This document shows positions 1 through 64,000 of a stretch of 64,000 nucleotides of DNA, piece after piece. The stretch is from Closterium sp. NIES-65 (taxonomy: Eukaryota > Streptophyta > Zygnematophyceae > Desmidiales > Closteriaceae). The stretch spans positions 142,001 to 206,000 of the forward strand of contig CANXME010001996.1 in the NCBI GenBank assembly GCA_948144175.1, in the 5' to 3' direction. The position numbers and the translations under genes were made by a program. The notes below the pieces were generated by a model. It was not told where the DNA came from and made no database searches. It worked only from the letters and a program-made list of their open reading frames with translations. How positions within the stretch are numbered: position 1 is the stretch's first letter; each line of letters starts with the position of its first letter.

Positions 1-860
1 CGTACAGGCGACGCAGGGCGAGACGCAGGCTCACGACGCTCAGCAAGACCTCCAGTAGGACCAGTGTAGGGAGAAGGAGCAGGCGAAGGGGAGGTAGGCT
101 GCAACTGTAACTGTGACGGAACAGGCTATGGACACTCTGAAGAAAGAGGAGGACCAGTAGAAGGCGGAAGACCAAGAACCTGTTGCAGGAGTGGAACGAA
201 GTACGGTCGAGGCTGCGCGGCGACGCCAGACACAGCAGGGAGAGCACCAGTACCCCCAGCAAGAGCACCCGCTCCAGCAGCACCTCTAGCAGCACCAGTA
301 GTACCCCCAGCAGGACCGCCAGCAGTAGTCTCAGTACAACACTCTTAGCAGCACCAGCTCCAGTCGAACCCGCAGGCCAAGCAGCTCAAGTACACCCATT
401 GTGAGCACCCCCGGGATTCGCGACAGCAGCACCCTCACTAGCCGAAGAACCTCCAGCTCGAGCAGCACGGTTCCAACGCCGGGCAAACCACTCGCGCAGC
501 TCCTGTGAAGAGAGCGGCTCCCGTAGAGACGAAGCACCCAGAGAACCTCCAGGCGTAGCACCTCCAAGCTCAGCACCCCCAGGCTCAGCATCCCCAGGTG
601 TAGCACTCCCAGGCACAGCACCCCCAGGCGTCGCACCCCCAGGCACAGCACCCCCAGGCTCAGCACCCCCAGGCTCAGCACCCCTAGTCTCAGCACCCCC
701 AGTCTCAGCACCCCCAGGCTCAGCACCCTCAGCAGCACCAGAATCACCAGTAACCTCGACAGGCTCGACTGCGTCTACCTGGGACACACCTGAGGGGGCA
801 GGACCCTGAGGGGGGAGTCGGTCTACCGGGGGGGAACCTGGTACAAGGAAGAGCGGGGGG
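1..860 (-). pseudogene. Copy A hinge between integrase and RT, with 15-bp coding repeats
   Basis: After a frameshift near 860 the reading continues (PPQGPAPSGVSQVDAVEPVE...) into a pentapeptide-type array (GAEPGGAETGGAE) at about 545-730, encoded by 15-bp units. A non-repetitive stretch REPLSSQELREWFARRW and a second Gly/Ala repeat zone follow towards the window start. The same layout is found in B and C, where it precedes RT. Function of this linker is unknown; low complexity and variable copy number suggest a flexible spacer. Confidence 0.75.
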
Positions 861-2462
861 GGGGAGGGACGGAGTGCGGTAGGGGAAGTGGCGGTAGTAG
901 GGGACCGACTCGTCAAACGTGACGTCCTGGGAGGACAGAACACGGCGAAAGGTGGGGTGGTAGAACTGCCACCCAGTCGCGTTAGGGGGGAACCCCAGGA
1001 AGACGCAAGGAGCAGCACGAGGGGACAGCTTGTCCGTAGACAAGTCGCGGACAAACGTCCGAGATCCCCAGACCCAGAACGCTGACGCATTGCACACCTT
1101 CCCCATCCACTGCAAGGCTGGGGAGGTCTCCAGCCTTAAGACCCTGGGGTGAAGGTAAATCTGATGCGCCACGTACCTAACCGCAAACGGCCACAGAAAA
1201 TTGGGGGCAGCCGCATGCATCATGGACGTACGAGCGACGTCCATGACCATGCCAATGCGGCGCTCAGCAATCCCATTTTGCTGCGGAGAGTCCGGAAGCG
1301 TGAAGGTCTGACCTCGTGCTCGACAGTAGGCTCTCAGAAGGCCAGAGGAAAACTCTCCACCTCTGTCTGAGTGCAGACGCAGAACAGGAAAGTCCGAGTC
1401 AAAGCTCTGCCTGAGCTGGAGACAAGCTGCGCGGATCCAGTCGATCAGCACCTCAGTGACATCACCCTTGCTGTGGAAGGGGAAGACTGCGGTGTAATGC
1501 GAGTAGTCGTCAACAACGAGCAGGAAGTAGCGCTCGTGACCCTATCCACGGACGCGGGCTGGGCCCCACACGTCCAGGTGAAGCGTCTGCAGCGGGGCCT
1601 CTATCAGAGGAAACTGGGAGGAGTGAGGGGCTGCACGCTGGCGCCCCTCAACACAGGGGACACAGGTAGGGCCAGGCCCCTGAGGAAGGGGAGGGAGGGA
1701 CCGGGGAAGACCGGAAACAAGAAGACGGGAGGCTATGCCTCTGAGACGAAGCAGAGAGGGGTGATCAAGGCGGTGGTGCCAGAGGAGAGTCTCGTGAGAC
1801 AAGAGACGACACGAACAGGGGGCAGACTCAGGACCAGACCTGGACGCTGCAGCAAACACCTGACCCGACTTAGCTACCCGACCAGACTCAGCAACTGGAG
1901 GAGACGCGGTGGTCAGTGTGTACAGGCTCGACCCCGGCTGACGTGTAAACGTAGCCAAGTGTCGGCCTGTGCGAGCCTCTGTGCAGTGCGTTACTCGCTG
2001 ACGGGCAGGAGTGAACTGGCGCACTCCCCCATCCTGTAGGTCAGCACCACTCACCAAGTTCGTAGAGAACGAGGGGAGGTAGAGACCAGACAGGGTGCCA
2101 GAGGGAGCCGCCGGACACGGGAGGACTGTGGAGAAGTGAGACAGGACAGGACCCCCAGAGGGGTCAGCCAGAGACACCGCAACCGGCCGACTGAGCGGCG
2201 TGAGTGTGGTGCGGTCCCGAAAGAAGGAGCGAGAAGCTCCAGAGTCAAGGGTGAAGGTGAGGGAGGCCGAAGCCGTCGCAGTACCTGAGAGCGCAGACTC
2301 ACCAGTACCTGAGGACGAAGACGCACTAGCACCTAGAGCAGCAGCGTCGCAAGCACCTAGGGCAGCAGCCTCACCAGTACCTAGAGCAGCAGTCTCAACG
2401 CCCGGATCGGGCGGGAAACACTGGTAACAATCACCCTCATCACTAATAGTCACAGCATACAT
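744..2462 (-). pseudogene. pol of copy A: protease, GAG-pre-integrase and integrase
   Basis: Same frame as gag. The retropepsin motif LDSGAS lies near 2250. It is followed by a GAG-pre-integrase HHCC-type zinc region (WHHRLDHPSLLRLRG ... CVPC) and an integrase core with first Asp in HLDVWGPA, second in HSDRGGEF and Glu in NGIAERR. The second Asp to Glu spacing is 33 residues, two fewer than in B, F1 and the copia norm. TAG at 1542-1544 replaces the CAG seen in B. After VPYYRHFPYR the frame is lost in a C run of the coding strand near 858-866. Role in a living copy: polyprotein cleavage and cDNA integration. Confidence 0.9.
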
Positions 2463-3712
2463 GGAAGAAAGGATAGCATCAAAATCAAGATCATAGATGG
2501 CAACTCCCGCCCTAGACAGCTCCCCCCAGCGAGGGATCTATGTAGCCTCAGGGAACTGGTGACGCCACGCGTCCGTCAGGCGGCCAAAGCAGCGCTGTGT
2601 GGGGTGCGCACCCCCACACTGCTCACCCGCACGGTCGCCGATGCGCAGGATGTAGGTGCACGGACCAAAACCCCCACCCCGCTGGCGTGTAGTGTACCAC
2701 TCACGGAGCTGCTGAGGGGACAGGGTCTCACGACCGCGCTGCTGCTGCTGGCGCGGACCACCATCGGAGCCACTCTTCTGCGTAGACCCGCGACCAGCTT
2801 CACCGCCACCTCCGCCGCCTCCGCCGCCTCCGCCGCCTCCGCCACCACCGCCGCCTCCGCCACCACCGCCGCCTCTGCTACCACCGCCGCCTCCGCCCCC
2901 TCCGCTACCGCCGCCGCCTCGGCCTCCCATGCTGCCACCGGTACCCCCACCCCCTCCACCACTCCCACCACCACCCCCACTCCCTCCGCCGCCTCCACCG
3001 CCACCTCCACCACCCCCGCCAGCTCCTCCAGCGCCCTTGCCCCCCTTGCCCTTGCCTGTGCGGCGCTTCCCCGAAGGGGCAGACGCAGCACCGACCGACT
3101 CAAAACCAACGAGGTCGGCCGCAGCAGCAGAGGCAACAGAGGGCAAGAGGGGGGAGGGAGAACACCCCTCAAAGACAGGGGTGCGGGGGTCACCACGAGA
3201 GGCTCCTACAGCGACTATGCTCTTCTCCGCCGCTAGGAGGGCCTTCTCGAGGAGGTCAATGGTGAGAGTGGTGGGGCACACTGCGAGGAAGTGGTCTCTG
3301 ACTACGCGAAGGGAGTCAGGGAGTCGGGTGACTATGTTGTAGAGGGTGATATACATGGGGGGGGGGGGGTTCTTGGCGCAGAAGTCAGCAGAAAGCGCAG
3401 CGTGGTAGCGAGCGTCACTAGTGCGGAGGTGCGTAATGAGGTCAGCGACTGTGGGAAAGGCAGCAAGGTCAGGGAAGAGGTACGGTAGCATGAGAAGACT
3501 CAGTGCAGAAGTGGCAGGGGAGGAGTAGCGTGCAACAACAGTGTCGTACAAGGTCTGAGCACTCTTGTACTGACTAAAGTGCGCACGCTCGGAGAGAGAG
3601 AGAGACCGTCTGCCCTATCGCACTGTAAGAACAGCTGCAGGTCATCTACCCAGACGTCAAAGTCAATGGCTCGACCGTCAGCGTCAAAAGCGAGGACACT
3701 AGGGGTAGCCAT
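2463..3712 (-). pseudogene. gag of copy A (nucleocapsid polyprotein, broken)
   Basis: Starts at ATG 3712-3710 (MATPSVLAFDADGR). Compared with A2, about 105 bp is missing in a GA-rich stretch near 3590-3605, shifting the frame. The frame from 3551 then gives the Gag core (YDTVVARYSS..., LITHLRTSDARYHAAL), a run of 13 C coding for NPPPPM, a Lys/Gly linker, a long polyglycine tract (about 2810-3050), and a Cys-His motif C-X13-C-X3-H-X4-C. A TAG at 2536-2538 stands where A3 has GAG; the same frame then continues into protease. Gag would form the cytoplasmic particle that packages element RNA. The family is clear from synteny with pol; the finger type is unusual. Confidence 0.85.
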
Positions 3713-4776
3713 GACTACAGTAGACTAGCAGTGCAACAGTATGGTGAGGGGAGTGCAGGAAAAGAGGCACTGTGCTTACCGGACAGGGCAGCTCGGGCGG
3801 CTTGGCAGTAGGGTGGCTCGGCGGCTCGGCGGCTCGGCTACTGGGCGGCTGGGTGGCTTTGCTGCAGTGCGGCTCGGCGGCCCGGCGGCTCGACTGTACG
3901 GCGGCTCGGCTGCTGGGCGGCGCGGCTGGAGGGCGGCTCGGTTGCTGGGCGGCTCGGCTGCAGGGCGGCTCGGCTGCTCGGCAGCTCGGCTGTCCGACTG
4001 CTCGGTTGCCCGGGCGGCTCGGCGGTGCTGGTGCAGGTCGGCGCGATGGTCGGCTGCTCGGCTGGGTGGGGCGGGTCGAGCAGCTCGGGTGGCGGGCGGC
4101 GCTAAAGCAGGGGACGGGGCCACAGGTGAGAGCGGCGGGGCCGCAGGTGAGAGCAGCGGGGCCGCCGATGAGAGCGGCGGGGCCGCAGGTGAGAGCGGCG
4201 GGGCCGCAGGTGAGAGCGGCGGTGCCGCAGGTGAGAGCGGAGGGGCCGCCGATAAGAGCGGCGGGGCCGCAGGTGAGAGCGGCGGGGCCGCAGGTGAGAG
4301 CGGCGGGGCCGCAGGTGAGGGCGGCGGGGCAGCAGGTGAGAGCGGCGGGGCCGCAGGGAAGGGCGGCGGGGACGCAGTTGAGGGCGGCTGGGCCGCAGCA
4401 GAGGGCGGCGGGGCCACAGCTAAGGGCGGCGGGGCTGCAGTTGAGGGCGACGGGCCGCAGGTGAGGGCGGCGGGGCCGTGAGAAGGGCGGCGACGTGGCT
4501 GCTGGTGAAAGGGCGGCGGATCGGGGCCGCAAGGGCGGCTGATCGGGGCTGCGAGAGGCCGCTAGGGCAGCGTGACGCGGCCGTTAGGGCGGCGCGACAC
4601 GACCGTAAGGGCGGCGCGACGGGCCGCTAAGGGCGACGCGACGGGCCGCTAAGGGTGACGCGACGGGGCCGCTATGAAGGGCGCGACCCTAGGCCCGATC
4701 CGGGCAGGGGCAGGACGCGCCCCGGGAAGGAAAAAAAAGGGATCGGTGGGCCCTAGGAACAGTTCCCACGAGGGAA
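3713..4776 (-). repeat. GC-rich leader of copy A with 21-bp minisatellite
   Basis: This untranslated leader between PBS and gag holds two repeat blocks. About 4110-4470 is a minisatellite with a 21-bp unit (plus strand GAGAGCGGCGGGGCCGCAGGT), around 16 units with point changes. About 3790-4085 is an irregular array of GGCGGCTCGG and GCTGGGCGGCTC words. Both keep long open frames in several phases (on the minus strand a heptapeptide rich in Ala and Pro), but no conserved protein is seen. A similar leader is present in A2 (62856-63720). Confidence 0.75.
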
Positions 4777-4790
4777 CCTGCTCGATACCA
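4777..4790 (-). other. Primer-binding site, copy A
   Basis: Minus-strand TGGTATCGAGCAGG starts at the first base after the LTR. It matches the initiator-Met site TGGTATCAGAGC except that one A is missing after TGGTATC. The same variant is found at 8161 and 22477. Confidence 0.7.
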
Positions 4791-4921
4791 TGAGAAAGTG
4801 AGAACGAGAATGAATGAACTATGAATGAAGTGGGTACAAGTACTAACACTAATTGGGTTGTACCCCCTATGGGATACCCCACTACTGCCTACACAAAAGC
4901 ATAAGCTATAATGTTCTGACA
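4791..4921 (-). repeat. 5' LTR of copy A (131 bp)
   Basis: On the minus strand it starts TGTCAGAACATTATAGC and ends CTTTCTCA, with TG...CA termini, directly followed by the primer-binding site. It aligns with LTRs at 8032-8160, 12925-13051, 13250-13376 and 63735-63862. About 130 bp is very short for a copia LTR. The boundaries are supported by the solo LTR at 13542-13668, which has a target duplication. Confidence 0.9.
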
Positions 4922-7900
4922 GCTGTCCCCTCGTGCTGCTCCTTGCGTCTTCCTAGGTTTCCCCCCTGACGCGCCAGGGTGGCAGTTCTACCACCCCACC
5001 TCTCGCCGTGTTCTGTCCTCCCAGGACGTCACGTTTGACGAGTCGGTCCCCTACTACCGCACTCCGTCCCTTCCCCCGCCACCGCTCTTCCTTGTGCCAA
5101 GTCCCCCCCGGTAGACCCCCTCCCCCCTTAGGGTCCTGCCCCTTCAGGTGTGTCCTAGGTAGATGCAGTCCAGCCTGTCGAGGTTGCTGGTGACTCTGGT
5201 GCTGCTGAGGGTGCTGAGCCTGGGGGTGCTGACTCTGAGGGTGCTCAGCATGTGGGTACTGCGCCTGGGGGTGCTGAGCATGAGGGTGCTACTACTGGGG
5301 GTGCTGAGCTTGGGGGTGCTATGCCTGGGGGTGCGGAGCCTGAGGGAGCTGGGCTTGCTCGTGTCACGTCTGGCGGTACTGTGCCTGGAGGTTCTCCGGG
5401 TGCTTCGTCTCGGCGGGAGCCACTCTCTCCACAGGAGCTGTGCGAGTGGTTTGCCCGGCGCTGGAGGCGTGCTGTTGGAGCTGGAGGTTCTTCGGCTACT
5501 GAGGGTGTTGGTGTCGCGGGTCCCAGAGTTGCTCGTACTGGGAGTACTGGAGCTGCTAGGCCTGCGGGTATGACTGGAGCTGGAGCTACTGAGGGTGTTG
5601 GCGCTGAGGCTACTGCTGGCGGTCCTGCTGGGGGTGTCACTGGTGCTGCTGGAGGTCTTGGAGCTACTGGAGCTGCTGGGGGTCCTGGAGCTGGAGGTGC
5701 TGCTGGCGCTGGTGCTACCACTGGGGGTACTGGTGCTGTCCCTACTGTGTGTGGAGTCGCCGCGCGGCCTCTGCCGTACTTCGTTCCACTCCTTCAACAG
5801 GTTCTTGGTCTTCCGCCTTCTACTGGTCCTCCTCCTCTCTTAGAGTGTCCTCAGCCTGTCCTGTCACAGTTACAGTCGGTCTCCCCGCGGTCTACTCCTT
5901 CTCCCTACACTGGTCCTACTGGAGGTCTTGCTGAGCGTCGTGAGCCTGCGTCTCGCCCTGTGTCGCCTGTCCGTCCTGCTCGCACTAGTGGTCGTGGTTC
6001 GCGTCAGCATCCTCCTCCTGTCCCTGGCACGCACCGGATGTCTCTGCGTCCGTCCACTGCTCCTCTGCGTGCCCCTTTACCTTCCCCTCCTGAGTCCTCT
6101 CTTCGTGCTCTTCCCGACCCGGAGTCGGACTGTCTTCGTGCTGCCAGTCCCACTATCACGCGTCTCCTTGCTAATATCGTCACTGACCCTTCCTTTGAGT
6201 CCACCGCTGCGTCTGCCCTAGTTGCTGAGCTCGTCGACTTTGCTGCTCGCTGTCGTCTAGACTACGCTACTAGTCTTGTCGCTGAGTCTGAGTCTGTCTG
6301 TCCTCCGTCCGTCGGGGGTGAGTGTGCCCTTGGCACGGACGTCCTTGAGGACAGGCAGGAGGAGTTCTAGTGTCTGGCAGCTGCTTCACCTCATCTCGTG
6401 TCCGTACTGCTTACCTCTGAGGGAGACCCGGATGCACTTGACATCCCGACTCCACGCTCTTACACGGAGGCGATAGAGGGTCCCTACTCCTCTTAGTGGC
6501 AGGCAGCTATGGACACAGAGATGGCTTCCTGGAAGTCCACAGGCACCTACGTTGACGAGGTTCCCCCGCCTGGGGCGAACATCGTCAGTGGCATGTGGAT
6601 TTTCAGGTTGAAGCGGCCGCTGGGTTCTCCCCCTGTCTTCAAGGTGCGTTACGTGGCTCATGGCTTCAGACAGCGGCAGGGACTGCTCTTCCAGACCTTC
6701 TCTCCCACCCCGAAGATGACCACTCTTTGGGTACTGCTGCACGTTGCTGCTCACCGTGACTACGAGCTGCACTCTCTTGACTTCAGCACTGCTTTCTTGC
6801 AGGGCAGCCTGCACGAGGAGATCTTGCTGCGTCGCCCACCTGGCTTCACTGGGTCTTTTCCTCCTGGCACCCAGTGGAGCCTCCGGCGGCCAGTCTACGG
6901 TCTCCGCCAGGCACCACGTGAGTGGCACGACACACTGAGGATTGCACTTGCGGCTCTTGGGTTTGCTCCCTCTACTGTCGACCCGTCGCTGTTTCTGCGC
7001 ACTGACACTTCCTTGCCGCCGTTCTACATCCTCGTGTACGTCGACGACTTGGTCTTTGCCACAGCTGACACTGCTGGACTCGCCCACGTGAAGTCCGAGG
7101 TGCAGAAGAGACACACGTGCACTGACCTGGGTGAACTGCGCAGCTACCTTGGCTTGCAGATCACCCGGGACAGAGCACGCCGCACCATTACCCTGACTCA
7201 GTCACACATGGTGCAGCAGGTCCTTCAGCGCTTCGGCTTCACGTACTCCTCGCCTCAGGCCACTCCTGTGCCTACTTGCCACTCGCTCTCAGCTCTGCCT
7301 TCGGATGAGTCCGTAGAGTCGAGTGGCCTGTACCCAGAGCTTGTTGGCTGCCTCATGTACCTGATGACCTGCACACAACCTGACCTTGCATACCCTCTTA
7401 GCATTCTCGCACGCTATGTTGCTCCAGGGAGACACAGACCGGAGCACATGGCTGCAGCGAAGAGAGTGTTGCGCTACTTGTGCAGTACGTCGGGCATGGG
7501 GCTTGTGCTTGGAGGGCGGAGTCAGTGGTCCTTACTGGGCACGCAGACGCTTCTTGGGCTGACGACCAGGCTACGCAGCGGTCGTCACAGGGTTACACCT
7601 TCAGCCTTGGTTCCGGCTCTGTTTCGTGGCAGGCTACCCGCTCGTCTTCAATTATCGGCTGCAGATGTGAGGCTGAGATCTACGCAGGAGCCATGGCTGC
7701 ACAGGAGCTTTGCTAGCTCACCTACCTGCTGACTGACCTCGGAGAGCCGCCTCGTTCTCCTCCAGTTCCGTACGTAGACAACAAGGCCATGCTGGCCTTC
7801 TGTCGAGAGCAGAGACTGGAGCACAGAACAAAGCACATTGCTCTCCGCTACTTCCTTGCTCGTGAGCTACAGCAGCGTGGTCATCAGCGTACGTGGCCTC

Positions 7901-8012
7901 TAAGGCCAACACTGCTGATATCTTCACCAAGGCACTTGCGCCTTGTGATCATCAGCGCTTCTGTACTCAGTTGGGTCTTGTGCCTGCCTTGCCTCACTTG
8001 CTCACCTCTTGA
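4922..8012 (+). pseudogene. pol of copy C: integrase tail, hinge, RT, RNase H
   Basis: 4922-5080 gives the integrase C-terminal part (APCVFLG, WQFYHPT). The hinge (about 5160-6120) carries GGAEPGGA-type repeats. RT starts near 6490 (MASWKSTGTYVDEVPPPGAN) and has the catalytic YVDD near 7037. RNase H follows (HADASWADDQ, CEAEIYAGA). Nonsense TAG at 6368-6370 and 6494-6496 both stand where B has CAG. A one-base deletion near 7525, a TAG near 7714 and a small deletion near 7885 finish the reading frame. About 200 bp of 3' untranslated DNA present in B, including the polypurine tract, is missing before the LTR. Confidence 0.9.
5190..5400 (+). repeat. 15-bp coding minisatellite in the hinge of copy C
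   Basis: Units similar to GGGGGTGCTGAGCCT repeat through this interval and encode Gly-Gly-Ala-X-Pro-like pentapeptides. Equivalent arrays lie at about 545-730 (copy A) and 9950-10100 (copy B), with different unit number and order, showing rapid turnover inside coding sequence. Confidence 0.75.
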
Positions 8013-8031
8013 CCTTGCTTGTACTGTTACA

Positions 8032-8160
8032 TGTCGGAACATTATATAGCTTATACATTTGTGTAGGCTGTAGTGGGGTATCCCATAGGGGGTACAACCC
8101 AATTAGGGTTAGTACTTGTACCCACTTGATTCATAGTTGATTCATTCTCGTTTCTTCTCA
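8032..8160 (+). repeat. LTR shared by copies C and B (129 bp)
   Basis: Starts TGTCGGAACATTATATAGC and ends TTTCTTCTCA. It follows the 3' end of C pol directly and precedes the PBS of B. Compared with other family LTRs it has a CAG to CGG change near the start and a two-base TA duplication. Confidence 0.9.
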
Positions 8161-8174
8161 TGGTATCGAGCAGG
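8161..8174 (+). other. Primer-binding site, copy B
   Basis: TGGTATCGAGCAGG immediately after the LTR; initiator-Met-like with one base missing. The following 30 bases, a weak inverted repeat around AGGTTCCC...GGGAAC and CCTAGGGCCCACCA, are conserved in A, A2 and A4. Confidence 0.7.
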
Positions 8175-8498
8175 TTCCCTAACGGGAACGATTCCTAGGG
8201 CCCACCACTACGATTTTTTTTCCCTGCCCGGAGCGCGCTCCTCTTAAGCCCGAGTCGCGCCCTGTATGCTCACCTTACTGTCGCGTCACCCATAGCGGCC
8301 TCCTCACGGCCTGTCGCGCTGACCCTTGCGGCCCCTTAGGCCCCTTCGCGGCCCCGTCACGCTGCCCTACGGTCGCGTCGCGCCGCCCTAGCGGCCTCTC
8401 GTGGCCCCGATCAGCCGCCCTTGCGGCCCCGATCCTCCGCCCTTTCACCAGCGGCTCCATCGCCGCCCTTGCAGCAGCCCGTCGCCGCCCTTGCAGCG
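8175..8498 (+). other. Leader of copy B, ending at the gag deletion
   Basis: A GC-rich untranslated leader with repeated GCCCTTGCGGCC-like words and no conserved protein. Near 8498 the leader word GCCCTTGCAGC joins GGTTGCGGTGT, which is protease sequence in A and A3, marking the deletion of gag and the start of protease. Confidence 0.7.
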
Positions 8499-11400
8499 GT
8501 TGCGGTGTTTCTGGCTGACCCCTCTGGGGGTCCTGTCCTGTCTCACTTCTCCACAGTCCTCCCGTGTCCGGCGGCTCCCTCTGGCACCCTGTCTGGTCTT
8601 TACATCTCCTCGCTCTCTACGAACTTGGTGAGTGGTGCTGACCTGCAGGATGGGGGAGTGCACCAGTTCACTCTTGCGAGTCAGCGGGTGACGCACTGCA
8701 CTGTGGCTCGGACAGGCCGACACTTGGCTACGTTTACACGTCAGCCGCGGTTGAGCCTGTACACACAGACCACTGCGTCTCCTCTAGTCACTGCGTCTGG
8801 TCGGGTAGCTGCGTCGGGTCAGGTGTTTGCTGTAGCGTCCAGGTCTGGTCCTGAGTCTGCCCCGTGTTCGTGTCGTCTCCTGTCTCACGAGACTCTCCTC
8901 TGGCACCAGCGCCTTGGTCACCTCTCTCTGCTTCGTCTCAGAGGCATGGCCTCCCGTCTTCTTGTTTGTGGTCTTCCCCGGTCCCTCCCTCCCCTTCCTC
9001 AGGGACCTGGCACTACCTGTGTCCCCTGTGTCGAGGGGCGCCAGCGGGCTGCCCCTCACTCCTCCCAGTTTCCTCCAACAGAGGCCACGCTGTACAAGCT
9101 TCACATGGACGTGAGGGGCCCAGCCCGCATCCGTGGACAGGGTCAGGAGCGCTACTTCCTGCTCGTTGTTGACGACTACTCGCGTTACACCGCAGTCTTC
9201 CCCTTGCGCAGCAAGGGTGATGTCACTGAGGTGCTGATCGACTGGATTTGTGCAGCTCGTCTCCAGCTCAGGCAGAGCTTTGGCTCGGACTTCCCTGTTC
9301 TGCGTCTGCACTCGGACAGAGGCGGAGAGTTTTCCTCTGGCCTTCTGAGAGCCTACTGTCCTACACGAAGCATCCGCCAGACCTTCACGCTTCAAGAATC
9401 TCCGCAGCAAAATGGGATTGCTGAGCGCCGCATTGGCATGGTCATGGACGTCGCTCGTACGTCTATGATGCATGCGGCTGCCCCCCATTTTCTGAGGCCG
9501 TTTGCGGTGAGGTACGCGGTGCATCAGATCAACCTTCACCCCAGGGTCTCCAGGCCGGAGACCTCCCCAGCCTTGCTGTGGACGGGAAAGGTTGGCGATG
9601 CGTCGGCGTTCCATGTCTGGGGATCTCGGGCGTTTGTCCGCGACTTGTCTGCGGACAAGCTGTCCCCTCGTGTTGCTCCTTGCGTCTTCCTAGGGTTCCC
9701 CCCTGACACGCATGGGTGGCAGTTCTACCACCCCACCTTTCGCCGTGTTCTGTCCTCCCAGGACGTCAGGTTTGACGAGTCGGTCCCCTACTACCGCCTC
9801 TTTCCCTACCGCACTCCGTCCCTCCCCCCGCCCCCGCTCTTCCTTGTACCAGGTCCCCCCCTAGTAGGCCCCCTACCCCCTCAGGGTCCTGCCCCTTTGG
9901 GTGTGTCCCACGTAGACGCAGTCGAGCCTGTCAAGGTTACTGGTGACTCTGGTGCTACTAAGGGTGCTGAGCCTGGGGGTGTTGAGTGTGTGGGTGCTAC
10001 CCCTAGGGGTGCTGAGCTTGGGGGTACCGAGCCTGGGGGTGCTGAGCCAGAGGGTGCTGAGTCTGGGGGAGCTGAGCGTGGGGGTGCTGAGCGTGGAGGT
10101 TCTCCGGGTGCTTCGTCTTGGCGGGAGCCACTCTCTCCACAGGAGCTTCGCGAGTGGTTTGCCCGGCACTGGAGCCGTGCTACTGGAGCTTGGGGTTCTT
10201 CGGCTGCTGAGGGTGCTGGTGTCGCGGGTCTCAGAGGTGCTCGTACCGGGAGTACTAGAGCTGCTGGGTCTGCAGGTTCGCCTGGAGCTGGTGCTGCTGA
10301 GGGTGTTCGCGCTGAGACTACTGCAGGCGGTCCTGCTGGGGGTGCTACTGGTGCTGCTGGAGGTTCTGGAGCTGCTGGAGGTGCTGCTGGAGCTGGTGCT
10401 CCTACAGAGGGTACTGGTGCTGTCCCTGCTGTGTCTGGCGTCGCCGCGCGGCCCCGACCGTACTTCGTTCCACTCCTGGAGCAGGTTCTTGGTCTTCCGC
10501 CTTCTACTGGTCCTCCTCCTTTAGAGTGTCCACAGCCTGTCCCGTCACAGTTACAATTGCAGCCTACCTCCCCTTTGCCTGCTCCTTCTCCCTACACTGG
10601 TCCTACTGGAGGTCTTGCTGAGCGTCGTGAGCCTGCGTCTCGCCCTGCGTCGCCTGTCCGTGCTGCTCGCACTAGTGGTCGTGGTTCGCGTTTGCAACCT
10701 CCTCCTGTTCCTGGCACGCACCGCATGTCTCTGCGTCCGTCCACTGCTTCTTTGCGTGCCCCGTTGCCTTCTCCTCCTGCGTCCTCACTTCCTGCTCTTA
10801 CGGACCCGTAGTCGGACTCTCTTCGTGCTGCCAGTCCTACTATCACGCGTCTCCTTGCTACTGTCATCACTGACCCTTCCTTCGAGTCCACTGCTGCGTT
10901 TGCCCTAGTTTCTGAGCTCGTTGACTTTGCTGCTCGCTGTCGCCTAGACTACGCTGCTAGTCTTGTCGCTGAGTCTGAGTCTGTCTGTCCTCCGTCCGTC
11001 GGGGGTGAGTGTGCCCTTGGCACGGACGTCCTTGAGGACACGCAGGAGGAGTTCCAGCGTCTGGCAGCTGCTTCACCTCATCTCGTGTCCGTACTGCTTA
11101 CCCCTGAGGGAGACCCGGATGCACTAGACATCCCAACTCCGCGCTCTTACGCGGAGGCGATAGAGGGTCCCTACTCTTCTCAGTGGCAGGCAGCTATGGA
11201 CGCAGAGATGGCATCCTGGAAGTCCACAGGCACCTACGTTGACGAGGTTCCCCCGCCTGGGGCGAACATCGTCAGTGGCATGTGGATCTTCAGGGTGAAG
11301 CAGCCGCCGGGTTCTCCGCCTGTCTTCAAGGCACGGTACGTGGCTCGTGGCTTCAGTCAGCGGTAGGGAGTTGACTACTTTCAGACCTTCTCTCCCACCC

Positions 11401-12710
11401 CGAAGATGACCACTCTTCGGGTACTGCTACACGTTGCTGCTCAACGTGACTACAAGCTGCACTCTTTTGACTTCAGCACAGCTTTCTTGCAGGGCAGCCT
11501 GCACGAGGAGATCTGGCTGCGTCGCCCACCTGGCTTCACTGGGTCGTTCCCTACAGGTACCCAGTGGAGTCTCCGGCGTCCAGTCTACGGTCTCCGCCAG
11601 GCGCCCCGTGAGTGGCACGACACACTGAGGACTACGCTTGCGGCTCTTGGGTTTGCTCCTTCTACTGCCGACCCGTCGCTGTTTCTGCGCACCGACACCT
11701 CTCTGCCGCCGTTCTACATCCTCGTGTACGTCGACGACTTGGTCTTTGCCACAGCTGACACTGCTGGACTCGCCTACGTGAAGTCCGAGCTGCAGAAGAG
11801 ACACACGTGCACCGACCTGGGTGAACTGCGCAGCTACCTTGGCTTGCAGATCACCCGGGACAGAGCACGCCGCACCATTACCCTGACTCAGTCACACATG
11901 GTGCAGCAGGTCCTTCAGCGCTTCGGCTTCACGTACTCCTCGCCTCAAGCCACTCCTCTGCCTTCTCGCCACTCACTCTCAGCTCTGCCTTCGGATGAGT
12001 CCGTAGAGTCGAGTGGCCCGTATCCAGAGCTTGTTGGCTGTCTCATGTACCTGATGACCTGCACACGAACTGACCTTGCATACCCTCTTAGCATTCTCGC
12101 ACGCTATGTTGCTCCTGGGAGACACCGACTAGAGCACATGGCTACAGCGAAGAGGGTGTTGCCCTACTTGTGCAGTACGTCGGGCATGGGGCTAGTGCTT
12201 GGAGGGCGGAGTCCAGTGGTCCTCACTGAGCACGCAGACGCTTCTTGGGCTGACGACCAGGCTACGCAGCGGTCGTCACAGGGTTACACATTCAGCCTTG
12301 GTTCCGGCTCTTCTTCGTGGCGGGCTACTCGCTCGTCTTCTGTTCTCGGCTCTAGTTGTGAGGCTGAGATCTACGCTGGGGCTATGGCTGCACAGGAGCT
12401 TCGCAGGCTCACCTACTTGCTGACTGACCTCAGAGAGCTGCCTCGTTCTCCTCCAATTCTGTACGTAGACAACAAGGCCATGGTGGCCTTGTGTCGAGAG
12501 CAGAGACTGGAGCACAGAGCAAAGCACATTGCTCTCCGCTACTTCCTTGCTCGTGAGCTACAGCAGCGTGGTCAGTTGCGGCTTGCGTACGTGGCCTCTG
12601 AGGCCAACATTGCTGATGTCTTCACCAAGGCATTTGCGCCTTGTGATCATCAGCGCTTCTGCACTCACCTGGGTCTTGTGCCTGTCGTGCCTCACTTGCT
12701 CACCTCTTGA
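8499..12710 (+). pseudogene. pol of copy B: partial protease, integrase, hinge, RT and RNase H
   Basis: One reading frame from the leader to TGA at 12708-12710, interrupted only by TAG at 10809-10811 (GAG in C) and TAG at 11364-11366 (CAG in C). The protease lacks its DSGA. GAG-pre-integrase (WHQRLGHLSL...CVPC) is followed by integrase with catalytic Asp near 9108, Asp near 9315 and Glu at 9423, a D-X35-E spacing. The Gly/Ala/Pro hinge spans about 9950-10450. RT runs from about 11200 with YVDD near 11730. RNase H keeps all expected acidic positions (HADAS, CEAEIY, YVDN, IADVFTKA). Apart from the two stops the enzymatic part looks functional, so the copy is fairly young. Confidence 0.93.
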
Positions 12711-12924
12711 CCTTGCTTGTACTGTTACATATATATATACACCTGCTCTTGCTTGTCTAGCCTTATATATATATATGTACTCCTGCATGTGAACTGGCCT
12801 TGTGGCCTTGAACTTGTGCTCGGAATGTGTGGTGACGTTGTGATCCATCCTGAGCTTGCTTCGCTTTGCTTTGCTTGACTGGTCTTGTGACCCCTTGCTC
12901 TCCCCCACTTTGCCTATGGGGGTG

Positions 12925-13051
12925 TGTCAGAACATTATAGCTTATACATTTGTGTAGGCTGTAGTGGGGTATCCCAGAGGGGGTACAACCCAATTAGGGT
13001 TAGTACTTGTACCCGCTTGATTCATAGTTCATTCATTCTCGATTCTTCTCA
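12925..13051 (+). repeat. 3' LTR of copy B, first copy (127 bp)
   Basis: TGTCAGAACATTATAGC to GATTCTTCTCA, preceded by the polypurine tract ATGGGGGTG. It ends where the second 3' untranslated unit begins. Confidence 0.88.
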
Positions 13052-13249
13052 TTACATATATATATGCACCTGCTCTTGCTTGTCTAGCCTTATATATATT
13101 TGTACTCCTTCATGTGAACTGGCCTTGTGGCCTTGAATTTGTGCTCGGAATGTGTGGTGACTTTGTGATCCACCCTGAGCTTGCTTTGCTTTGCTTTGCT
13201 TGACTGGTCTTGTGACCCCTTGTTCTCCCCCACTTTGCCTATGGGGGTG

Positions 13250-13376
13250 TGTCAGAACATTATAGCTTATACATTTGTGTAGGCTGTAGTGGGGTAGCCC
13301 ATAAGGGGTACAACCCAATTAGGGTTAGTACTTGTACCCAACTGTTTCATAGTTCAATCATTCTCGTTTCTTCTCA
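13250..13376 (+). repeat. 3' LTR of copy B, second copy (127 bp)
   Basis: Same termini and polypurine tract as the first copy. The DNA after it (GTAACCATGTTTCTCTTG) matches the local ~182-bp satellite, so this is the true right edge of the insertion. Confidence 0.88.
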
Positions 13377-13970
13377 TGGTAACCATGTTTCTCTTGAGCT
13401 TTCACTTGTTTACTATATTCGTAAGCATGCAAGATAGATTTAGTGCCATTCGCAGCATCAGGTATGAAGATATGTTGTGTCACACAATTGAGCAGGGAAA
13501 ATTGAGCAATAATAGGCCCGTGCTAGTCGTGATTTCGTTTCTGTCAGATTTATATGACATAGCTATTGTATGCTATAGTGGGGTAGCACACATGGGGTAC
13601 AGATTTCTAGGGTTTGTACTTGTACCCAACTTTCACTTAGTCATTTCATTCTCGTTTCAGTTTTCTCAGTTTCAACGTTCGTTTGTCATTTTTAGCCAGG
13701 TTTCTCTTGACCATTCATGCATTTACTATATTTGTAAGCTTGCAAGGCAGATTTGGTGCCATTCGCCGCATGAGGTAGGAAAATGTGATGTTTCAAACAA
13801 TTGAGCAGGGAAAGCTGTGCAAGGATAGGCCTGTGCGAAACGTGATGTCCTTTCAACATTCGTTTGTCATTTGTAACCAGGTTTCTCTTGACCATTCACA
13901 CATTTACTACATTTGTAAGCATGCAAGATGGATTTGGTGCCATTTTTAACATCTGTTAGGGAGATATGAT
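13377..13970. repeat. ~182-bp satellite, about three units
   Basis: The words CAGGTTTCTCTTGACCATTC, TTTACTAYATTYGTAAGC, RGATTTRGTGCCATT and ACAATTGAGCAGGGAAA recur about every 182 bp once the 132 bp of the solo LTR insertion are removed. Unit 1 is 13377-13541 continuing at 13669, unit 2 is about 13674-13852 and unit 3 is 13853-13965, decaying after that. It is AT-rich and has no open frame of note. This appears to be target DNA for copy B and the solo LTR. Confidence 0.8.
13542..13668 (+). repeat. Solo LTR, family A subfamily 2 (127 bp) with target duplication
   Basis: Starts TGTCAGATTTATATGAC and ends CGTTTCAGTTTTCTCA. It is flanked by GTTTC at 13537-13541 and GTTTC at 13669-13673, a 5-bp target duplication typical of copia. 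The lone LTR is what intra-element LTR recombination leaves. Its sequence is closest to the LTR at 22365-22476. Confidence 0.9.
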
Positions 13971-15608
13971 GTTTAATATGCATGCAAGCACACAAAGTTG
14001 TACATCAAGATTGTTCTGCATGTTATCAAGCGCTGAGCCAATATATTATACGAAGTACTTGACCGAGTTCACCGCATTGGTCATTCCAGCACGTTGCGCG
14101 GCAATTCTATATTCTCCTTGTCAAGTACGCGAACACGTCATCGTCGGAGTGTTTTGTAATTGGTCAATACCCACTTCACCAATCTTTGTTGGCGATAAAA
14201 TTTGTTGTGATTGGTTTCTTTTTGCCGTAGCGCACTGGCAAGATGCTGCAGAACTGTACACCTAGCGCAGTTGCGCTGGATTTGGCAACTCCAGTGCAAC
14301 TGCGCATGGATCTTGCAAGTGCCAACTGCGCAGTTCCTGCACCTGCTAGCAGCGCAATTGCGCCAACCCCCACATGCGCGGTGATGCCTGAACTGCCTCC
14401 AGCGCACCCACCGAACTACGACCTCCACTCCAGTACAGCGCAATGCAAGCGCAACTCTCCTTCCCCCAGCAGCATAATCCACCCACACACCCCAGCTGTC
14501 TCTCGCTGCTCTCGTTCATTCAGTTTCGACTTCCATCGTTCTCTTAGTTGTGCTCCTAGTTTCTTGACTTCAAGTTATTTTTGTTCCTTGGTTTCTGTCG
14601 CTGCTTGTACTTCAGCTCTCCTTCCCTGCACATATCTCATGTCATACACCTCCCTGGTGGTCCCTCCTTGCGTTATCGATCGCAGGTGGTGTAATAGCTT
14701 GTCGTGTTACCAGTTTACTGTTTTTTCGTAGGTTTTCCTCAGCCACCATAGCTATTTACCTATCGCTGTGTCATGCAACGCCTTTATTACTACTCGACAA
14801 AGCACCTGTTTCCTTTCCTATGCTATGGCAATGGCGGGTTTCCGTTATCATAATTTTTGACGTTTTGTTTTTCTCTGTTTCACAGCTTATGACCGTGCTA
14901 AGTAGGATATTGGCCGTCGAGGTAATCATGTTCTTTACAAGCCTTTTCCTACACGTGCTTGTGACGTTTGGCGAAACTAACGTCCTTGTTATGTTTGTTC
15001 GCAGATTGACGGTTCTTAGCGGCTTTTAGTGCTTGTGCCTACCGACATGTCGTGTTGGTGTCGCTCAGGACATGTACTTCCGGTGCCAGTACTAGGTGCG
15101 TTGTGCACCCTATCTGCAAGCTTTGTTATATTTTGTTCATTACTAACAATTGATTGGTGTTCACGTCCTTGTGCTTAGTTATCAACTTTCCATTTGTTGT
15201 ATTAGTACCATGTATGGCATGTATGCCTCTTTTCGTATAAGCAGTTGCCATGATATCATAGGATGCTGCTATGACTGTTGAATAGTTTGTTATAACCTGT
15301 TTAGTGCAAGTGGTCCCCGGTTATTATCCATATTGTATTTCCGGGATTAAATTTGACGACACATTGAAGAACTAACTAGCTTTTCTTCGAGAATGTCAGA
15401 AATACATATGTATGTTTTGCTTCTACGAAATGGCAATCTATTCAAATCTATATGTAATTTATGTTATGATATAGGTGTACAGTATAAAATGAGTGTACAG
15501 AATACTGAAGCGCGGCCAAGCCTTTACACCAGGCAAAAACTGCCCAGAAACCAGTCGGAACCCAGCAGGTTTTGAAGCCCTGAAGAGGACCAAAGAAGCG
15601 CCTCAAAA
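13971..15608. other. AT-rich stretch with no recognised gene
   Basis: Short open frames only, with no motif I recognise. About 14255-14430 is a local cluster of the palindromic word GCGCARTTGCGC and its halves (AACTGCGC, GCGCAAT). Direct duplication and a coding purpose cannot be shown. The rest looks like unique or old decayed repeat DNA. Confidence 0.5.
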
Positions 15609-15717
15609 TGTCAGATGTTTTAGTCTTAGTGATGTGTGTCATATGGGGTACAACAGCAAGGGTTAGGTTTATGTACCCCAACCAACCTTAGTGAACATCA
15701 CCATTCCGTTCTTGACA
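15609..15717 (+). repeat. 5' LTR of element D (109 bp)
   Basis: Starts TGTCAGATGTTTTAGTC and ends CCGTTCTTGACA, immediately followed by TGGTATC. It shares the block CATATGGGGTACAACAG...GGGTTAGG...TGTACCC with family A LTRs, so the two short-LTR families are related. The preceding DNA gives no visible target repeat because the 3' LTR is missing. Confidence 0.78.
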
Positions 15718-16438
15718 TGGTATCACCTAGGTTAGGATCCTCTGGGATCACGTTCCTCCTGTACCGTCTCCTAGCGCCTGTCACATCGGTTCGTCTCGTA
15801 CCCTAGTGCCCGTTACGCCCGTATCGTCTCTTGGCGCCTGTCACGCCGGTTCCTCTCGTTCCCTAGTGCCCGTTACGCCCATATCGTCCCCTAGCACCTC
15901 TCACGCAAGTTCGTCTCGTTCCCTAGCTCCCGTTGCGCCTAGCCTACCGCGCTCGACGCCCGTAGCGCCCGCAGCGCCCGTAGCGCCCGAAGCGCCCGTA
16001 GCGCCCGTCCCGTCGCGTCGCGTCCTGTCCCGTCGTCCCATCCTGTCATCCCGTCCCGTCCCGTCGTGTCGCGTCGCATCCCATCCTGTCCCGTCGTCCC
16101 GTCGTGTCGCGTCTGCCCCGTCTGTCTCGTCGCGTCTAGCTCGTCGCGTCCGTCCCGTCTGTCGCGTCGCGTGCGCCGTGCCTGCCCGTCCCTCAGCGCC
16201 ATGCCACGTCCGTTCCGTTTTGCCTGCCGCGCGGCGCCGAGCCGCGCGCATCCGGTTCTGCTTATCGCGCGGCGCCGAGCCGCGCGCGTCCCATTTTGCC
16301 TACCTCGTAGCGCCTCGTGGCGCCCTACGCTAGCGTCCTGTAGTGCCTTGAGCCTCACCCACTGCCTGTCACGCCCTCCTTAGGCCCTTTACACGTTTAG
16401 GGTTTCCGCAGCAGCAGTTCCCACCTCTTCGCTTCCGC
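15718..16438 (+). other. PBS and leader of element D with tandem repeats and hairpins
   Basis: The PBS TGGTATC at 15718 departs from the initiator-Met type after seven bases (ACCTAGG). The leader has a ~61-bp tandem repeat (about 15765-15930, words CCCTAGTGCCCGTTACGCCC), a decamer run GTAGCGCCCG (about 15960-16005), CGTCCCGTC words, and two identical hairpins at 16229-16247 and 16267-16285 (stem GCGCGGC, loop GCCGA). No conserved protein was recognised. Confidence 0.7.
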
Positions 16439-17150
16439 TAAGGCGACCCCTCGGGTCCTGCACTTTGACGCCGAGGGTAGGCCACTCAAGTTCTCGGTCT
16501 GGCTCCAGCGTGTGCGCCGCCTCCTAGAGAGTCAGGTTTAGGCAGACAAGTCTTTGTGGGCACACACTTTCGGTGACCTTCTTGCGCCCCCCGCCCCTGC
16601 ACCCTTACGCGCTGACGCTAGCACTGCAGACAGAGACCGTTATGCACGCCAGCGTGCTGACTTGACAGCGTGGAAGTCGCTTGACGCTGCGACCTGCATC
16701 ACCCTTAGCAGCCTCCTCCCTGAGTCTGACGAGGCCCACTTTACTTAGGTTCCCACTGCTAGTGAGTTCCTGACTGCGATCAAGGCCCGCTACGCTACTC
16801 CCACCACTGTCTCTCTTGGTCGACTTTTCCTCCCGTTCGTGTTTCCTGTCCTCGCCTTGTTTGAGCGCTCTACTCACTTGATCGCTCACCTGCGCTCGCT
16901 TGATTCTAGCTACCACGCTGCCTGCACTGATGCGCAGCTTGCACTGCTCCCTCCCCCTATGGCGATTATGATCAATTCATCGCCACTAGTCTCCTTGACC
17001 GCCTTGCCTCGGTTCGTGACACGCTTCTTATGAAGCACCCTAACGAGCTCACTATCGAGGTTCTTGAGTCTGCCCTCAAGGACGTCAAGAGCAACCTCCG
17101 CTCGGTAGCCTCCGCCTCTGGTGCTGTGGCCCTTCCACTGTTTCACGGGT
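16439..17150 (+). pseudogene. gag of element D (decayed)
   Basis: The N-terminus ATPRVLHFDAEGR matches family A MATPSVLAFDADGR, but the expected ATG reads AAG, so the start is lost. In-frame TAG codons occur near 16537 and 16746, probably from CAG. The Gag-like TLSSLLPESDEAHF and the HLRSLDSSYHAACTDAQL segment, which parallels family A HLRTSDARYHAAL, identify it. Several frameshifts are present. Confidence 0.75.
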
Positions 17151-17720
17151 GCACTGTCCTCAGCCGCCCACCTTTACTGCCTCCCTCGCCACTGCTGCTT
17201 CTAACGTGACCGCAGCTGCTGTTACGACTTCTTCGCTGTCTAGGGGTAGGAGTGGCAGGAGGGGCGGTCAGGGTGCGGGCGGAGGCGGTGGAGGCAGCGG
17301 AGGTGGCGTGGCGAGCGGCGGTGGCGGCAGTCCGGAGGACACTTCGTTGTCTTTCACCCAGGACTCCGAAACTTCGCACTGTTTCTTCCGCAACCACATG
17401 ACGCTTACTCCGCTTCCTTTGCCGGTCTCTGTGGCACTGGCTGATACCAGTTCGGGACCAGTCACTGCTCGCTACACTACTACGCTTCCGTGCCCGGCTG
17501 TTCCCTCCGGTTCTCTGACCGGCTTCCGCGTCCCCTCGTTCTCGAGGACACTTGGTGGGCGTGAGGCCAGCCGTGAGTCAGCACGTGGGTGTGTCGATTG
17601 AGCCTTCTGGCGAGACTGCGGTTTGTGTCGACGGGGTCACGTACGCGCCTCTGTCCACCTTCACTGCTGAGCTGGGCTCTGGTCTCTACATACTTTACAC
17701 TCTGCCTTGGCAGCAGCAGC
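17149..17720 (+). pseudogene. Protease region of element D with damaged active site
   Basis: A Gly-rich linker (about 17240-17335) leads to FTQDSETSHCFFRNHMTLT. In family A this reads LDSGASRSFF, so the catalytic D-S-G has become D-S-E. The downstream region still parallels family A (SVALADTSSGPV, LPCPAVPSGSLTG) until about 17545, then shifts frame. No Cys-His motif is visible upstream, so that part of gag is deleted. Confidence 0.78.
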
Positions 17721-18180
17721 AGCTACATAGGGTTTAGGGTTGCTGAGCGCCACATATGCTTGGTCATGGAGATTGCAGGCACCTTCATGATTCACGCCTG
17801 TGCGCCCCATTTTCTGTGGCCCTACATGGTTTGGTACGCCGCTCACCAGCTGAACCTCTGGCCACGTGTCTCTCGGCCAGAGGCTTCACCGACCAGTCTT
17901 TGGACTGGGTCCCCTGGTGCTGCGTCGCGTTTTCGTGTCTGGGCCTACTTGGCGCTTGTTTGCGACACCTCCGCGGATAAGCTATCCCTTCGCGCCCTTC
18001 CCTGTGTGTTCCTTGGTTTTCCCGAGGACTCCTCTGGCTTCACCTTTTACCATCCTCCCCTTCACAGGTTCTTTGACTTCCGCGGCGTTCATTTTGTCGA
18101 GTCCGTCCCCTACTACACTCGGTACCCCTGTCAAGGTCTTTCAGTTCCTCCTCCCTCTCTCTTTCTGACTCCCGCCCCCC
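17721..18180 (+). pseudogene. Integrase C-terminal remnant of element D
   Basis: The sequence jumps from the protease tail into RVAERHICLVMEIAGTF, the segment that includes and follows the integrase catalytic Glu. The GAG-pre-integrase zinc region and both catalytic Asp segments are deleted. The rest (APHFLWPYMVWYAAHQLNLW ... CVFLGFPEDSSGFTFYHP) matches family A closely, then passes into a proline-rich hinge. Confidence 0.8.
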
Positions 18181-19500
18181 CTCCTGCCCCTCCGGTACAG
18201 CCCCCTCCCACCCCCTGGTCCAGCCCCGTCAGGTGTGTCACACGCTACCCCCCCCCCCCCCCCCCCTTCAATCGCCCCTCAGGTACCGTCCCCTTCCCCA
18301 AAGTCCTCCTCCCAGCCTACTGCAGACCCTGCGGGAGCAGGTGCTCGTGTCAAGGACCTTGGGGGTGCTACCTTTGGAGGTGTTGGAGTTGGAGCTGAGC
18401 CCGTGTCTGTAGGAGGTTCTCGTGTTCGGGGAGCTGGTGTTGATCGAGCTGTCTCTGGGGGTGCTATGACTGGGGGTGTGGGTGCACCCACTGTGGGACC
18501 TAGAGAGTCTGGGACTGGTCGAGTTGCTGCTGGTGGTGCTGGCTCTGGGGGTGGTGCGACTGGTGCTTTGGAGAGCGGTCATGGGGCTACCACCGCCCCG
18601 GACACTACTCCTCCCCCCCATCCCTACTCGACCCGGCACCAGGCTCGTGTTCGCCGCGCCCGTGAGGAGCAGCTGGAGTTGGAGCGAGAGGAGCGAGAGT
18701 TGGAGCGGCGGTGCTGGAGCTACAGCGTCTGGAGGAGCAGCAGCATTAGCAGCGCTTGTAGCCGGAGCAGGAGCAATAGCCGCAGCAGCAGGAGCCGTAG
18801 CTCGAGGAGCAGCTACAGCAAGAGGAGCCGCAGTAGGAGCAGCAGCAGCAGCCACCGCAGCAGGAGCAGCAGCCTGCCGCAGCAGGAGCAGCAGCAGTAG
18901 CCACCGCAGCAAGAGCAGCTGTAGCAGCCGCCACAGCAGTAGCAAAAGCAGCCGCCTCCTCTGCCTCCTGTCTCTGGCCTTCGGACCCTCGGTCTCCCCT
19001 CTCCCTCTCCTCCTTCCTCTCCCTCTCCTCCTGTCTACGGTCCCGCGTTTCCTCCTCCTGACCCCTCCCTTGCTGTTTTCACTCCTTCTCCGCCTCTGTT
19101 GTCCCCTCCTCGTTCTCACACTTGGCCTTCTTGTCCCTCTCCTCGTGCTCGTCCGTCGTCCCCTATACCCTTCACTGACCTTCGTACTGTCCTGTTTCTT
19201 TCTAGTCCTCCTCTTTCGTCTCAGTCTGTGCTTCCTTCTCCTCCTGAGTCGGCCTTCACTGCTTCCCTCTCTACTCCTGTCACTGACTACTACTGCACGT
19301 ACCGGCCTGTTCTCTCTCATGTTCTCGGCTCTCTTGTTACGGACCCTCGTGCCTCTTTGTCCTTTGTCTCCACCCTTACTGTCACCGTCACTGAGTTTGC
19401 CACTACTCGCCGCCTTGACTACGCCACTTGTCTCATTGCTGCACCTCCTACCAGTCCTCTGGCCGTCGGGGGTGAGTCTGCCCTTGGTTGTGACGCCCTA
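18181..19500 (+). pseudogene. Hinge of element D, Pro/Gly and AGC-rich low complexity
   Basis: Begins with Pro-rich sequence and a 14-C run near 18250, then Gly-rich text, then an AGC/GCA-rich block (about 18740-18960) that reads Ser/Arg, Ala or Gln-rich by frame, then a CTCC-rich block (about 18960-19190). It ends at a conserved pre-RT segment (FATTRRLDYATCLIA). No domain is recognised. Confidence 0.6.
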
Positions 19501-20400
19501 GAGGACAGGCAGTTTGAGCTAGAGTTCTTGGCAGCCGCTTCCCCTCATCTCTCTGCCATGCTGCTCGCCCCTGAGGGAGACCTCGACGCCCTTAACATAC
19601 CTACTCCTCGCACTTACACTGAGGCAGTGTCAGGGCCTTGAGCCTCTCAGTGGAGAGCTGCCATGGACTCAGAGATGGCTTCCTACAGATCCACAGGCAC
19701 CTACGTTGACGAGGTTCCCCCCCTTGGGGCGAACGTAGTCGATGTCATGTGGATCTTCAGGGTGAAGCTGCCACCGGGATCTCCTCCAGTCTTCAAGGCG
19801 TGCTATGTGGCTAGTCAGCGTGAGGGAGTTGACTTCTTTCAGACCTTCACGCCTACCCCGAAGATGACCACTCTTCGGGTGTTACTGCACGTAGCAGCAC
19901 AGAGAGACTACAAGCTACACTCTCTCCACTTCTCCACTGCCTTCATTCAGGGTAGCCTACACAAGGAGGTCTGGTTGCGTCGTCCCTCTGCTTTCACTTG
20001 CACATTCCCTCCTAGGACCCAGTGGAGGCTGAGGTGACCAGTCTACGGTCTTCGTCACGCTCCTCATGAGTGGCACGACACCCTTCGTTCCACCCTGTCT
20101 GACCTCGGTTTCCAGCCGTCTTCTGCTGACCCGTCGTTGTTTTTTCGTCGTGGCTCCACACCGTTCTTTGTACTAGTCTACGTCGACGACCTGGTTTTCA
20201 CCATTGCCGACAGGGTTGCTTTGGCTGACGTGAAGCGCGAACTGCAGAAGAGACACACGTGCACTGACCTTGGTGAGCTGCGCCAATACCTTGGCCTATA
20301 TATTACCAGAGACAGCCCGCTCGCACTATTATACTCTCACAGTCACACATGGTGCAGCAGGTCCTTCAGCGGTTCGTTGAGTTGGCTGAGATCTACGCTG
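19501..20400 (+). pseudogene. RT of element D, N-terminal and palm part
   Basis: Contains LEFLAAASPHLSAMLLAPEGDLDALNIPTPR-like pre-RT text, MASYRSTGTYVDEVPP, FTPTPKMTTLRVLLHVAAQRDYKLHS, and a first catalytic YVDD near 20182. Stops TGA near 19639 and 20036 break it. Near 20350-20385 it has lost about 430 bp relative to B (a KRF-like stretch jumps to AEIYAG), and near 20400 it joins element I without loss of frame. Confidence 0.82.
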
Positions 20401-21633
20401 GAGCCATTGGACCGAGTTCTGTACATGGAGCAGCCGGCATACTTCAACGACGGTACATCTCGCATGTGCAAGCTTCAGAAGAGCTTGTACGAACTCAAAC
20501 AGAGTCCACTGCTGTGGTATTCGGCGCTCGACAGCGTACTCATTGGCGGCGGGTGGAGCAAGAGTCAGGTTGACGAAGCGCTCTACTTCAAGTTCGGTGC
20601 TGATGGAGTCGGTTGCTGGCTGCTGGTCTACGTTGACGATTTGCTCGCCGTAAGTAGCAGCCTCGAGATGCTGAAGGACCTCCGTGAGCTTCTGCAAAAC
20701 GCATTCGAGTTGCGGGAAATCACTCCCGTGCAGAATTATTTGGGGCTGGAGATAGTACGGGACAGGTCCGCACGCAAGCTGTGGCTGCACCAAAGCGCAT
20801 ACGTGGACAAGCTGCGTCGCCGCTTTGTGGACGAAGAGCAGACAAGTCGCCGCCCGAAAACGCCTATCTTGGCCGACGCGTACACGGAGTTGACGTTTGA
20901 CGACGAAGAGTACCAAGCGCGTGAAGAGGAGGAGTACCGCCAGAAAGTGGGTTCAATCTAGTTTGCCGCGACCACGACCCGTCCCGACATTGCGTACGCA
21001 TGCAGCAAGTTGGGCTCGGGGTTGACGATTCGCAGTGACCAGCACTGGAGGGAGCTGGACCGCTGCATTGACTACGTGGTGAACACCCGCGATTTCGCCC
21101 TCGAATTTGGTGGTGGACCGGACACTCTACGCCTGGTGGGGTACGCGGATTCCGATGACGCGGGTGACAGGCAGACGCGCAGCAGTACCAGCGGATACGT
21201 TTTCGTGCTTGGCGGAGCTGCCGTTTCGTGGGCAAGTCCGAGGAATAAGTGCATGACGCTGTCCTCAACTGAATCCGAATACATAGCTGCAACGGAAGCT
21301 GGCAAGGAGGCGCGCCGTTTGCGCTTTCTACTCACTGAATTTCGGCTTCTCGATGCCGGGGTGCCAACCGTCATCCACGTGGACAACTCATCTGTGATTG
21401 CTGTTGCGGAAGGGCTGGGCCTCAAGGGGAGTCTCAAGCACATGGAGAGGCGTTACATTTGGCTGCAGCAGATGGTGAAGCGCAAGAAGCTCGCGCTTAC
21501 GTATATTTCGACGAGCGAGCAACCCGCGGATTATCTCACAAAGGCATTGCATTCCCCGGCATTCAAGCGTTGCACTGTCGCTGTTGGGCAAGTCGATCTT
21601 GCAGACGACGAGCGTGACAATGAGCAGGAATAG
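20400..21633 (+). pseudogene. RT (C-terminal palm) and RNase H of element I
   Basis: RT keeps LYELKQSPLLWYSAL and the catalytic YVDD near 20629, and the connection segment (NYLGLEIVRDRSARKLWLHQ). A TAG at 20959-20961 stands where F2 has CAG. RNase H carries GYADSDDAGD, STESEYIA, HVDNSSVIAV and QPADYLTKAL, with all four expected acidic positions. The end is TAG at 21631-21633 after DDERDNEQE. The frame is continuous with the D RT, so the open frame starting near 20137 has two YVDD motifs. Confidence 0.88.
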
Positions 21634-21791
21634 GTGCCATGTCCTTCAACATGGCTGGTGCGGTGAGTATGCGTGTGCGGAAACACGCGGACGAGTTTCA
21701 GAATCGTCACCCTATTGTACTCCATTATTTCCTTTCGTTTTGTATGGTGTGCTAACTCTTCAGATGCCCAGGCACGAGCAGGGCAGGGGAG

Positions 21792-22364
21792 TGTTAAGGT
21801 GAAGCCCTGCACGCACCTAGTTTTGCGTGTAGCAGCCCTATGCGATGTAGCGAGGTTTCGCATACCGCATACCGGAGCTTCGGTATTCACCGAGTACACT
21901 CCAATAGTGCACTTCGGTATGCACTGTTCAACACTGAACCGAAATGGAGGGAAGAACGACATTGCACAAACGAGTATGTGCAGCTGTCTATTGCGAGCAC
22001 CTACGCAACTACTCCTGGGCAGGTAGAAAATGCACCTGACGGTATTTTCACCTGATGGTATTTTCACCTGGCGGTGCCAACCTGGAACCGCATACTAGAG
22101 TAGGTGCTTGCACATTCTCCTTGAACGACGTTCTTCATGGACAACGTTCTCGTAGAACGTTCTCGCACACGTCACTATGTTGCCTATAAGGTTCATGTTG
22201 TATCTGTTATAATCAATCAATCAATCAATTACTTTCCTTTTGTTACTGGATACCAAGCCTATTGCTGCATACCAAGCATAGTGTTCTTCAAATACCAGTA
22301 TCCGGTTTCCAACAAGTCCGTACACGGAAAACTCGCACTTCACTCTCTGATCGTGCAACTCTGC
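21792..22364 (+). repeat. 3' LTR of element I (right end cut)
   Basis: Starts TGTTAAGGTGAAGCCC right after the polypurine tract. It includes inverted-repeat words (ATACCG...CGGTAT near 21870), a cluster of GAACGTTC-type motifs at 22121-22165, a TATAAG at 22185-22190 and an (ATCA) repeat near 22213-22229. The end is not seen because a family A LTR begins at 22365. Confidence 0.7.
22121..22190 (+). promoter_or_regulatory. Candidate LTR promoter of element I: heat-shock-element-like cluster and TATA box
   Basis: GAACGACGTTCTTC (22132-22145 region) and TTCTCGTAGAACGTTCTC (22147-22164 region) contain GAA/TTC inverted pentamers of the nGAAnnTTCn kind, with TATAAG at 22185-22190 about 20-50 bases downstream. 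Position in U3 fits a promoter. Heat response is inferred from motif similarity only. Confidence 0.45.
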
Positions 22365-22730
22365 GCCTAGCTACTGTAGGCTATAGTGGGGTAGCACATA
22401 TGGGATACAAATTTCTAGGGTTTGTACGTGTACCCAACTTTCACTTAGTCATTTCATTCTCGTTTCAGTTTTCTCATGGTATCGAGCAGGTTCCCTCGTG
22501 GGAACTGTTCCTAGGGCCCACCATCTTTTTTTTCCTGCCCGGAGCGCACTCAGCCCCTGCCCAAGTCGCGCTCCCCTCTCTCTCGGCCCCTAGTGGCCCG
22601 GTCGCGCCGCCCTTATGGCCCCGCCGCGTCGCGCCGCCCTTGCGGCCCCGTCGCGCCGCCTTCGCGACCCCGGCGCGTCGCGCCGCCCTTGCGGCCCCGT
22701 TGCGCCGCCTTGAGGGAGACTGGGCATCGC
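22365..22730 (+). mobile_element. Family A copia fragment A4 (5' LTR, PBS, leader)
   Basis: LTR 22365-22476, lacking about the first 20 bp relative to the solo LTR at 13542 and ending TTTTCTCA. Next is PBS TGGTATCGAGCAGG at 22477 and the conserved leader start (CCTAGGGCCCACCA, CCTGCCCGGAGCGC). GC-rich GCCCTTGCGGCC repeats follow. No gag is present. Confidence 0.8.
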
Positions 22731-22913
22731 GCCGACCGGGCCGCTGCTGCCGCGATGCGCCATGCGGCTACCTTTTGGCCGCTCTGCGCATCACGCCGAC
22801 TAGGCCGCCGCCGCCGCAATGCGCAATGCGGCCAGCTTCTGGCCCCTCGGCGCATCGCGCCGACCAGGCCGCCGCCGTCGCAATGCGCAATGCGGCCACC
22901 CTGCTGGGCGAGA
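22722..22913 (+). repeat. 64-bp tandem repeat, three units
   Basis: Units begin GGGCATCGCGCCGACC (22722), GCGCATCACGCCGACT (22786) and GCGCATCGCGCCGACC (22850); each contains GCCGCCGCCGYCGCAATGCG and ATGCGGCCA. It extends the leader of A4 and then gives way to the decamer array. No coding function is suggested. Confidence 0.75.
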
Positions 22914-23109
22914 GTGTGCCACTGCTGAGGCCAGGGTTTCCAAGCTCTCTCGTTTGCTAGCAACCCCTCTCGTGCTCTCTTGTCTCCTGCCCATTATTTC
23001 TCTCTCCCTCACATGCCGTGTCATCCCCGGCCAAAGCCTCGAATATGGCAATACCCTCTCTCGTGCCAGGCCTCGCTTTTAAGCTATCTCGTGCTTGACT
23101 GCTCTCTAG

Positions 23110-25870
23110 TCCCCTCTAGTTACATTGAATCCCCTTTCCATCCCTCTCTGTCACCCCCTCTCATACACACTCATCCCCTCTCCATCCCTCTCACCCACTC
23201 TCGTATACTCTCATTCCCTCTCATACCCTCTCATCCACTCTCATCCCCTCTCATCCCCTCGCATTCACTCCCACTCACTCTCATACACTCTCATCCCCTC
23301 TTATCCACTCTCATACACTCGATGAGACTCTCATAACCTCTCATACCCTCCGATACAAATCAGATGCACTCTCATTCCCTCTCATACACTCTCATACACT
23401 CTCATCCCCTCTCATCCTATCTCATACACTCTCATCCCTCTCATTCCCTCTCATACCTTCTCATTCCCTCTCATGCCCTCTCATCCACTCTCATCCCCTC
23501 ACACACACTCTCATTCCCGCACATTCACTCACATACACTCACACACTTTCATCCCCTCTCATTTGCTTTCATCCCCTTTCATCCCCTCTCATTCCTTCTC
23601 ATACACTCTCATACACTCTGATACACTCTCATCCCCTTTCATACCCTCGCACACTCTCATTCCCTTTTATCCCCTCTCATTCACTCTCATTCACTCATAT
23701 TCTCTCTCATTCCCACTTATCCACACTCATTCCCTCTCATTCCCTCTCATCCCCTCTCCTTCCCTCTCATTCCCTCTCATCCTCTCTCATTCCCTCTCAT
23801 CCCCTCTCATCCCCTTTCATCCCCTTTCATCCCCTCTCATTCCCTCTCATCCACTCTCATTCCCTCTCATCCCCTCTCATCCCCTTTCATCCCCTTTCAT
23901 CCCCTCTCATTCCCTCTCATCCCCTTTTTCACTTTCATCCCCTCGCATTACCTCTAATACACTCTCATCCCCTCCCATCCCCTCTGATTCACTCTCATAC
24001 ACTCTGAAACACTCTCATCCCCTTTCATCCACTCTCATCCACTCTCATCCCCTCTCAACCCCTCTCGTTCACTCTCAAACACTCTCATACACTCTCATCC
24101 CCTCGCATACACTCTCATAGACTCTCAACCACCCTCATTCACTCTCATACACTCTCATACACTCTCATACACTCCGATACACTCTCATCCCCTTTCATCC
24201 CCTCACACACTCTCATTCCCTTTCATCCCCTCCCATTCCCTCTCATTCACTCATATTCCCTTTCATTCCCATCCATCCACTCTCATTCCCTCTCATTCCT
24301 TCTCATCACTCTCATTCCCTCTCATCCCCTCTCATCCCCTTTCATCCCCTTTCATTCCCTCTCATTCCCTCTCATAGACTCTCATTCACTCCCCTCTCAT
24401 CCCCTCTCATAGACTCTCATTCACTCTCATCCCCTCTCATACACTCTCATTCCCTCTCATACACTCTCATCCCCTCTCATCCTCTCTCATGAACCCTCAT
24501 ACGCTCTTATTCACTCTCATCCCCTCTCATCCTCTCTCATGAACCCTCATACGCTCTTATTCACTCTCATCCCCTCTCATCCACTATTTTATACACTCTC
24601 ATCCCCTCTCATACACTCTCAACCACTCATTTACTCTCCTACACTCTCATACACTCTCATCCCCTATCATACACTCCCATTAACTCTCATACACTCTCAT
24701 TTCCTCTCATTCCGTCTCATCCCGTCTCATCCCCTCTCATCTCCTCTCATACACTCGCATACACTGTCATACACTCTCTTACACACTCTCATCCCTCCTC
24801 ATCCACTCTCATCCCCTCTCATCCCATCTCATTCCCTACCATACACTCTCATACACTCTCATACCCTCTCATACCCACTCACACACTATCATATATACTC
24901 TCATCCCCTCTTATACACTCCCATACACACTCATACACTCTCATACACTCCCTTTCACTCTCATACACTCTCATCCCTTCTCATTCTCTCTCATCCCCTC
25001 TCATCCTCTCTTATCCCCTTTCATCCCCTCACACACTCTCATTCCCTTTCATCCCCTCTCATTCACTCTCATTCACTCATATTCCCTTTCATTCCCACTT
25101 ATCCACACTCATTCCCTCTCATTCCCTCTCATTCCCTCTCATTCCCTCTCATTCCTTCTCATCACTCTCATTCCCTCTCATCCCGTCTCATACCCTTTCA
25201 TGCCCTTTCATCCCCTCTCATTCCCTCTCATCCCCTCTCATCCCCTTTCATCCCCTTTCATCCCCTCTCATTCCCTCTCATACACTCTCATACACTCTCA
25301 TACACTCTCATACACTCTCATCCCCTCTCATCCTCTCTCATAAACTTTCATACACTCTTATTCACTTTCATCCCCTCTCATCCACTATCTTACACACTCT
25401 CATCCCCTCTCATACACACTCATACCCCCTAATCCGCTCTCATCCACTCTCATACACTCTCATGCACTCTCATACACACTCATTTTCTCTCATCCCCTCT
25501 CATCCCCTCTCATACACTCTCATCCACTCTTATTCCCACTCATCCACTCTCATACACTCTCATACACTCTCATCCCCTCTCATACACACTCATATACTCT
25601 CATCCCCTCTCATACACTCTCATCCCCTCTCATACACACTCATACCCCCTAATCCACTTTCATCCTCTCTCATACACTCTCATGCACATTCATTTCCTGT
25701 CATCCCCTCTCATCCCCTCTCGTACACTCTCATCCACTCTTATTCCCACTCATCCACTCTCATACACTCTCATACACTCTCATCCCCTCTCATACACTCT
25801 CATACACTCTCATACCCCCTCATACACTCTCATACCCTCTCCTATACTCTCATACACTCTTCCCCATCTC
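23110..25870. repeat. Decamer minisatellite array 1 (CTCTCATMCM)
   Basis: About 2.76 kb of degenerate 10-bp units such as CTCTCATACA, CTCTCATCCC and CTCTCATTCC. Because 30 nt equals three units, one frame stays open as Ser-His-Pro-Leu-Ser-like text for hundreds of codons, but this is a by-product of the repeat. The same repeat in reverse orientation lies at 32780-38491. Local higher-order duplications are visible, for example CATGAACCCTCATACGCTC twice near 24490 and 24540. Confidence 0.92.
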
Positions 25871-26272
25871 CTCCCATCATCAACCGGTCCCCTTTGCAAC
25901 CCTCTATTTCTCACAAAATTTCTGTTTTATTTGACATTCTCTCTTGTCTCCGAATCATGCCCCTAACTCTTGAAAGGCGCTCAATTTACCCCCTTACATT
26001 CTCTCAACTTTATTTCCGCATGGTCGTATTCTCCAACAGAGCTTGTGGCGGTCGTGAGGGACATCATGTTTCACCTCATACGTTCAAGGTGAGAGGTTGA
26101 TGTTGAATACCCAAGAATTGTTCATTTCCAAACAAGAAATAAGCTGAAGTGCATTGTTAATATTAGCCATCGTTCATTTCCAAACAAGAATTGTATTTGA
26201 TAACTTGCAAACTTCCGTGTGGTATCCCCTTGATCCATTATCTTTTGGTTATGTAGCAATTTTGATGTGCAG
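25871..26272 (+). other. Inner flank of array 1, upstream of the MULE exon
   Basis: AT-rich unique DNA. About 26035-26098 can be read as GREGHHVSPHTFKVRG and ends at a possible donor (CAAGGTGAGAG), so an upstream exon is possible. The stretch ends at an acceptor-like TTTTGATGTGCAG before 26273. TTCATTTCCAAACAAGAA occurs twice near 26125 and 26170. Confidence 0.4.
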
Positions 26273-28470
26273 GAAGATGATGCTGTCAACATTTACAAGG
26301 GGAAGCTCTAGCCAACTGTTGTAGCAGCAAGGGAGGAGGTGCGGTTGTACTGTAGGCAGCAGACGTTTGCTCCGTATTTCCGCTATAATCGATCAAATCT
26401 CATTGAGGTGTGGTGCAAGTCCATGGAGGGCAAGGTATGGCCTCGTGGGGAGGTGCACATCGGAGAAGGGATGTGTCTATTTCGTGTTGTCATACGGGGA
26501 CCGTGCTATAGTAACCTGCGGGTCACGGAGGCGAATTTGGATCACACCGATAGGTGTGTCACCGATGCTGCAAGGATTCGGAGGGATGAGGTCAAAGACG
26601 TTGCGCGTGAGATGCAAAAGCATGGTGACGTGAGACCTCATGCGTTGATAAGTCGTGTTAGGGCGGTTTTGCGTGTGGAGTGCTCGTACATGGTTGCGCG
26701 CGAGGTGCTATTTGAGCTGAGGAATGCGGATCCGTTTTGTGGAGACGATGGGTTTCAATACATGGAGGACCTGTTAGGAAAGTTCAAGGATGATAACCCT
26801 TCATCTGTTGTGTCCATGGTCAGACGGGGAAATAACTTCTACCGTGAGGGAATTATTTTTCTAGGGGCAAGAAATGCGGTTATGAACTGCCTGCCGAACA
26901 TTTTTGCAGATGGATGCCATAACAAGACCGCATGGGGGGGATACACCCTGAACATATGCATGTTGGATAGCCAAAACAAACTTGTTATGTTGGGGTGTGC
27001 ATGGGTGGAGGGTGAAAACAAGCATGCATGTGCTTTCCTATTCAATCTCTTGCTGGAGGTCGTTCCGGAGGTGAACTCCTCTAACTTTGTGATGATGCAT
27101 GATAGTGGATGGGCATAGATATCCGCCACATCCACTTGTCTCCCCCTCATACGGGATTTGCATCACCCATTTGGTATGAAACTTCAAAAATAAGTTCAGG
27201 ACAGATCTGGACGGACAAATTCTAGCAGCAGCAGCGGCTCTGACATTGCTTGTGTACCTCAAGACAATGGAAAATTTTGAGATGGAATGTTCCGGTGGAT
27301 CCTCGTACCTTGTGGACAATGGATTGGGTGTTAAGTGGGCGACAGCTTATTTTGGAGCACCGCGTTATAGACGCTTTTCTTCTAATCCCGTTGAGTCTCA
27401 CCAAGCGTCGCTTTGGGGATTGCGGGATAAGAATCCGTCGCAGGTGCTGCTAGGCTTGGCAACTAAGCTATCGACGAAGATCGAAGAGAGGCGCCGATTG
27501 TACTCTGAGATGACAGCCGCTGACTTCTCTCCCAGGATAAAGCCAATAGTCCTTGGGAATCGCGATGAGGGCAAAAGATACAGGGTGGCTGAATCAGGAC
27601 AGAACGAGTACATAGTATGCCAAGGGGAGGAGAGGTGAGTCGTGACCACAAACCTTGAGGATCCTACAGTCACCCACTGCTCATGTGGCTACACCAAGTA
27701 AGTGGTGTTTAGGTTCTGTTTTTACCATTGCTAGCGTATGCTTCATTGGTGTATACTTGATCCAACTCAGCCATGAATATTGTGTTCATTAGCTTTTTCA
27801 AAGTCATGCAAGATCAAGCCTCATAATGTACCCACTCTAAATTTCAGACCCCATTTATCCCAAAATATTGAGGACTGCCCTAACCCCCTGACCATCTACC
27901 TTGCACATGCAGGGGAATAAGGTCGCCAAAGTGACGTGTGTACATATGCTTGCCGTAATCATATTTGCTGAATGTGGGCTTCTTTAAGCCATGTGTTCAT
28001 GTGTGTTATAAAATCCTGCTGGTTTGTAGCTATTCAATGAACAGTTTATACCCTCTCTTCTTTTACCCCTTACACAGGTCTTTACTTCCCCAAACCCAAG
28101 GGAGGGCACAGTTCGTATATTTACAAGAATAATGATAGTTTGATAATGCGTTAATCCCTTTTTACCTCATCGCCCATTTATCCCAAAAACAGGGAATACG
28201 GGCTGCCATGCGTACACATCTTCGCTGTGTTAAAAATTGATGGTTACAGGGCGCACGCAGTGATCCAGAAATACCACACAACTTCTGCATTGCAACAAGT
28301 GTACAGAACGCCAGTTCGACTCCTCGACCCAACCTCTATGGTCCCTGACGGTGTTACCCTCTCCAGTCTACAAGAAGAAGGCAGGTCGGCCACCAAAGTG
28401 AAGAATGCAGTCCACAGGAGAGATGGACCCAATCAAGTTGCGCAAGTGTGGAAAGTGCGGTGAGTACGGT
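26273..28470 (+). pseudogene. MULE (Mutator-like) transposase, two exons, broken
   Basis: Begins after an acceptor at 26271-26272. The N-terminal region holds YCRQQTFAPYFRYNRSNLIE. The MULE DDE core includes FADGCHNKTAWGGYTLN (first Asp near 26909) and GCAWVEGENKHACAFLFNLL, ending at MMHDSG (second Asp). A frameshift near 27105-27120 leads to the C-terminal half (YGICITHLV, TAYFGAPRYRRFSSNPVESH) typical of MULEs. A SWIM zinc finger C-X-C-X8-C-X-H is formed by CSCGYTK at 27697 and EYGLPCVH from 28193, across intron 27698-28192. Breaks: TAG 26309-26311, the frameshift, TGA 27177-27179, TGA 27636-27638 and another frameshift near 28370. In a living copy it would cut and paste the element in the nucleus. 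Confidence 0.85.
27698..28192 (+). other. Phase-2 spliceosomal intron inside the MULE SWIM domain
   Basis: Donor GTAAGTGG at 27698 and acceptor CCCAAAAACAG ending at 28192. Joining ACC AA with G GAA TAC restores T-K-E-Y-G-L-P-C-V-H, the second half of the SWIM zinc finger, in frame. The 495 bases between are AT-rich with many stops. Confidence 0.8.
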
Positions 28471-30246
28471 CATAATGCACGAACATGCGAGGTTCGTGCA
28501 GCCAACAATGTGTTGTGGGAGCCTTTGCAAACCCCCATAGCGCAATTGACAATGCAAACAATGACGGACACAGATGGTGCAGAGCATGTAGCCCTGTGCA
28601 GCGCTTGCAATCGAATTCAACACAGAGGGATTAGGTGTCAAGCCATGCGTCGACAAGGACAGTCGGGTGATGTGGAGGAAGAGTCGTGCAGCGAGGATGA
28701 TGGGAGTTTCGATTTGGTGGAAGGGATTGGTGAAGTGGATGAGGAGGGACGGGATGATCGCGATACTGTGACATATGGTGGGGAGCTGATCGAGGTGTTT
28801 GGTAGGGATCCAGGAACCGCTGGTGATGTTGGTCTTGGTGAACGCACAACCACGAACCTAGACTTGCCCACTCAAACAGAAAATTTTGGGGCAACACAGA
28901 TAGACATCACACAAGAGAGTCAGGCGGGACGAGTGTCTTATACTTCGGTGGCCGAGCGGGTGGAAGGGCTGAGGACTGCGGAGGACGTGGTTGCAGGGCG
29001 TATACGGTGGATGCAGGGATTACTCCTGCAGCGTGATGTGGCAAGACAGGCAGGAGAGGAACGTGCAACAACTGAAGGTAGGGGCAGAGGCAGGAGACGC
29101 CATGCAAGCACAGGGCAACAGGGAAGAGGGAGAGGGAGAGGCAGAGGCAGATATGGATCTCGGTCTTCCACGGAACAGCAGGGTGGAGCTGAACAGATGG
29201 AACAAAATGGTGGGAGCAGATTGGAAGGGATGGAAGGTCAGCAGGGGTTGAGAGGGCAGCAGGGAATGGGGAGGACGGCCGGGGTTGGGAGGTCAGCAAA
29301 GGATGGGAGGGCAGCAGGGGATGGGAGGGTAGCAGGGGATGGGAGGGCAGCAGAGGATGGCCAGGAAAAATGGGATGACAGGGCAGCAGGGGAGTGGAGG
29401 ACATGCGGGGTTGCGAGGGCTCCAAGGAGGGCTGCAGTGGATGGCAAGGCAGCATGGGATGACACTGCAGTAGGGGGGGGGGGGGAGGACAGGCGGGTGT
29501 GGGAGGGCAGCAGGGGATGGGAGGGCTGCAGGGGATGACAAGGCATCAGGGGAGCGGAGGACATGCGGGGTTGCGAGGGCAGCAGGGGATGGGAGGGCTG
29601 CAGGGGATGGGAAGGCTGCAGGGGATGGGAGGGCAGCAGGGGGGGGGGAGGACAGGCGGGTGTGGGAGGGCAGCATGGGATGGGAGGGCTGCAGGGGATG
29701 ACTAGGCAGCAGGGGAGTGGAGGACATGCGGGGTTGCGAGGGCTGCAGGGGATGGGAGGGCTGCAGGGGATGGGAAGGCTGCAGGGGATGGGAGGGCAGC
29801 AAGGGATGGCCAGGCAGAACGGGATGATAGGGCAGCAGGGGAGCGGAGGACAGCCGGGGTTGGGAGGGCAGCAGGGACTGGGTGGGCAGCAGGGAATGGC
29901 CAGGCAGCACGGGATGACAGGGCATCAGGGGAGCGAAGGACAGGCGGGGTTGCGAGGGCAGCAGGGTATGGGAGGGCTGCAGGATACGAGTGGCCAACTT
30001 GGGTCCCAAGAAGAATTACAAGGGCAAAATGGGTACGTTCAACCCCTTAACCAACGATGGGGACGCGTGGGAATGCCAATGCACGGGAATGTTGCAGGCC
30101 TGACACAACGTTGGAGCCATGTGGGCATGCCATTGCAACAGGAGGTTGAGGGGTCCGTGCCTGGTATGCACAAAAGGACGCCGTGCCAACAGGGGGACGA
30201 GAACAGTTATAGCTCTTTCCAGTACGAACTTGTGGGCTATGCATAA
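28370..30246 (+). pseudogene. MULE C-terminal tail: two CCHC zinc knuckles and a repetitive Gly/Arg/Gln tail
   Basis: Frame shifted relative to the SWIM exon. KKKAGRPPK, then TGA, then RMQSTGE resembles the basic linker after SWIM in plant MULEs. CGKCGEYGHNARTC and CSACNRIQHRGIRC are both C-X2-C-X4-H-X4-C. An acidic stretch (EEESCSEDDGSFDLVEG), an RGRGRGRG segment near 29080-29150 and a minisatellite-coded tail follow. TGA at 29536-29538 interrupts; the frame continues to 30246. The zinc knuckles would bind nucleic acid. Whether the tail was ever translated is not known. Confidence 0.7.
29240..29990 (+). repeat. 18-bp minisatellite (CAGCAGGGGATGGGAGGG) in the MULE tail
   Basis: Units of about 18 bp recur, with a longer super-repeat marked by GGAGYGGAGGACATGCGGGG near 29391, 29551, 29714, 29840 and 29929. 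The frame stays open over most of it (GQQGMGGLQG-like), showing expansion inside or next to coding sequence. A run of 12 G lies near 29475. Confidence 0.8.
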
Positions 30247-31166
30247 TATTGTAGTCATGGTTACTTGATTGACTTCAAAAGCGCTCTGCAACTGGTTTGA
30301 TAGCTTGTAGTCGTGGCTCTGCACCGTCACAAAAATACTCTCATGCAAGCGTATGGTACCAATATTCAACAGTTAAGATAAGCAGTATCATTTACTCGAC
30401 ATCCTCTAGTTACTTCTTTCTATTGTTTGTCTTGTTCAGTGTGTCCATTTTTTACAGGACGTTGTGGGGTAGGAAGGTGAGCAAGGGAGTTGTTGAATGA
30501 ATTACCTACCCTAAATCACGGCAATGGTTGAGAAGGCGTGTTATGTACATACCTGTTATGGCCTGGTGGAATTTTTGTAACAATACCGTACGGTCATATC
30601 GGCATGCCACTCCATCAGTAGGTTACGGGGTTAATGCATGGAATGGACACTAGATCTCATTGCCAACATGGACAAATAACAGTTGCAGGTCCTTGTAGAT
30701 ACTGCACTTGGGACTATGGTACTATGCATGGTAACCGTAGTAGTACGGTAAGTTGACCTCAAGGAGTCATGAGCGTTTTTCATCTAGTTTGATCATAGTC
30801 TGGTAGGCCTACCCTCGTCCACTTGATCTCCAATCATGCTTGGGCAAGCGGTTAGATTCATGCGTGTTAAACTGCTCAATTATGTCTTGCCATTTTTATC
30901 CTAACCATAAGTGTTGTTCTGTTTCCATACAAGGACACCCTGTTGTGGGGGTAAGAAGTGCGTGGGACAGTTGCTCTTGCTAGCTTTATGACTTTCCTTT
31001 ATTGCTGCAGGGGTTGACATGGTACATACGGTCATCGTGTCAACTTATATATGTATGTCTCATGGTCTTGGACGGTGCAGTTTTGTACATGTGCAATTGA
31101 TGACAGCAGAGTTGGTGTTTGGTACGAATGGTTCGAATCCTACACGACAGTATGCAATGATGAGAG
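30247..31166. other. AT-rich unique DNA, no gene recognised
   Basis: Short frames only. No terminal repeats, RNA gene or domain are seen. Local word ATACTG/TACGGTA repeats near 30585-30750 are weak. Confidence 0.5.
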
Positions 31167-31746
31167 TACCGTATTCTCCTGGACAAAACACCCCCCCCCC
31201 CCCCCCCCCCCCCCCGTAATTGTACACCCCCGGATAGCTTGTGCGGGGTGGGTGTTATGATAGACCTCGTTTCTACTATACCCCCCTTTTTGGCTGATTT
31301 TCTATAACAGCCTCCTTTTCTTACGAATTCGTCATTATAGTCGTTAACGAGTAGCTGCAATACGGAAGAATATCACGAAAATTTATCCCTAGATGAAATT
31401 TCGCGGTACATTCACTTACAATCTGCCGAGATTTCCCCCCTCCCACTACTTCGCAGTCGCCACGTGCAGGCGAATCTTCCGCTGCAAGTGGCAAGAGAGG
31501 TGCCACATGGCATTTTTGTAGGGGTGATGAAGTTTGTGGCCGAAACTCACATTCGCGCCTCAGACAGTGATGTTAAAATGAAAATCAAAACACCCATATT
31601 GTCTAATCAAATCAACACTAACACTAAAATATACCATATGTAAAGACCCGGGTATTCTGTATTTTTTTCCTATGAGGAGACCCCCCCCATTTTTTCCCTG
31701 TATTTTTAGCTATACCCTAGGGTGTTATGTCCGGGAGAATACGGTA
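31167..31746. mobile_element. Candidate non-autonomous DNA transposon with terminal inverted repeats
   Basis: The left end TACCGTATTCTCCTGGAC followed by AAAACACCC is matched in reverse complement at the right end (TACCGTATTCTCCCGGAC, then ATAACACCC), about 24 of 27 positions. The inside has no long frame and holds a C run of 27 near 31190-31215. TA at both ends could be a TA target duplication. Length about 580 bp. Superfamily is not determined. Confidence 0.5.
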
Positions 31747-32779
31747 GTGAAATTGCATACAACGCCAGAAATATATATATATATTTGAATGATCTGATCA
31801 GCGTGGTGTCCCACGGAGAAGCCACACTTCTACCCGAAACCATGCTCGCAGAACTTCCCAGCTCTGAACCGTCCAAATTGACAATGAAATTTCTCCACAC
31901 CACGCTTCTCGTCCCATATACCTCATTCACAACACCGTCTAACCAGCCATTTATAGCCGCCCACACCAATTTACCCACCCTCTAACCGTCACTTCAGATA
32001 ACATTTATATGTGTATGCACTAAGTCACCGCCTGCCTTCTCATCTCCTTTCGCCATCCGTTCTCCTGAACCTTCCATATGTGTTTTGCAGCCTTGACCTT
32101 CGCAGTCCTCAACCTGCACGCGTCCTCGGCCACCGATATATCCGGCACTCTTGGTGGGTCCGTCATCGTCATGGTGATGTATCGTCTCCCTTGTAAACAC
32201 TCCGACTGCTTTCTTCATATCTCTCCTGGCACCAGCTATACATCCGACGGCATGACTCAAACTTGCTACCGAGACCTTCATGGTACCGTTTTTGGACCTG
32301 TGTATGACAATGCAAAATGGACATAACGCATCTTTGCGGCTTACCTCTCCACCTAGCCAACTCAAATTTTGCATCGAGTTGCACCATACCTCGATGTGTT
32401 TTTCGCTACTAAAATATTAGAACTCCCTAACCATATTTTGCCGACAATACAACCGAACATCCTCCCTCACTTCTGCGGCTGATGGATAAACCTTCCCCTT
32501 TAATATGTTGCATACGCCGAACTCCTGCATATCGACATGACTAGTGCACCAAACGAAATAGAGATCAAGGAACATCAGATTGCAATTTGTGTGTGAAATC
32601 TGGCATTACAATGGAGCGTACGAAGCATCGTAATGTCAACCAAGAATATTAGGATCTGCATGGGTCAACCCTAAATACATGGGCCAGACCTCACCTGGCT
32701 TGCATTGGGTGAGACATGACGCTGATCCCAAGTGCCAAGAGCTCTGATGGATAATGAGCACGGGAAGATAACGGGGAAT
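31747..32779. other. Unique DNA between the TIR element and array 2
   Basis: No conserved protein found. Frames on both strands up to about 126 codons lack recognisable motifs. The last 90 bases (32690-32779) hold the segment with inverted similarity to 26060-26100, the inner edge of array 1. Confidence 0.45.
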
Positions 32780-33960
32780 GAGCGGGGATGATAGGAACAG
32801 GGAACCAGGACTAGAGAGGTGATGAGAATGGATGAGAGTGGATGAAAGGGGCTGAGAGTGGTTGAGAGTGGATGAAAGGGGATGAGAGTGGTTGAGAGTG
32901 TATGATAGAGGATGAGAGGGGATGAGAGAGTAAAACAATGTTTGAGAGGGGATGAGAAGGGATTAGAGGGGATGAGAGGGGATGAGAGGGAATGAGAGTG
33001 AATGAGAGGGGATGAGAGGAAATGAGAGCTTGTGAGAGGGGATAAGAGGGTATGAGAGGGGATGTGAGGGAATGAGAGTGTATGAGATGGAATGAGAGGG
33101 AATGAGAGGCAAGGTGAGGGGATGAAAGGAAATGAGAGTGTGTGAGAGGGAATGAGAGGGAATGGGGGCGAATGAGAGTGTATGAGAGTGTATGAGAGTG
33201 GATGAGAGCTCATAAGAGTGTATGACAGTGTATGAGAGGGGATGTGAGTGTGTGAGAGTGTATGAGAGTAGTAGAGAGTGAATGAGAGTGAATGAGATTG
33301 TATGGGAGTGTATGAGAAGGGATGAGAGTGTATAGGATGGTGGATGAGAGTGAATGAGAGTGTATGAGAGTGTATGGGAGCGGACAAGAGTGTACGAGAT
33401 TGTATATGATAGTGGATGAGAGGGGATGCGAGTGCATGAGAGTTTATGAGAGGGGTTGAGAGGAGATGGGAGTGGATGAGAGGATATGAGAGTGTATATG
33501 ATAGGCACGGGGAAACAGGACCAGAGAGGTGATGAGAGTGAATGGGAGGAGATGAGAGGGAATGATAGAGTGCGTGATAGGATGAGAGGGGATGAGAGTG
33601 TATGAGAATGTATGAGATTTTATGAGAAGGGATGAGAGGGGATGAGAGGAGATGAGAGGAGATGGGAGTGGATGAAAGGGTATGAGAGTGTAAATGATAG
33701 GCACGGGGACCAGGACCAGAGAGGTGATGAGAGTGAATAGGAGGAGATGAGAGGGAATGATAGTGTGTGATAGGATGAGAGGAGATGAGAGCGTATGAGA
33801 GTGTATGAGAGGGAATGAGAGGGGACGAAAGGGGATGAGAGTTAATGAGAGAAGATGAGAGGGAATGAGAGTGGATGAGAGGTAATGAAAGGGAAATGTG
33901 AGGGAATGCGAGGGATTGAGAGGGGATGAGAGGGAATGAGAGGGAATAAGAGGGAATGAG

Positions 33961-34580
33961 AGGCAATGTGAGGGGATGAAAGGGAATGAGAGTGTGTGAG
34001 AGGGAATGAGAGGGAATGAGAGGCAATGTGAGGGGATGAAAGGGAATGAGAGTGTGTGAGAGGGAATGAGAGGGAATGAGAGGCAATGTGAGGGGATGAA
34101 AGGGAATGAGAGTATGTGAGAGGGAATGAGAGGGAATGAGAGGCAATGTGAGGGGATGAAAGGGAATGAGAGTGTGTGAGAGGGAATGAGAGGGAATGAG
34201 AGGCAATGTGAGGGGATGAAAGGGAATGAGAGTGTGTGAGAGGAGATGAGAGGGAATGAGAGGCAATGTGAGGGGATGAAAGGGCATGAGAGTGTGTGAG
34301 AGGGAATGAGAGGGAATGAGAGGCAATGTGAGGGGATGAAAGGGAATGAGAGTGTGTGAGAGGGAATGAGAGGGAATGAGAGGCAATGTGAGGGGATGAA
34401 AGGGAATGAGACTGTGTGAGAGGGAATGAGAGGGAATGAGAGGGAATGAGAGGCAATGTGAGGGGATGAAAGGGAATGAGAGTGTGTGAGAGGGAATGAG
34501 AGGGAATGAGAGGCAATGTGAGGGGATGAAAGGGAATGAGAATGTGTGAGAGGGAATGAGAGGGAATGAGAGGCAATGTG
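33961..34580. repeat. 60-bp higher-order repeat within array 2
   Basis: AGGCAATGTGAGGGGATGAA starts at 33961, 34021, 34081, 34141, 34201, 34261, 34321, 34381, then after one extra decamer at 34451, 34511 and 34571. Ten near-identical six-decamer units point to recent amplification. Confidence 0.92.
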
Positions 34581-35139
34581 AGGGAATGAGAGGGGATGAG
34601 AGTGTGTGAGAGGGGATGAGAAGGAATGGGGCAAATGAGAGTGGATGAGAGTGGTAGAGAGTGAATGAGAGTGAATAAGAGTGTATGGGAGTGTATGACA
34701 AGGGATAAGAGTGTATAGGATAGTGGATGAGAGTGAATCAGAGTGTATGAGTGTGAATGGGAGGGTACGAGAGTGTACGAGAGTGTATATGATAGTGGAT
34801 GAAAGGGGATGAGAGTGTATGAGAGTATATGAGAGTGGATAAGTGGGGATGAGAGGGGATGAGAGTGGATAAGAGGGTATGAGAGTGTATATGATAGTTG
34901 ATGGGAGGGTATGAGAGTGTATGAGAGGGGATGAGAGTGTATGAGAGTATATATGACAGTGGATGAGAGGGGATGAGAGTGTTTGAGAGAGCATAATAGT
35001 GGATGAGAGTGAAAAATTGTGTATGAGAGTGTATGAGGGGATGAGAGGGGATGAGAGTGTATGAGAGTGGATGAGGATGGATGAAAATTTATGAGTGTGT
35101 GTGGGAGTGTATGAGAGGGGTTGAGAGTGTATGAGAGTG

Positions 35140-37400
35140 GATGAGAGCTCATAAGAGTGTAAGACAGTGTACGAGAGGGGATGAGTGTAGGCGAGTGTAT
35201 GAGAGTGTATGAGAGTGGTAGAGATTGAATGAGAGTGAATGAGAGTGTATGGGAGTGTATGAGAAGGGATAAGAGTGTATAGGATAGTGGACGAGAGTGA
35301 ATGAGAGTGTATGAGTGTGAATGGGAGGGGACAAGAGTGTACGAGAGTGTACGAGAGTGTATATGATAGTGGATGAAAGGGGATGAGAGTGTATGAGAGT
35401 GTATGAGAGTGGATGAGTGGGGATGAGAGGGGATGAGAGTGGATAAGAGGGTATGAGAGTGTATATGATAGTTGATGGGAGGGTATGAGAGTGTATGAGA
35501 GGGGATGAGAGTGTATGAGAGGATATATGACAGTGGATGCGAGGGGATGAGAGTCTTTGAGAGTGCATGAGAGTGGATGAGAGTGAAAATTTGTGTATGA
35601 GAGTGTATGAGAGGGGATGAGAGTGTATGAGAGTGGATGAGGATGGATGAGAATGTATGAGTGTGTGTGGGAGTGTATGAGAGGGGTTGAGAGTGTGTGA
35701 GAGTGGATGAGAGCTCATAAGAGTGTAAGACAGTGTACGACAGGGGATGAGAGTGTATGCGAGTGTATGAGAGTGTATGAGAGTGGTCGAGAGTGAATGA
35801 GAGTGAATGAGAGTGTATGGGAGTGTATGAGAAGGGATAAGAGTGTATAGGATAGTGGATGAGAGTGAATGAGAGTGTATGAGTGTGAATGGGAGGGGAC
35901 GAGAGTGTACGAGAGTGTACGGGAGTGTATATGATAGTGGATGAAAGGGGATGAGAGTGTATGAGAGTGTATGAGAGTGGATGAGTGGGGATGAGAGGGG
36001 ATGAGAGTGGATAAGAGGGTATGAGAGTGTATATGATAGTTGATGGGAGGGTATGAGAGTGTATGAGAGGGGATGAGAGTGTATGAGAGTATATATGACA
36101 GTGGATGCGAGGGGATGAGAGTCTTTGAGAGTGCATGAGAGTGGATGAGAGTGAAAATTTGTGTATGAGAGTGTATGAGAGGGGATGAGAGTGTATGAGA
36201 GTGGATGAGGATGGATGAGAATGTATGAGTGTGTGTGGGAGTGTATGAGAGGGGTTGAGAGTGTGTGAGAGTGGATGAGAGCTCATAAGAGTGTAAGACA
36301 GTGTACAACAGGGGATGAGAGTGTATGCGAGTGTATGAGAGTGTATGAGAGTGGTCGAGAGTGAATGAGAGTGAATGAGAGTGTATGGGAGTGTATGAGA
36401 AGGGATAAGAGTGTATAGGATAGTGGATGAGAGTGAATGAGAGTGTATGAGTGTGAATGGGAGGGGACGAGAGTGTACGAGAGTGTACGGGAGTGTATAT
36501 GATAGTGGATGAAAGGGGATGAGAGTGTATGAGAGTGTATGAGAGTGGATGAGTGGGGATGAGAGGGGATGAGAGTGGATAAGAGGGTATGAGAGTGTAT
36601 GAGAGGGGATGAGAGTGTATGAGAGTATATATGAGAGTGGATGAGAGGGGATGAGAGTGTTTGAGAGTGCATGAGAGTGGATGAGAGTGAAAATTTGTGT
36701 ATGAGAGTGTATGAGAGGGGATGAGAGGGGATGAAAGTGTATGAGAGTGGATGAGGATGGATGAGAATGTATGAGTGTGTGTGGGAGTGTATGAGAGGGG
36801 TTGAGAGTGTATGAGAGTGGATGAGAAATCATAAGAGTGTAAGACAGTGTACGAGAGGGGATGAGAGTGTATGAGAGTGTATGAGAGCGGTAGAGAGTGA
36901 ATGAGAGTGAATGAGAGTGTATGGGAGTGTATGAGAAGGGATGAGAGTGTATAGGATAGTGGATGAGAGTGAATGAGAGTGTATGAGAGTGTATGGGAGG
37001 GGACGAGAGTGTACGAGAGTGTATATGATAGTGGATGAAAGGGGATGAGAGTGTATGAGAGTGTATGAGAGTGGATGAGTGGGGATGAGAGGGTATGAGA
37101 GTGGATATGATAGTGGATGGGAGGGTATGAGAGTGTATGAGAGGGGATGAGAGTGTATGAGAGTATATATGACAGTGGATGAGAGGGGATGAGAGTATGA
37201 GAGTGCATGAGAGTGGATGAGAGTGAAAAATTGTGTATGAGAGTGGTTGAGAGGGGATGAGAGGGGATGAGAGTGTATGAGAGTGGATGAGGATGGATGA
37301 GAATGTATGAGTGTGTGTGGGAGTGTATGAGAGGGGTTGAGAGTGTATGAGAGTGGATGAGTGGGGATGAGAGGGTATGAGAGTGGATATGATAGTGGAT
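35140..37400. repeat. ~568-bp higher-order repeat within array 2
   Basis: The marker GAGAGCTCATAAGAGTGTAAG occurs near 35141, 35709 and 36277, with a variant (GAGAAATCATAAGAGTG) near 36823. Each block also carries GTGAAAATTTGTGTATGAG and AGTGTGTGTGGGAGTG. Period about 568, then about 546. A later partial block near 37230-37620 repeats the second half. Confidence 0.85.
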
Positions 37401-38491
37401 GGGAGGGTATGAGAGTGTATGAGAGGGGATGAGAGTGTATGAGAGTATATATGACAGTGGATGAGAGGGGATGAGAGTGTATGAGAGTGCATGAGAGTGG
37501 ATGAGAGTGAAAAATTGTGTATGAGAGTGGTTGAGAGGGGATGAGAGGGGATGAGAGTGTATGAGAGTGGATGAGGATGGATGGGAATGTATGAGTGTGT
37601 GTGGGAGTGTAAGAGAGGGGTTGAGAGTGTATGAAAGTGTATATGATAGTGGATGAGAGGGGATGAGAGTGTATGAGAATGTATGAGAGTGGATGAGAGT
37701 GAATGAGAGGTTATGAGAGGGGATGAGAGTGGATGAGAGGGTATGAGAGAGTATATGCTAGTGGATGAGAGGGAATGAGAGTGTATGAGAGTGTATGAGA
37801 GTGGACGAGAGTGAATGAGAGTGTATGAGAGTTTATGAGAGGGGATGAGAGGAGATGGGAGTGGATGAGAGGGTATGGGAGTGTATATGATAGTGGATGG
37901 GAGGGTATGAGAGTGTATGAGAGGGGATGATATTGTATGAGAGTGTATATGACAGTGGATGAGACGAGGTGAGAGTGTATGAGAGTGTATGAGAGTGGAT
38001 GAGAGTGAATGAGAGTGTATGAGAGTTTATGAGAGGGGATGAGAGGAGATGAGAGGAGATGGGAGGAGATGAGAGATGGGAGTGAATGAGAGGGCATGAG
38101 AGTGTATATGATAGTGGATGGGAGGGTATGAGAGTGTATGAGAGGGGATGAGAGGGGATGAGAATGTATGAGAGTGGACGAGGAGGGATGCGAATGTATG
38201 AGTGTGTGTGGGAGTGTATGAGAGGGGTTGCGAGTGTATGAGAGTGTATGAGAGTGGATGAGAGTGAATGAGAGTGTATGAGAGTTTATGAGAGGGGATG
38301 AGAGGGGATGCGAGGAGATGAGAGTGGATGAGAGGGTATGAAAGTGTATATGATAGTGGATGGGAGGGTATGAGAGTGTATGAGAGTGTATGAGAGGGGA
38401 TGAGAGTGTATGAGAGTGTATATGACAGTTGATGAGAGGGGATGAGAGTGTATGAGAGTATATGAGAGGGGATGAGAAGGGATGAGAGTGT

Positions 38492-40516
<2,025 letters not shown>

Positions 40517-40588
40517 AACTCCCCCTCTGGCTGCCAACCATCATCCCACATGCCATAACACAAGCATGCACCCTCAATGCACACTCAT

Positions 40589-42897
40589 TCATGCAAGCTT
40601 CATGCCCTTCCAATGCTCAAGTTCTGCCAGGCGCTTGGTGAGAATGTCAGCCGCCTGCTGCTGGGTCTTCACAATCTCCAGCCGCACCTCCTTGTCCAGG
40701 AGCCTCCTTGTCCAATGCCACTTTGGCCTGATGTGCTTTGTCAAGCCATAAAGACATGCATTCTTTGCAAGCTTCACCGCCAACTCATTGTCACAGAAAA
40801 TCACAGTCGGCTCCCTCTGACACACTCCGATTTCCTCCAACAAACGCATCAGCCACACCACCTCCTTTGCCCCATGATGCAGGGCCATGTACTCTGTCTC
40901 ACACGAGGACAACCCCACCTCGTTCTGCTTCTTGCTGCGCCAGCTCACTGCACCACCTCCAAAGAGGCACACATAGCCTCCAATGCTGGTGCCATCCGTC
41001 TTCACATAGCCTCCAAGCTAGCGTCGGTGTAGCAAGTCAAGCGCATCTCCCCCTTGCTCAAATCAGCTGCAACCCTCTGTAGCCTCTGTCGTACAGCACT
41101 GTACTCCAAGCCCACTGATGCCGTTGCACTCACATAGCGGACCAACCTCTTGGCCGCTTCCAGCTGCTCATGACTTGGGCATGAAACCACACTCGCAAGC
41201 TTGGATGTAGCAAAGGCAATGTCAGGCCGCGTGTGGTTAGCCGCATAGTTGAGTGCCCCAACCATGGAATGAAAACGTTTCTTCTCACTCTCACCCACCA
41301 CCTCCTCATCAGCACAAGGCTCCACAGTGAACCCCGAAGGCAGTGGGGTGGCTGGCTTTCCTCCATCTTGCAGTCCATACTTCTCGGCCAGCCACTTACA
41401 ATACTTCCTCTGGTGCAACCTTAACACTCCCTTGTCGAGATCCTTCTCCACGTGCATCCCCAGGTAGTACTTCACATCTCCAATCTTCGAGCACTTGAAC
41501 TGCATCTCCAGCATCTCCTCCACACGCTCAATCATCGTAGACGACTCAGAGAAGAGCAGGATGTCGTCCACGTACACCAGGAGCATGAAGATCTGCTTCT
41601 TCTCTTGCAGCAGGAACAGGCTGTGATCACACTCGCTCTTCTTGAACCCCCCGGCCAGCAGTGTCTCCTCCAGCTTGTGGTACCATGCGCGAGGAGCCTG
41701 CTTCAGGCCATTGATGGCCTTCTTGAGCCTGCACACCCTGCCGCTCCCATCATCCAACCCCTCAGGCTGCAGCATGTACAGCTCCTCCAGAATGATTCCA
41801 TTGAGGAAGGCAGTGATTATGTCCATCTGCTTGATCTTCCAGCCACGGTTTGCAGCCATTGCCAACATCGTCCTCAGTGTAGGGCCTTTCCCCACAGGAG
41901 CAAAGATATAATCAAAATCCTTCCCCTTTGTCTGTTGAAACCCCTTAGCCACAAGCCTTGACTTGTAGCGGGTCAGCTCCCCATCAGGTCTGTACTTGTG
42001 CCTGAAAATCAGCTTGGAAGAAATGGCCTTCTTCCCTGGAGGCAGCTCACAAAGCTCCCACGCCTCGTTCTCCAACGGAGAGTCATACTCCTCCTTTACA
42101 CTCTGCTTCCACTTCTCAGCATCGGGCCCACTCAAGGCCTCGGTAAGTGTCTTGGGCTCAGGGACGGCTGCCCAGTAACAATGCGCTATCTCCTCCTCAT
42201 CACACAGCTCAGCCACACTCCCAGCCCTTACCACACTTGGCTTCCCAAAGCTCGGATAGGTCAGCCGGTAAGGAGGGCGCACATCCCTCCTTGGACGGTG
42301 AGCTGGACATACGGCACCTTGTGGAGCATCTTGCTGCTGCTGCTGCTGCTGCTGCTCCTCCACCTCAGGTTCTCCCCCATCATCAGTCACCCCAGAAATC
42401 TCCTCCTCTGAGACAGTGACCTGCACTTGCCTCGAAGGCCGCTGCACCTCATCAGCCTCAATGATCAGCGGTGTAGTGGGAAGCTTCTGCTGCTGCTGCT
42501 TCCACTCCTTGTAGTACAAGGACTCAAGGAACTTCACATCCCTCGACACAGTCAGCTGCTGGCTGGTCAAGTCCCAAATCAGCCAGCCCTTGTGATCCTT
42601 AGCAAGCCCCAAGTACACACCCCATCTCCCAGAAGCTTCCAGTTTTCCCCTCTTCTCCTTAGGCACATGAAACACCACGATCGAGCCGTAGACTCTCAGC
42701 ATGTTGACTGCTGGTGCACTCCCATACCACTTGGTGTAGGGGACCCATTGCTTGTCCCCCACTGTCGCCAGCACCCGGTTCTTCACAACAGCGACCTGCC
42801 GCAGTGCTGTCACCCAAAACCGATCCGGCAGCCCTGCACGCCCAAGGAGAGTGCGAGCACCTTCCTGCAGGGTCTGGTTGAACCGCTCAGCCACGCT
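40589..42897 (-). pseudogene. pol of G1: integrase C-terminal part, RT, RNase H
   Basis: The integrase tail (ERFNQTLQEGARTLLGRAGLP ... VYLGLAKDHKGW) is followed by a Gln-rich spacer (EEQQQQQQQQD), RT with IFRHKYRPDGELTRYKSRLV, FAPVGKGPTLRTMLAMAA, QMDIITAFLNG, AINGLKQAPRAWY and catalytic YVDD near 41570, then the connection segment. The frame is open for over 600 codons. Near 41005 it shifts, after CYTDASLE, into the rest of RNase H (GGGAVSWRSKKQNEV, SSCETEYMAL, FCDNELAVKL, QAADILTKRL). One frameshift is the only clear lesion, but the 5' half is absent. Confidence 0.9.
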
Positions 42898-44545
42898 GCA
42901 GAGAGGGGTGACCCAGGCGGTGGTGCCAGAGGAGAGTCTCGTGAGACAGGCGACGACACGAACAGGGGGCAGACTCAGGACCAGACCTGGACGCTGCAGC
43001 AAACACCTGACCTGACGAAGGGACCCTACCAGACTCAGGAACTGGAGGAGAAGCAGTGGTCAGAGTGTACAGACTCGACCCTGGCTGACGTGTAAACGTA
43101 GCCAGGTGACGACCTGTGCTAGCCTCTGTGCAGTGCATCACTCGCTGACGAGCAGGGGTGAACAGGTGGACTCCCGCATCCTGTAGGTCAGCACCACTCA
43201 CCAAGTTCGTAGAGAACGAGGGGAGGTAGAGACCAGACAGGGTGCCAGAGGGAGCCGCCGGACACGGGAGGACTGTGGAGAAGCGAGACAGGACAGGACC
43301 CCCAGAGGGGTCAGCCAGGGACACCGCAACAGGCTGACTAAGCGGCGTGAGTGTGGTGTGGTCCCGAAAGAAGGAGCGAGACGCTCCAGAGTCAAGGGTG
43401 AAGGTGTGGGTGGCCGAAGCCGGCGCAGTACCTGAGAGCGCAGACTCACTAGTACCTGAGAGAGCAGTCTCACGAGCACCTGAGAGCACAGACGCACTGG
43501 CACCTAGAGCAGAAGCGTCGCTGGCACCTAGAGCAGCAGTACCAATGCCCGGGTCGGGCGGGAAACACCGGTAACAGTCACCCTCATCACTAATGGTCAC
43601 AGCATACATGGCAGCAAGGATAGCATCAAAGTCAAGATCAAAGATAGCTACACCAGTCCTAGACAGCTCTCCCCAGCGGGGGATCTCCGCGGCCTCTGGG
43701 AACTGCTGGCGCCAAGCGTCCGTCAGGCGGCCAAAGCAGCGCTGGGTGGTGTGGGTACCCCCACACTGCTCTCCAGCGCGGTTGCCGGTGCGAAGAACGT
43801 AGGTGCAGGGACCAAAACCCCCACCACGCTGACCCTGCGTGTACCACTCACGGAGTTGCTGAGGGGTGGGGACGTCGCGAGAACGCTGCTGCTGCTGCTG
43901 CAGGTGGCGCTGACCACCCCCACTGCTGCTCCGCTGCGAAGCGCCACTACGACCACCTCCACCACCGCCACCCCCGCCTCCGCCTCCACCGCCGCCGCCT
44001 CCGCCATCTCCGCTCCCACCGCCACCGCCGCCGCCACCCCCGCCTTCACTGCCGCCACTAGCACCCCCACCCCCGCCACCACCTCCACCGCCACCCCCAC
44101 TCCCTCCGCCGCCTCCACCTCCACCACCCCCGCTGGCCCCACCTGCTCCCTTGCCCCCCTTGCCCTTGCCAGGGCGGCGTCTCCCGCTAGGGGCAGACAC
44201 CGCACCGACCGACTCAAGACCAACGAGGTCGGCTGCAGCGGCAGAGGCGATAGAGGGCAAGAGAGGGGAAGGAGAACACCCCTCAAAGATGGGGGCGCGG
44301 GGGTCACCTCGAGAGGCTCCTACAACAACTATGCTCTTCTCCGCCGCTAGGAGGGCCTTCTCGAGGCTGTCGACTGTGAGAGTGGTGGGACAGACCGCGA
44401 GGAAGTGGTCCCAGACTACACGAAGGGAGTCAGGGAGGCGAGTGACTAGAAAGTAGAGAGTGATGTACATGGGGGGGGGGGGTTCTTGGCGCAGAAGTCA
44501 GCAGGAAGCGCAGTGCGGTAGCGGGTGTCACTAGTGCGGAGGGTG
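42898..44545 (-). pseudogene. gag-protease of A3 (open over its length after the C run)
   Basis: From MYITLY (44470) the frame is open to the junction. Gag parts: ICPTTLTVDSLEKALLAAEK-like helix, FEGCSPSPLLP, Lys-rich RRPGKGKGGKG, a long polyglycine region (43960-44150), then C-X13-C-X3-H-X4-C (starts CTYVLRTGNRAGEQC) and FGRLTDAWRQQFPEA. An Ala/Ser repeat (GASDASALGASAS) precedes the protease LDSGASRSFF. The C run before MYITLY is 12 here, 13 in A, so the upstream part is out of frame. This is the best intact Gag finger and protease of family A in the window. Confidence 0.87.
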
Positions 44546-44552
44546 GTGAGAC
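42898..44552 (-). mobile_element. Family A copia fragment A3 (gag, protease, start of GAG-pre-integrase)
   Basis: Minus strand, wedged between G1 and the LTR of G2. It begins within gag (FCAKN equivalent near 44490) and ends in GAG-pre-integrase at LGHPSL. Neither LTR is present. Both edges are sharp junctions to family G sequence, consistent with a deletion or rearrangement that cut all three elements. Confidence 0.85.
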
Positions 44553-44916
44553 AGACCTTCCTTCTTGTCCTCCTCATCCCATCCCACCTGGTTTAGTGCT
44601 ACTCCAACTCTCTTGTGTAGTTAATTGTGAGCTTGTGAGAGAATTGTGATTGAGTTAATATTCTATGGCAGCATACCCCCTAGTGCGCCGAAATTCATAA
44701 CTCAAGAAATACTTCACCTTATTGTACGATTCAAATTGGGAACTGTTGCCACGGTCTAGAGCTACAACATAATTAAGTTTAGTGAAGTTTTAACAGTGTA
44801 CCTTCCGTCGACGGCGTTTCTTGTGAAGTCGACGTTTTCTGTCCAGAATTCTAAGCCAACGATTTTGAGATTTTTTGGCACCTAATCTTCATAGACTCCG
44901 TCCTTAGTCTATAACA
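44553..44916 (+). repeat. 5' LTR of G2 (3' portion only)
   Basis: Ends GTCCTTAGTCTATAACA. It lacks U3 and the (AC)n region found in G1. TTGTGAAGTCGACGTTTTCTG and GCGCACTAGGGGGTATGC (as reverse complement) are shared with G1. Confidence 0.85.
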
Positions 44917-44918
44917 AG

Positions 44919-44930
44919 TGGTATCAGAGC
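44919..44930 (+). other. Primer-binding site of G2 (initiator-Met type)
   Basis: TGGTATCAGAGC, two bases after the LTR end, is the classic plant copia PBS complementary to the 3' end of initiator-Met tRNA. Confidence 0.92.
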
Positions 44931-45152
44931 AGATTAAGGACTTTTTGGAGAGTCTACTGAAGTGTGAAGACCCTCCTAGACCCACCATGGCCTGTGGGCG
45001 TGCCTAAGTGGAGTTCTGAAGGTTGGATGTGACTTCCGCTAAGGGGAAACTCTGCCGAAATTTCGTTGGCGCCGACACTTGTGAAGATTGTGTGGATCTA
45101 CATTGTGACCAGCAAAGGGGGGAGCTGAAACCTCTGATTGGGAGCAGAGGAG

Positions 45153-46360
45153 ATGAATCGAGGGAGTGGAGAAGGAGCTGAGAAGAAGAGTGAGCCGCCA
45201 CCATCCAAGATTGAGGCATTGGATGGCTCCAACTATGAAGAATGGATTGGGCGGATGAGGAGCGCCTTCAAGCGCTACAAGCTGCTGAAATTGGCTATTG
45301 GAGAGGAGAAGATGCCCGAGGAAGGAGATGCTCGCGATCGGTGGATTGAGAAGAGCGCGGTGCTGTACGACCTCATCCTTCAATCGGTCAACAACGACAT
45401 GTTCCAGCACATCAAGGATTTGGTGGAGTTGGATGATTCCGGACCGAAGGCGTGGAAGCTGCTACGCGACGTGGTTCAACCCAACACGCTGCCGATGGTG
45501 ATCGTATTGGAGAAGGAGCTGGCTGCCCTCTCCATGCGGCCGGGAGATGATGTGAAGCCGGCCCTTGACAAGATCAAGGACACCTATGCGAGGATGGCAG
45601 CGGCCGGCAGCAAGGTGTCGGAAATGCAGCAGTGCACCAAAATCATCTCGGTGCTTGACAACTCGTGGGACAACCTTATCCCCACCCTCAACGCTCAGCA
45701 GGACAAGTGGACGCCTGAGTGGCTACGGCAGCAGATCCTGCAGGAGGACTTCCGCAGGCGCCACACGGGAGGTGGTGCTGCCAACAAAACTGCTGAGGGG
45801 TATGGAGCTGCAGGAGGCAGCAGGGGAGAGGGGGGGGGAGAGGTCGAGGCCGTGGGAGAGGCTTTGGCAGAGGAAGAGGCCGAGGTGACTACAATGAGGG
45901 GCATGAGAGCTCTGGTGGCAGGGGGAGCACCCGAATGGAGGGTGCGTGCTGGTACTGCAAGAAGGCTGGACACCCGTGGTTCAAGTGTTTCAGCCGCCCT
46001 GAGGGATGGGCCCCTCCAGGCATGAAGCCGCCAAGTGGTGAACGTGCACGAGGTGGTGCTGTGCAAGGTTCAGGTGCACAAGGTGATGGTGCACAAGGTA
46101 AAGCCGACCCTGGGATGTTCCTAATGGTTGAGGATGTGAAAGGGAGTGGGGGTGATGTGGGCTCAGTTGGGAAGGTTGTGATGCACCCCCTCACTCATTG
46201 GGTGATCGATTCAGGTTGCACGAGTCACATGACTCCACGGGCAGATTTGCTTGATGAGGTGAAGCCCCCTGGGAAGATAAAATTTGTGGCTGCCGCTTCA
46301 GGTGCCTTGCTCCCTGTGATTGGTGTTGGGAATGCCAAGGTTATAGGAGCTAATAGGGGG
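45153..46360 (+). pseudogene. gag and protease of G2 (frameshifted)
   Basis: ATG at 45153 starts MNRGSGEGAEKKSEPPPSK, then a Gag of the plant copia type (IEALDGSNYEEWIGRMRSAF, WDNLIPTLNAQQDKW). A frameshift in the G run near 45828-45838 moves the Arg/Gly segment and zinc knuckle CWYCKKAGHPWFKC (from about 45950) to another frame. Protease follows with VIDSGCTSHMTPR near 46205. A second G run near 46357-46362 shifts the frame back. Both lesions are in homopolymers, so they could be old slippage or sequencing errors. Confidence 0.87.
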
Positions 46361-47177
46361 GCTTGTGGGGCTGGGAAATGTGCTGCTGGTTGAAGGTTTA
46401 TCCGCTAACCTCCTCTCTGTGCGCCGGCTGCAGAAAAGCAAGGCCAAAGTCACGTTCGGCCCAACCAGCTGCCGTGCAAAGCTTGGGAAGTTGCTGCTGT
46501 GGGATTTGGAGGAGAAGAGCAGCTGCATCAAGGACCTGTGGCAGCTGCCCATCATCCCTTGGAATGGGAAACCTCCAGCAACGGCAAAGGCAGCGGCAGC
46601 GGCTAAGGCAACTGCGGGAGGAGAGGAGATTGCACCAACTGCTGGGGCCCTGGATACAGTCAAGAAGGTGCAGCAGCCACAGCAATCACATGGTGAAGTG
46701 CTTGCTGGTGTGGATGCAACGGCTGCATGGGCAAAGGCTTTATCTGGGAGTGGTGAGGCCGATTGGGAGACGTGGCATGAGAGGCTGTGCCACATCAACA
46801 TTCCTATGCTGCAGAAGTTGGTGAAGGATGGGAGCTTGAAGGGATTGGAGGTGAAGGGGGCAGCGAAGGAGATTGGGAGCTGCCCTACATGCCTTGAGAC
46901 AAAGTTCACCAAGTTCCCTTTCAGCAGCAGCACGGGACCAGCCAAGGTTCCACTCGCGCTTGTGCACATGGATGTGGTGGGCCCCACAAGGGCCCCTTCT
47001 CTCTCGGGCAGCCGCTACTTCTTGACAATTGTGGACGACCACACGCGTGCGGTGTGGGTGTACCCTCTCAAGACTAAGGGGGAGGTGGCAGCGGCTGTTC
47101 TTAAGGAGTGGATGCCGAGAGCACAAAGGGAGAGCGGACACAAGGTGAAGGTGATCCGCACTGACAACGGAGGAGAG
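46361..47177 (+). pseudogene. GAG-pre-integrase and integrase N-terminal part of G2
   Basis: GLSANLLSVRRLQKSKAKV ends the protease-linked region. An Ala-rich insertion (about 46560-46740) precedes the zinc region WHERLCHINIPMLQKLV ... CPTCLETK. The integrase core has the first Asp in HMDVVGPTRAPSLSGSRYF and the second in IRTDNGGE, then breaks off at F1. Without the Glu segment and RT this half is inactive. Confidence 0.88.
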
Positions 47178-47990
47178 TAGCGGGGCGTCAACTTCATGAC
47201 GCCAGCTTCGGGTGGCCGACGTCGGTGGTCGGCCGACGACTGTGCTGGTCGACGAGGAGCAGGTCGACCAGGAGTACTGGTCGACGTGGAGCTGGTCGAC
47301 CAGAGGGGACGTCGACTTGGAAGAGGTCGACCGATGGTATCGTCGACCTGGTGAGGTCGACGTGGAGGTGGCCGTCGACTTGGGAGGTCGACGGGCACGT
47401 ACGGGAGCTGCTGGTCGACGTGGTTGCCTAGTCGACCAGGTTACCTGGGTGACGAAGTGCTGCGGAGGAGTGCAACGGTCGCACAGGCGAAGTTGGCGAG
47501 CCCGACCTCGGTGGTGGTATCCCGAGGTCGTCGTGGCGGATCAAAGGCAGTCATCACCTCGAGGTTGACGTAATGTGTGCGCTGTGCAGGTGACGAGAGT
47601 CTGCACGCCAATCATCTGCACGCAACTGCGAAGCAAGGTGTACTGCTGTCCTGCGTGAGCAACGCTGTCACGCCGTCAACCTGCGACGTTGGCACGCCGT
47701 CGACCTTGCCTTGCTGGAGCGCGGTCGACCAAGTCGTGCTGGAACGCGGTCGACCAAGCTGCGCTGGCAGTTGGCCGACCTGAATGCTTGCTCTGATGTA
47801 GTCTTGCTATGCCAACTTCATTGTACTCATTGTTCTGAACTTTTCCTAGTGAAACTCTTGCCAATTTTCCCCGTGAACTAGCAAGTAGTGTGTGCACAAG
47901 GAAAACGACTAAGGACTAACAATGCAGAGATCACACGAGCACACGTGCCTAGCCCGTAGCCTAGCTCCCGTTGCTGCAGTTATCTCCGCA
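47178..47990 (+). repeat. 5' LTR of F1 (truncated, 813 bp)
   Basis: Begins at the word GTAGCGGGGCGTCAACTTC, matching 52467 in the 3' LTR, and ends TGCAGTTATCTCCGCA. Rich in GTCGAC. The last ~190 bases (from GATGTAGTCTTGC) are AT-richer and also match the end of the F2 LTR. Confidence 0.88.
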
Positions 47991-48004
47991 TGGTGCAATG
48001 AGCG
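47991..48004 (+). other. Probable primer-binding site of F1
   Basis: TGGTGCAATGAGCG starts right after the LTR. It begins with TGG as required to pair with a tRNA CCA end but is not the initiator-Met type. F2 has TGGTGCGGTGAGCG at the same place. The tRNA is unknown. Confidence 0.6.
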
Positions 48005-48113
48005 TGGAAGACACTGCGACGTAGTTCAGTTTAGTCGACTTAGCACATCCCGATCGCGTTCGTAGACCGGCAGCCGTGCAGTCACTAGCGTGCGCGAAGG
48101 CGACGCCGAGGTG

Positions 48114-51100
48114 ATGCATACCCTGGAGGGACGGCTGGAAGATGCGAGGAGACGCCATGAGGCCCAGGAGTATGGGGCGATACCCTGGGCAGTCGTCGAA
48201 GCCGGACTCCGCTCCGTGTGGGCGGCGGAGCACCCCCCTTCTCGACCTGCCTCTCCTCGACCGGTGAACAACGACGGCGGCGTCGACGTGGGTGTCAACG
48301 CCGGTGGAGGTCAGGTCGGCAGCAGTGCGGGAGGCACGTCGAGGCACCGAGGTGTGATACACGCCGGTGAAGCCGGCGGCGTTCAGGCGAGAGGGATGCA
48401 GTCGTCGGCGGCTGCAGGCTCCTCACATGGTGACGCCGGTGGGCGTCGAAGTGGGCTGTCGCCGATGACGGCGTCCCAGGTGACGGCAGGTGGGATTGCA
48501 CCGAGCTACGGCTACTTCAAGTTTACGCCGGACAGGATCTCGGTCACCCCTCCGCTGGTCGGTCGACTCGACATTCTCACCTGGAAGGAAGCCATCGAGC
48601 CCCAACTGGAGATGGCCGGGCTGATCGGCTTCGCCCGAGGGACCGTGGCGACGCCGGGTGAGCACCACCCCGACCTGCGTGCGGAGTTTCGCGCCGTGCA
48701 GCTGTTGACCTTCACGGTCATCTCGCGGTGCTGCTCGCCGGGCGTGCAGATCGCCTTGAAGTGGTGCCGGGAGTACCTCGACGCTGGCCACCGGGCGTGG
48801 CACTTCATTGAGTCGACGTACCAGGTCACCGACGACCTGTTCATCACCCAGCTGGAGGGACAGCTGACACACCTGCGTATGGGCGACGAGGAGAGTGCGA
48901 CCGACTACTGCAACCGAGCCAGGCGAATTCTCGCCACCATCAGGATGGCCGGCGCGCAGTACTCCACGGCGTCGTACATCACCCATGTCATGCAGGGTCT
49001 CTCTAGCAGCTACAACCTGCTGAAGCGGCTGTCTATGGCGCCGAGCACAAGGGCGACGCTCAACGAGGACAACCTGACCTTGTATATCCTGCAGGACGAG
49101 GCGATGCAGGAGGCTGAGCGATCGCAGGAGCTCTTGGCGCAGGCAAACTCGGTTACCTCAGCGAAGCAAGGAGGCCGACCGGGGCAGCGCGGGCAGTCTG
49201 GCGGTGGTGGTAGCAGTGGCTGGAAGCCGGCCAAGGAGGTCGACAATAACAAGTCGACCAAGAACAGCGGTCGAGGAGGAGGAGGTCGACGACGGGAGTG
49301 CTGGCTGTGTGGCACCCCCGACCACCTCTCCTTCGAGTGCCCTGACCGCAGTGACTCCGACGACGACGACGCCAAGGGAGGCCGCGGGAGGTCTGGCAGC
49401 CGTCGTCCTCGTCGAGGAGGGAACAAGTCGCGCAAGGAGAACCAGTCGACAACATCGACCTCGGCGAAGGACGCCGACTCCGTTGCAGGCGGCAAGGGGC
49501 GAGACGACAAGATGGCGTCGTGCTCGCTGGTCGGCGTCGTGGAGCCGACCATCTCTCTGGCGCCGGAGGCCGGAGAGGACTTCGAGGCGGTGGCGGCGGC
49601 TTTGCAGGCGAACCCAGCGGTGGTCCTGCTCGACAGCGGTTGCTCTCACCACCTGATGGGAACGAAGGAAGCCTTCGTCGACCTGCAGCCGAGTGGCTCC
49701 ATCAAGCACGTGCGCGGCTTTTATGGGGCGCTGCAAGACGTTCAGTGCCGTGGCACCGCCTCCCTGCAAGGAGAGGCCGGTAAGGAGGTGCTCATCTCCG
49801 ACGTGCTGTACGTCCCGGGTGTGCGGGCCAACCTGCTGTCGGCCGGCCAGCTGAAGGAGCACGGCGTGAAGCTCCAGGAGGACGGCGACAGCATGCTGCT
49901 CGTCTCGGCAGCAGGGGAGGTGCTCGGGCGGGCGACGTACTCCGGGCGAGTCCTCTACACCGACCTGCGTCCCTGCGCGACGAGGTCGACGCCGCCCACG
50001 ACGGAGGTTGTGGCTCTGCGGTCGATCGTCTCGAAGACGAAGTCGACGCCAGACAGACTGCATGCGAGGCTTGCGCACGTCGGCATGGACACCATACGGA
50101 GCTCGGCGAAGAACGAGGTCGCCATTGGGCCGGACCTCAAGTCGGCGACGGACGCCGACCCCCCGTGTGTCTCGTGCGTCGGCGGGAAACTGGCGCGGCA
50201 CACCTTCCCCGACCAAGGCTCCGACGCCGACGACGTGCTGGCCGTTGTGCACATCGACCTGTGCGGGCCGTTTCGCGTGGCTGCCAAGGATGGCAGCCTG
50301 TACTTCTTGCTGCTGAAGGATCGCAAGACCCGCTACGTGTGGGTGAAGCCGGTCGCCAAGAAGTCAGATGCGTTGCAGGCCTTCGTTCAGTGGCTGGCGG
50401 TGGCTGAGCAGCAGACGAAGAAGCCGGTGTTGATGCTGCGATCTGACCGGGGAGGGGAGTTCCTCGGGAAGCAACTCACCGACTTCGTGAACGGCAAGGG
50501 GATCGTCCACGACCTGACCTGCCCATACACCCCGCAGCAGAACGGCATGGTGGAGCGGGAAATGAGGACGGTGGTGGAGTCAGTGCGGACAATGCTGCTG
50601 CACATGGGTGTGCAGCACCACTGGTGGCACCTCGCTCTGCGGCAGGCCGTCTGGGTCCGCAACTGTCTAGAGAGGTCGACGCTGCCGCCGGGGACGACGC
50701 CGTACCAGCTGCTGACCGGGAAGAAGCCCGACTTGTCGCTGGCGCGGGTGTGGGGCTGCATGGCGCAGTTCCTTGTCCCTGAGCAGCAGCATGGTGGGAA
50801 GCTGAAGCCAAAGGCCAGGTGGGGCCTGCACCTTGGCGTGCCGGCGGCGAGCAAGGGCTGGGAGCTCCTCGACGTCGACACCGACCGGGTGGTCACCACG
50901 TCGGACGTGGTGTTCTACGAGGAGATGTCGCTGGCCGAGTGGAAGACGGAGTGTGGGCCGGTGTCCGGCCGCTCGTCATCCACTCCGCCCTCTGACACCT
51001 CGTCGGCGACGCTGCCGCTTCTTGCCGAGGTTGGCGAGCTTGCTACTGAGGACGTTGAGGATGTCCACACCCCTGCCCCTCCCCTCGTGATCGACCTGCG

Positions 51101-52361
51101 TGGGCTGACCTCGGTGTCGGCCTCCGGCGATGCGGGGAGTCGTGGAACGCCGCCTTCGGCGCCGGCCAAGTGCATCGCCGGTGGCCGACGTGACGAGCGG
51201 CGAATCGACGAGGGATTGCAGTCGACAGGGGAGGAGCAGGTCGAGGAGCAGCAGCCGACAAGGGAGCAGGCTGCCGTGAAGCCGACCACGGAGCAGTCGG
51301 CGACCGGGCCGTCGGCAGGGGAGCCGACCACAGGGGAGAAGTCGGCTGGGAAGCCGACCACAGTGGAGCAGTCGGTTGGTACGCTATCTGAGGAACAGCA
51401 GGACGCCGAGGGCAGCGACGACAGCGACGATGGAGGGGATGCCGAGGAGGCCCAGCCAGGACCACGGCGTTCAGGCCGACTTCGGAGGCCGCCTGACTTC
51501 TTCGTCCCCGCTGCCTTCACCACGGTGTATGACGTGGACGATGACGACGACCTGCTGTACGATGACGCCGAGGAGGATGAGGAGTTCCCGGAGCTCGACC
51601 CCGACATGCTAGCCGACCCCGAGCACCGTTGGGACATCTCGACGATGACGCTGAAGGAGGCGCTGGCGAGCTGGAAGGGCCCAGCGGTGAAGGCCGCCAT
51701 GGAGGAGGAGATTTGCAGCCTCCTCAACATGGGCACTTGGGAGCTGGTCGAACGCCCGCCGGGGGTGAACGTCATGAAAAACCGGTGGGTGTTGTCGACG
51801 AAGTATCACATCGACGACACCGTCGAGCGAGAGAAGGCAAGGCTGGTCGTGAAGGGCTTCACACAGGTGTACTATCCGGCCTTCAACCGGCCAAGGTCAA
51901 GCACACCGGTGCTCCGTCGCCATCGGCCAGGTGCGCTTGGCCGACGTGGGCAACGAAGTCGACGACGTGCAGCAGTAGGTGCCATGCCCTTTTGCATGGC
52001 TGGTGCGGTGGACGATGTGCTGTGTGTTGGGTGCACGTCGACGAGCTTTTCTCCGAGCTGTACTGCCGTGGGGGCTGGGTGCCCAAGCGTGAACGCGGCA
52101 GGGGAGTGTCAACGGGAGTTGGGTATTGGCCCCGTCCTCGCTTGGGCGGAGCCGACCTCGTGGTCGGGTGTGAGGGGAGCAGCAGACCTGCAGCAGTGGG
52201 TGAGCTGGTCGACGAGGAGGTTGACCTGCACGGGGGACCACTGCACGGGCGCCGACTTCAGGGTGGCGCCGACTTCAGGGAGGTCGACTTGGGAGTTGAC
52301 CTGCGGAGGACGTCAACTTGGTGACGTCAACTTGGGGAAGCCGACTTCGGCGGTCGGCTAA
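48114..52361 (+). CDS. F1 Gag-protease-integrase polyprotein, open 1,415 codons, RT missing
   Basis: ATG 48114 (MHTLEGRLEDARRRHEAQEY) is the first likely start; the frame is also open upstream. Gag region about residues 150-350 (TWKEAIEPQLEMAGLIGF, DLFITQLEGQLTHLRMGDEE). Zinc knuckle CWLCGTPDHLSFEC at about 395-410. Protease LLDSGCSHHLMG near residue 506. GAG-pre-integrase HARLAHVGMDTIR...CVSC. Integrase has Asp in HIDLCGPF, Asp in RSDRGGEF and Glu in NGMVERE, spacing D-X35-E. After KNRWVLSTKYHID...KGFTQV the frame jumps near 51871 into the RNase H tail (YYPAFNRP), read out of phase, and runs into the 3' LTR. No RT or RNase H. Could supply Gag or integrase, or be a passive deletion derivative. 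Confidence 0.85.
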   Translation: MHTLEGRLEDARRRHEAQEYGAIPWAVVEAGLRSVWAAEHPPSRPASPRPVNNDGGVDVGVNAGGGQVGSSAGGTSRHRGVIHAGEAGGVQARGMQSSAAAGSSHGDAGGRRSGLSPMTASQVTAGGIAPSYGYFKFTPDRISVTPPLVGRLDILTWKEAIEPQLEMAGLIGFARGTVATPGEHHPDLRAEFRAVQLLTFTVISRCCSPGVQIALKWCREYLDAGHRAWHFIESTYQVTDDLFITQLEGQLTHLRMGDEESATDYCNRARRILATIRMAGAQYSTASYITHVMQGLSSSYNLLKRLSMAPSTRATLNEDNLTLYILQDEAMQEAERSQELLAQANSVTSAKQGGRPGQRGQSGGGGSSGWKPAKEVDNNKSTKNSGRGGGGRRRECWLCGTPDHLSFECPDRSDSDDDDAKGGRGRSGSRRPRRGGNKSRKENQSTTSTSAKDADSVAGGKGRDDKMASCSLVGVVEPTISLAPEAGEDFEAVAAALQANPAVVLLDSGCSHHLMGTKEAFVDLQPSGSIKHVRGFYGALQDVQCRGTASLQGEAGKEVLISDVLYVPGVRANLLSAGQLKEHGVKLQEDGDSMLLVSAAGEVLGRATYSGRVLYTDLRPCATRSTPPTTEVVALRSIVSKTKSTPDRLHARLAHVGMDTIRSSAKNEVAIGPDLKSATDADPPCVSCVGGKLARHTFPDQGSDADDVLAVVHIDLCGPFRVAAKDGSLYFLLLKDRKTRYVWVKPVAKKSDALQAFVQWLAVAEQQTKKPVLMLRSDRGGEFLGKQLTDFVNGKGIVHDLTCPYTPQQNGMVEREMRTVVESVRTMLLHMGVQHHWWHLALRQAVWVRNCLERSTLPPGTTPYQLLTGKKPDLSLARVWGCMAQFLVPEQQHGGKLKPKARWGLHLGVPAASKGWELLDVDTDRVVTTSDVVFYEEMSLAEWKTECGPVSGRSSSTPPSDTSSATLPLLAEVGELATEDVEDVHTPAPPLVIDLRGLTSVSASGDAGSRGTPPSAPAKCIAGGRRDERRIDEGLQSTGEEQVEEQQPTREQAAVKPTTEQSATGPSAGEPTTGEKSAGKPTTVEQSVGTLSEEQQDAEGSDDSDDGGDAEEAQPGPRRSGRLRRPPDFFVPAAFTTVYDVDDDDDLLYDDAEEDEEFPELDPDMLADPEHRWDISTMTLKEALASWKGPAVKAAMEEEICSLLNMGTWELVERPPGVNVMKNRWVLSTKYHIDDTVEREKARLVVKGFTQVYYPAFNRPRSSTPVLRRHRPGALGRRGQRSRRRAAVGAMPFCMAGAVDDVLCVGCTSTSFSPSCTAVGAGCPSVNAAGECQRELGIGPVLAWAEPTSWSGVRGAADLQQWVSWSTRRLTCTGDHCTGADFRVAPTSGRSTWELTCGGRQLGDVNLGKPTSAVG

Positions 52362-53279
52362 CGGACTACTGGTCGACCTGTTAGTGGTCGACTGGACCTG
52401 GTGGTCGACGAAGGAGGGGCTGACGTCGACCTCGACTCAGGACGCCGAGCAGTTGGGCGTCGAGTAGCAGGGCGTCAACTTCGTGACGCCAGCTTCGGGT
52501 GGCCGACGTGGGTGGTTGGGCGACGACTGTGCTGGTTGACGAGGAGCTGGTCGACCAGGAGTACTGGTCGACGTGGAGCTGGTCGACCAGAGGGGACGTC
52601 GACTTGGAAGAGGTCGACCGATGGTATCGTCGACCTGGTGAGGTCGACGTGGAGGTGGCCGTCGACTTGGGAGGTCGACGGGCACGTACGGGAGCTGCTG
52701 GTCGACGTGGTTGCCTGGTCGACCAGGTTACCTGGGTGACGAAGTGCTGCGGAGGAGTGCGACGGTCGCCTAGGCAAAGTTGGCGAGCCCGACCTCGGTG
52801 GTGGTATCCCGAGGTCGTCGTTGCGGATGAGTAGCAGTCGTCAGCTCGAGGTTGACGTGGTGTGTGCGCTGTGCAGGTGACGAGACTCTGCACGCCAATC
52901 ATCTGCGCGCAACTGCGAAGCAGGGTTTACTGCTGTCCTGCGTGAGCAACGCTGTCACGCCATCAACCTGCGACGTTGGCACGCCGTCGACCTTGCCTTG
53001 CTGGAGCGCGGTCGACCAAGTCGTGCTGGAACGCGGTCGACCAAGCTGCGCTGGCAGTTGGCCGACCTGAATGCTTGCTCTGATGTAGTCTTGCTATGCC
53101 AACTTCATTGTACTCATTGTTCTGAACTTTTCCTAGTGAAACTCTTGCCAATTTTCCCCGTGAACTAGCAAGTAGTGTGTGCACAAGGAAAACGACTAAG
53201 GACTAACGAACGCAGAGATCACACGAGCACACGTGCCTAGCCCGTAGCCTAGCTCCCGTTGCTGCAGTTATCTCTGCAA
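52107..53279 (+). repeat. 3' LTR of F1 (1,173 bp) dense in GTCGAC
   Basis: Starts TGTCAACGGGAGTTGGG after the polypurine tract and ends GCAGTTATCTCTGCA. The middle (52200-53060) holds about 20 copies of the palindrome GTCGAC, often as GGTCGACCAG or GACGTCGACTTGG. The last part has TTCTGAACTTTTCCTAGTGAAACTC, shared with F2. Right flank AACAC belongs to element H. Confidence 0.9.
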
Positions 53280-54448
53280 ACACTACCAAGCAACCTGCAG
53301 ATTTCTTGACCAAGCGGCTTGCAGAGCATCAGCATCGTACCTGTGCCACCTTGTGTGGCATGTTCTTCAACTAAGGGAGGCAGCTTCAAGGAGCAGCTAA
53401 GGGATGAATGAGAGCACGATGAGGGGGAGTTTGTTGTGCCAACACATTACAGTGGCACGGTCATCGCACTCCCATTCGGCCTACAAGCCTGCTCAGCTTC
53501 TGGAATTTTGTGGGGAGGGTTTTCAACATGTGTTCTTCAATCCCTCAAAGTTTCAGAGTTTTTGAAGCAGTTACCAAGGCATGACAACATTTTATGTTTC
53601 AAGACTTATGGCATCCCGGAAGTGTGTGTTACTCCTTTTTGGTAACACCCGAGTTCACCATTTCGGCTGCTGACTCGTCTACCGAGATCTGCTTGGTCTG
53701 AACTTCAGTCTGGTAGTTCTTTGCCGCGCTGTTCAGGTGGTCACCAAGTTTCAGAACGATCCAACATCTGAGCATTGCGTGACAGCTGCCGCAATTCACT
53801 GTTCCGTGGTTATGGTGCACTGTTGGCAGCATTTCCCTTGCCACCCTTTCATTGTTGTCATGCCAATGGTGCAGGGACAGAGAATGAGACAAGAAGCACA
53901 GTTGGTCAAGTGGGAATCTACAACCCTCCTTTTGAAAAGTGTGGTCTTCCTGGAAGCAGCTTTCAAGAGGGTGCAAGTGGGAAGACAAGCTGACTCATGT
54001 TGGCTTGACTCACTATTGGTAGCCTTGAGTACAGCTCTGAACATCCAAGTGTGGTTGGCTTTGCTGACCTAGCTAGGAGGTTTCCCATTCTTCTCTAGCC
54101 TTTCTCCCCTAGGACTCAACCTTCTCTGAGTTCCCAGGATGACCCAACTCCTTATGAGTCCCCTAGGCAATGTTGTACTCACCTCTTCCTTGCATCAATG
54201 AAACTACACGTTTTTCAGCCGAGCTTACGTTTTTGTTCACTGCGTAGTGCACACACCTCTGATAACAGCAAGCAATATACCGTTGGAAAGCAAACACCTA
54301 AGGCTAACCGCTGTCCAGGTTTAAGCCTCGTATAAATTTGGAGCTGATCGTGATGGCGTTTTGAACAGAGGCGGTTTGAAGACGTCAGATTCTGCTTAGG
54401 GGGTTTCATGGGCATCCGCGACCTCTAAGTGGACTGCAGACTATAACA
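53280..54448 (+). mobile_element. Copia element H, 3' end (RNase H end, polypurine tract, 3' LTR)
   Basis: 53280-53373 encodes NTTKQPADFLTKRLAEHQHR...CGMFFN and a stop, the C-terminal end of copia RNase H. AGCACGATGAGGGGGAGT at 53413-53430 is the polypurine tract. The LTR starts at 53432. G1 has a similar tract and LTR start (GAGGGGGAGTTTGTTGTG), so H is a relative of family G but its LTR body differs. F1 is inserted just upstream; F2 begins right after its LTR. Confidence 0.8.
53432..54448 (+). repeat. 3' LTR of element H (about 1,017 bp)
   Basis: Starts TGTTGTGCCAACAC and ends GCAGACTATAACA, with inverted TGTT/AACA termini as in family G. The interior is AT-richer and non-coding. It is followed without gap by truncated F2 LTR sequence, so the target duplication cannot be checked. 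Confidence 0.72.
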
Positions 54449-55186
54449 TGGCAGTGCTGCACCAAGTCGGCTGCACAGCGTTGCACCCGCAGGACAACGG
54501 TGCACCTGCTTCCCAGGTGCGCGTAGCTGGTTGGTACGCACTTCCCTGTCACGTGCACAATGCAGACGCCTAGCAGACTCCACGCCAGCGACTGTGCCCA
54601 CCAGCCACGTCGACCTCAGGATACCACCCCCGAGTTCGGCGTCGCATACTCCTCCCTGGCGACACTCGCGTACGTCGCCCGGGTATCCCGATCGACCGGG
54701 CAACCACGCCTGGTCGACCCACGCAGTCCGTAGCTGGCCACGCATGCCCGACGTCCCTAGTCCGGCGTCTAGGCGCCCAGGACGCCTTCCAAACCCCCAG
54801 GTCGGCGTCCAGATGCCCAGGACGCCGAGCAAACCTCCAGAGCGGCGTCCCTCCTCCCAGGACGCCGACCACACACCCAGGTCGGTGTCTGGACCCCCCG
54901 GAGCTGTGCAGGCGCCCACGACGTCGATTAGTCGCCTGGGTAGTCGTGGCGACGCCCAGCTCGGCGTCCAGCTTCCCAGGACGCTGTCCAAGCGTCCGAG
55001 ATGCCAACCCGGCGTCCAGGGCGGCGTCCTCCTGCTCGGCGCCCTCCAGCCAGGCGCCCTCCATCTTGGCGCCCTTGTAGTGGCCCCCGTGCCCACTGCT
55101 GCAGGCCGGCTGCAACCCCCGCACATCCGACCACAAGGTTGGCTCCGCCCAAGCGAGGACGGGGCCTTACAACGCTCCCGTTGGCA
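54449..55186 (-). repeat. 3' LTR of F2 (truncated)
   Basis: On the minus strand starts TGCCAACGGGAGCG after polypurine GCGGCAGGGGAG. It matches the first ~735 bp of the 5' LTR (61535-60804). Truncation is exactly at the H LTR end. Confidence 0.88.
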
Positions 55187-55314
55187 CTCCCCTGCCGCGT
55201 TCACGCTTGGGCCCCTAGCCCACACGGCAGTACACCTCCGAGAATAGCCCGTCGGCGTGCACCCAACACACAGCACGCCGGTCACTGCACCAGCCATGCA
55301 AGAGGGCATGGCAC

Positions 55315-56165
55315 CTACTGCTGCACGTCGTTGTCGGCGTCACCTCCGTCGGCCAAGCGCACCTGGCCGATTGCGACGGAGCACCGGTTGAAGGCCGGAT
55401 AGTGCAGTGCCTTCCTCAGGAAGTCGGCCGGCTGCCCAGCAGTTGGGATGTACTGCAGCGAGAACTTCCCGCGCTTCACCAATGGCTGCAGCCAGGCCTG
55501 TCGCCGCTCCATGTGCTTGAGGTTGCCTGTCAACCTCATGCCCTCGGTGACCGTGATAGCCGACTTGTTGTCCACACGTAGGACAGTCGGCTTCCCGGCG
55601 TCCAGCTGCCGGAACTCGGCGAGGAGGAAGCGAAGGCGGCGTCCCTCCTTGCCAGCTTCAGTGGGCGCCACGTACTCCGACTCGGTCGACGACAACGTTG
55701 CGCACTTGATGCGCTGGCTCGAGCAGGAGACTGCAGCCCCTCCGTAGACGAACACGTAGCCGCCCGTGCTCGTCGTGTTCTGCTTGTCACCAGCGTCGTC
55801 GGCGTCCACGTAGCCAGCCAGCTCCAGCGACTCAGGTCCACCGCCGAACTCCAGAGCGGTGTCACATGTGTTGGCGAGGTAGGCGAGGCAGCGGTCGACC
55901 TCACGCCAGTGCTGGTCGCTCCTCACCGTGAGGCCGCTACCCAGCTTGCTGCAGGCGAAGGCGATGTCCGGCCTCGTCGTCGTCGCCGCGAACTGCAGCG
56001 AGCTGACCTTCTGCCGGTACTCCTCCTCCTGCCGCTCCTGCGCCTCCTCATTGTCGAAGGTGAGCTCCGCGTAGGCGCCGACCGAGACCGGCGTCTTCGG
56101 GATGCGCCCGGTCTGCTCCTCGTTGATGAAGTGGCTACACAGCATGTCGGCGTATCCAGCAGCTC
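55315..56165 (-). pseudogene. RT C-terminal end and RNase H of F2
   Basis: Picks up after a deletion of about 35 residues in the RT connection (between LLDT and the segment HFINEEQTGRIPKTP). RNase H motifs: GYVDADDAGDKQN, STESEYVAPTEAGKEG, RVDNKSAITV and QPADFLRKAL (usually DFLTKAL). End DGGDADNDVQQ and TAG at 55315. Compared with element I the proteins agree over the whole length. Confidence 0.88.
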
Positions 56166-57160
56166 CTTCAACTCCTTCAGCATCGCGGCGCTGCTGCTGG
56201 CGGCACGCAGGTCGTCGACGTAGACCAGCACCCAGCAGGCCACTCCACCCTCGCCGACCTTGAAGTAGAGAGCCTCGTCGACCTGGCTCTTCTTCCACCC
56301 GGCACCGACCAGCACATCGTTGAGCGCCAAGTACCACAACAGCGGCGACTGCTTCAGCCCGTACAGGCTCTTCAGCAGCTTGCACACCCGGCCGGTTCCG
56401 TCGTTGAAGTAGTCCGGCTGGGACATGTATAGCACCCGATCGAGCTTGCTCTGCAGGAAGGCGTTCTTCATGTCGAGCTGCATCAGGTTAAGGTCGAGGA
56501 TGGCGACGATGCTGAGGAAGATCCTCAGCGTGACGTAGCTGCCCACCGGCGCGAACGTCTCGTCGTAGTCGGCGCCGTACACCTGTGTGAAGCCCTTCAC
56601 GACCAGCCTCGCCCTCTCGCGCTCGACGGTGTTGTTGACGTGGTACTTCGTCGTCAACACCCACCGGTTCTTCATGACGTTCACCCTCGGCGGACGTTCG
56701 ACCAGCTCCCAAGTGCCCATGTTGATGAGGCTGCGAATCTCCTCCTCCATGGCGGCCTTCACCGCCGGGCCCTTCCAGCTTGCCAATGCCTCTTTCACCG
56801 TCATCGTCGAAATGTCCCAACGGTGCTCGGGGTCGGCTAGCATGTCGGGGTCGAGCTCTGGAAACTCCTCATCCTCCTCGGCGTTGTCGTACAGCAGGTC
56901 ATCATCGTCGACGTCATACACCGTGGTGAAGGTAGCGGGGACGAAGAAGTCAGACGGCCTCTGAAGTCGGCCTGAACGCCGTGGTCCTGGCTCGGCCTCC
57001 TCGGCATCCCCTCCATCGTCGCTGTCGTCGCTGCCCTCGGCGTCCTGCTGCTCCTCAGCCAGCGTCCCAGCCGACTGCTCCCCTGTGGTCGGCGTCCCAG
57101 CCGACTTCTCCCCTGTGGTCGGCTCTCCTGCCTACGGCCCGGTCGCCGACTACTCCGTAG
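56150..57160 (-). pseudogene. RT of F2 (N-terminal and palm)
   Basis: Preceded by an acidic hinge (DVDDDDLLYDNAEEDEEFPE). KNRWVLTTKYHVNNTVERE, VYGADYDETFAPVGSYVTLR, QLDMKNAFLQSKLDRVLYM and SLYGLKQSPLLWYLALNDV lead to the catalytic YVDD near 56220. The frame is lost soon after by the deletion near 56150. This is the region that F1 has lost. Confidence 0.9.
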
Positions 57161-59446
57161 TCGGCTTCACGGCTGCTTGCTCCTTTGTCGGCCGCTGCTC
57201 TTTGACCTGCTTTCGACCTGCTCCTCCCCTGTCGACCTTGACTGCAAACCCATGTCGACCTGCCGCTCGTCACGTCGGCCATCGGCGATGCACTTGGTCG
57301 GAGGCGGCGTCCCACTACTCCCCTCATCGCTGGAGGCCGACACCGAGGTCAGCCCACGCAGGTCGGCCACAAGGGGAGGGGCAGGGGTCAGAGGGGGAGG
57401 GGTAGGGGGGCGGACGTCCTCGACGTCCTCAGTAGCAAGCTTACCGACCTCGGCAAGCAGCGGCAGCGTCGCCGACGAGGTGTCAGAGGGCGGGGTGGAC
57501 GACGAGCAGCCGGACACCGGCCCATGCTCCGTTTTCCACTCGGCCAACGACATCTCCTCGTAGAACACCAAGTCCGACGTGGTGACCACTCGGTCAGTGT
57601 TGACGTCGAGGAGCTCCCAGCCCTTGCTCGCCGCCGACACGCCAAGGTGCAGGCCCCACCAGGCCTTCGGCTTCAGCTTCCCACTACGCTGGTGTTCAGG
57701 GACAAGGAACTGCGCCATGCAGCCCCACACCCGCGCCAGCGACAAGTCGGGCTTCTTCCCGGTCAGCAGCTGGTACGGCGTCGTCCCCGGCGGTAGCGTT
57801 GACCTCTCAAGGCAGTTACGGACCCAGACGGCCTGCCGGAGAGCGAGGTGCCACCAGTGGTGCTGCACGCCCATGTGCAGCAGCATTGTCCGCACCGAAT
57901 CCACCACTGTCCTCATCTCCCGCTCCGCCATGCTGTTCTGCTGCGGGGTGTATGGGCAGGTCAGGTCGTGGACGATCCCCTTGCCGTTCACGAAGTCGGT
58001 GAAATGCCTCCCGAGGAACTCCCCTCCCCGGTCAGAGCGCAGCATCAACACCGACTTCTTTGTCTGCCGCTCAGCCACCGCCAGCCACTGCACGAACACC
58101 TGCAACGTATCTGACTTCTTGGCGACTGGCTTCACCCACACGTAGCGGGTCTTGCGGTCCTTCAGCAGCAAGAAGTACAGGCTGCCATCCTTGGCAGCCA
58201 CGCAGAACTGCCCGCACAAGTCGATGTGCACGACGGCCAGCACGTCGTCGGCGTCGGAGCCTTGGTCGGGGAAGGTGTGCCGCGCCAGTTTCCCGCCGAC
58301 GCACGATACACACGGGGAGTCGGCGCCCGTCGCCGACTTGAGGTCCAGCCCAATGGCAACCTCGTTCTTCGCCGAGCTCCGTATGGTGTCCATGCCGACA
58401 TGTGCAAGCCGCGCATGCATCCGGTCCGGCGTCGACTTCGTCTTCGAGACGATCACCCGCAGAGCCACAACCTTCGTCGTCGGCGGCGTTGACTTCGTTG
58501 AGCAGGGATGCAGGTCGGTGTAGAGGACACGCCCGGAGTACGTCGCCCGACCGAGCACCACTCCGGCTGCAGAGACGAGCATCATTCCCTCTCCGTCCTC
58601 CTGGAGCTTCACGCCGTGCTCCTTCAGCTGGCTAGCGGAAAGCAGATTTGCCCGCACACCCGGGATGTACAGCACGTTGGGGATGAGGACCTGCTTCCCG
58701 GCCTCCCCTTGCAGAGCGACGGTGCCATGGCCCTGGACGTCCTGCAGCGCCCCATTGAAGCCGCGCACGTGCTTGATGGTGCCGCTCGGCTGCAGGTCGA
58801 CGAAGGCTTCCTTCGTCCCCATCAGGTGGTGGGAGCAGCCGCTGTGGAGCAGTACCACTGCCGGGTTCGCCTGCACAGCTGCCGCCACCGCTTGGTAGTC
58901 CTCTCCGGCCTCTGGCGCCAGAGAGACGGTCGGCTCCACGACGTCGACCAGCAAGCACAACGCCGTCTTGTCATCCCGCCCCTTGCCGCCTGCAGAGGAG
59001 TCGGCGTCCTTCGCCAAAGTCGATGTCTTGGTCGACTGCTTCTCCTTGCGCGGCTGGTTTCCTCCACGACAAGGACGAGGGCTGCTAGACCTCCCACGGC
59101 CTCCCTTAGCGTCGTCGTCGTCGGATTCACTGCGGTTGGGACACTCGAAGGAGAGATGGTCCGGGTCGCCGCACAGCCAGCACTGCCGACGTCGACCTCC
59201 TCCTCCCCGACCGCTGTCCTTGGTCGACTTCTGCTTGTCGACCTCCTCGGTCGACTTCCAGCCACTGCTCCCGCCGCCACTAGACTGTCCGCGCTGTCCT
59301 GGTCGGCCTCCTTGCTTTGCCGGGGCGACGAAGTTGGCCTGCGCTAAGAGTTCGTGTGACCGCTCAGCCTCCTGCATCGCCTCGTCCTGCAGGATGTACG
59401 AGGTCAGGTTTTCCTCGTTGAGCGTCGCCCTCGTGCTCGGCGCCAT
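57160..59446 (-). pseudogene. Protease, GAG-pre-integrase and integrase of F2
   Basis: Open for about 760 codons. Zinc knuckle CWLCGDPDHLSFEC near 59190. The protease reads LLHSGCSHHLMG, with His in place of the catalytic Asp found in F1, so protease is dead. GAG-pre-integrase HARLAHVGMDTIR ... CVSC and integrase Asp (HIDLCGQF), Asp (RSDRGGEF) and Glu (NSMAERE) are kept. The hinge ends in a frameshift near 57150. Confidence 0.9.
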
Positions 59447-60365
59447 GGACAGTCACTTGAGGAGGTTATAGCTGCTAGAAAGTCCCTGCATGACATGGGT
59501 GATGTACGACGCCATGGAGTACTGCGTGCCGGCCATCCTGATAGTGGCGAGAATTCGCCGGGCTCGGTTGCAGTAGTCAGTCGCTGTCTCCTCGTCACCC
59601 ATACGCAGATGCGTCAGCTGTCCCTCCAGCTGGGCGATGAACAGGTCGTCGGTGACCTGGTACGTCGACTCAATGAAGTGCCACGCCCGGTGGCCGGCGT
59701 CGATATACTCCCGGCACCACTTCAAGGCGATCTGCACGCCCGGCGAGCAGCACCGCGAGATGACTGTGAAGGTCAACAGCTGCACGGCGCGAAACTCCGT
59801 CCGCAAGTCGGGATGGTGCTCCCCCGGCGTCGCCACGGTCCCTCGGGCGAAGCCAATCAGCCCGGCCATCTCCAGCTGGGGCTCGATAGCTTCCTTCCAG
59901 GTGAGAATGTCGGGTCGACCGACAAGTGAGAGGGTGACTGAGATCATGTCTGGCGTGAACTTGAAGTAGCCGTAGCTCGGCGCAATCCCACCTGCCGTCA
60001 CCTGGGACGCCGACATCGGCGACAGCCCACTCCGTCGACCTCCAACGTCACCCTGCGAAGAGCCTGCAGCCGCCAACGACTGCATCCCTCGTGCCTGAAC
60101 GCCGCCGACTTCACCGGTGCGTATCACACCTCGCTGCCTCGACGTGCCTCGCACTGCTGCCGACCTGGCCTCCACCGGCGTTGACGCCCACGTCGACGCC
60201 GCCGTTGTTATTCACCGGTCGGGGAGAGGCAGGTCGAGAAGGGTGGTGCTCCGCCGCCCACACGAAGCGGAGTCCGGCTTCGACGACTCCCCAGGGTATC
60301 ACCCCATACTCCTGGGCCTCATGGCGTCTCCTCGCATCCTCCAGCCGTCCCTCCAGGGTGTCCAT
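59447..60365 (-). pseudogene. gag of F2 (frameshift and stop)
   Basis: ATG 60365 begins MDTLEGRLEDARRRHEAQ, as in F1. A frameshift near 60170 moves the reading; from there the Gag core is open (TWKEAIEPQLEMAGLIGFAR, DLFIAQLEGQLTHLRMGDEE, SYITHVMQGLSSSYNLLK) to TGA near 59453, where F1 has CGG. The frame then continues into the next part. Confidence 0.88.
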
Positions 60366-60488
60366 CACCTCGGCGTCGCCTACGCGCACGCTAGTGACTG
60401 CACGGCTGCCGGTCTACAAACACGATCGGTATGTGCTAAGTCGGCTAGACTGAACTATGTCGCGGTGTCGCCCACGCTCACCGCACCA

Positions 60489-61535
60489 TGCGGAGATAAC
60501 TGCTGCAACGGGAGCTAGACTACGGGCTAGGCACGTGTGCTCGTGTGATCTCTGCGTTCGTTCACTTAGTCGTTTCCTTGTATTCACGCTTCTTGCTAGT
60601 TCACGTGGAGAATTGGCAAGAGTTTCACTAGGAAAACATAACAACAATGATAGCAACAACATTGGCAGCATTGACTACATCAGAGCTAGGTATGCTGCTG
60701 GTCGACCTCCAGCGCAGCACGGTCTACCGCACTCTAGCGCAGCAGTGCTCGCACCGCTCCAGCGTAGCAGAGTAGCGGTTCGCCAACGTTGCAAGTCCAC
60801 AGTGTGGCAGTGCTGCACCAAGTCGGCTGCAAAGCGTTGCACCCGCAGGACAACGGTGCACCTGCTTCACAGGTGCGCGTAGCTGGTTGGTGTGCACTTC
60901 CCTGTCACGTGCACGACGCAGACGCCTGGCAGACTCCACGCCAGCGACTGTGCCCACCAGCCACGTCGACCTCAGGATACCACCCCCGAGGTCGGCGTCG
61001 CATACTCCTCCCTGGCGACACTCGCGTACGTCCCCCGGGTATCCCGATCGACCGGGCAACCACGCCTGGTCGACCCATGCAGTCCGTAGCTGGCCACGCA
61101 TGCCCGGCGTCCCCAGTCCAGCGTCCCCACGACGCCTTTAGAACCCCCAGGTCGGTGTCCAGATGCCCAGGACGCCAAGCAAACCTCCAGAACGGCGTTC
61201 CTCCTCCGAGGACGCCGACCAGACACCCAAGTCGGTGCCTGGACCCCCCGGAGCCGTGCAGGTGCCCACGACGTCGACCAGGCGCCCTGGTAGTCGTGGC
61301 GACGCCCAGCTCGGCGTCCAGCTTCCCAGGACGCCGTCCAGGCGTCAGGGATGCCAACACGGTGTCCAGGGCAGCGTCCTCTTGCTCGGCGCCCTCCAGC
61401 CAGGCGCCCTCCAGCTTGGCGCCCTTGCAGTGGCCCCCGTGCCCACTGCTGCAGGTCGGCTGCAACCCCCGCACATCCGACCACAAGGTTGGCTCCGCCC
61501 AAGCGAGGACGGGGCCTTACAATGCTCCCGTTGAC
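60489..61535 (-). repeat. 5' LTR of F2 (1,047 bp), GGCGCC/GGACGCC rich
   Basis: On the minus strand TGTCAACGGGAGCATTG to GTTATCTCCGCA, then PBS TGGTGCGGTGAGCG (60488-60475). The ends match F1; the middle instead holds repeated GGCGCC, GGACGCC and GGCGTCC words and few GTCGAC. Inserted into A2 gag at 61536. Confidence 0.9.
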
Positions 61536-62855
61536 ATAATAGTCACAGCATACATGGCAGCAAGAATAGCATCAAAGTCAAGGTCAAAGATAGCTACTCC
61601 CGCCCTAGACAACTCGCCACAGCGAGGCATCTCAGTGGCCTCAGGGAACTGGTGACGCCAAGCGTCCGTAACGCGGCCAAAGCAGCGCTGGGTGGAGTGC
61701 GCACCCCCGCAATGCTCACCCGCGCGGTCGCCGGTGCGCAGGACGTAGGTGCACGGACCAGTACCCCCACCCCGCTGGCGTGCAGCGTACAACTTACGGA
61801 GCTGTTGCTGCTGCTGGCGCTGACCACCACCAGAGCCGACCCTCTGCGCAGCGCCACCCCGACCAGCTCCACCTCCTCCGCCTCCGCCTCCTCCTCCGCC
61901 ACCACCTCCGCCACCTCCGCTCCCACCGCCACCGCCGCCTCCACCTCCGCCTCCACTGCCGCCACCGACACCTCCACCCCCGCCACCACTCCCACCACCA
62001 CCCTCACCCCCTCCACCGGCTCCACCGCCACCTCCACCAACCCCGCCAGCTCCTCCAGCGCCCTTGCCCCCCTTGCCCTTGCCTGTGCGGCGCTTCCCCG
62101 AAGGGGCAGAAGCAGCGCCGACCGACTCGAAACCAACGAGGTCGGTCGCAGCAGTAGAAGCAACAGAGGGCAAGAGGGGTGAGGGAGAACACCCCTCAAA
62201 GACGGTGGTGCGAGGGTCACCACGAGAGGCTCCTACAGCGACTATGCTCTTCTTTGCTGCTAGGAGGGACTTCTCGAGGAGGTCAATGGTGAGAGTGGTG
62301 GGGCAAACTGAGAGGAAGTGGTCACTGACTACGCGGAGAGAGTCAGGGAGCCGTGCGACTATGTAGTAGAGGGTGATGTACATGGGGGGGGAGGTTCTTG
62401 GCCCAGAACTCAGCAGGAAGCGCAGCGCGGTAGCGAGTGTCACTAGTGCGGAGGTGCGTAATGAGGTCAGTGACTGTGGGAAAGGCAGCAAGGTCAGGGA
62501 AGAAGTACGGTAGCATGAGGCGGCTCAGTGCAGCAGTGGCAGGGGAGGAGTAGCGTGCAACTACAGCGTCGTACAAGGTCTGAGCACTCTTGTACTGGCT
62601 AAAGTGCGCACGCTCGGAGGTAGGCAGGTGGCGACGCACAGCAAGACGAGCAGCAGCATCGCGTGTGGCCCACTGTGAGCGAACAGTGGCGTCAGCATCA
62701 GCAGCAAGGGCAGGAGAGGCACGAGAGGTGAGGTCAAAGAGGGAGAGACCGTCTGCCCTATCGCACTATAAGAATAGCTGCAGGTCATCTATCCAGACGT
62801 AAAAGTCAATGGCTTGACCCTCAGCGTCAAAAGCAAGGACACTAAGGGTAGCCAT
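61536..62855 (-). pseudogene. gag of copy A2
   Basis: ATG at 62855 (MATLSVLAFDAEGQAIDF). TAG soon follows LQLFL, where A reads CAG (LQLFLQCDRADG). Gag core: HLPTSERAHFSQYKSAQTL, YDAVVARYSSPATAAL. The C run before MYITLY is shorter (8 after CT), shifting the frame. Then FEGCSPSPLLPS, the polyglycine region (61860-62050) and C-X13-C-X3-H-X4-C beginning CTYVLRTGDRAGEHC. Ends at the F2 junction. This copy contains the ~105-bp stretch missing from copy A. Confidence 0.87.
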
Positions 62856-63720
62856 GACAGCAGTAGTCTAGCAGCGCGAACAGTAGGGTAAGGGCAGTGC
62901 AGTGACAGAGGCGCTGCTCTTACCGGACAGGGCGGCTCGGGCGGCTCGGCGGTGCAGGCGGCTCGGCTGCAGGGCGACTCGGCGGCTCGGCTGCTGGGCG
63001 GCTCGGCTGCTGGGCGGCTCGGCTGCAGGGCGACTCGGCAGCTCGGCTGCTGGGCGGCTTGGCGGCTCGGCTGCTGTGCGGCTCGGCGGCTCTGCGGCTC
63101 GGCGGCTCGACGGCTCGGCTGCTCGGATGCTGGGCGGCTCGGTGGCTCGGCTGCTGGGCGGCTCGGCGGCTCGTCGGCTTGGCTGCTGGGCAGCTCGGCG
63201 GCGGTGACTCCTGCCTCAGGGACGGCAGCGGCCGGCCGCTAGGGGCCGCGAAGGGCGGCGGAGGGGCCGTGAAGGGCGGCACTAGGGGCCGCCGAGGGCG
63301 GCGACGGGCCCTGAGGAGGCCGCGGAAGGCGGCTCAAGCTGCCGCGAGGGGGACGTAAGGGGCCAACGGGTGGGCCCGTAAGGGTAGGGCGAGGGGCCGT
63401 AAGGGGCCGTAAGGGCGGCTTGAGGGGCCGTACGGGCGGCGCGATGGGCCGTAAGGGCGGAGTTAGAAGCCGTAAGGGCGGAACGAGGGGACGTAAGGGC
63501 GGCACGAGGGGCCGTAAGGGCGGTTCGACGGGCCGTAAGGGCGGCGCTAGGAAGCCGTGAGAGGGCCGCTAAGGGCGACGCGACGGGGCCGTGAGGGGCC
63601 TAGCAAGGGCGCGACGGTAGGGAGAGGGCACGGGGTGCGACTCGGGCCTGAGCGAAGCGCGCTCCGGGCTGGAAAAAAAATTCGTGGTGGTGGGCCCTAG
63701 GAATCGTTCCCACTAGGGAA
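62856..63720 (-). other. GC-rich leader of A2 with GGCGGCTCGG repeats
   Basis: 62935-63200 is an array of GCTGGGCGGCTCGG and related words, as in copy A. 63240-63600 is rich in GGGGCCGTAAGGGCGG-like words. No conserved protein. The 21-bp minisatellite of copy A is absent. Confidence 0.7.
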
Positions 63721-63734
63721 CCTGCTCGATACGA

Positions 63735-63862
63735 TGAGAAGAAACGAGGAATGAATCAACTATGAAAGAGTTGGGTACGAGTACTAACCCTTATTGGGTT
63801 TTACCCCTTATGGGCTACCCCACTACAGCCTACACAAATGTATAAGCTATAATGTTCTGACA
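63735..63862 (-). repeat. 5' LTR of A2 (128 bp)
   Basis: On the minus strand TGTCAGAACATTATAGC to CGTTTCTTCTCA. The following PBS reads TCGTATCGAGCAGG, with the first G of TGG changed to C. Confidence 0.88.
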
Positions 63863-64000
63863 CCGTTCGCATCTGGTCCAAGCCGGCGTGTAACTCCGTA
63901 ATTTTTCGTACGGAATTATCACCGTTTTCCTCCATTTGGCCATTTACAGAAAGATTTGCGACAAAAATAAATGAATTCTAGGCGCTGATCATCTTACTAT
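63863..64000. other. Flanking DNA, nothing recognised
   Basis: Short AT-rich unique stretch. CGTAATTTTTCGTACGGAAT forms a small imperfect palindrome. CCGTT next to the LTR would be the target duplication, but its partner is gone. Confidence 0.4.

Follow-up and report, generated by a model that had tools for sequence, protein, structure and literature searches.

A very probable dead copy of a foldback-like MULE family with composite arms in Closterium sp. NIES-65

Introduction

FB-NOF possesses a MULE-type transposase, and the mudrA/mudrB layout of MuDR is convergent; we know of no description of mudrB as a transposase paralogue. The closest known systems to the locus presented here are the foldback elements Tm1, FARE and FB, together with VANDAL/VANC for the turnover of repeat units. 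Tm1, a Mutator/Foldback element of root-knot nematodes, is described in the available part of PMC3169594 with a transposase of the MULE group (Phantom-like), 9-bp target duplications and arms made mostly of a 13-15 bp tandem repeat in variable number (1-9 units), their length varying by arm and by copy. The same source gives a MULE-type transposase to FARE of Arabidopsis and names both FARE and Drosophila FB as foldback elements. Tetris of Drosophila virilis, represented in the accessible text of PMC4079207 by non-autonomous copies only (a transposase was not found), has 220-bp tandem repeats inside its arms, which also form kb-scale satellite-like arrays. For Rehavkus, the accessible text of PMC6446971 reports arms of 26-400 bp, a minisatellite that precedes the 3' terminal repeat, a target duplication of 9 bp, one ORF and a PHD finger; in that survey MULE arms span 14-500 bp, and the two genes of MuDR (mudrA/mudrB) each lie beside one terminal repeat. 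Finally, the anti-silencing VANDAL/VANC MULEs of Arabidopsis carry an extra ORF beside the transposase, and their short target motifs form tandem repeats, which vary from one related element to the next (PMC5735166, available part).

The locus analysed here lies in a 64-kb stretch of DNA, referred to in full as the window. It resembles the foldback elements of flies, nematodes and Arabidopsis, each arm here preceding its own gene. Within what the above sources describe, its family shares with Tm1 a MULE-type transposase, arms of short tandem repeats, 9-bp target duplications and unequal arms; unlike Tm1 with its 1-9 units, it reaches ~578 units (5.8 kb), places the array inward of a ~0.9 kb terminal repeat and has a second, transposase-derived gene. 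It has in common with FB and FARE long inverted arms that contain short tandem repeats, a likeness of structure. FB and FARE differ from it in unit sequence, arm organisation and the second gene. As in Tetris, the arm repeat also appears to form a kb-scale satellite-like array, as one on contig C443 suggests, with a unit of 10 bp versus 220 bp. The 9-bp target duplication and the arm minisatellite recall Rehavkus, for which the accessible text of PMC6446971 describes no inverted pair of arrays. The extra ORF and repeat turnover recall VANDAL/VANC by layout only; unlike our gene 2, VANC is not described as a copy of the transposase N-terminus in the available part of PMC5735166. Two genes, each next to one terminal repeat, are found as in MuDR, with arms longer than those surveyed. 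An earlier note on this DNA held such a layout to be not commonly described, but Tm1, FARE and FB are clear precedents (PMC3169594, in the part available).

Results

The earlier note had seen opposed arrays of the decamer CTCTCATMCM with a MULE pseudogene between them, and TRF, decamer counts and a broken MULE gene bear this out. Over the 64-kb window TRF reports array 1 as 271 copies of CTCTCATACA and array 2 as 561 copies of GAGAGGGGAT (32814-38488, minus strand), the latter reaching 38493 with longer periods. Exact CTCTCATMCM occurs 100 times on the plus strand, always in array 1, and 189 times on the minus strand, always in array 2; neither strand has a match elsewhere in the window. The features of the locus are as follows.

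22724-22937, plus: what remains of the GC-rich inner portion, with its 64-bp repeats, of the left terminal inverted repeat; 75-81% to C105 502919-503188
22932-23157, plus: spacer from terminal repeat to array, left-arm type (window 22932-23191 is 89% to C105 510776-511035)
23158-25860, plus: array 1, 10-bp unit CTCTCATMCM (TRF, decamer counts)
26030-26088, plus: transposase exon 1 (3' part; start presumed), then a GTGAG donor (sequence; colinear match in gene 2; same in C2079)
26273-30246, plus: transposase pseudogene (sequence; the C105 relative has an open exon)
26273-27118, plus: its zinc-finger-like N-terminal region, together with the initial part of the MULE domain
27195-27700, plus: further pieces of the pseudogene
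about 28194-28500, plus: putative second half of SWIM and zinc knuckle, followed by a glycine/glutamine tail
29227-29983, plus: 18-bp minisatellite within the transposase coding tail (TRF; same in C105 518001-518955)
31167-31746, no strand: separate insertion bounded by 27-nt inverted ends TACCGTATTCTCC, probably not part of the MULE
31994-32524, minus: gene 2 exon 2, copied from the transposase N-terminal region and diverged from it; the window copy has one in-frame TAA
32696-32755, minus: gene 2 exon 1 (3' part; start presumed), GTGAG donor from 32695 downwards
32814-38493, minus: array 2, unit of array 1 inverted; its outer edge is the copia LTR beginning at 38494
38494-40517, minus: copia LTR adjoining array 2, not MULE; matches the solo LTR of the C465 array at 92% and 97%

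The element had been thought to end on the left at array 1; remnants of the outer arm at 22724-23157 extend it further. A search of the window did not recover the outer ~650 bp of the left terminal repeat; copia-related sequence stands in their place at 22375-22709. Both outer ends of the element have been replaced by copia sequence. The copia LTR at 38494-40517 is itself enlarged by a 1.17-kb (AC)n tract. The inverted similarity noticed earlier at the inner flanks is real (72 nt, 75%, E 5e-9); however, it belongs to the 5' exons of the convergent genes and not to terminal repeats. Arrays 1 and 2 have unit types in common. A common unit order was rejected, there being no excess over unit shuffles or a first-order unit model (longest shared word 56, versus a mean of 42 and maximum of 59 in shuffles, and 48 and 79 in the first-order model).

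Since the window locus preserves neither a terminal-repeat end nor a target duplication, its assignment depends on relatives, that is, on other copies in the same 874-Mb genome. Fuller relatives have terminal inverted repeats of ~0.9 kb, starting with GGGAAAATATG, outside the arrays. From the outside inward, an arm consists of an AT-richer terminal repeat and a GC-rich minisatellite of 64-bp repeats, which make up ~0.9 kb between them, then a ~220-bp spacer in the left arm of some copies, and the array as inner domain, ending shortly upstream of a gene: the transposase on the left and, in many copies, the convergent gene 2 on the right. In C105, the left and right terminal repeats match each other in inverted orientation outside the arrays over 617 bp (95.5%), 154 bp (94.2%) and 165 bp (90.9%), and TTATTCAAA flanks the element on both sides. 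Terminal repeat, spacer and array are contiguous in C1872 and C2360, and likewise in C885 minus the outer 270 bp; probes ~1 kb inward of the termini fell in all eight cases on decamer array pointing inward. The census is a lower bound, 40 of 145 candidates from the terminal-repeat search having been scored.

Target duplications were read at 13 end pairs, from nine large and four small elements. They are exact over 9 bp in seven of the nine large elements; C1712 matches at 8 of 9 positions, and C1872 has a 10-bp repeat, read from printed flanks. Three of the four small elements have exact duplications and the fourth an 8/9 match. Some copies duplicate one locus (C2079/C1680, C105/C2360, C1698/C2281), and C465/C885/C2075/C985 seem to be related, which leaves fewer independent events than loci. 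Once duplicates are removed, seven large loci (9-10 bp, one imperfect) and three small ones remain, in agreement with the 8-11 bp duplications that the earlier note proposed to look for outside the arrays of cleaner copies; none was seen directly at array edges. C2281 was rejected as an independent insertion: its match to the window continues colinearly through the copias on either side (98.5% on the left, 94% across array 2, 98.9% beyond).

Genome-wide, the tandem 20-mer gave 702 + 752 matches versus 2 + 0 for a reversed control pattern. A search for array pairs at MULE genes had been suggested, and with two array 27-mers 125 of 126 matches are oriented as expected near a landmark (whichever terminal repeat or gene is closest, up to 20 kb away), none being discordant; the sole unplaced match, C1698:215010, has no landmark. 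An array lies upstream of the transposase in all 16 close transposase copies, and six arrays bounded on both sides by element sequence measure 1.3-5.8 kb (largest ~578 units). The array on C443 is long, ~49.5 kb if continuous; this contig has no terminal-repeat or transposase match among the matches listed, which we count against the main reading. Decamer matches on C344 were set aside (five units only, unrelated context).

The window transposase gene is disrupted by stops, a frame break and a deletion, and its Pfam MULE match is weak (E 0.085, below cut-off). In the C105 relative the MULE transposase domain PF10551 is recognised (E 1.1e-6, 29.4 bits versus a curated cut-off of 27.6); in four diverged relatives it stays below cut-off (E 0.0003-0.02). 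The intron-split CxC ... CxH and the CCHC motif were read by eye, zf-CCHC_6 falling below cut-off and no SWIM profile matching. For the N-terminus, matches to named DNA-binding domains were limited to one relative and lay below cut-off (PF03108 E 0.68, HTH_32 E 0.039). Its C..CPFR..C columns are invariant and one H nearly so; together with the usual MULE anatomy, in which we take the transposase N-terminal region to be the DNA-binding part, they make it a putative DNA-binding region.

Gene 2, which has no Pfam match, is a copy of the transposase gene, convergent to it, that has diverged and undergone an internal deletion: the N-terminal region is joined to a fragment of the C-terminal coding DNA, matched by the gene 2 tail in all five copies tested. 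Indels between copies are in frame and dN/dS between two lineages is 0.47 (Fisher p 0.005, from rounded counts), which at the sequence level indicates a conserved reading frame. No gene 2 match was found in the array-bearing C2079, C1680, C1712 and C697, nor with it the VANC-like pairing (by our own definition, an array and a partner gene in the same copy); we count this against a function of the arrays.

Two related subfamilies have unrelated units, of 24/33/57 bp and 71 bp, at the same site upstream of the transposase; across subfamilies the array position is kept and the unit replaced. A pyrimidine-rich leader is seen in the 66% group. The 57% and 50% subfamilies have arrays upstream but no gene 2 match beyond the transposase itself, and an inverted array in the former was rejected, all 46 unit matches lying in sense on the transposase 5' side and none on the other. 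Relatives at 41-43% and 29% show no array reaching the gene in three 801-bp upstream stretches; in one, a repeat of 36-42 bp occupies -765 to -618 and stops short of the gene, and the other two have nothing comparable. That the array is required for mobility was rejected as well: four ~537-bp elements have no decamer-like words yet have target duplications. The last two observations, and the lack of gene 2 in the 57% and 50% subfamilies, were also counted against an array function.

Discussion

The relatives have the MULE domain (C105), target duplications within the 8-11 bp typical of MULEs and terminal inverted repeats, and the long inverted arms with short-tandem-repeat arrays of the foldback-like structural class. 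Because the arrays lie inverted in the two arms of a MULE, with 9-10-bp target duplications outside them, we regard the element as a foldback-like MULE, as had been proposed; the 27-mer matches agree. The window locus is very probably a copy, now dead, from a cut-and-paste family of MULEs (Mutator-like elements) with composite arms. The encoded transposase would act on the outer terminal repeat, while slippage or unequal exchange would lengthen and shorten the arrays, which may be homogenised between arms.

Compatible with this element is a view to which we give an even chance, namely that the arrays arose by slippage, have no function and are tolerated by the MULE 5' leader. The spread of lengths among the six bounded arrays, a shared unit order in the window arms no greater than in shuffles, the mobility of the array-free ~537-bp relatives and the leader of the 66% group, which could be the seed, all fit it; unrelated arrays at the same upstream position in three subfamilies, and the abutment of arrays on both genes, speak against it. 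As they stand directly upstream of both genes, the arrays may instead offer repeated sites to which the transposase and/or the gene 2 protein bind to control expression of the element itself, a possibility we put forward tentatively. A more elaborate version seems rather unlikely: the unit, swapped at a fixed position, would be an address tag, and the zinc-finger-like N-terminal region of transposase and gene 2 would co-evolve to read it, controlling expression or silencing in a VANC-like manner reached through duplication of the putative DNA-binding part into the opposite arm.

Other origins of the locus fare far worse. The decamer could be an ordinary dispersed minisatellite, with MULEs inserted by chance beside or into two arrays; the C344 run and the long C443 array do lack a MULE link on their contigs, and C1698:215010 a landmark, but the concordant 27-mer matches, and arrays inside target duplications, refute this for the family and leave it highly improbable. 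There is scarcely more to be said for arrays that are themselves the terminal repeats, the minisatellite-built termini of the earlier note. By eye, the two arms of C1851, C1712 and C2079 resemble each other in their outer array, and one variant unit is present in both arms of one element; yet the copies read through (C105, C2360, C1872, C2079) have, outside the array, an ordinary, non-decamer inverted repeat of ~0.9 kb with GGGAAAATATG ends, and we abandon this origin for the termini. Two unrelated, differently diverged MULEs inserted tail to tail, the right fragment being foreign to the left element, would explain the strong divergence of transposase and gene 2 (dN 0.49, dS 1.17), but can hardly be credited when the convergent pair is present at 11 loci, duplicates among them, is enclosed by one terminal-repeat pair in C105, C2360 and C1872, and has a diverged counterpart on C2090 and, within the 66% subfamily, on C1988 and C1796.

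With its foldback-like MULE family, one genome offers a natural series on which the growth of arrays in foldback arms, a long-standing question, can be tested. The series comprises bounded arrays 1.3-5.8 kb long, two subfamilies whose units are different, mobile relatives that lack arrays, and near-identical copies with and without later insertions. The family also suggests a route by which an inverted arm carries off the transposase 5' end and gives rise to a second gene that is conserved, and another by which the 10-bp repeat of an arm might expand into a satellite-like array.

A decayed MULE between opposed decamer arrays

In the 874-Mb genome the window corresponds to C1698:142001-206000 (C-numbers denote contigs). 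As the earlier note had proposed, it contains two exactly inverted arrays of the decamer CTCTCATMCM with a MULE transposase pseudogene between them:

22724-22937: left remnant, GC-rich part of the terminal repeat
22932-23157: left remnant, spacer
23158-25860, plus strand: array 1, decamer array
26088, plus strand: end of transposase exon 1, GTGAG donor next
26273, plus strand: start of transposase exon 2, stop inside
31994-32755, minus strand (reverse complement): coding region of gene 2, the second protein
32814-38493, minus strand: array 2, decamer array
38494-40517: copia LTR, start TGTTAAAG, adjoining the end of array 2 at 38493

Every exact CTCTCATMCM word in the window (100 plus, 189 minus) lies within these arrays, which have unit types in common; a common unit order did not exceed the range of unit shuffles. 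The stop in exon 2 is followed by a frame break with sequence missing in the catalytic domain, and the Pfam MULE match is weak (E 0.085); in the C105 relative the exon is open and the match lies above the curated cut-off (E 1.1e-6). The glycine/glutamine-rich coding tail of the transposase carries an 18-bp minisatellite (29227-29983), which in C105 extends further, to 955 bp. An insertion at 31167-31746, in the interval separating the convergent MULE genes, has inverted ends of 27 nt, TACCGTATTCTCC(T/C)GGACA, and contains a (C)25 run.

A recurrent family

The foldback-like MULE family is real and recurrent. Transposase exon matches number 136 in the genome, 16 of them close copies (at least 85%, one over part of the query; duplicates of one locus included). 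In all 16 a sense-oriented decamer array lies upstream and stops 396-397 bp short of the aligned transposase start (452 bp in the window, 440 bp in C2281). Two 27-mers from the array gave 31 and 95 matches genome-wide, all listed, and controls gave 0. With the closest terminal repeat, transposase or gene 2 no more than 20 kb away taken as the reference, 125 of the 126 matches were in the expected orientation and none in the opposite one, so that decamer arrays do go with MULEs. Four matches (C2075 near 195 and 208 kb, C2284) adjoin single terminal repeats pointing away from each other, i.e. they belong to separate elements. The one match without a landmark within 20 kb, C1698:215010, is a lone plus-strand decamer word 9 kb past the window's right end, a side on which no MULE landmark lies; it may be the outer part of array 2, displaced by rearrangement.

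Among 100 of 1,454 places listed for a decamer 20-mer, 56 fell on C105 and 25 on C465, both contigs with elements, 16 on C443 and 3 on C344; the last, a 5-unit run in unrelated context, were rejected as a family array.

Termini and target duplications

The suggestion that the minisatellite forms the termini did not hold: a ~920-bp terminal repeat, not made of decamers, lies outside the array in C1872 and C2360. In C105 this further inverted repeat comprises stretches of 617 bp (95.5%), 154 bp (94.2%) and 165 bp (90.9%), begins GGGAAAATATG and has TTATTCAAA as the flanking sequence on each side. When the genome was searched with the outer 650 bp of this repeat, at least 48 matches came up (from 40 of 145 candidates scored), including at least 10 large inverted pairs.

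Nine of ten large pairs (C1770 left out) and four small ones were examined for duplications. An exact 9-bp duplication is present in seven of the nine large pairs; C1712 agrees at 8/9 positions, and the C1872 duplication is 10 bp long, GCACAACCAC as read in the flanks, where the fixed 9-bp comparison gave 2/9. Three of the four small pairs are exact, the remaining one 8/9. With duplicate loci removed (C2360 = C105, C1680 = C2079, C1879 = C1610), seven large and three small loci are left. The duplications sought outside the arrays in cleaner copies are thus found, at 9-10 bp, in seven distinct large loci (one 8/9). Together, the MULE domain, the terminal repeats and the 9-10-bp duplications mark a family that has moved to at least seven places, and both arms carry arrays at all seven (C105, C1266, C1712, C697, C1851, C2079, C1872). 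Relatives of ~537 bp, also MULE-derived, show 9-bp duplications and lack the decamer, indicating that the array is dispensable for being moved. Two of these, on C1610 and C1879, have common flanks and are apparently one locus assembled twice.

Arm anatomy

Terminal repeat, 220-bp spacer and array follow each other uninterrupted in C1872 and C2360, and contiguously in C885, minus the outer 270 bp. The C2079 left arm is without spacer, and its junction between array and GC-rich part is, by eye, that of the C105 right arm. Eight of eight probes ~1 kb inside the termini (both arms of C1851, C1266 and C1712, one each of C697 and C2079) met an inward-pointing decamer array. Variants CTCTCGCACC and CTCTCACACC were seen by eye in both probed arms of C1851 and C1712, respectively, so the arms of a single element stay alike.

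Decamer array lengths

With element sequence at both edges:
Window left, 2.70 kb
C105 left, 3.50 kb
C105 right, 1.32 kb
C2360 left, 3.48 kb
C2079 left, 3.14 kb
C1872 left, 5.83 kb
Perhaps cut by insertion:
Window right, at least 5.68 kb
C1872 right, 3.39 kb
C2360 right, 0.63 kb
C465 right and C885 right, ~0.4 kb
C885b left, 0.35 kb, within a 1.5-kb stretch

The left terminal repeat of C105 harbours a ~7.6-kb copia insertion (C105:503189-510776; 88% to window copia sequence), missing in the otherwise near-identical C2360 copy.

A second, convergent gene

The inverted similarity of the inner flanks is real (best match 26287-26358 against 32439-32510, 75%), but it is coding sequence of two convergent genes and not a relic of once-identical terminal repeats. 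The CATGTYTCACC...CMAGGTGAG pair represents the exon-1 ends of both genes with their GTGAG donors. Transposase and gene 2 of the window differ by dN 0.49 and dS 1.17 (106 codons; Fisher p 0.0005, rounded counts), which is not the pattern expected from neutral decay of such repeats. Gene 2 can be aligned over about 108 residues to the beginning of the transposase exon, with a local score of 192 (maximum 54 in 1,000 shuffles) and in one of six frames only. A 65-bp piece of its tail matches transposase C-terminal coding DNA in 5/5 copies tested; by sequence, gene 2 thus looks like a transposase gene copy, inverted and internally deleted.

Full gene-2 copies occur at 11 loci, duplicates among them. 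In the matched part the frame is stop-free in nine; the window has one TAA, and a frameshift splits the C465 copy. The C2281 and C1872 lineages differ by in-frame indels and by dN 0.143 and dS 0.303 (ratio 0.47, 174 codons; Fisher p 0.005, rounded counts); ratios within the latter are 0.34-0.82, with few changes behind them. Diverged gene 2, convergent to the transposase, is found in the subfamily at 66% transposase identity (C1988, C1796) and on C2090, with stops in all three. No match to gene 2 was found in C2079, C1680, C1712 and C697 (all 92 candidates scored).

The window locus and its copia surroundings

The outer 650 bp of the terminal repeat has no match in the window, nor on C1698 among candidates scored. 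C2281, a colinear near-copy of the locus, retains the far end (array word at 755303; terminal-repeat pieces at 756295-757447, 87-88%). The window's copia LTR also sits in the C465 array as a solo LTR, 92-97% alike, with a CTCAT duplication. In the window it contains a 1.17-kb almost pure (AC)n tract (39225-40396), the C465 solo LTR having short (GT)n only; a 2.66-kb AC tract, C443:45122-47785, is found next to the same end of this LTR. On the window's left, copia copies are inverted (1-2185 vs 10660-8497) and direct (4921-8032 vs 9658-12730), and 12725-13377, within 1-13377, is a tandem duplication of a 325-bp unit.

A satellite-like array

A decamer array on C443 starts at 50,089 and extends to at least 65 kb; further listed matches fall at about 80 and 97 kb, and the last stretch of the contig, 98,001 to 99,621, is decamer array as well (~49.5 kb if continuous, 50089-99621). 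The matches listed include no terminal repeat or transposase on C443. Of 14,871 30-mers from 50-65 kb, the right arm of C1872 has exact matches to 7,746, the left arm of C2079 to 6,031 and the right arm of C105 to 5,952, against 12 for array 2 and 0 for array 1 of the window; a 30-bp higher-order unit is common to C443 and MULE arm arrays. To judge from these shared words, the C443 array is probably an arm array enlarged to satellite size, apparently a satellite in the making.

Array position kept, unit replaced

Transposase copies at 56-57% identity have 24/33/57-bp repeats upstream (6/6), and those at 49-51% a 71-bp repeat or parts of it (5/5 examined, of eight). All 46 genome matches of the 57% unit are in sense and 5' of those six genes, with three forming a separate cluster ~9 kb upstream in C298; the array is therefore one-sided, not foldback-like, in this subfamily. 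Three copies of the 66% subfamily have just a leader rich in pyrimidines, in which (CT)n or words resembling the decamer occur, and in three more distant copies no array reaches the gene within 801 bp upstream.

Mechanism and known relatives

The encoded transposase would cut and paste the element at the outer terminal repeat, arrays would lengthen by slippage or unequal exchange, and sequence may be exchanged between arms. Regulation of the genes of the element by the array, with the N-terminal region reading it, is the function we favour, though as a guess that we rate less likely than not.

Tm1 combines a Phantom-like transposase with 9-bp duplications and with arms in which a 13-15-bp repeat is present in 1-9 units, FARE is cited as a MULE-type and Galileo as a P-type foldback element (PMC3169594), and Tetris arm repeats seed satellite arrays (PMC4079207). 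A survey gives MULE arms of 14-500 bp and a minisatellite before the 3' end of Rehavkus (PMC6446971), and VANC targets make up tandem repeats differing between related elements (PMC5735166). The open-licence PMC literature searched, in the text accessible, yielded no MULE with a second gene from the transposase N-terminus or with arms this long, which is weak evidence of absence. Surprising in this family are a convergent gene seemingly derived from the transposase and an array whose unit is replaced at a fixed place.
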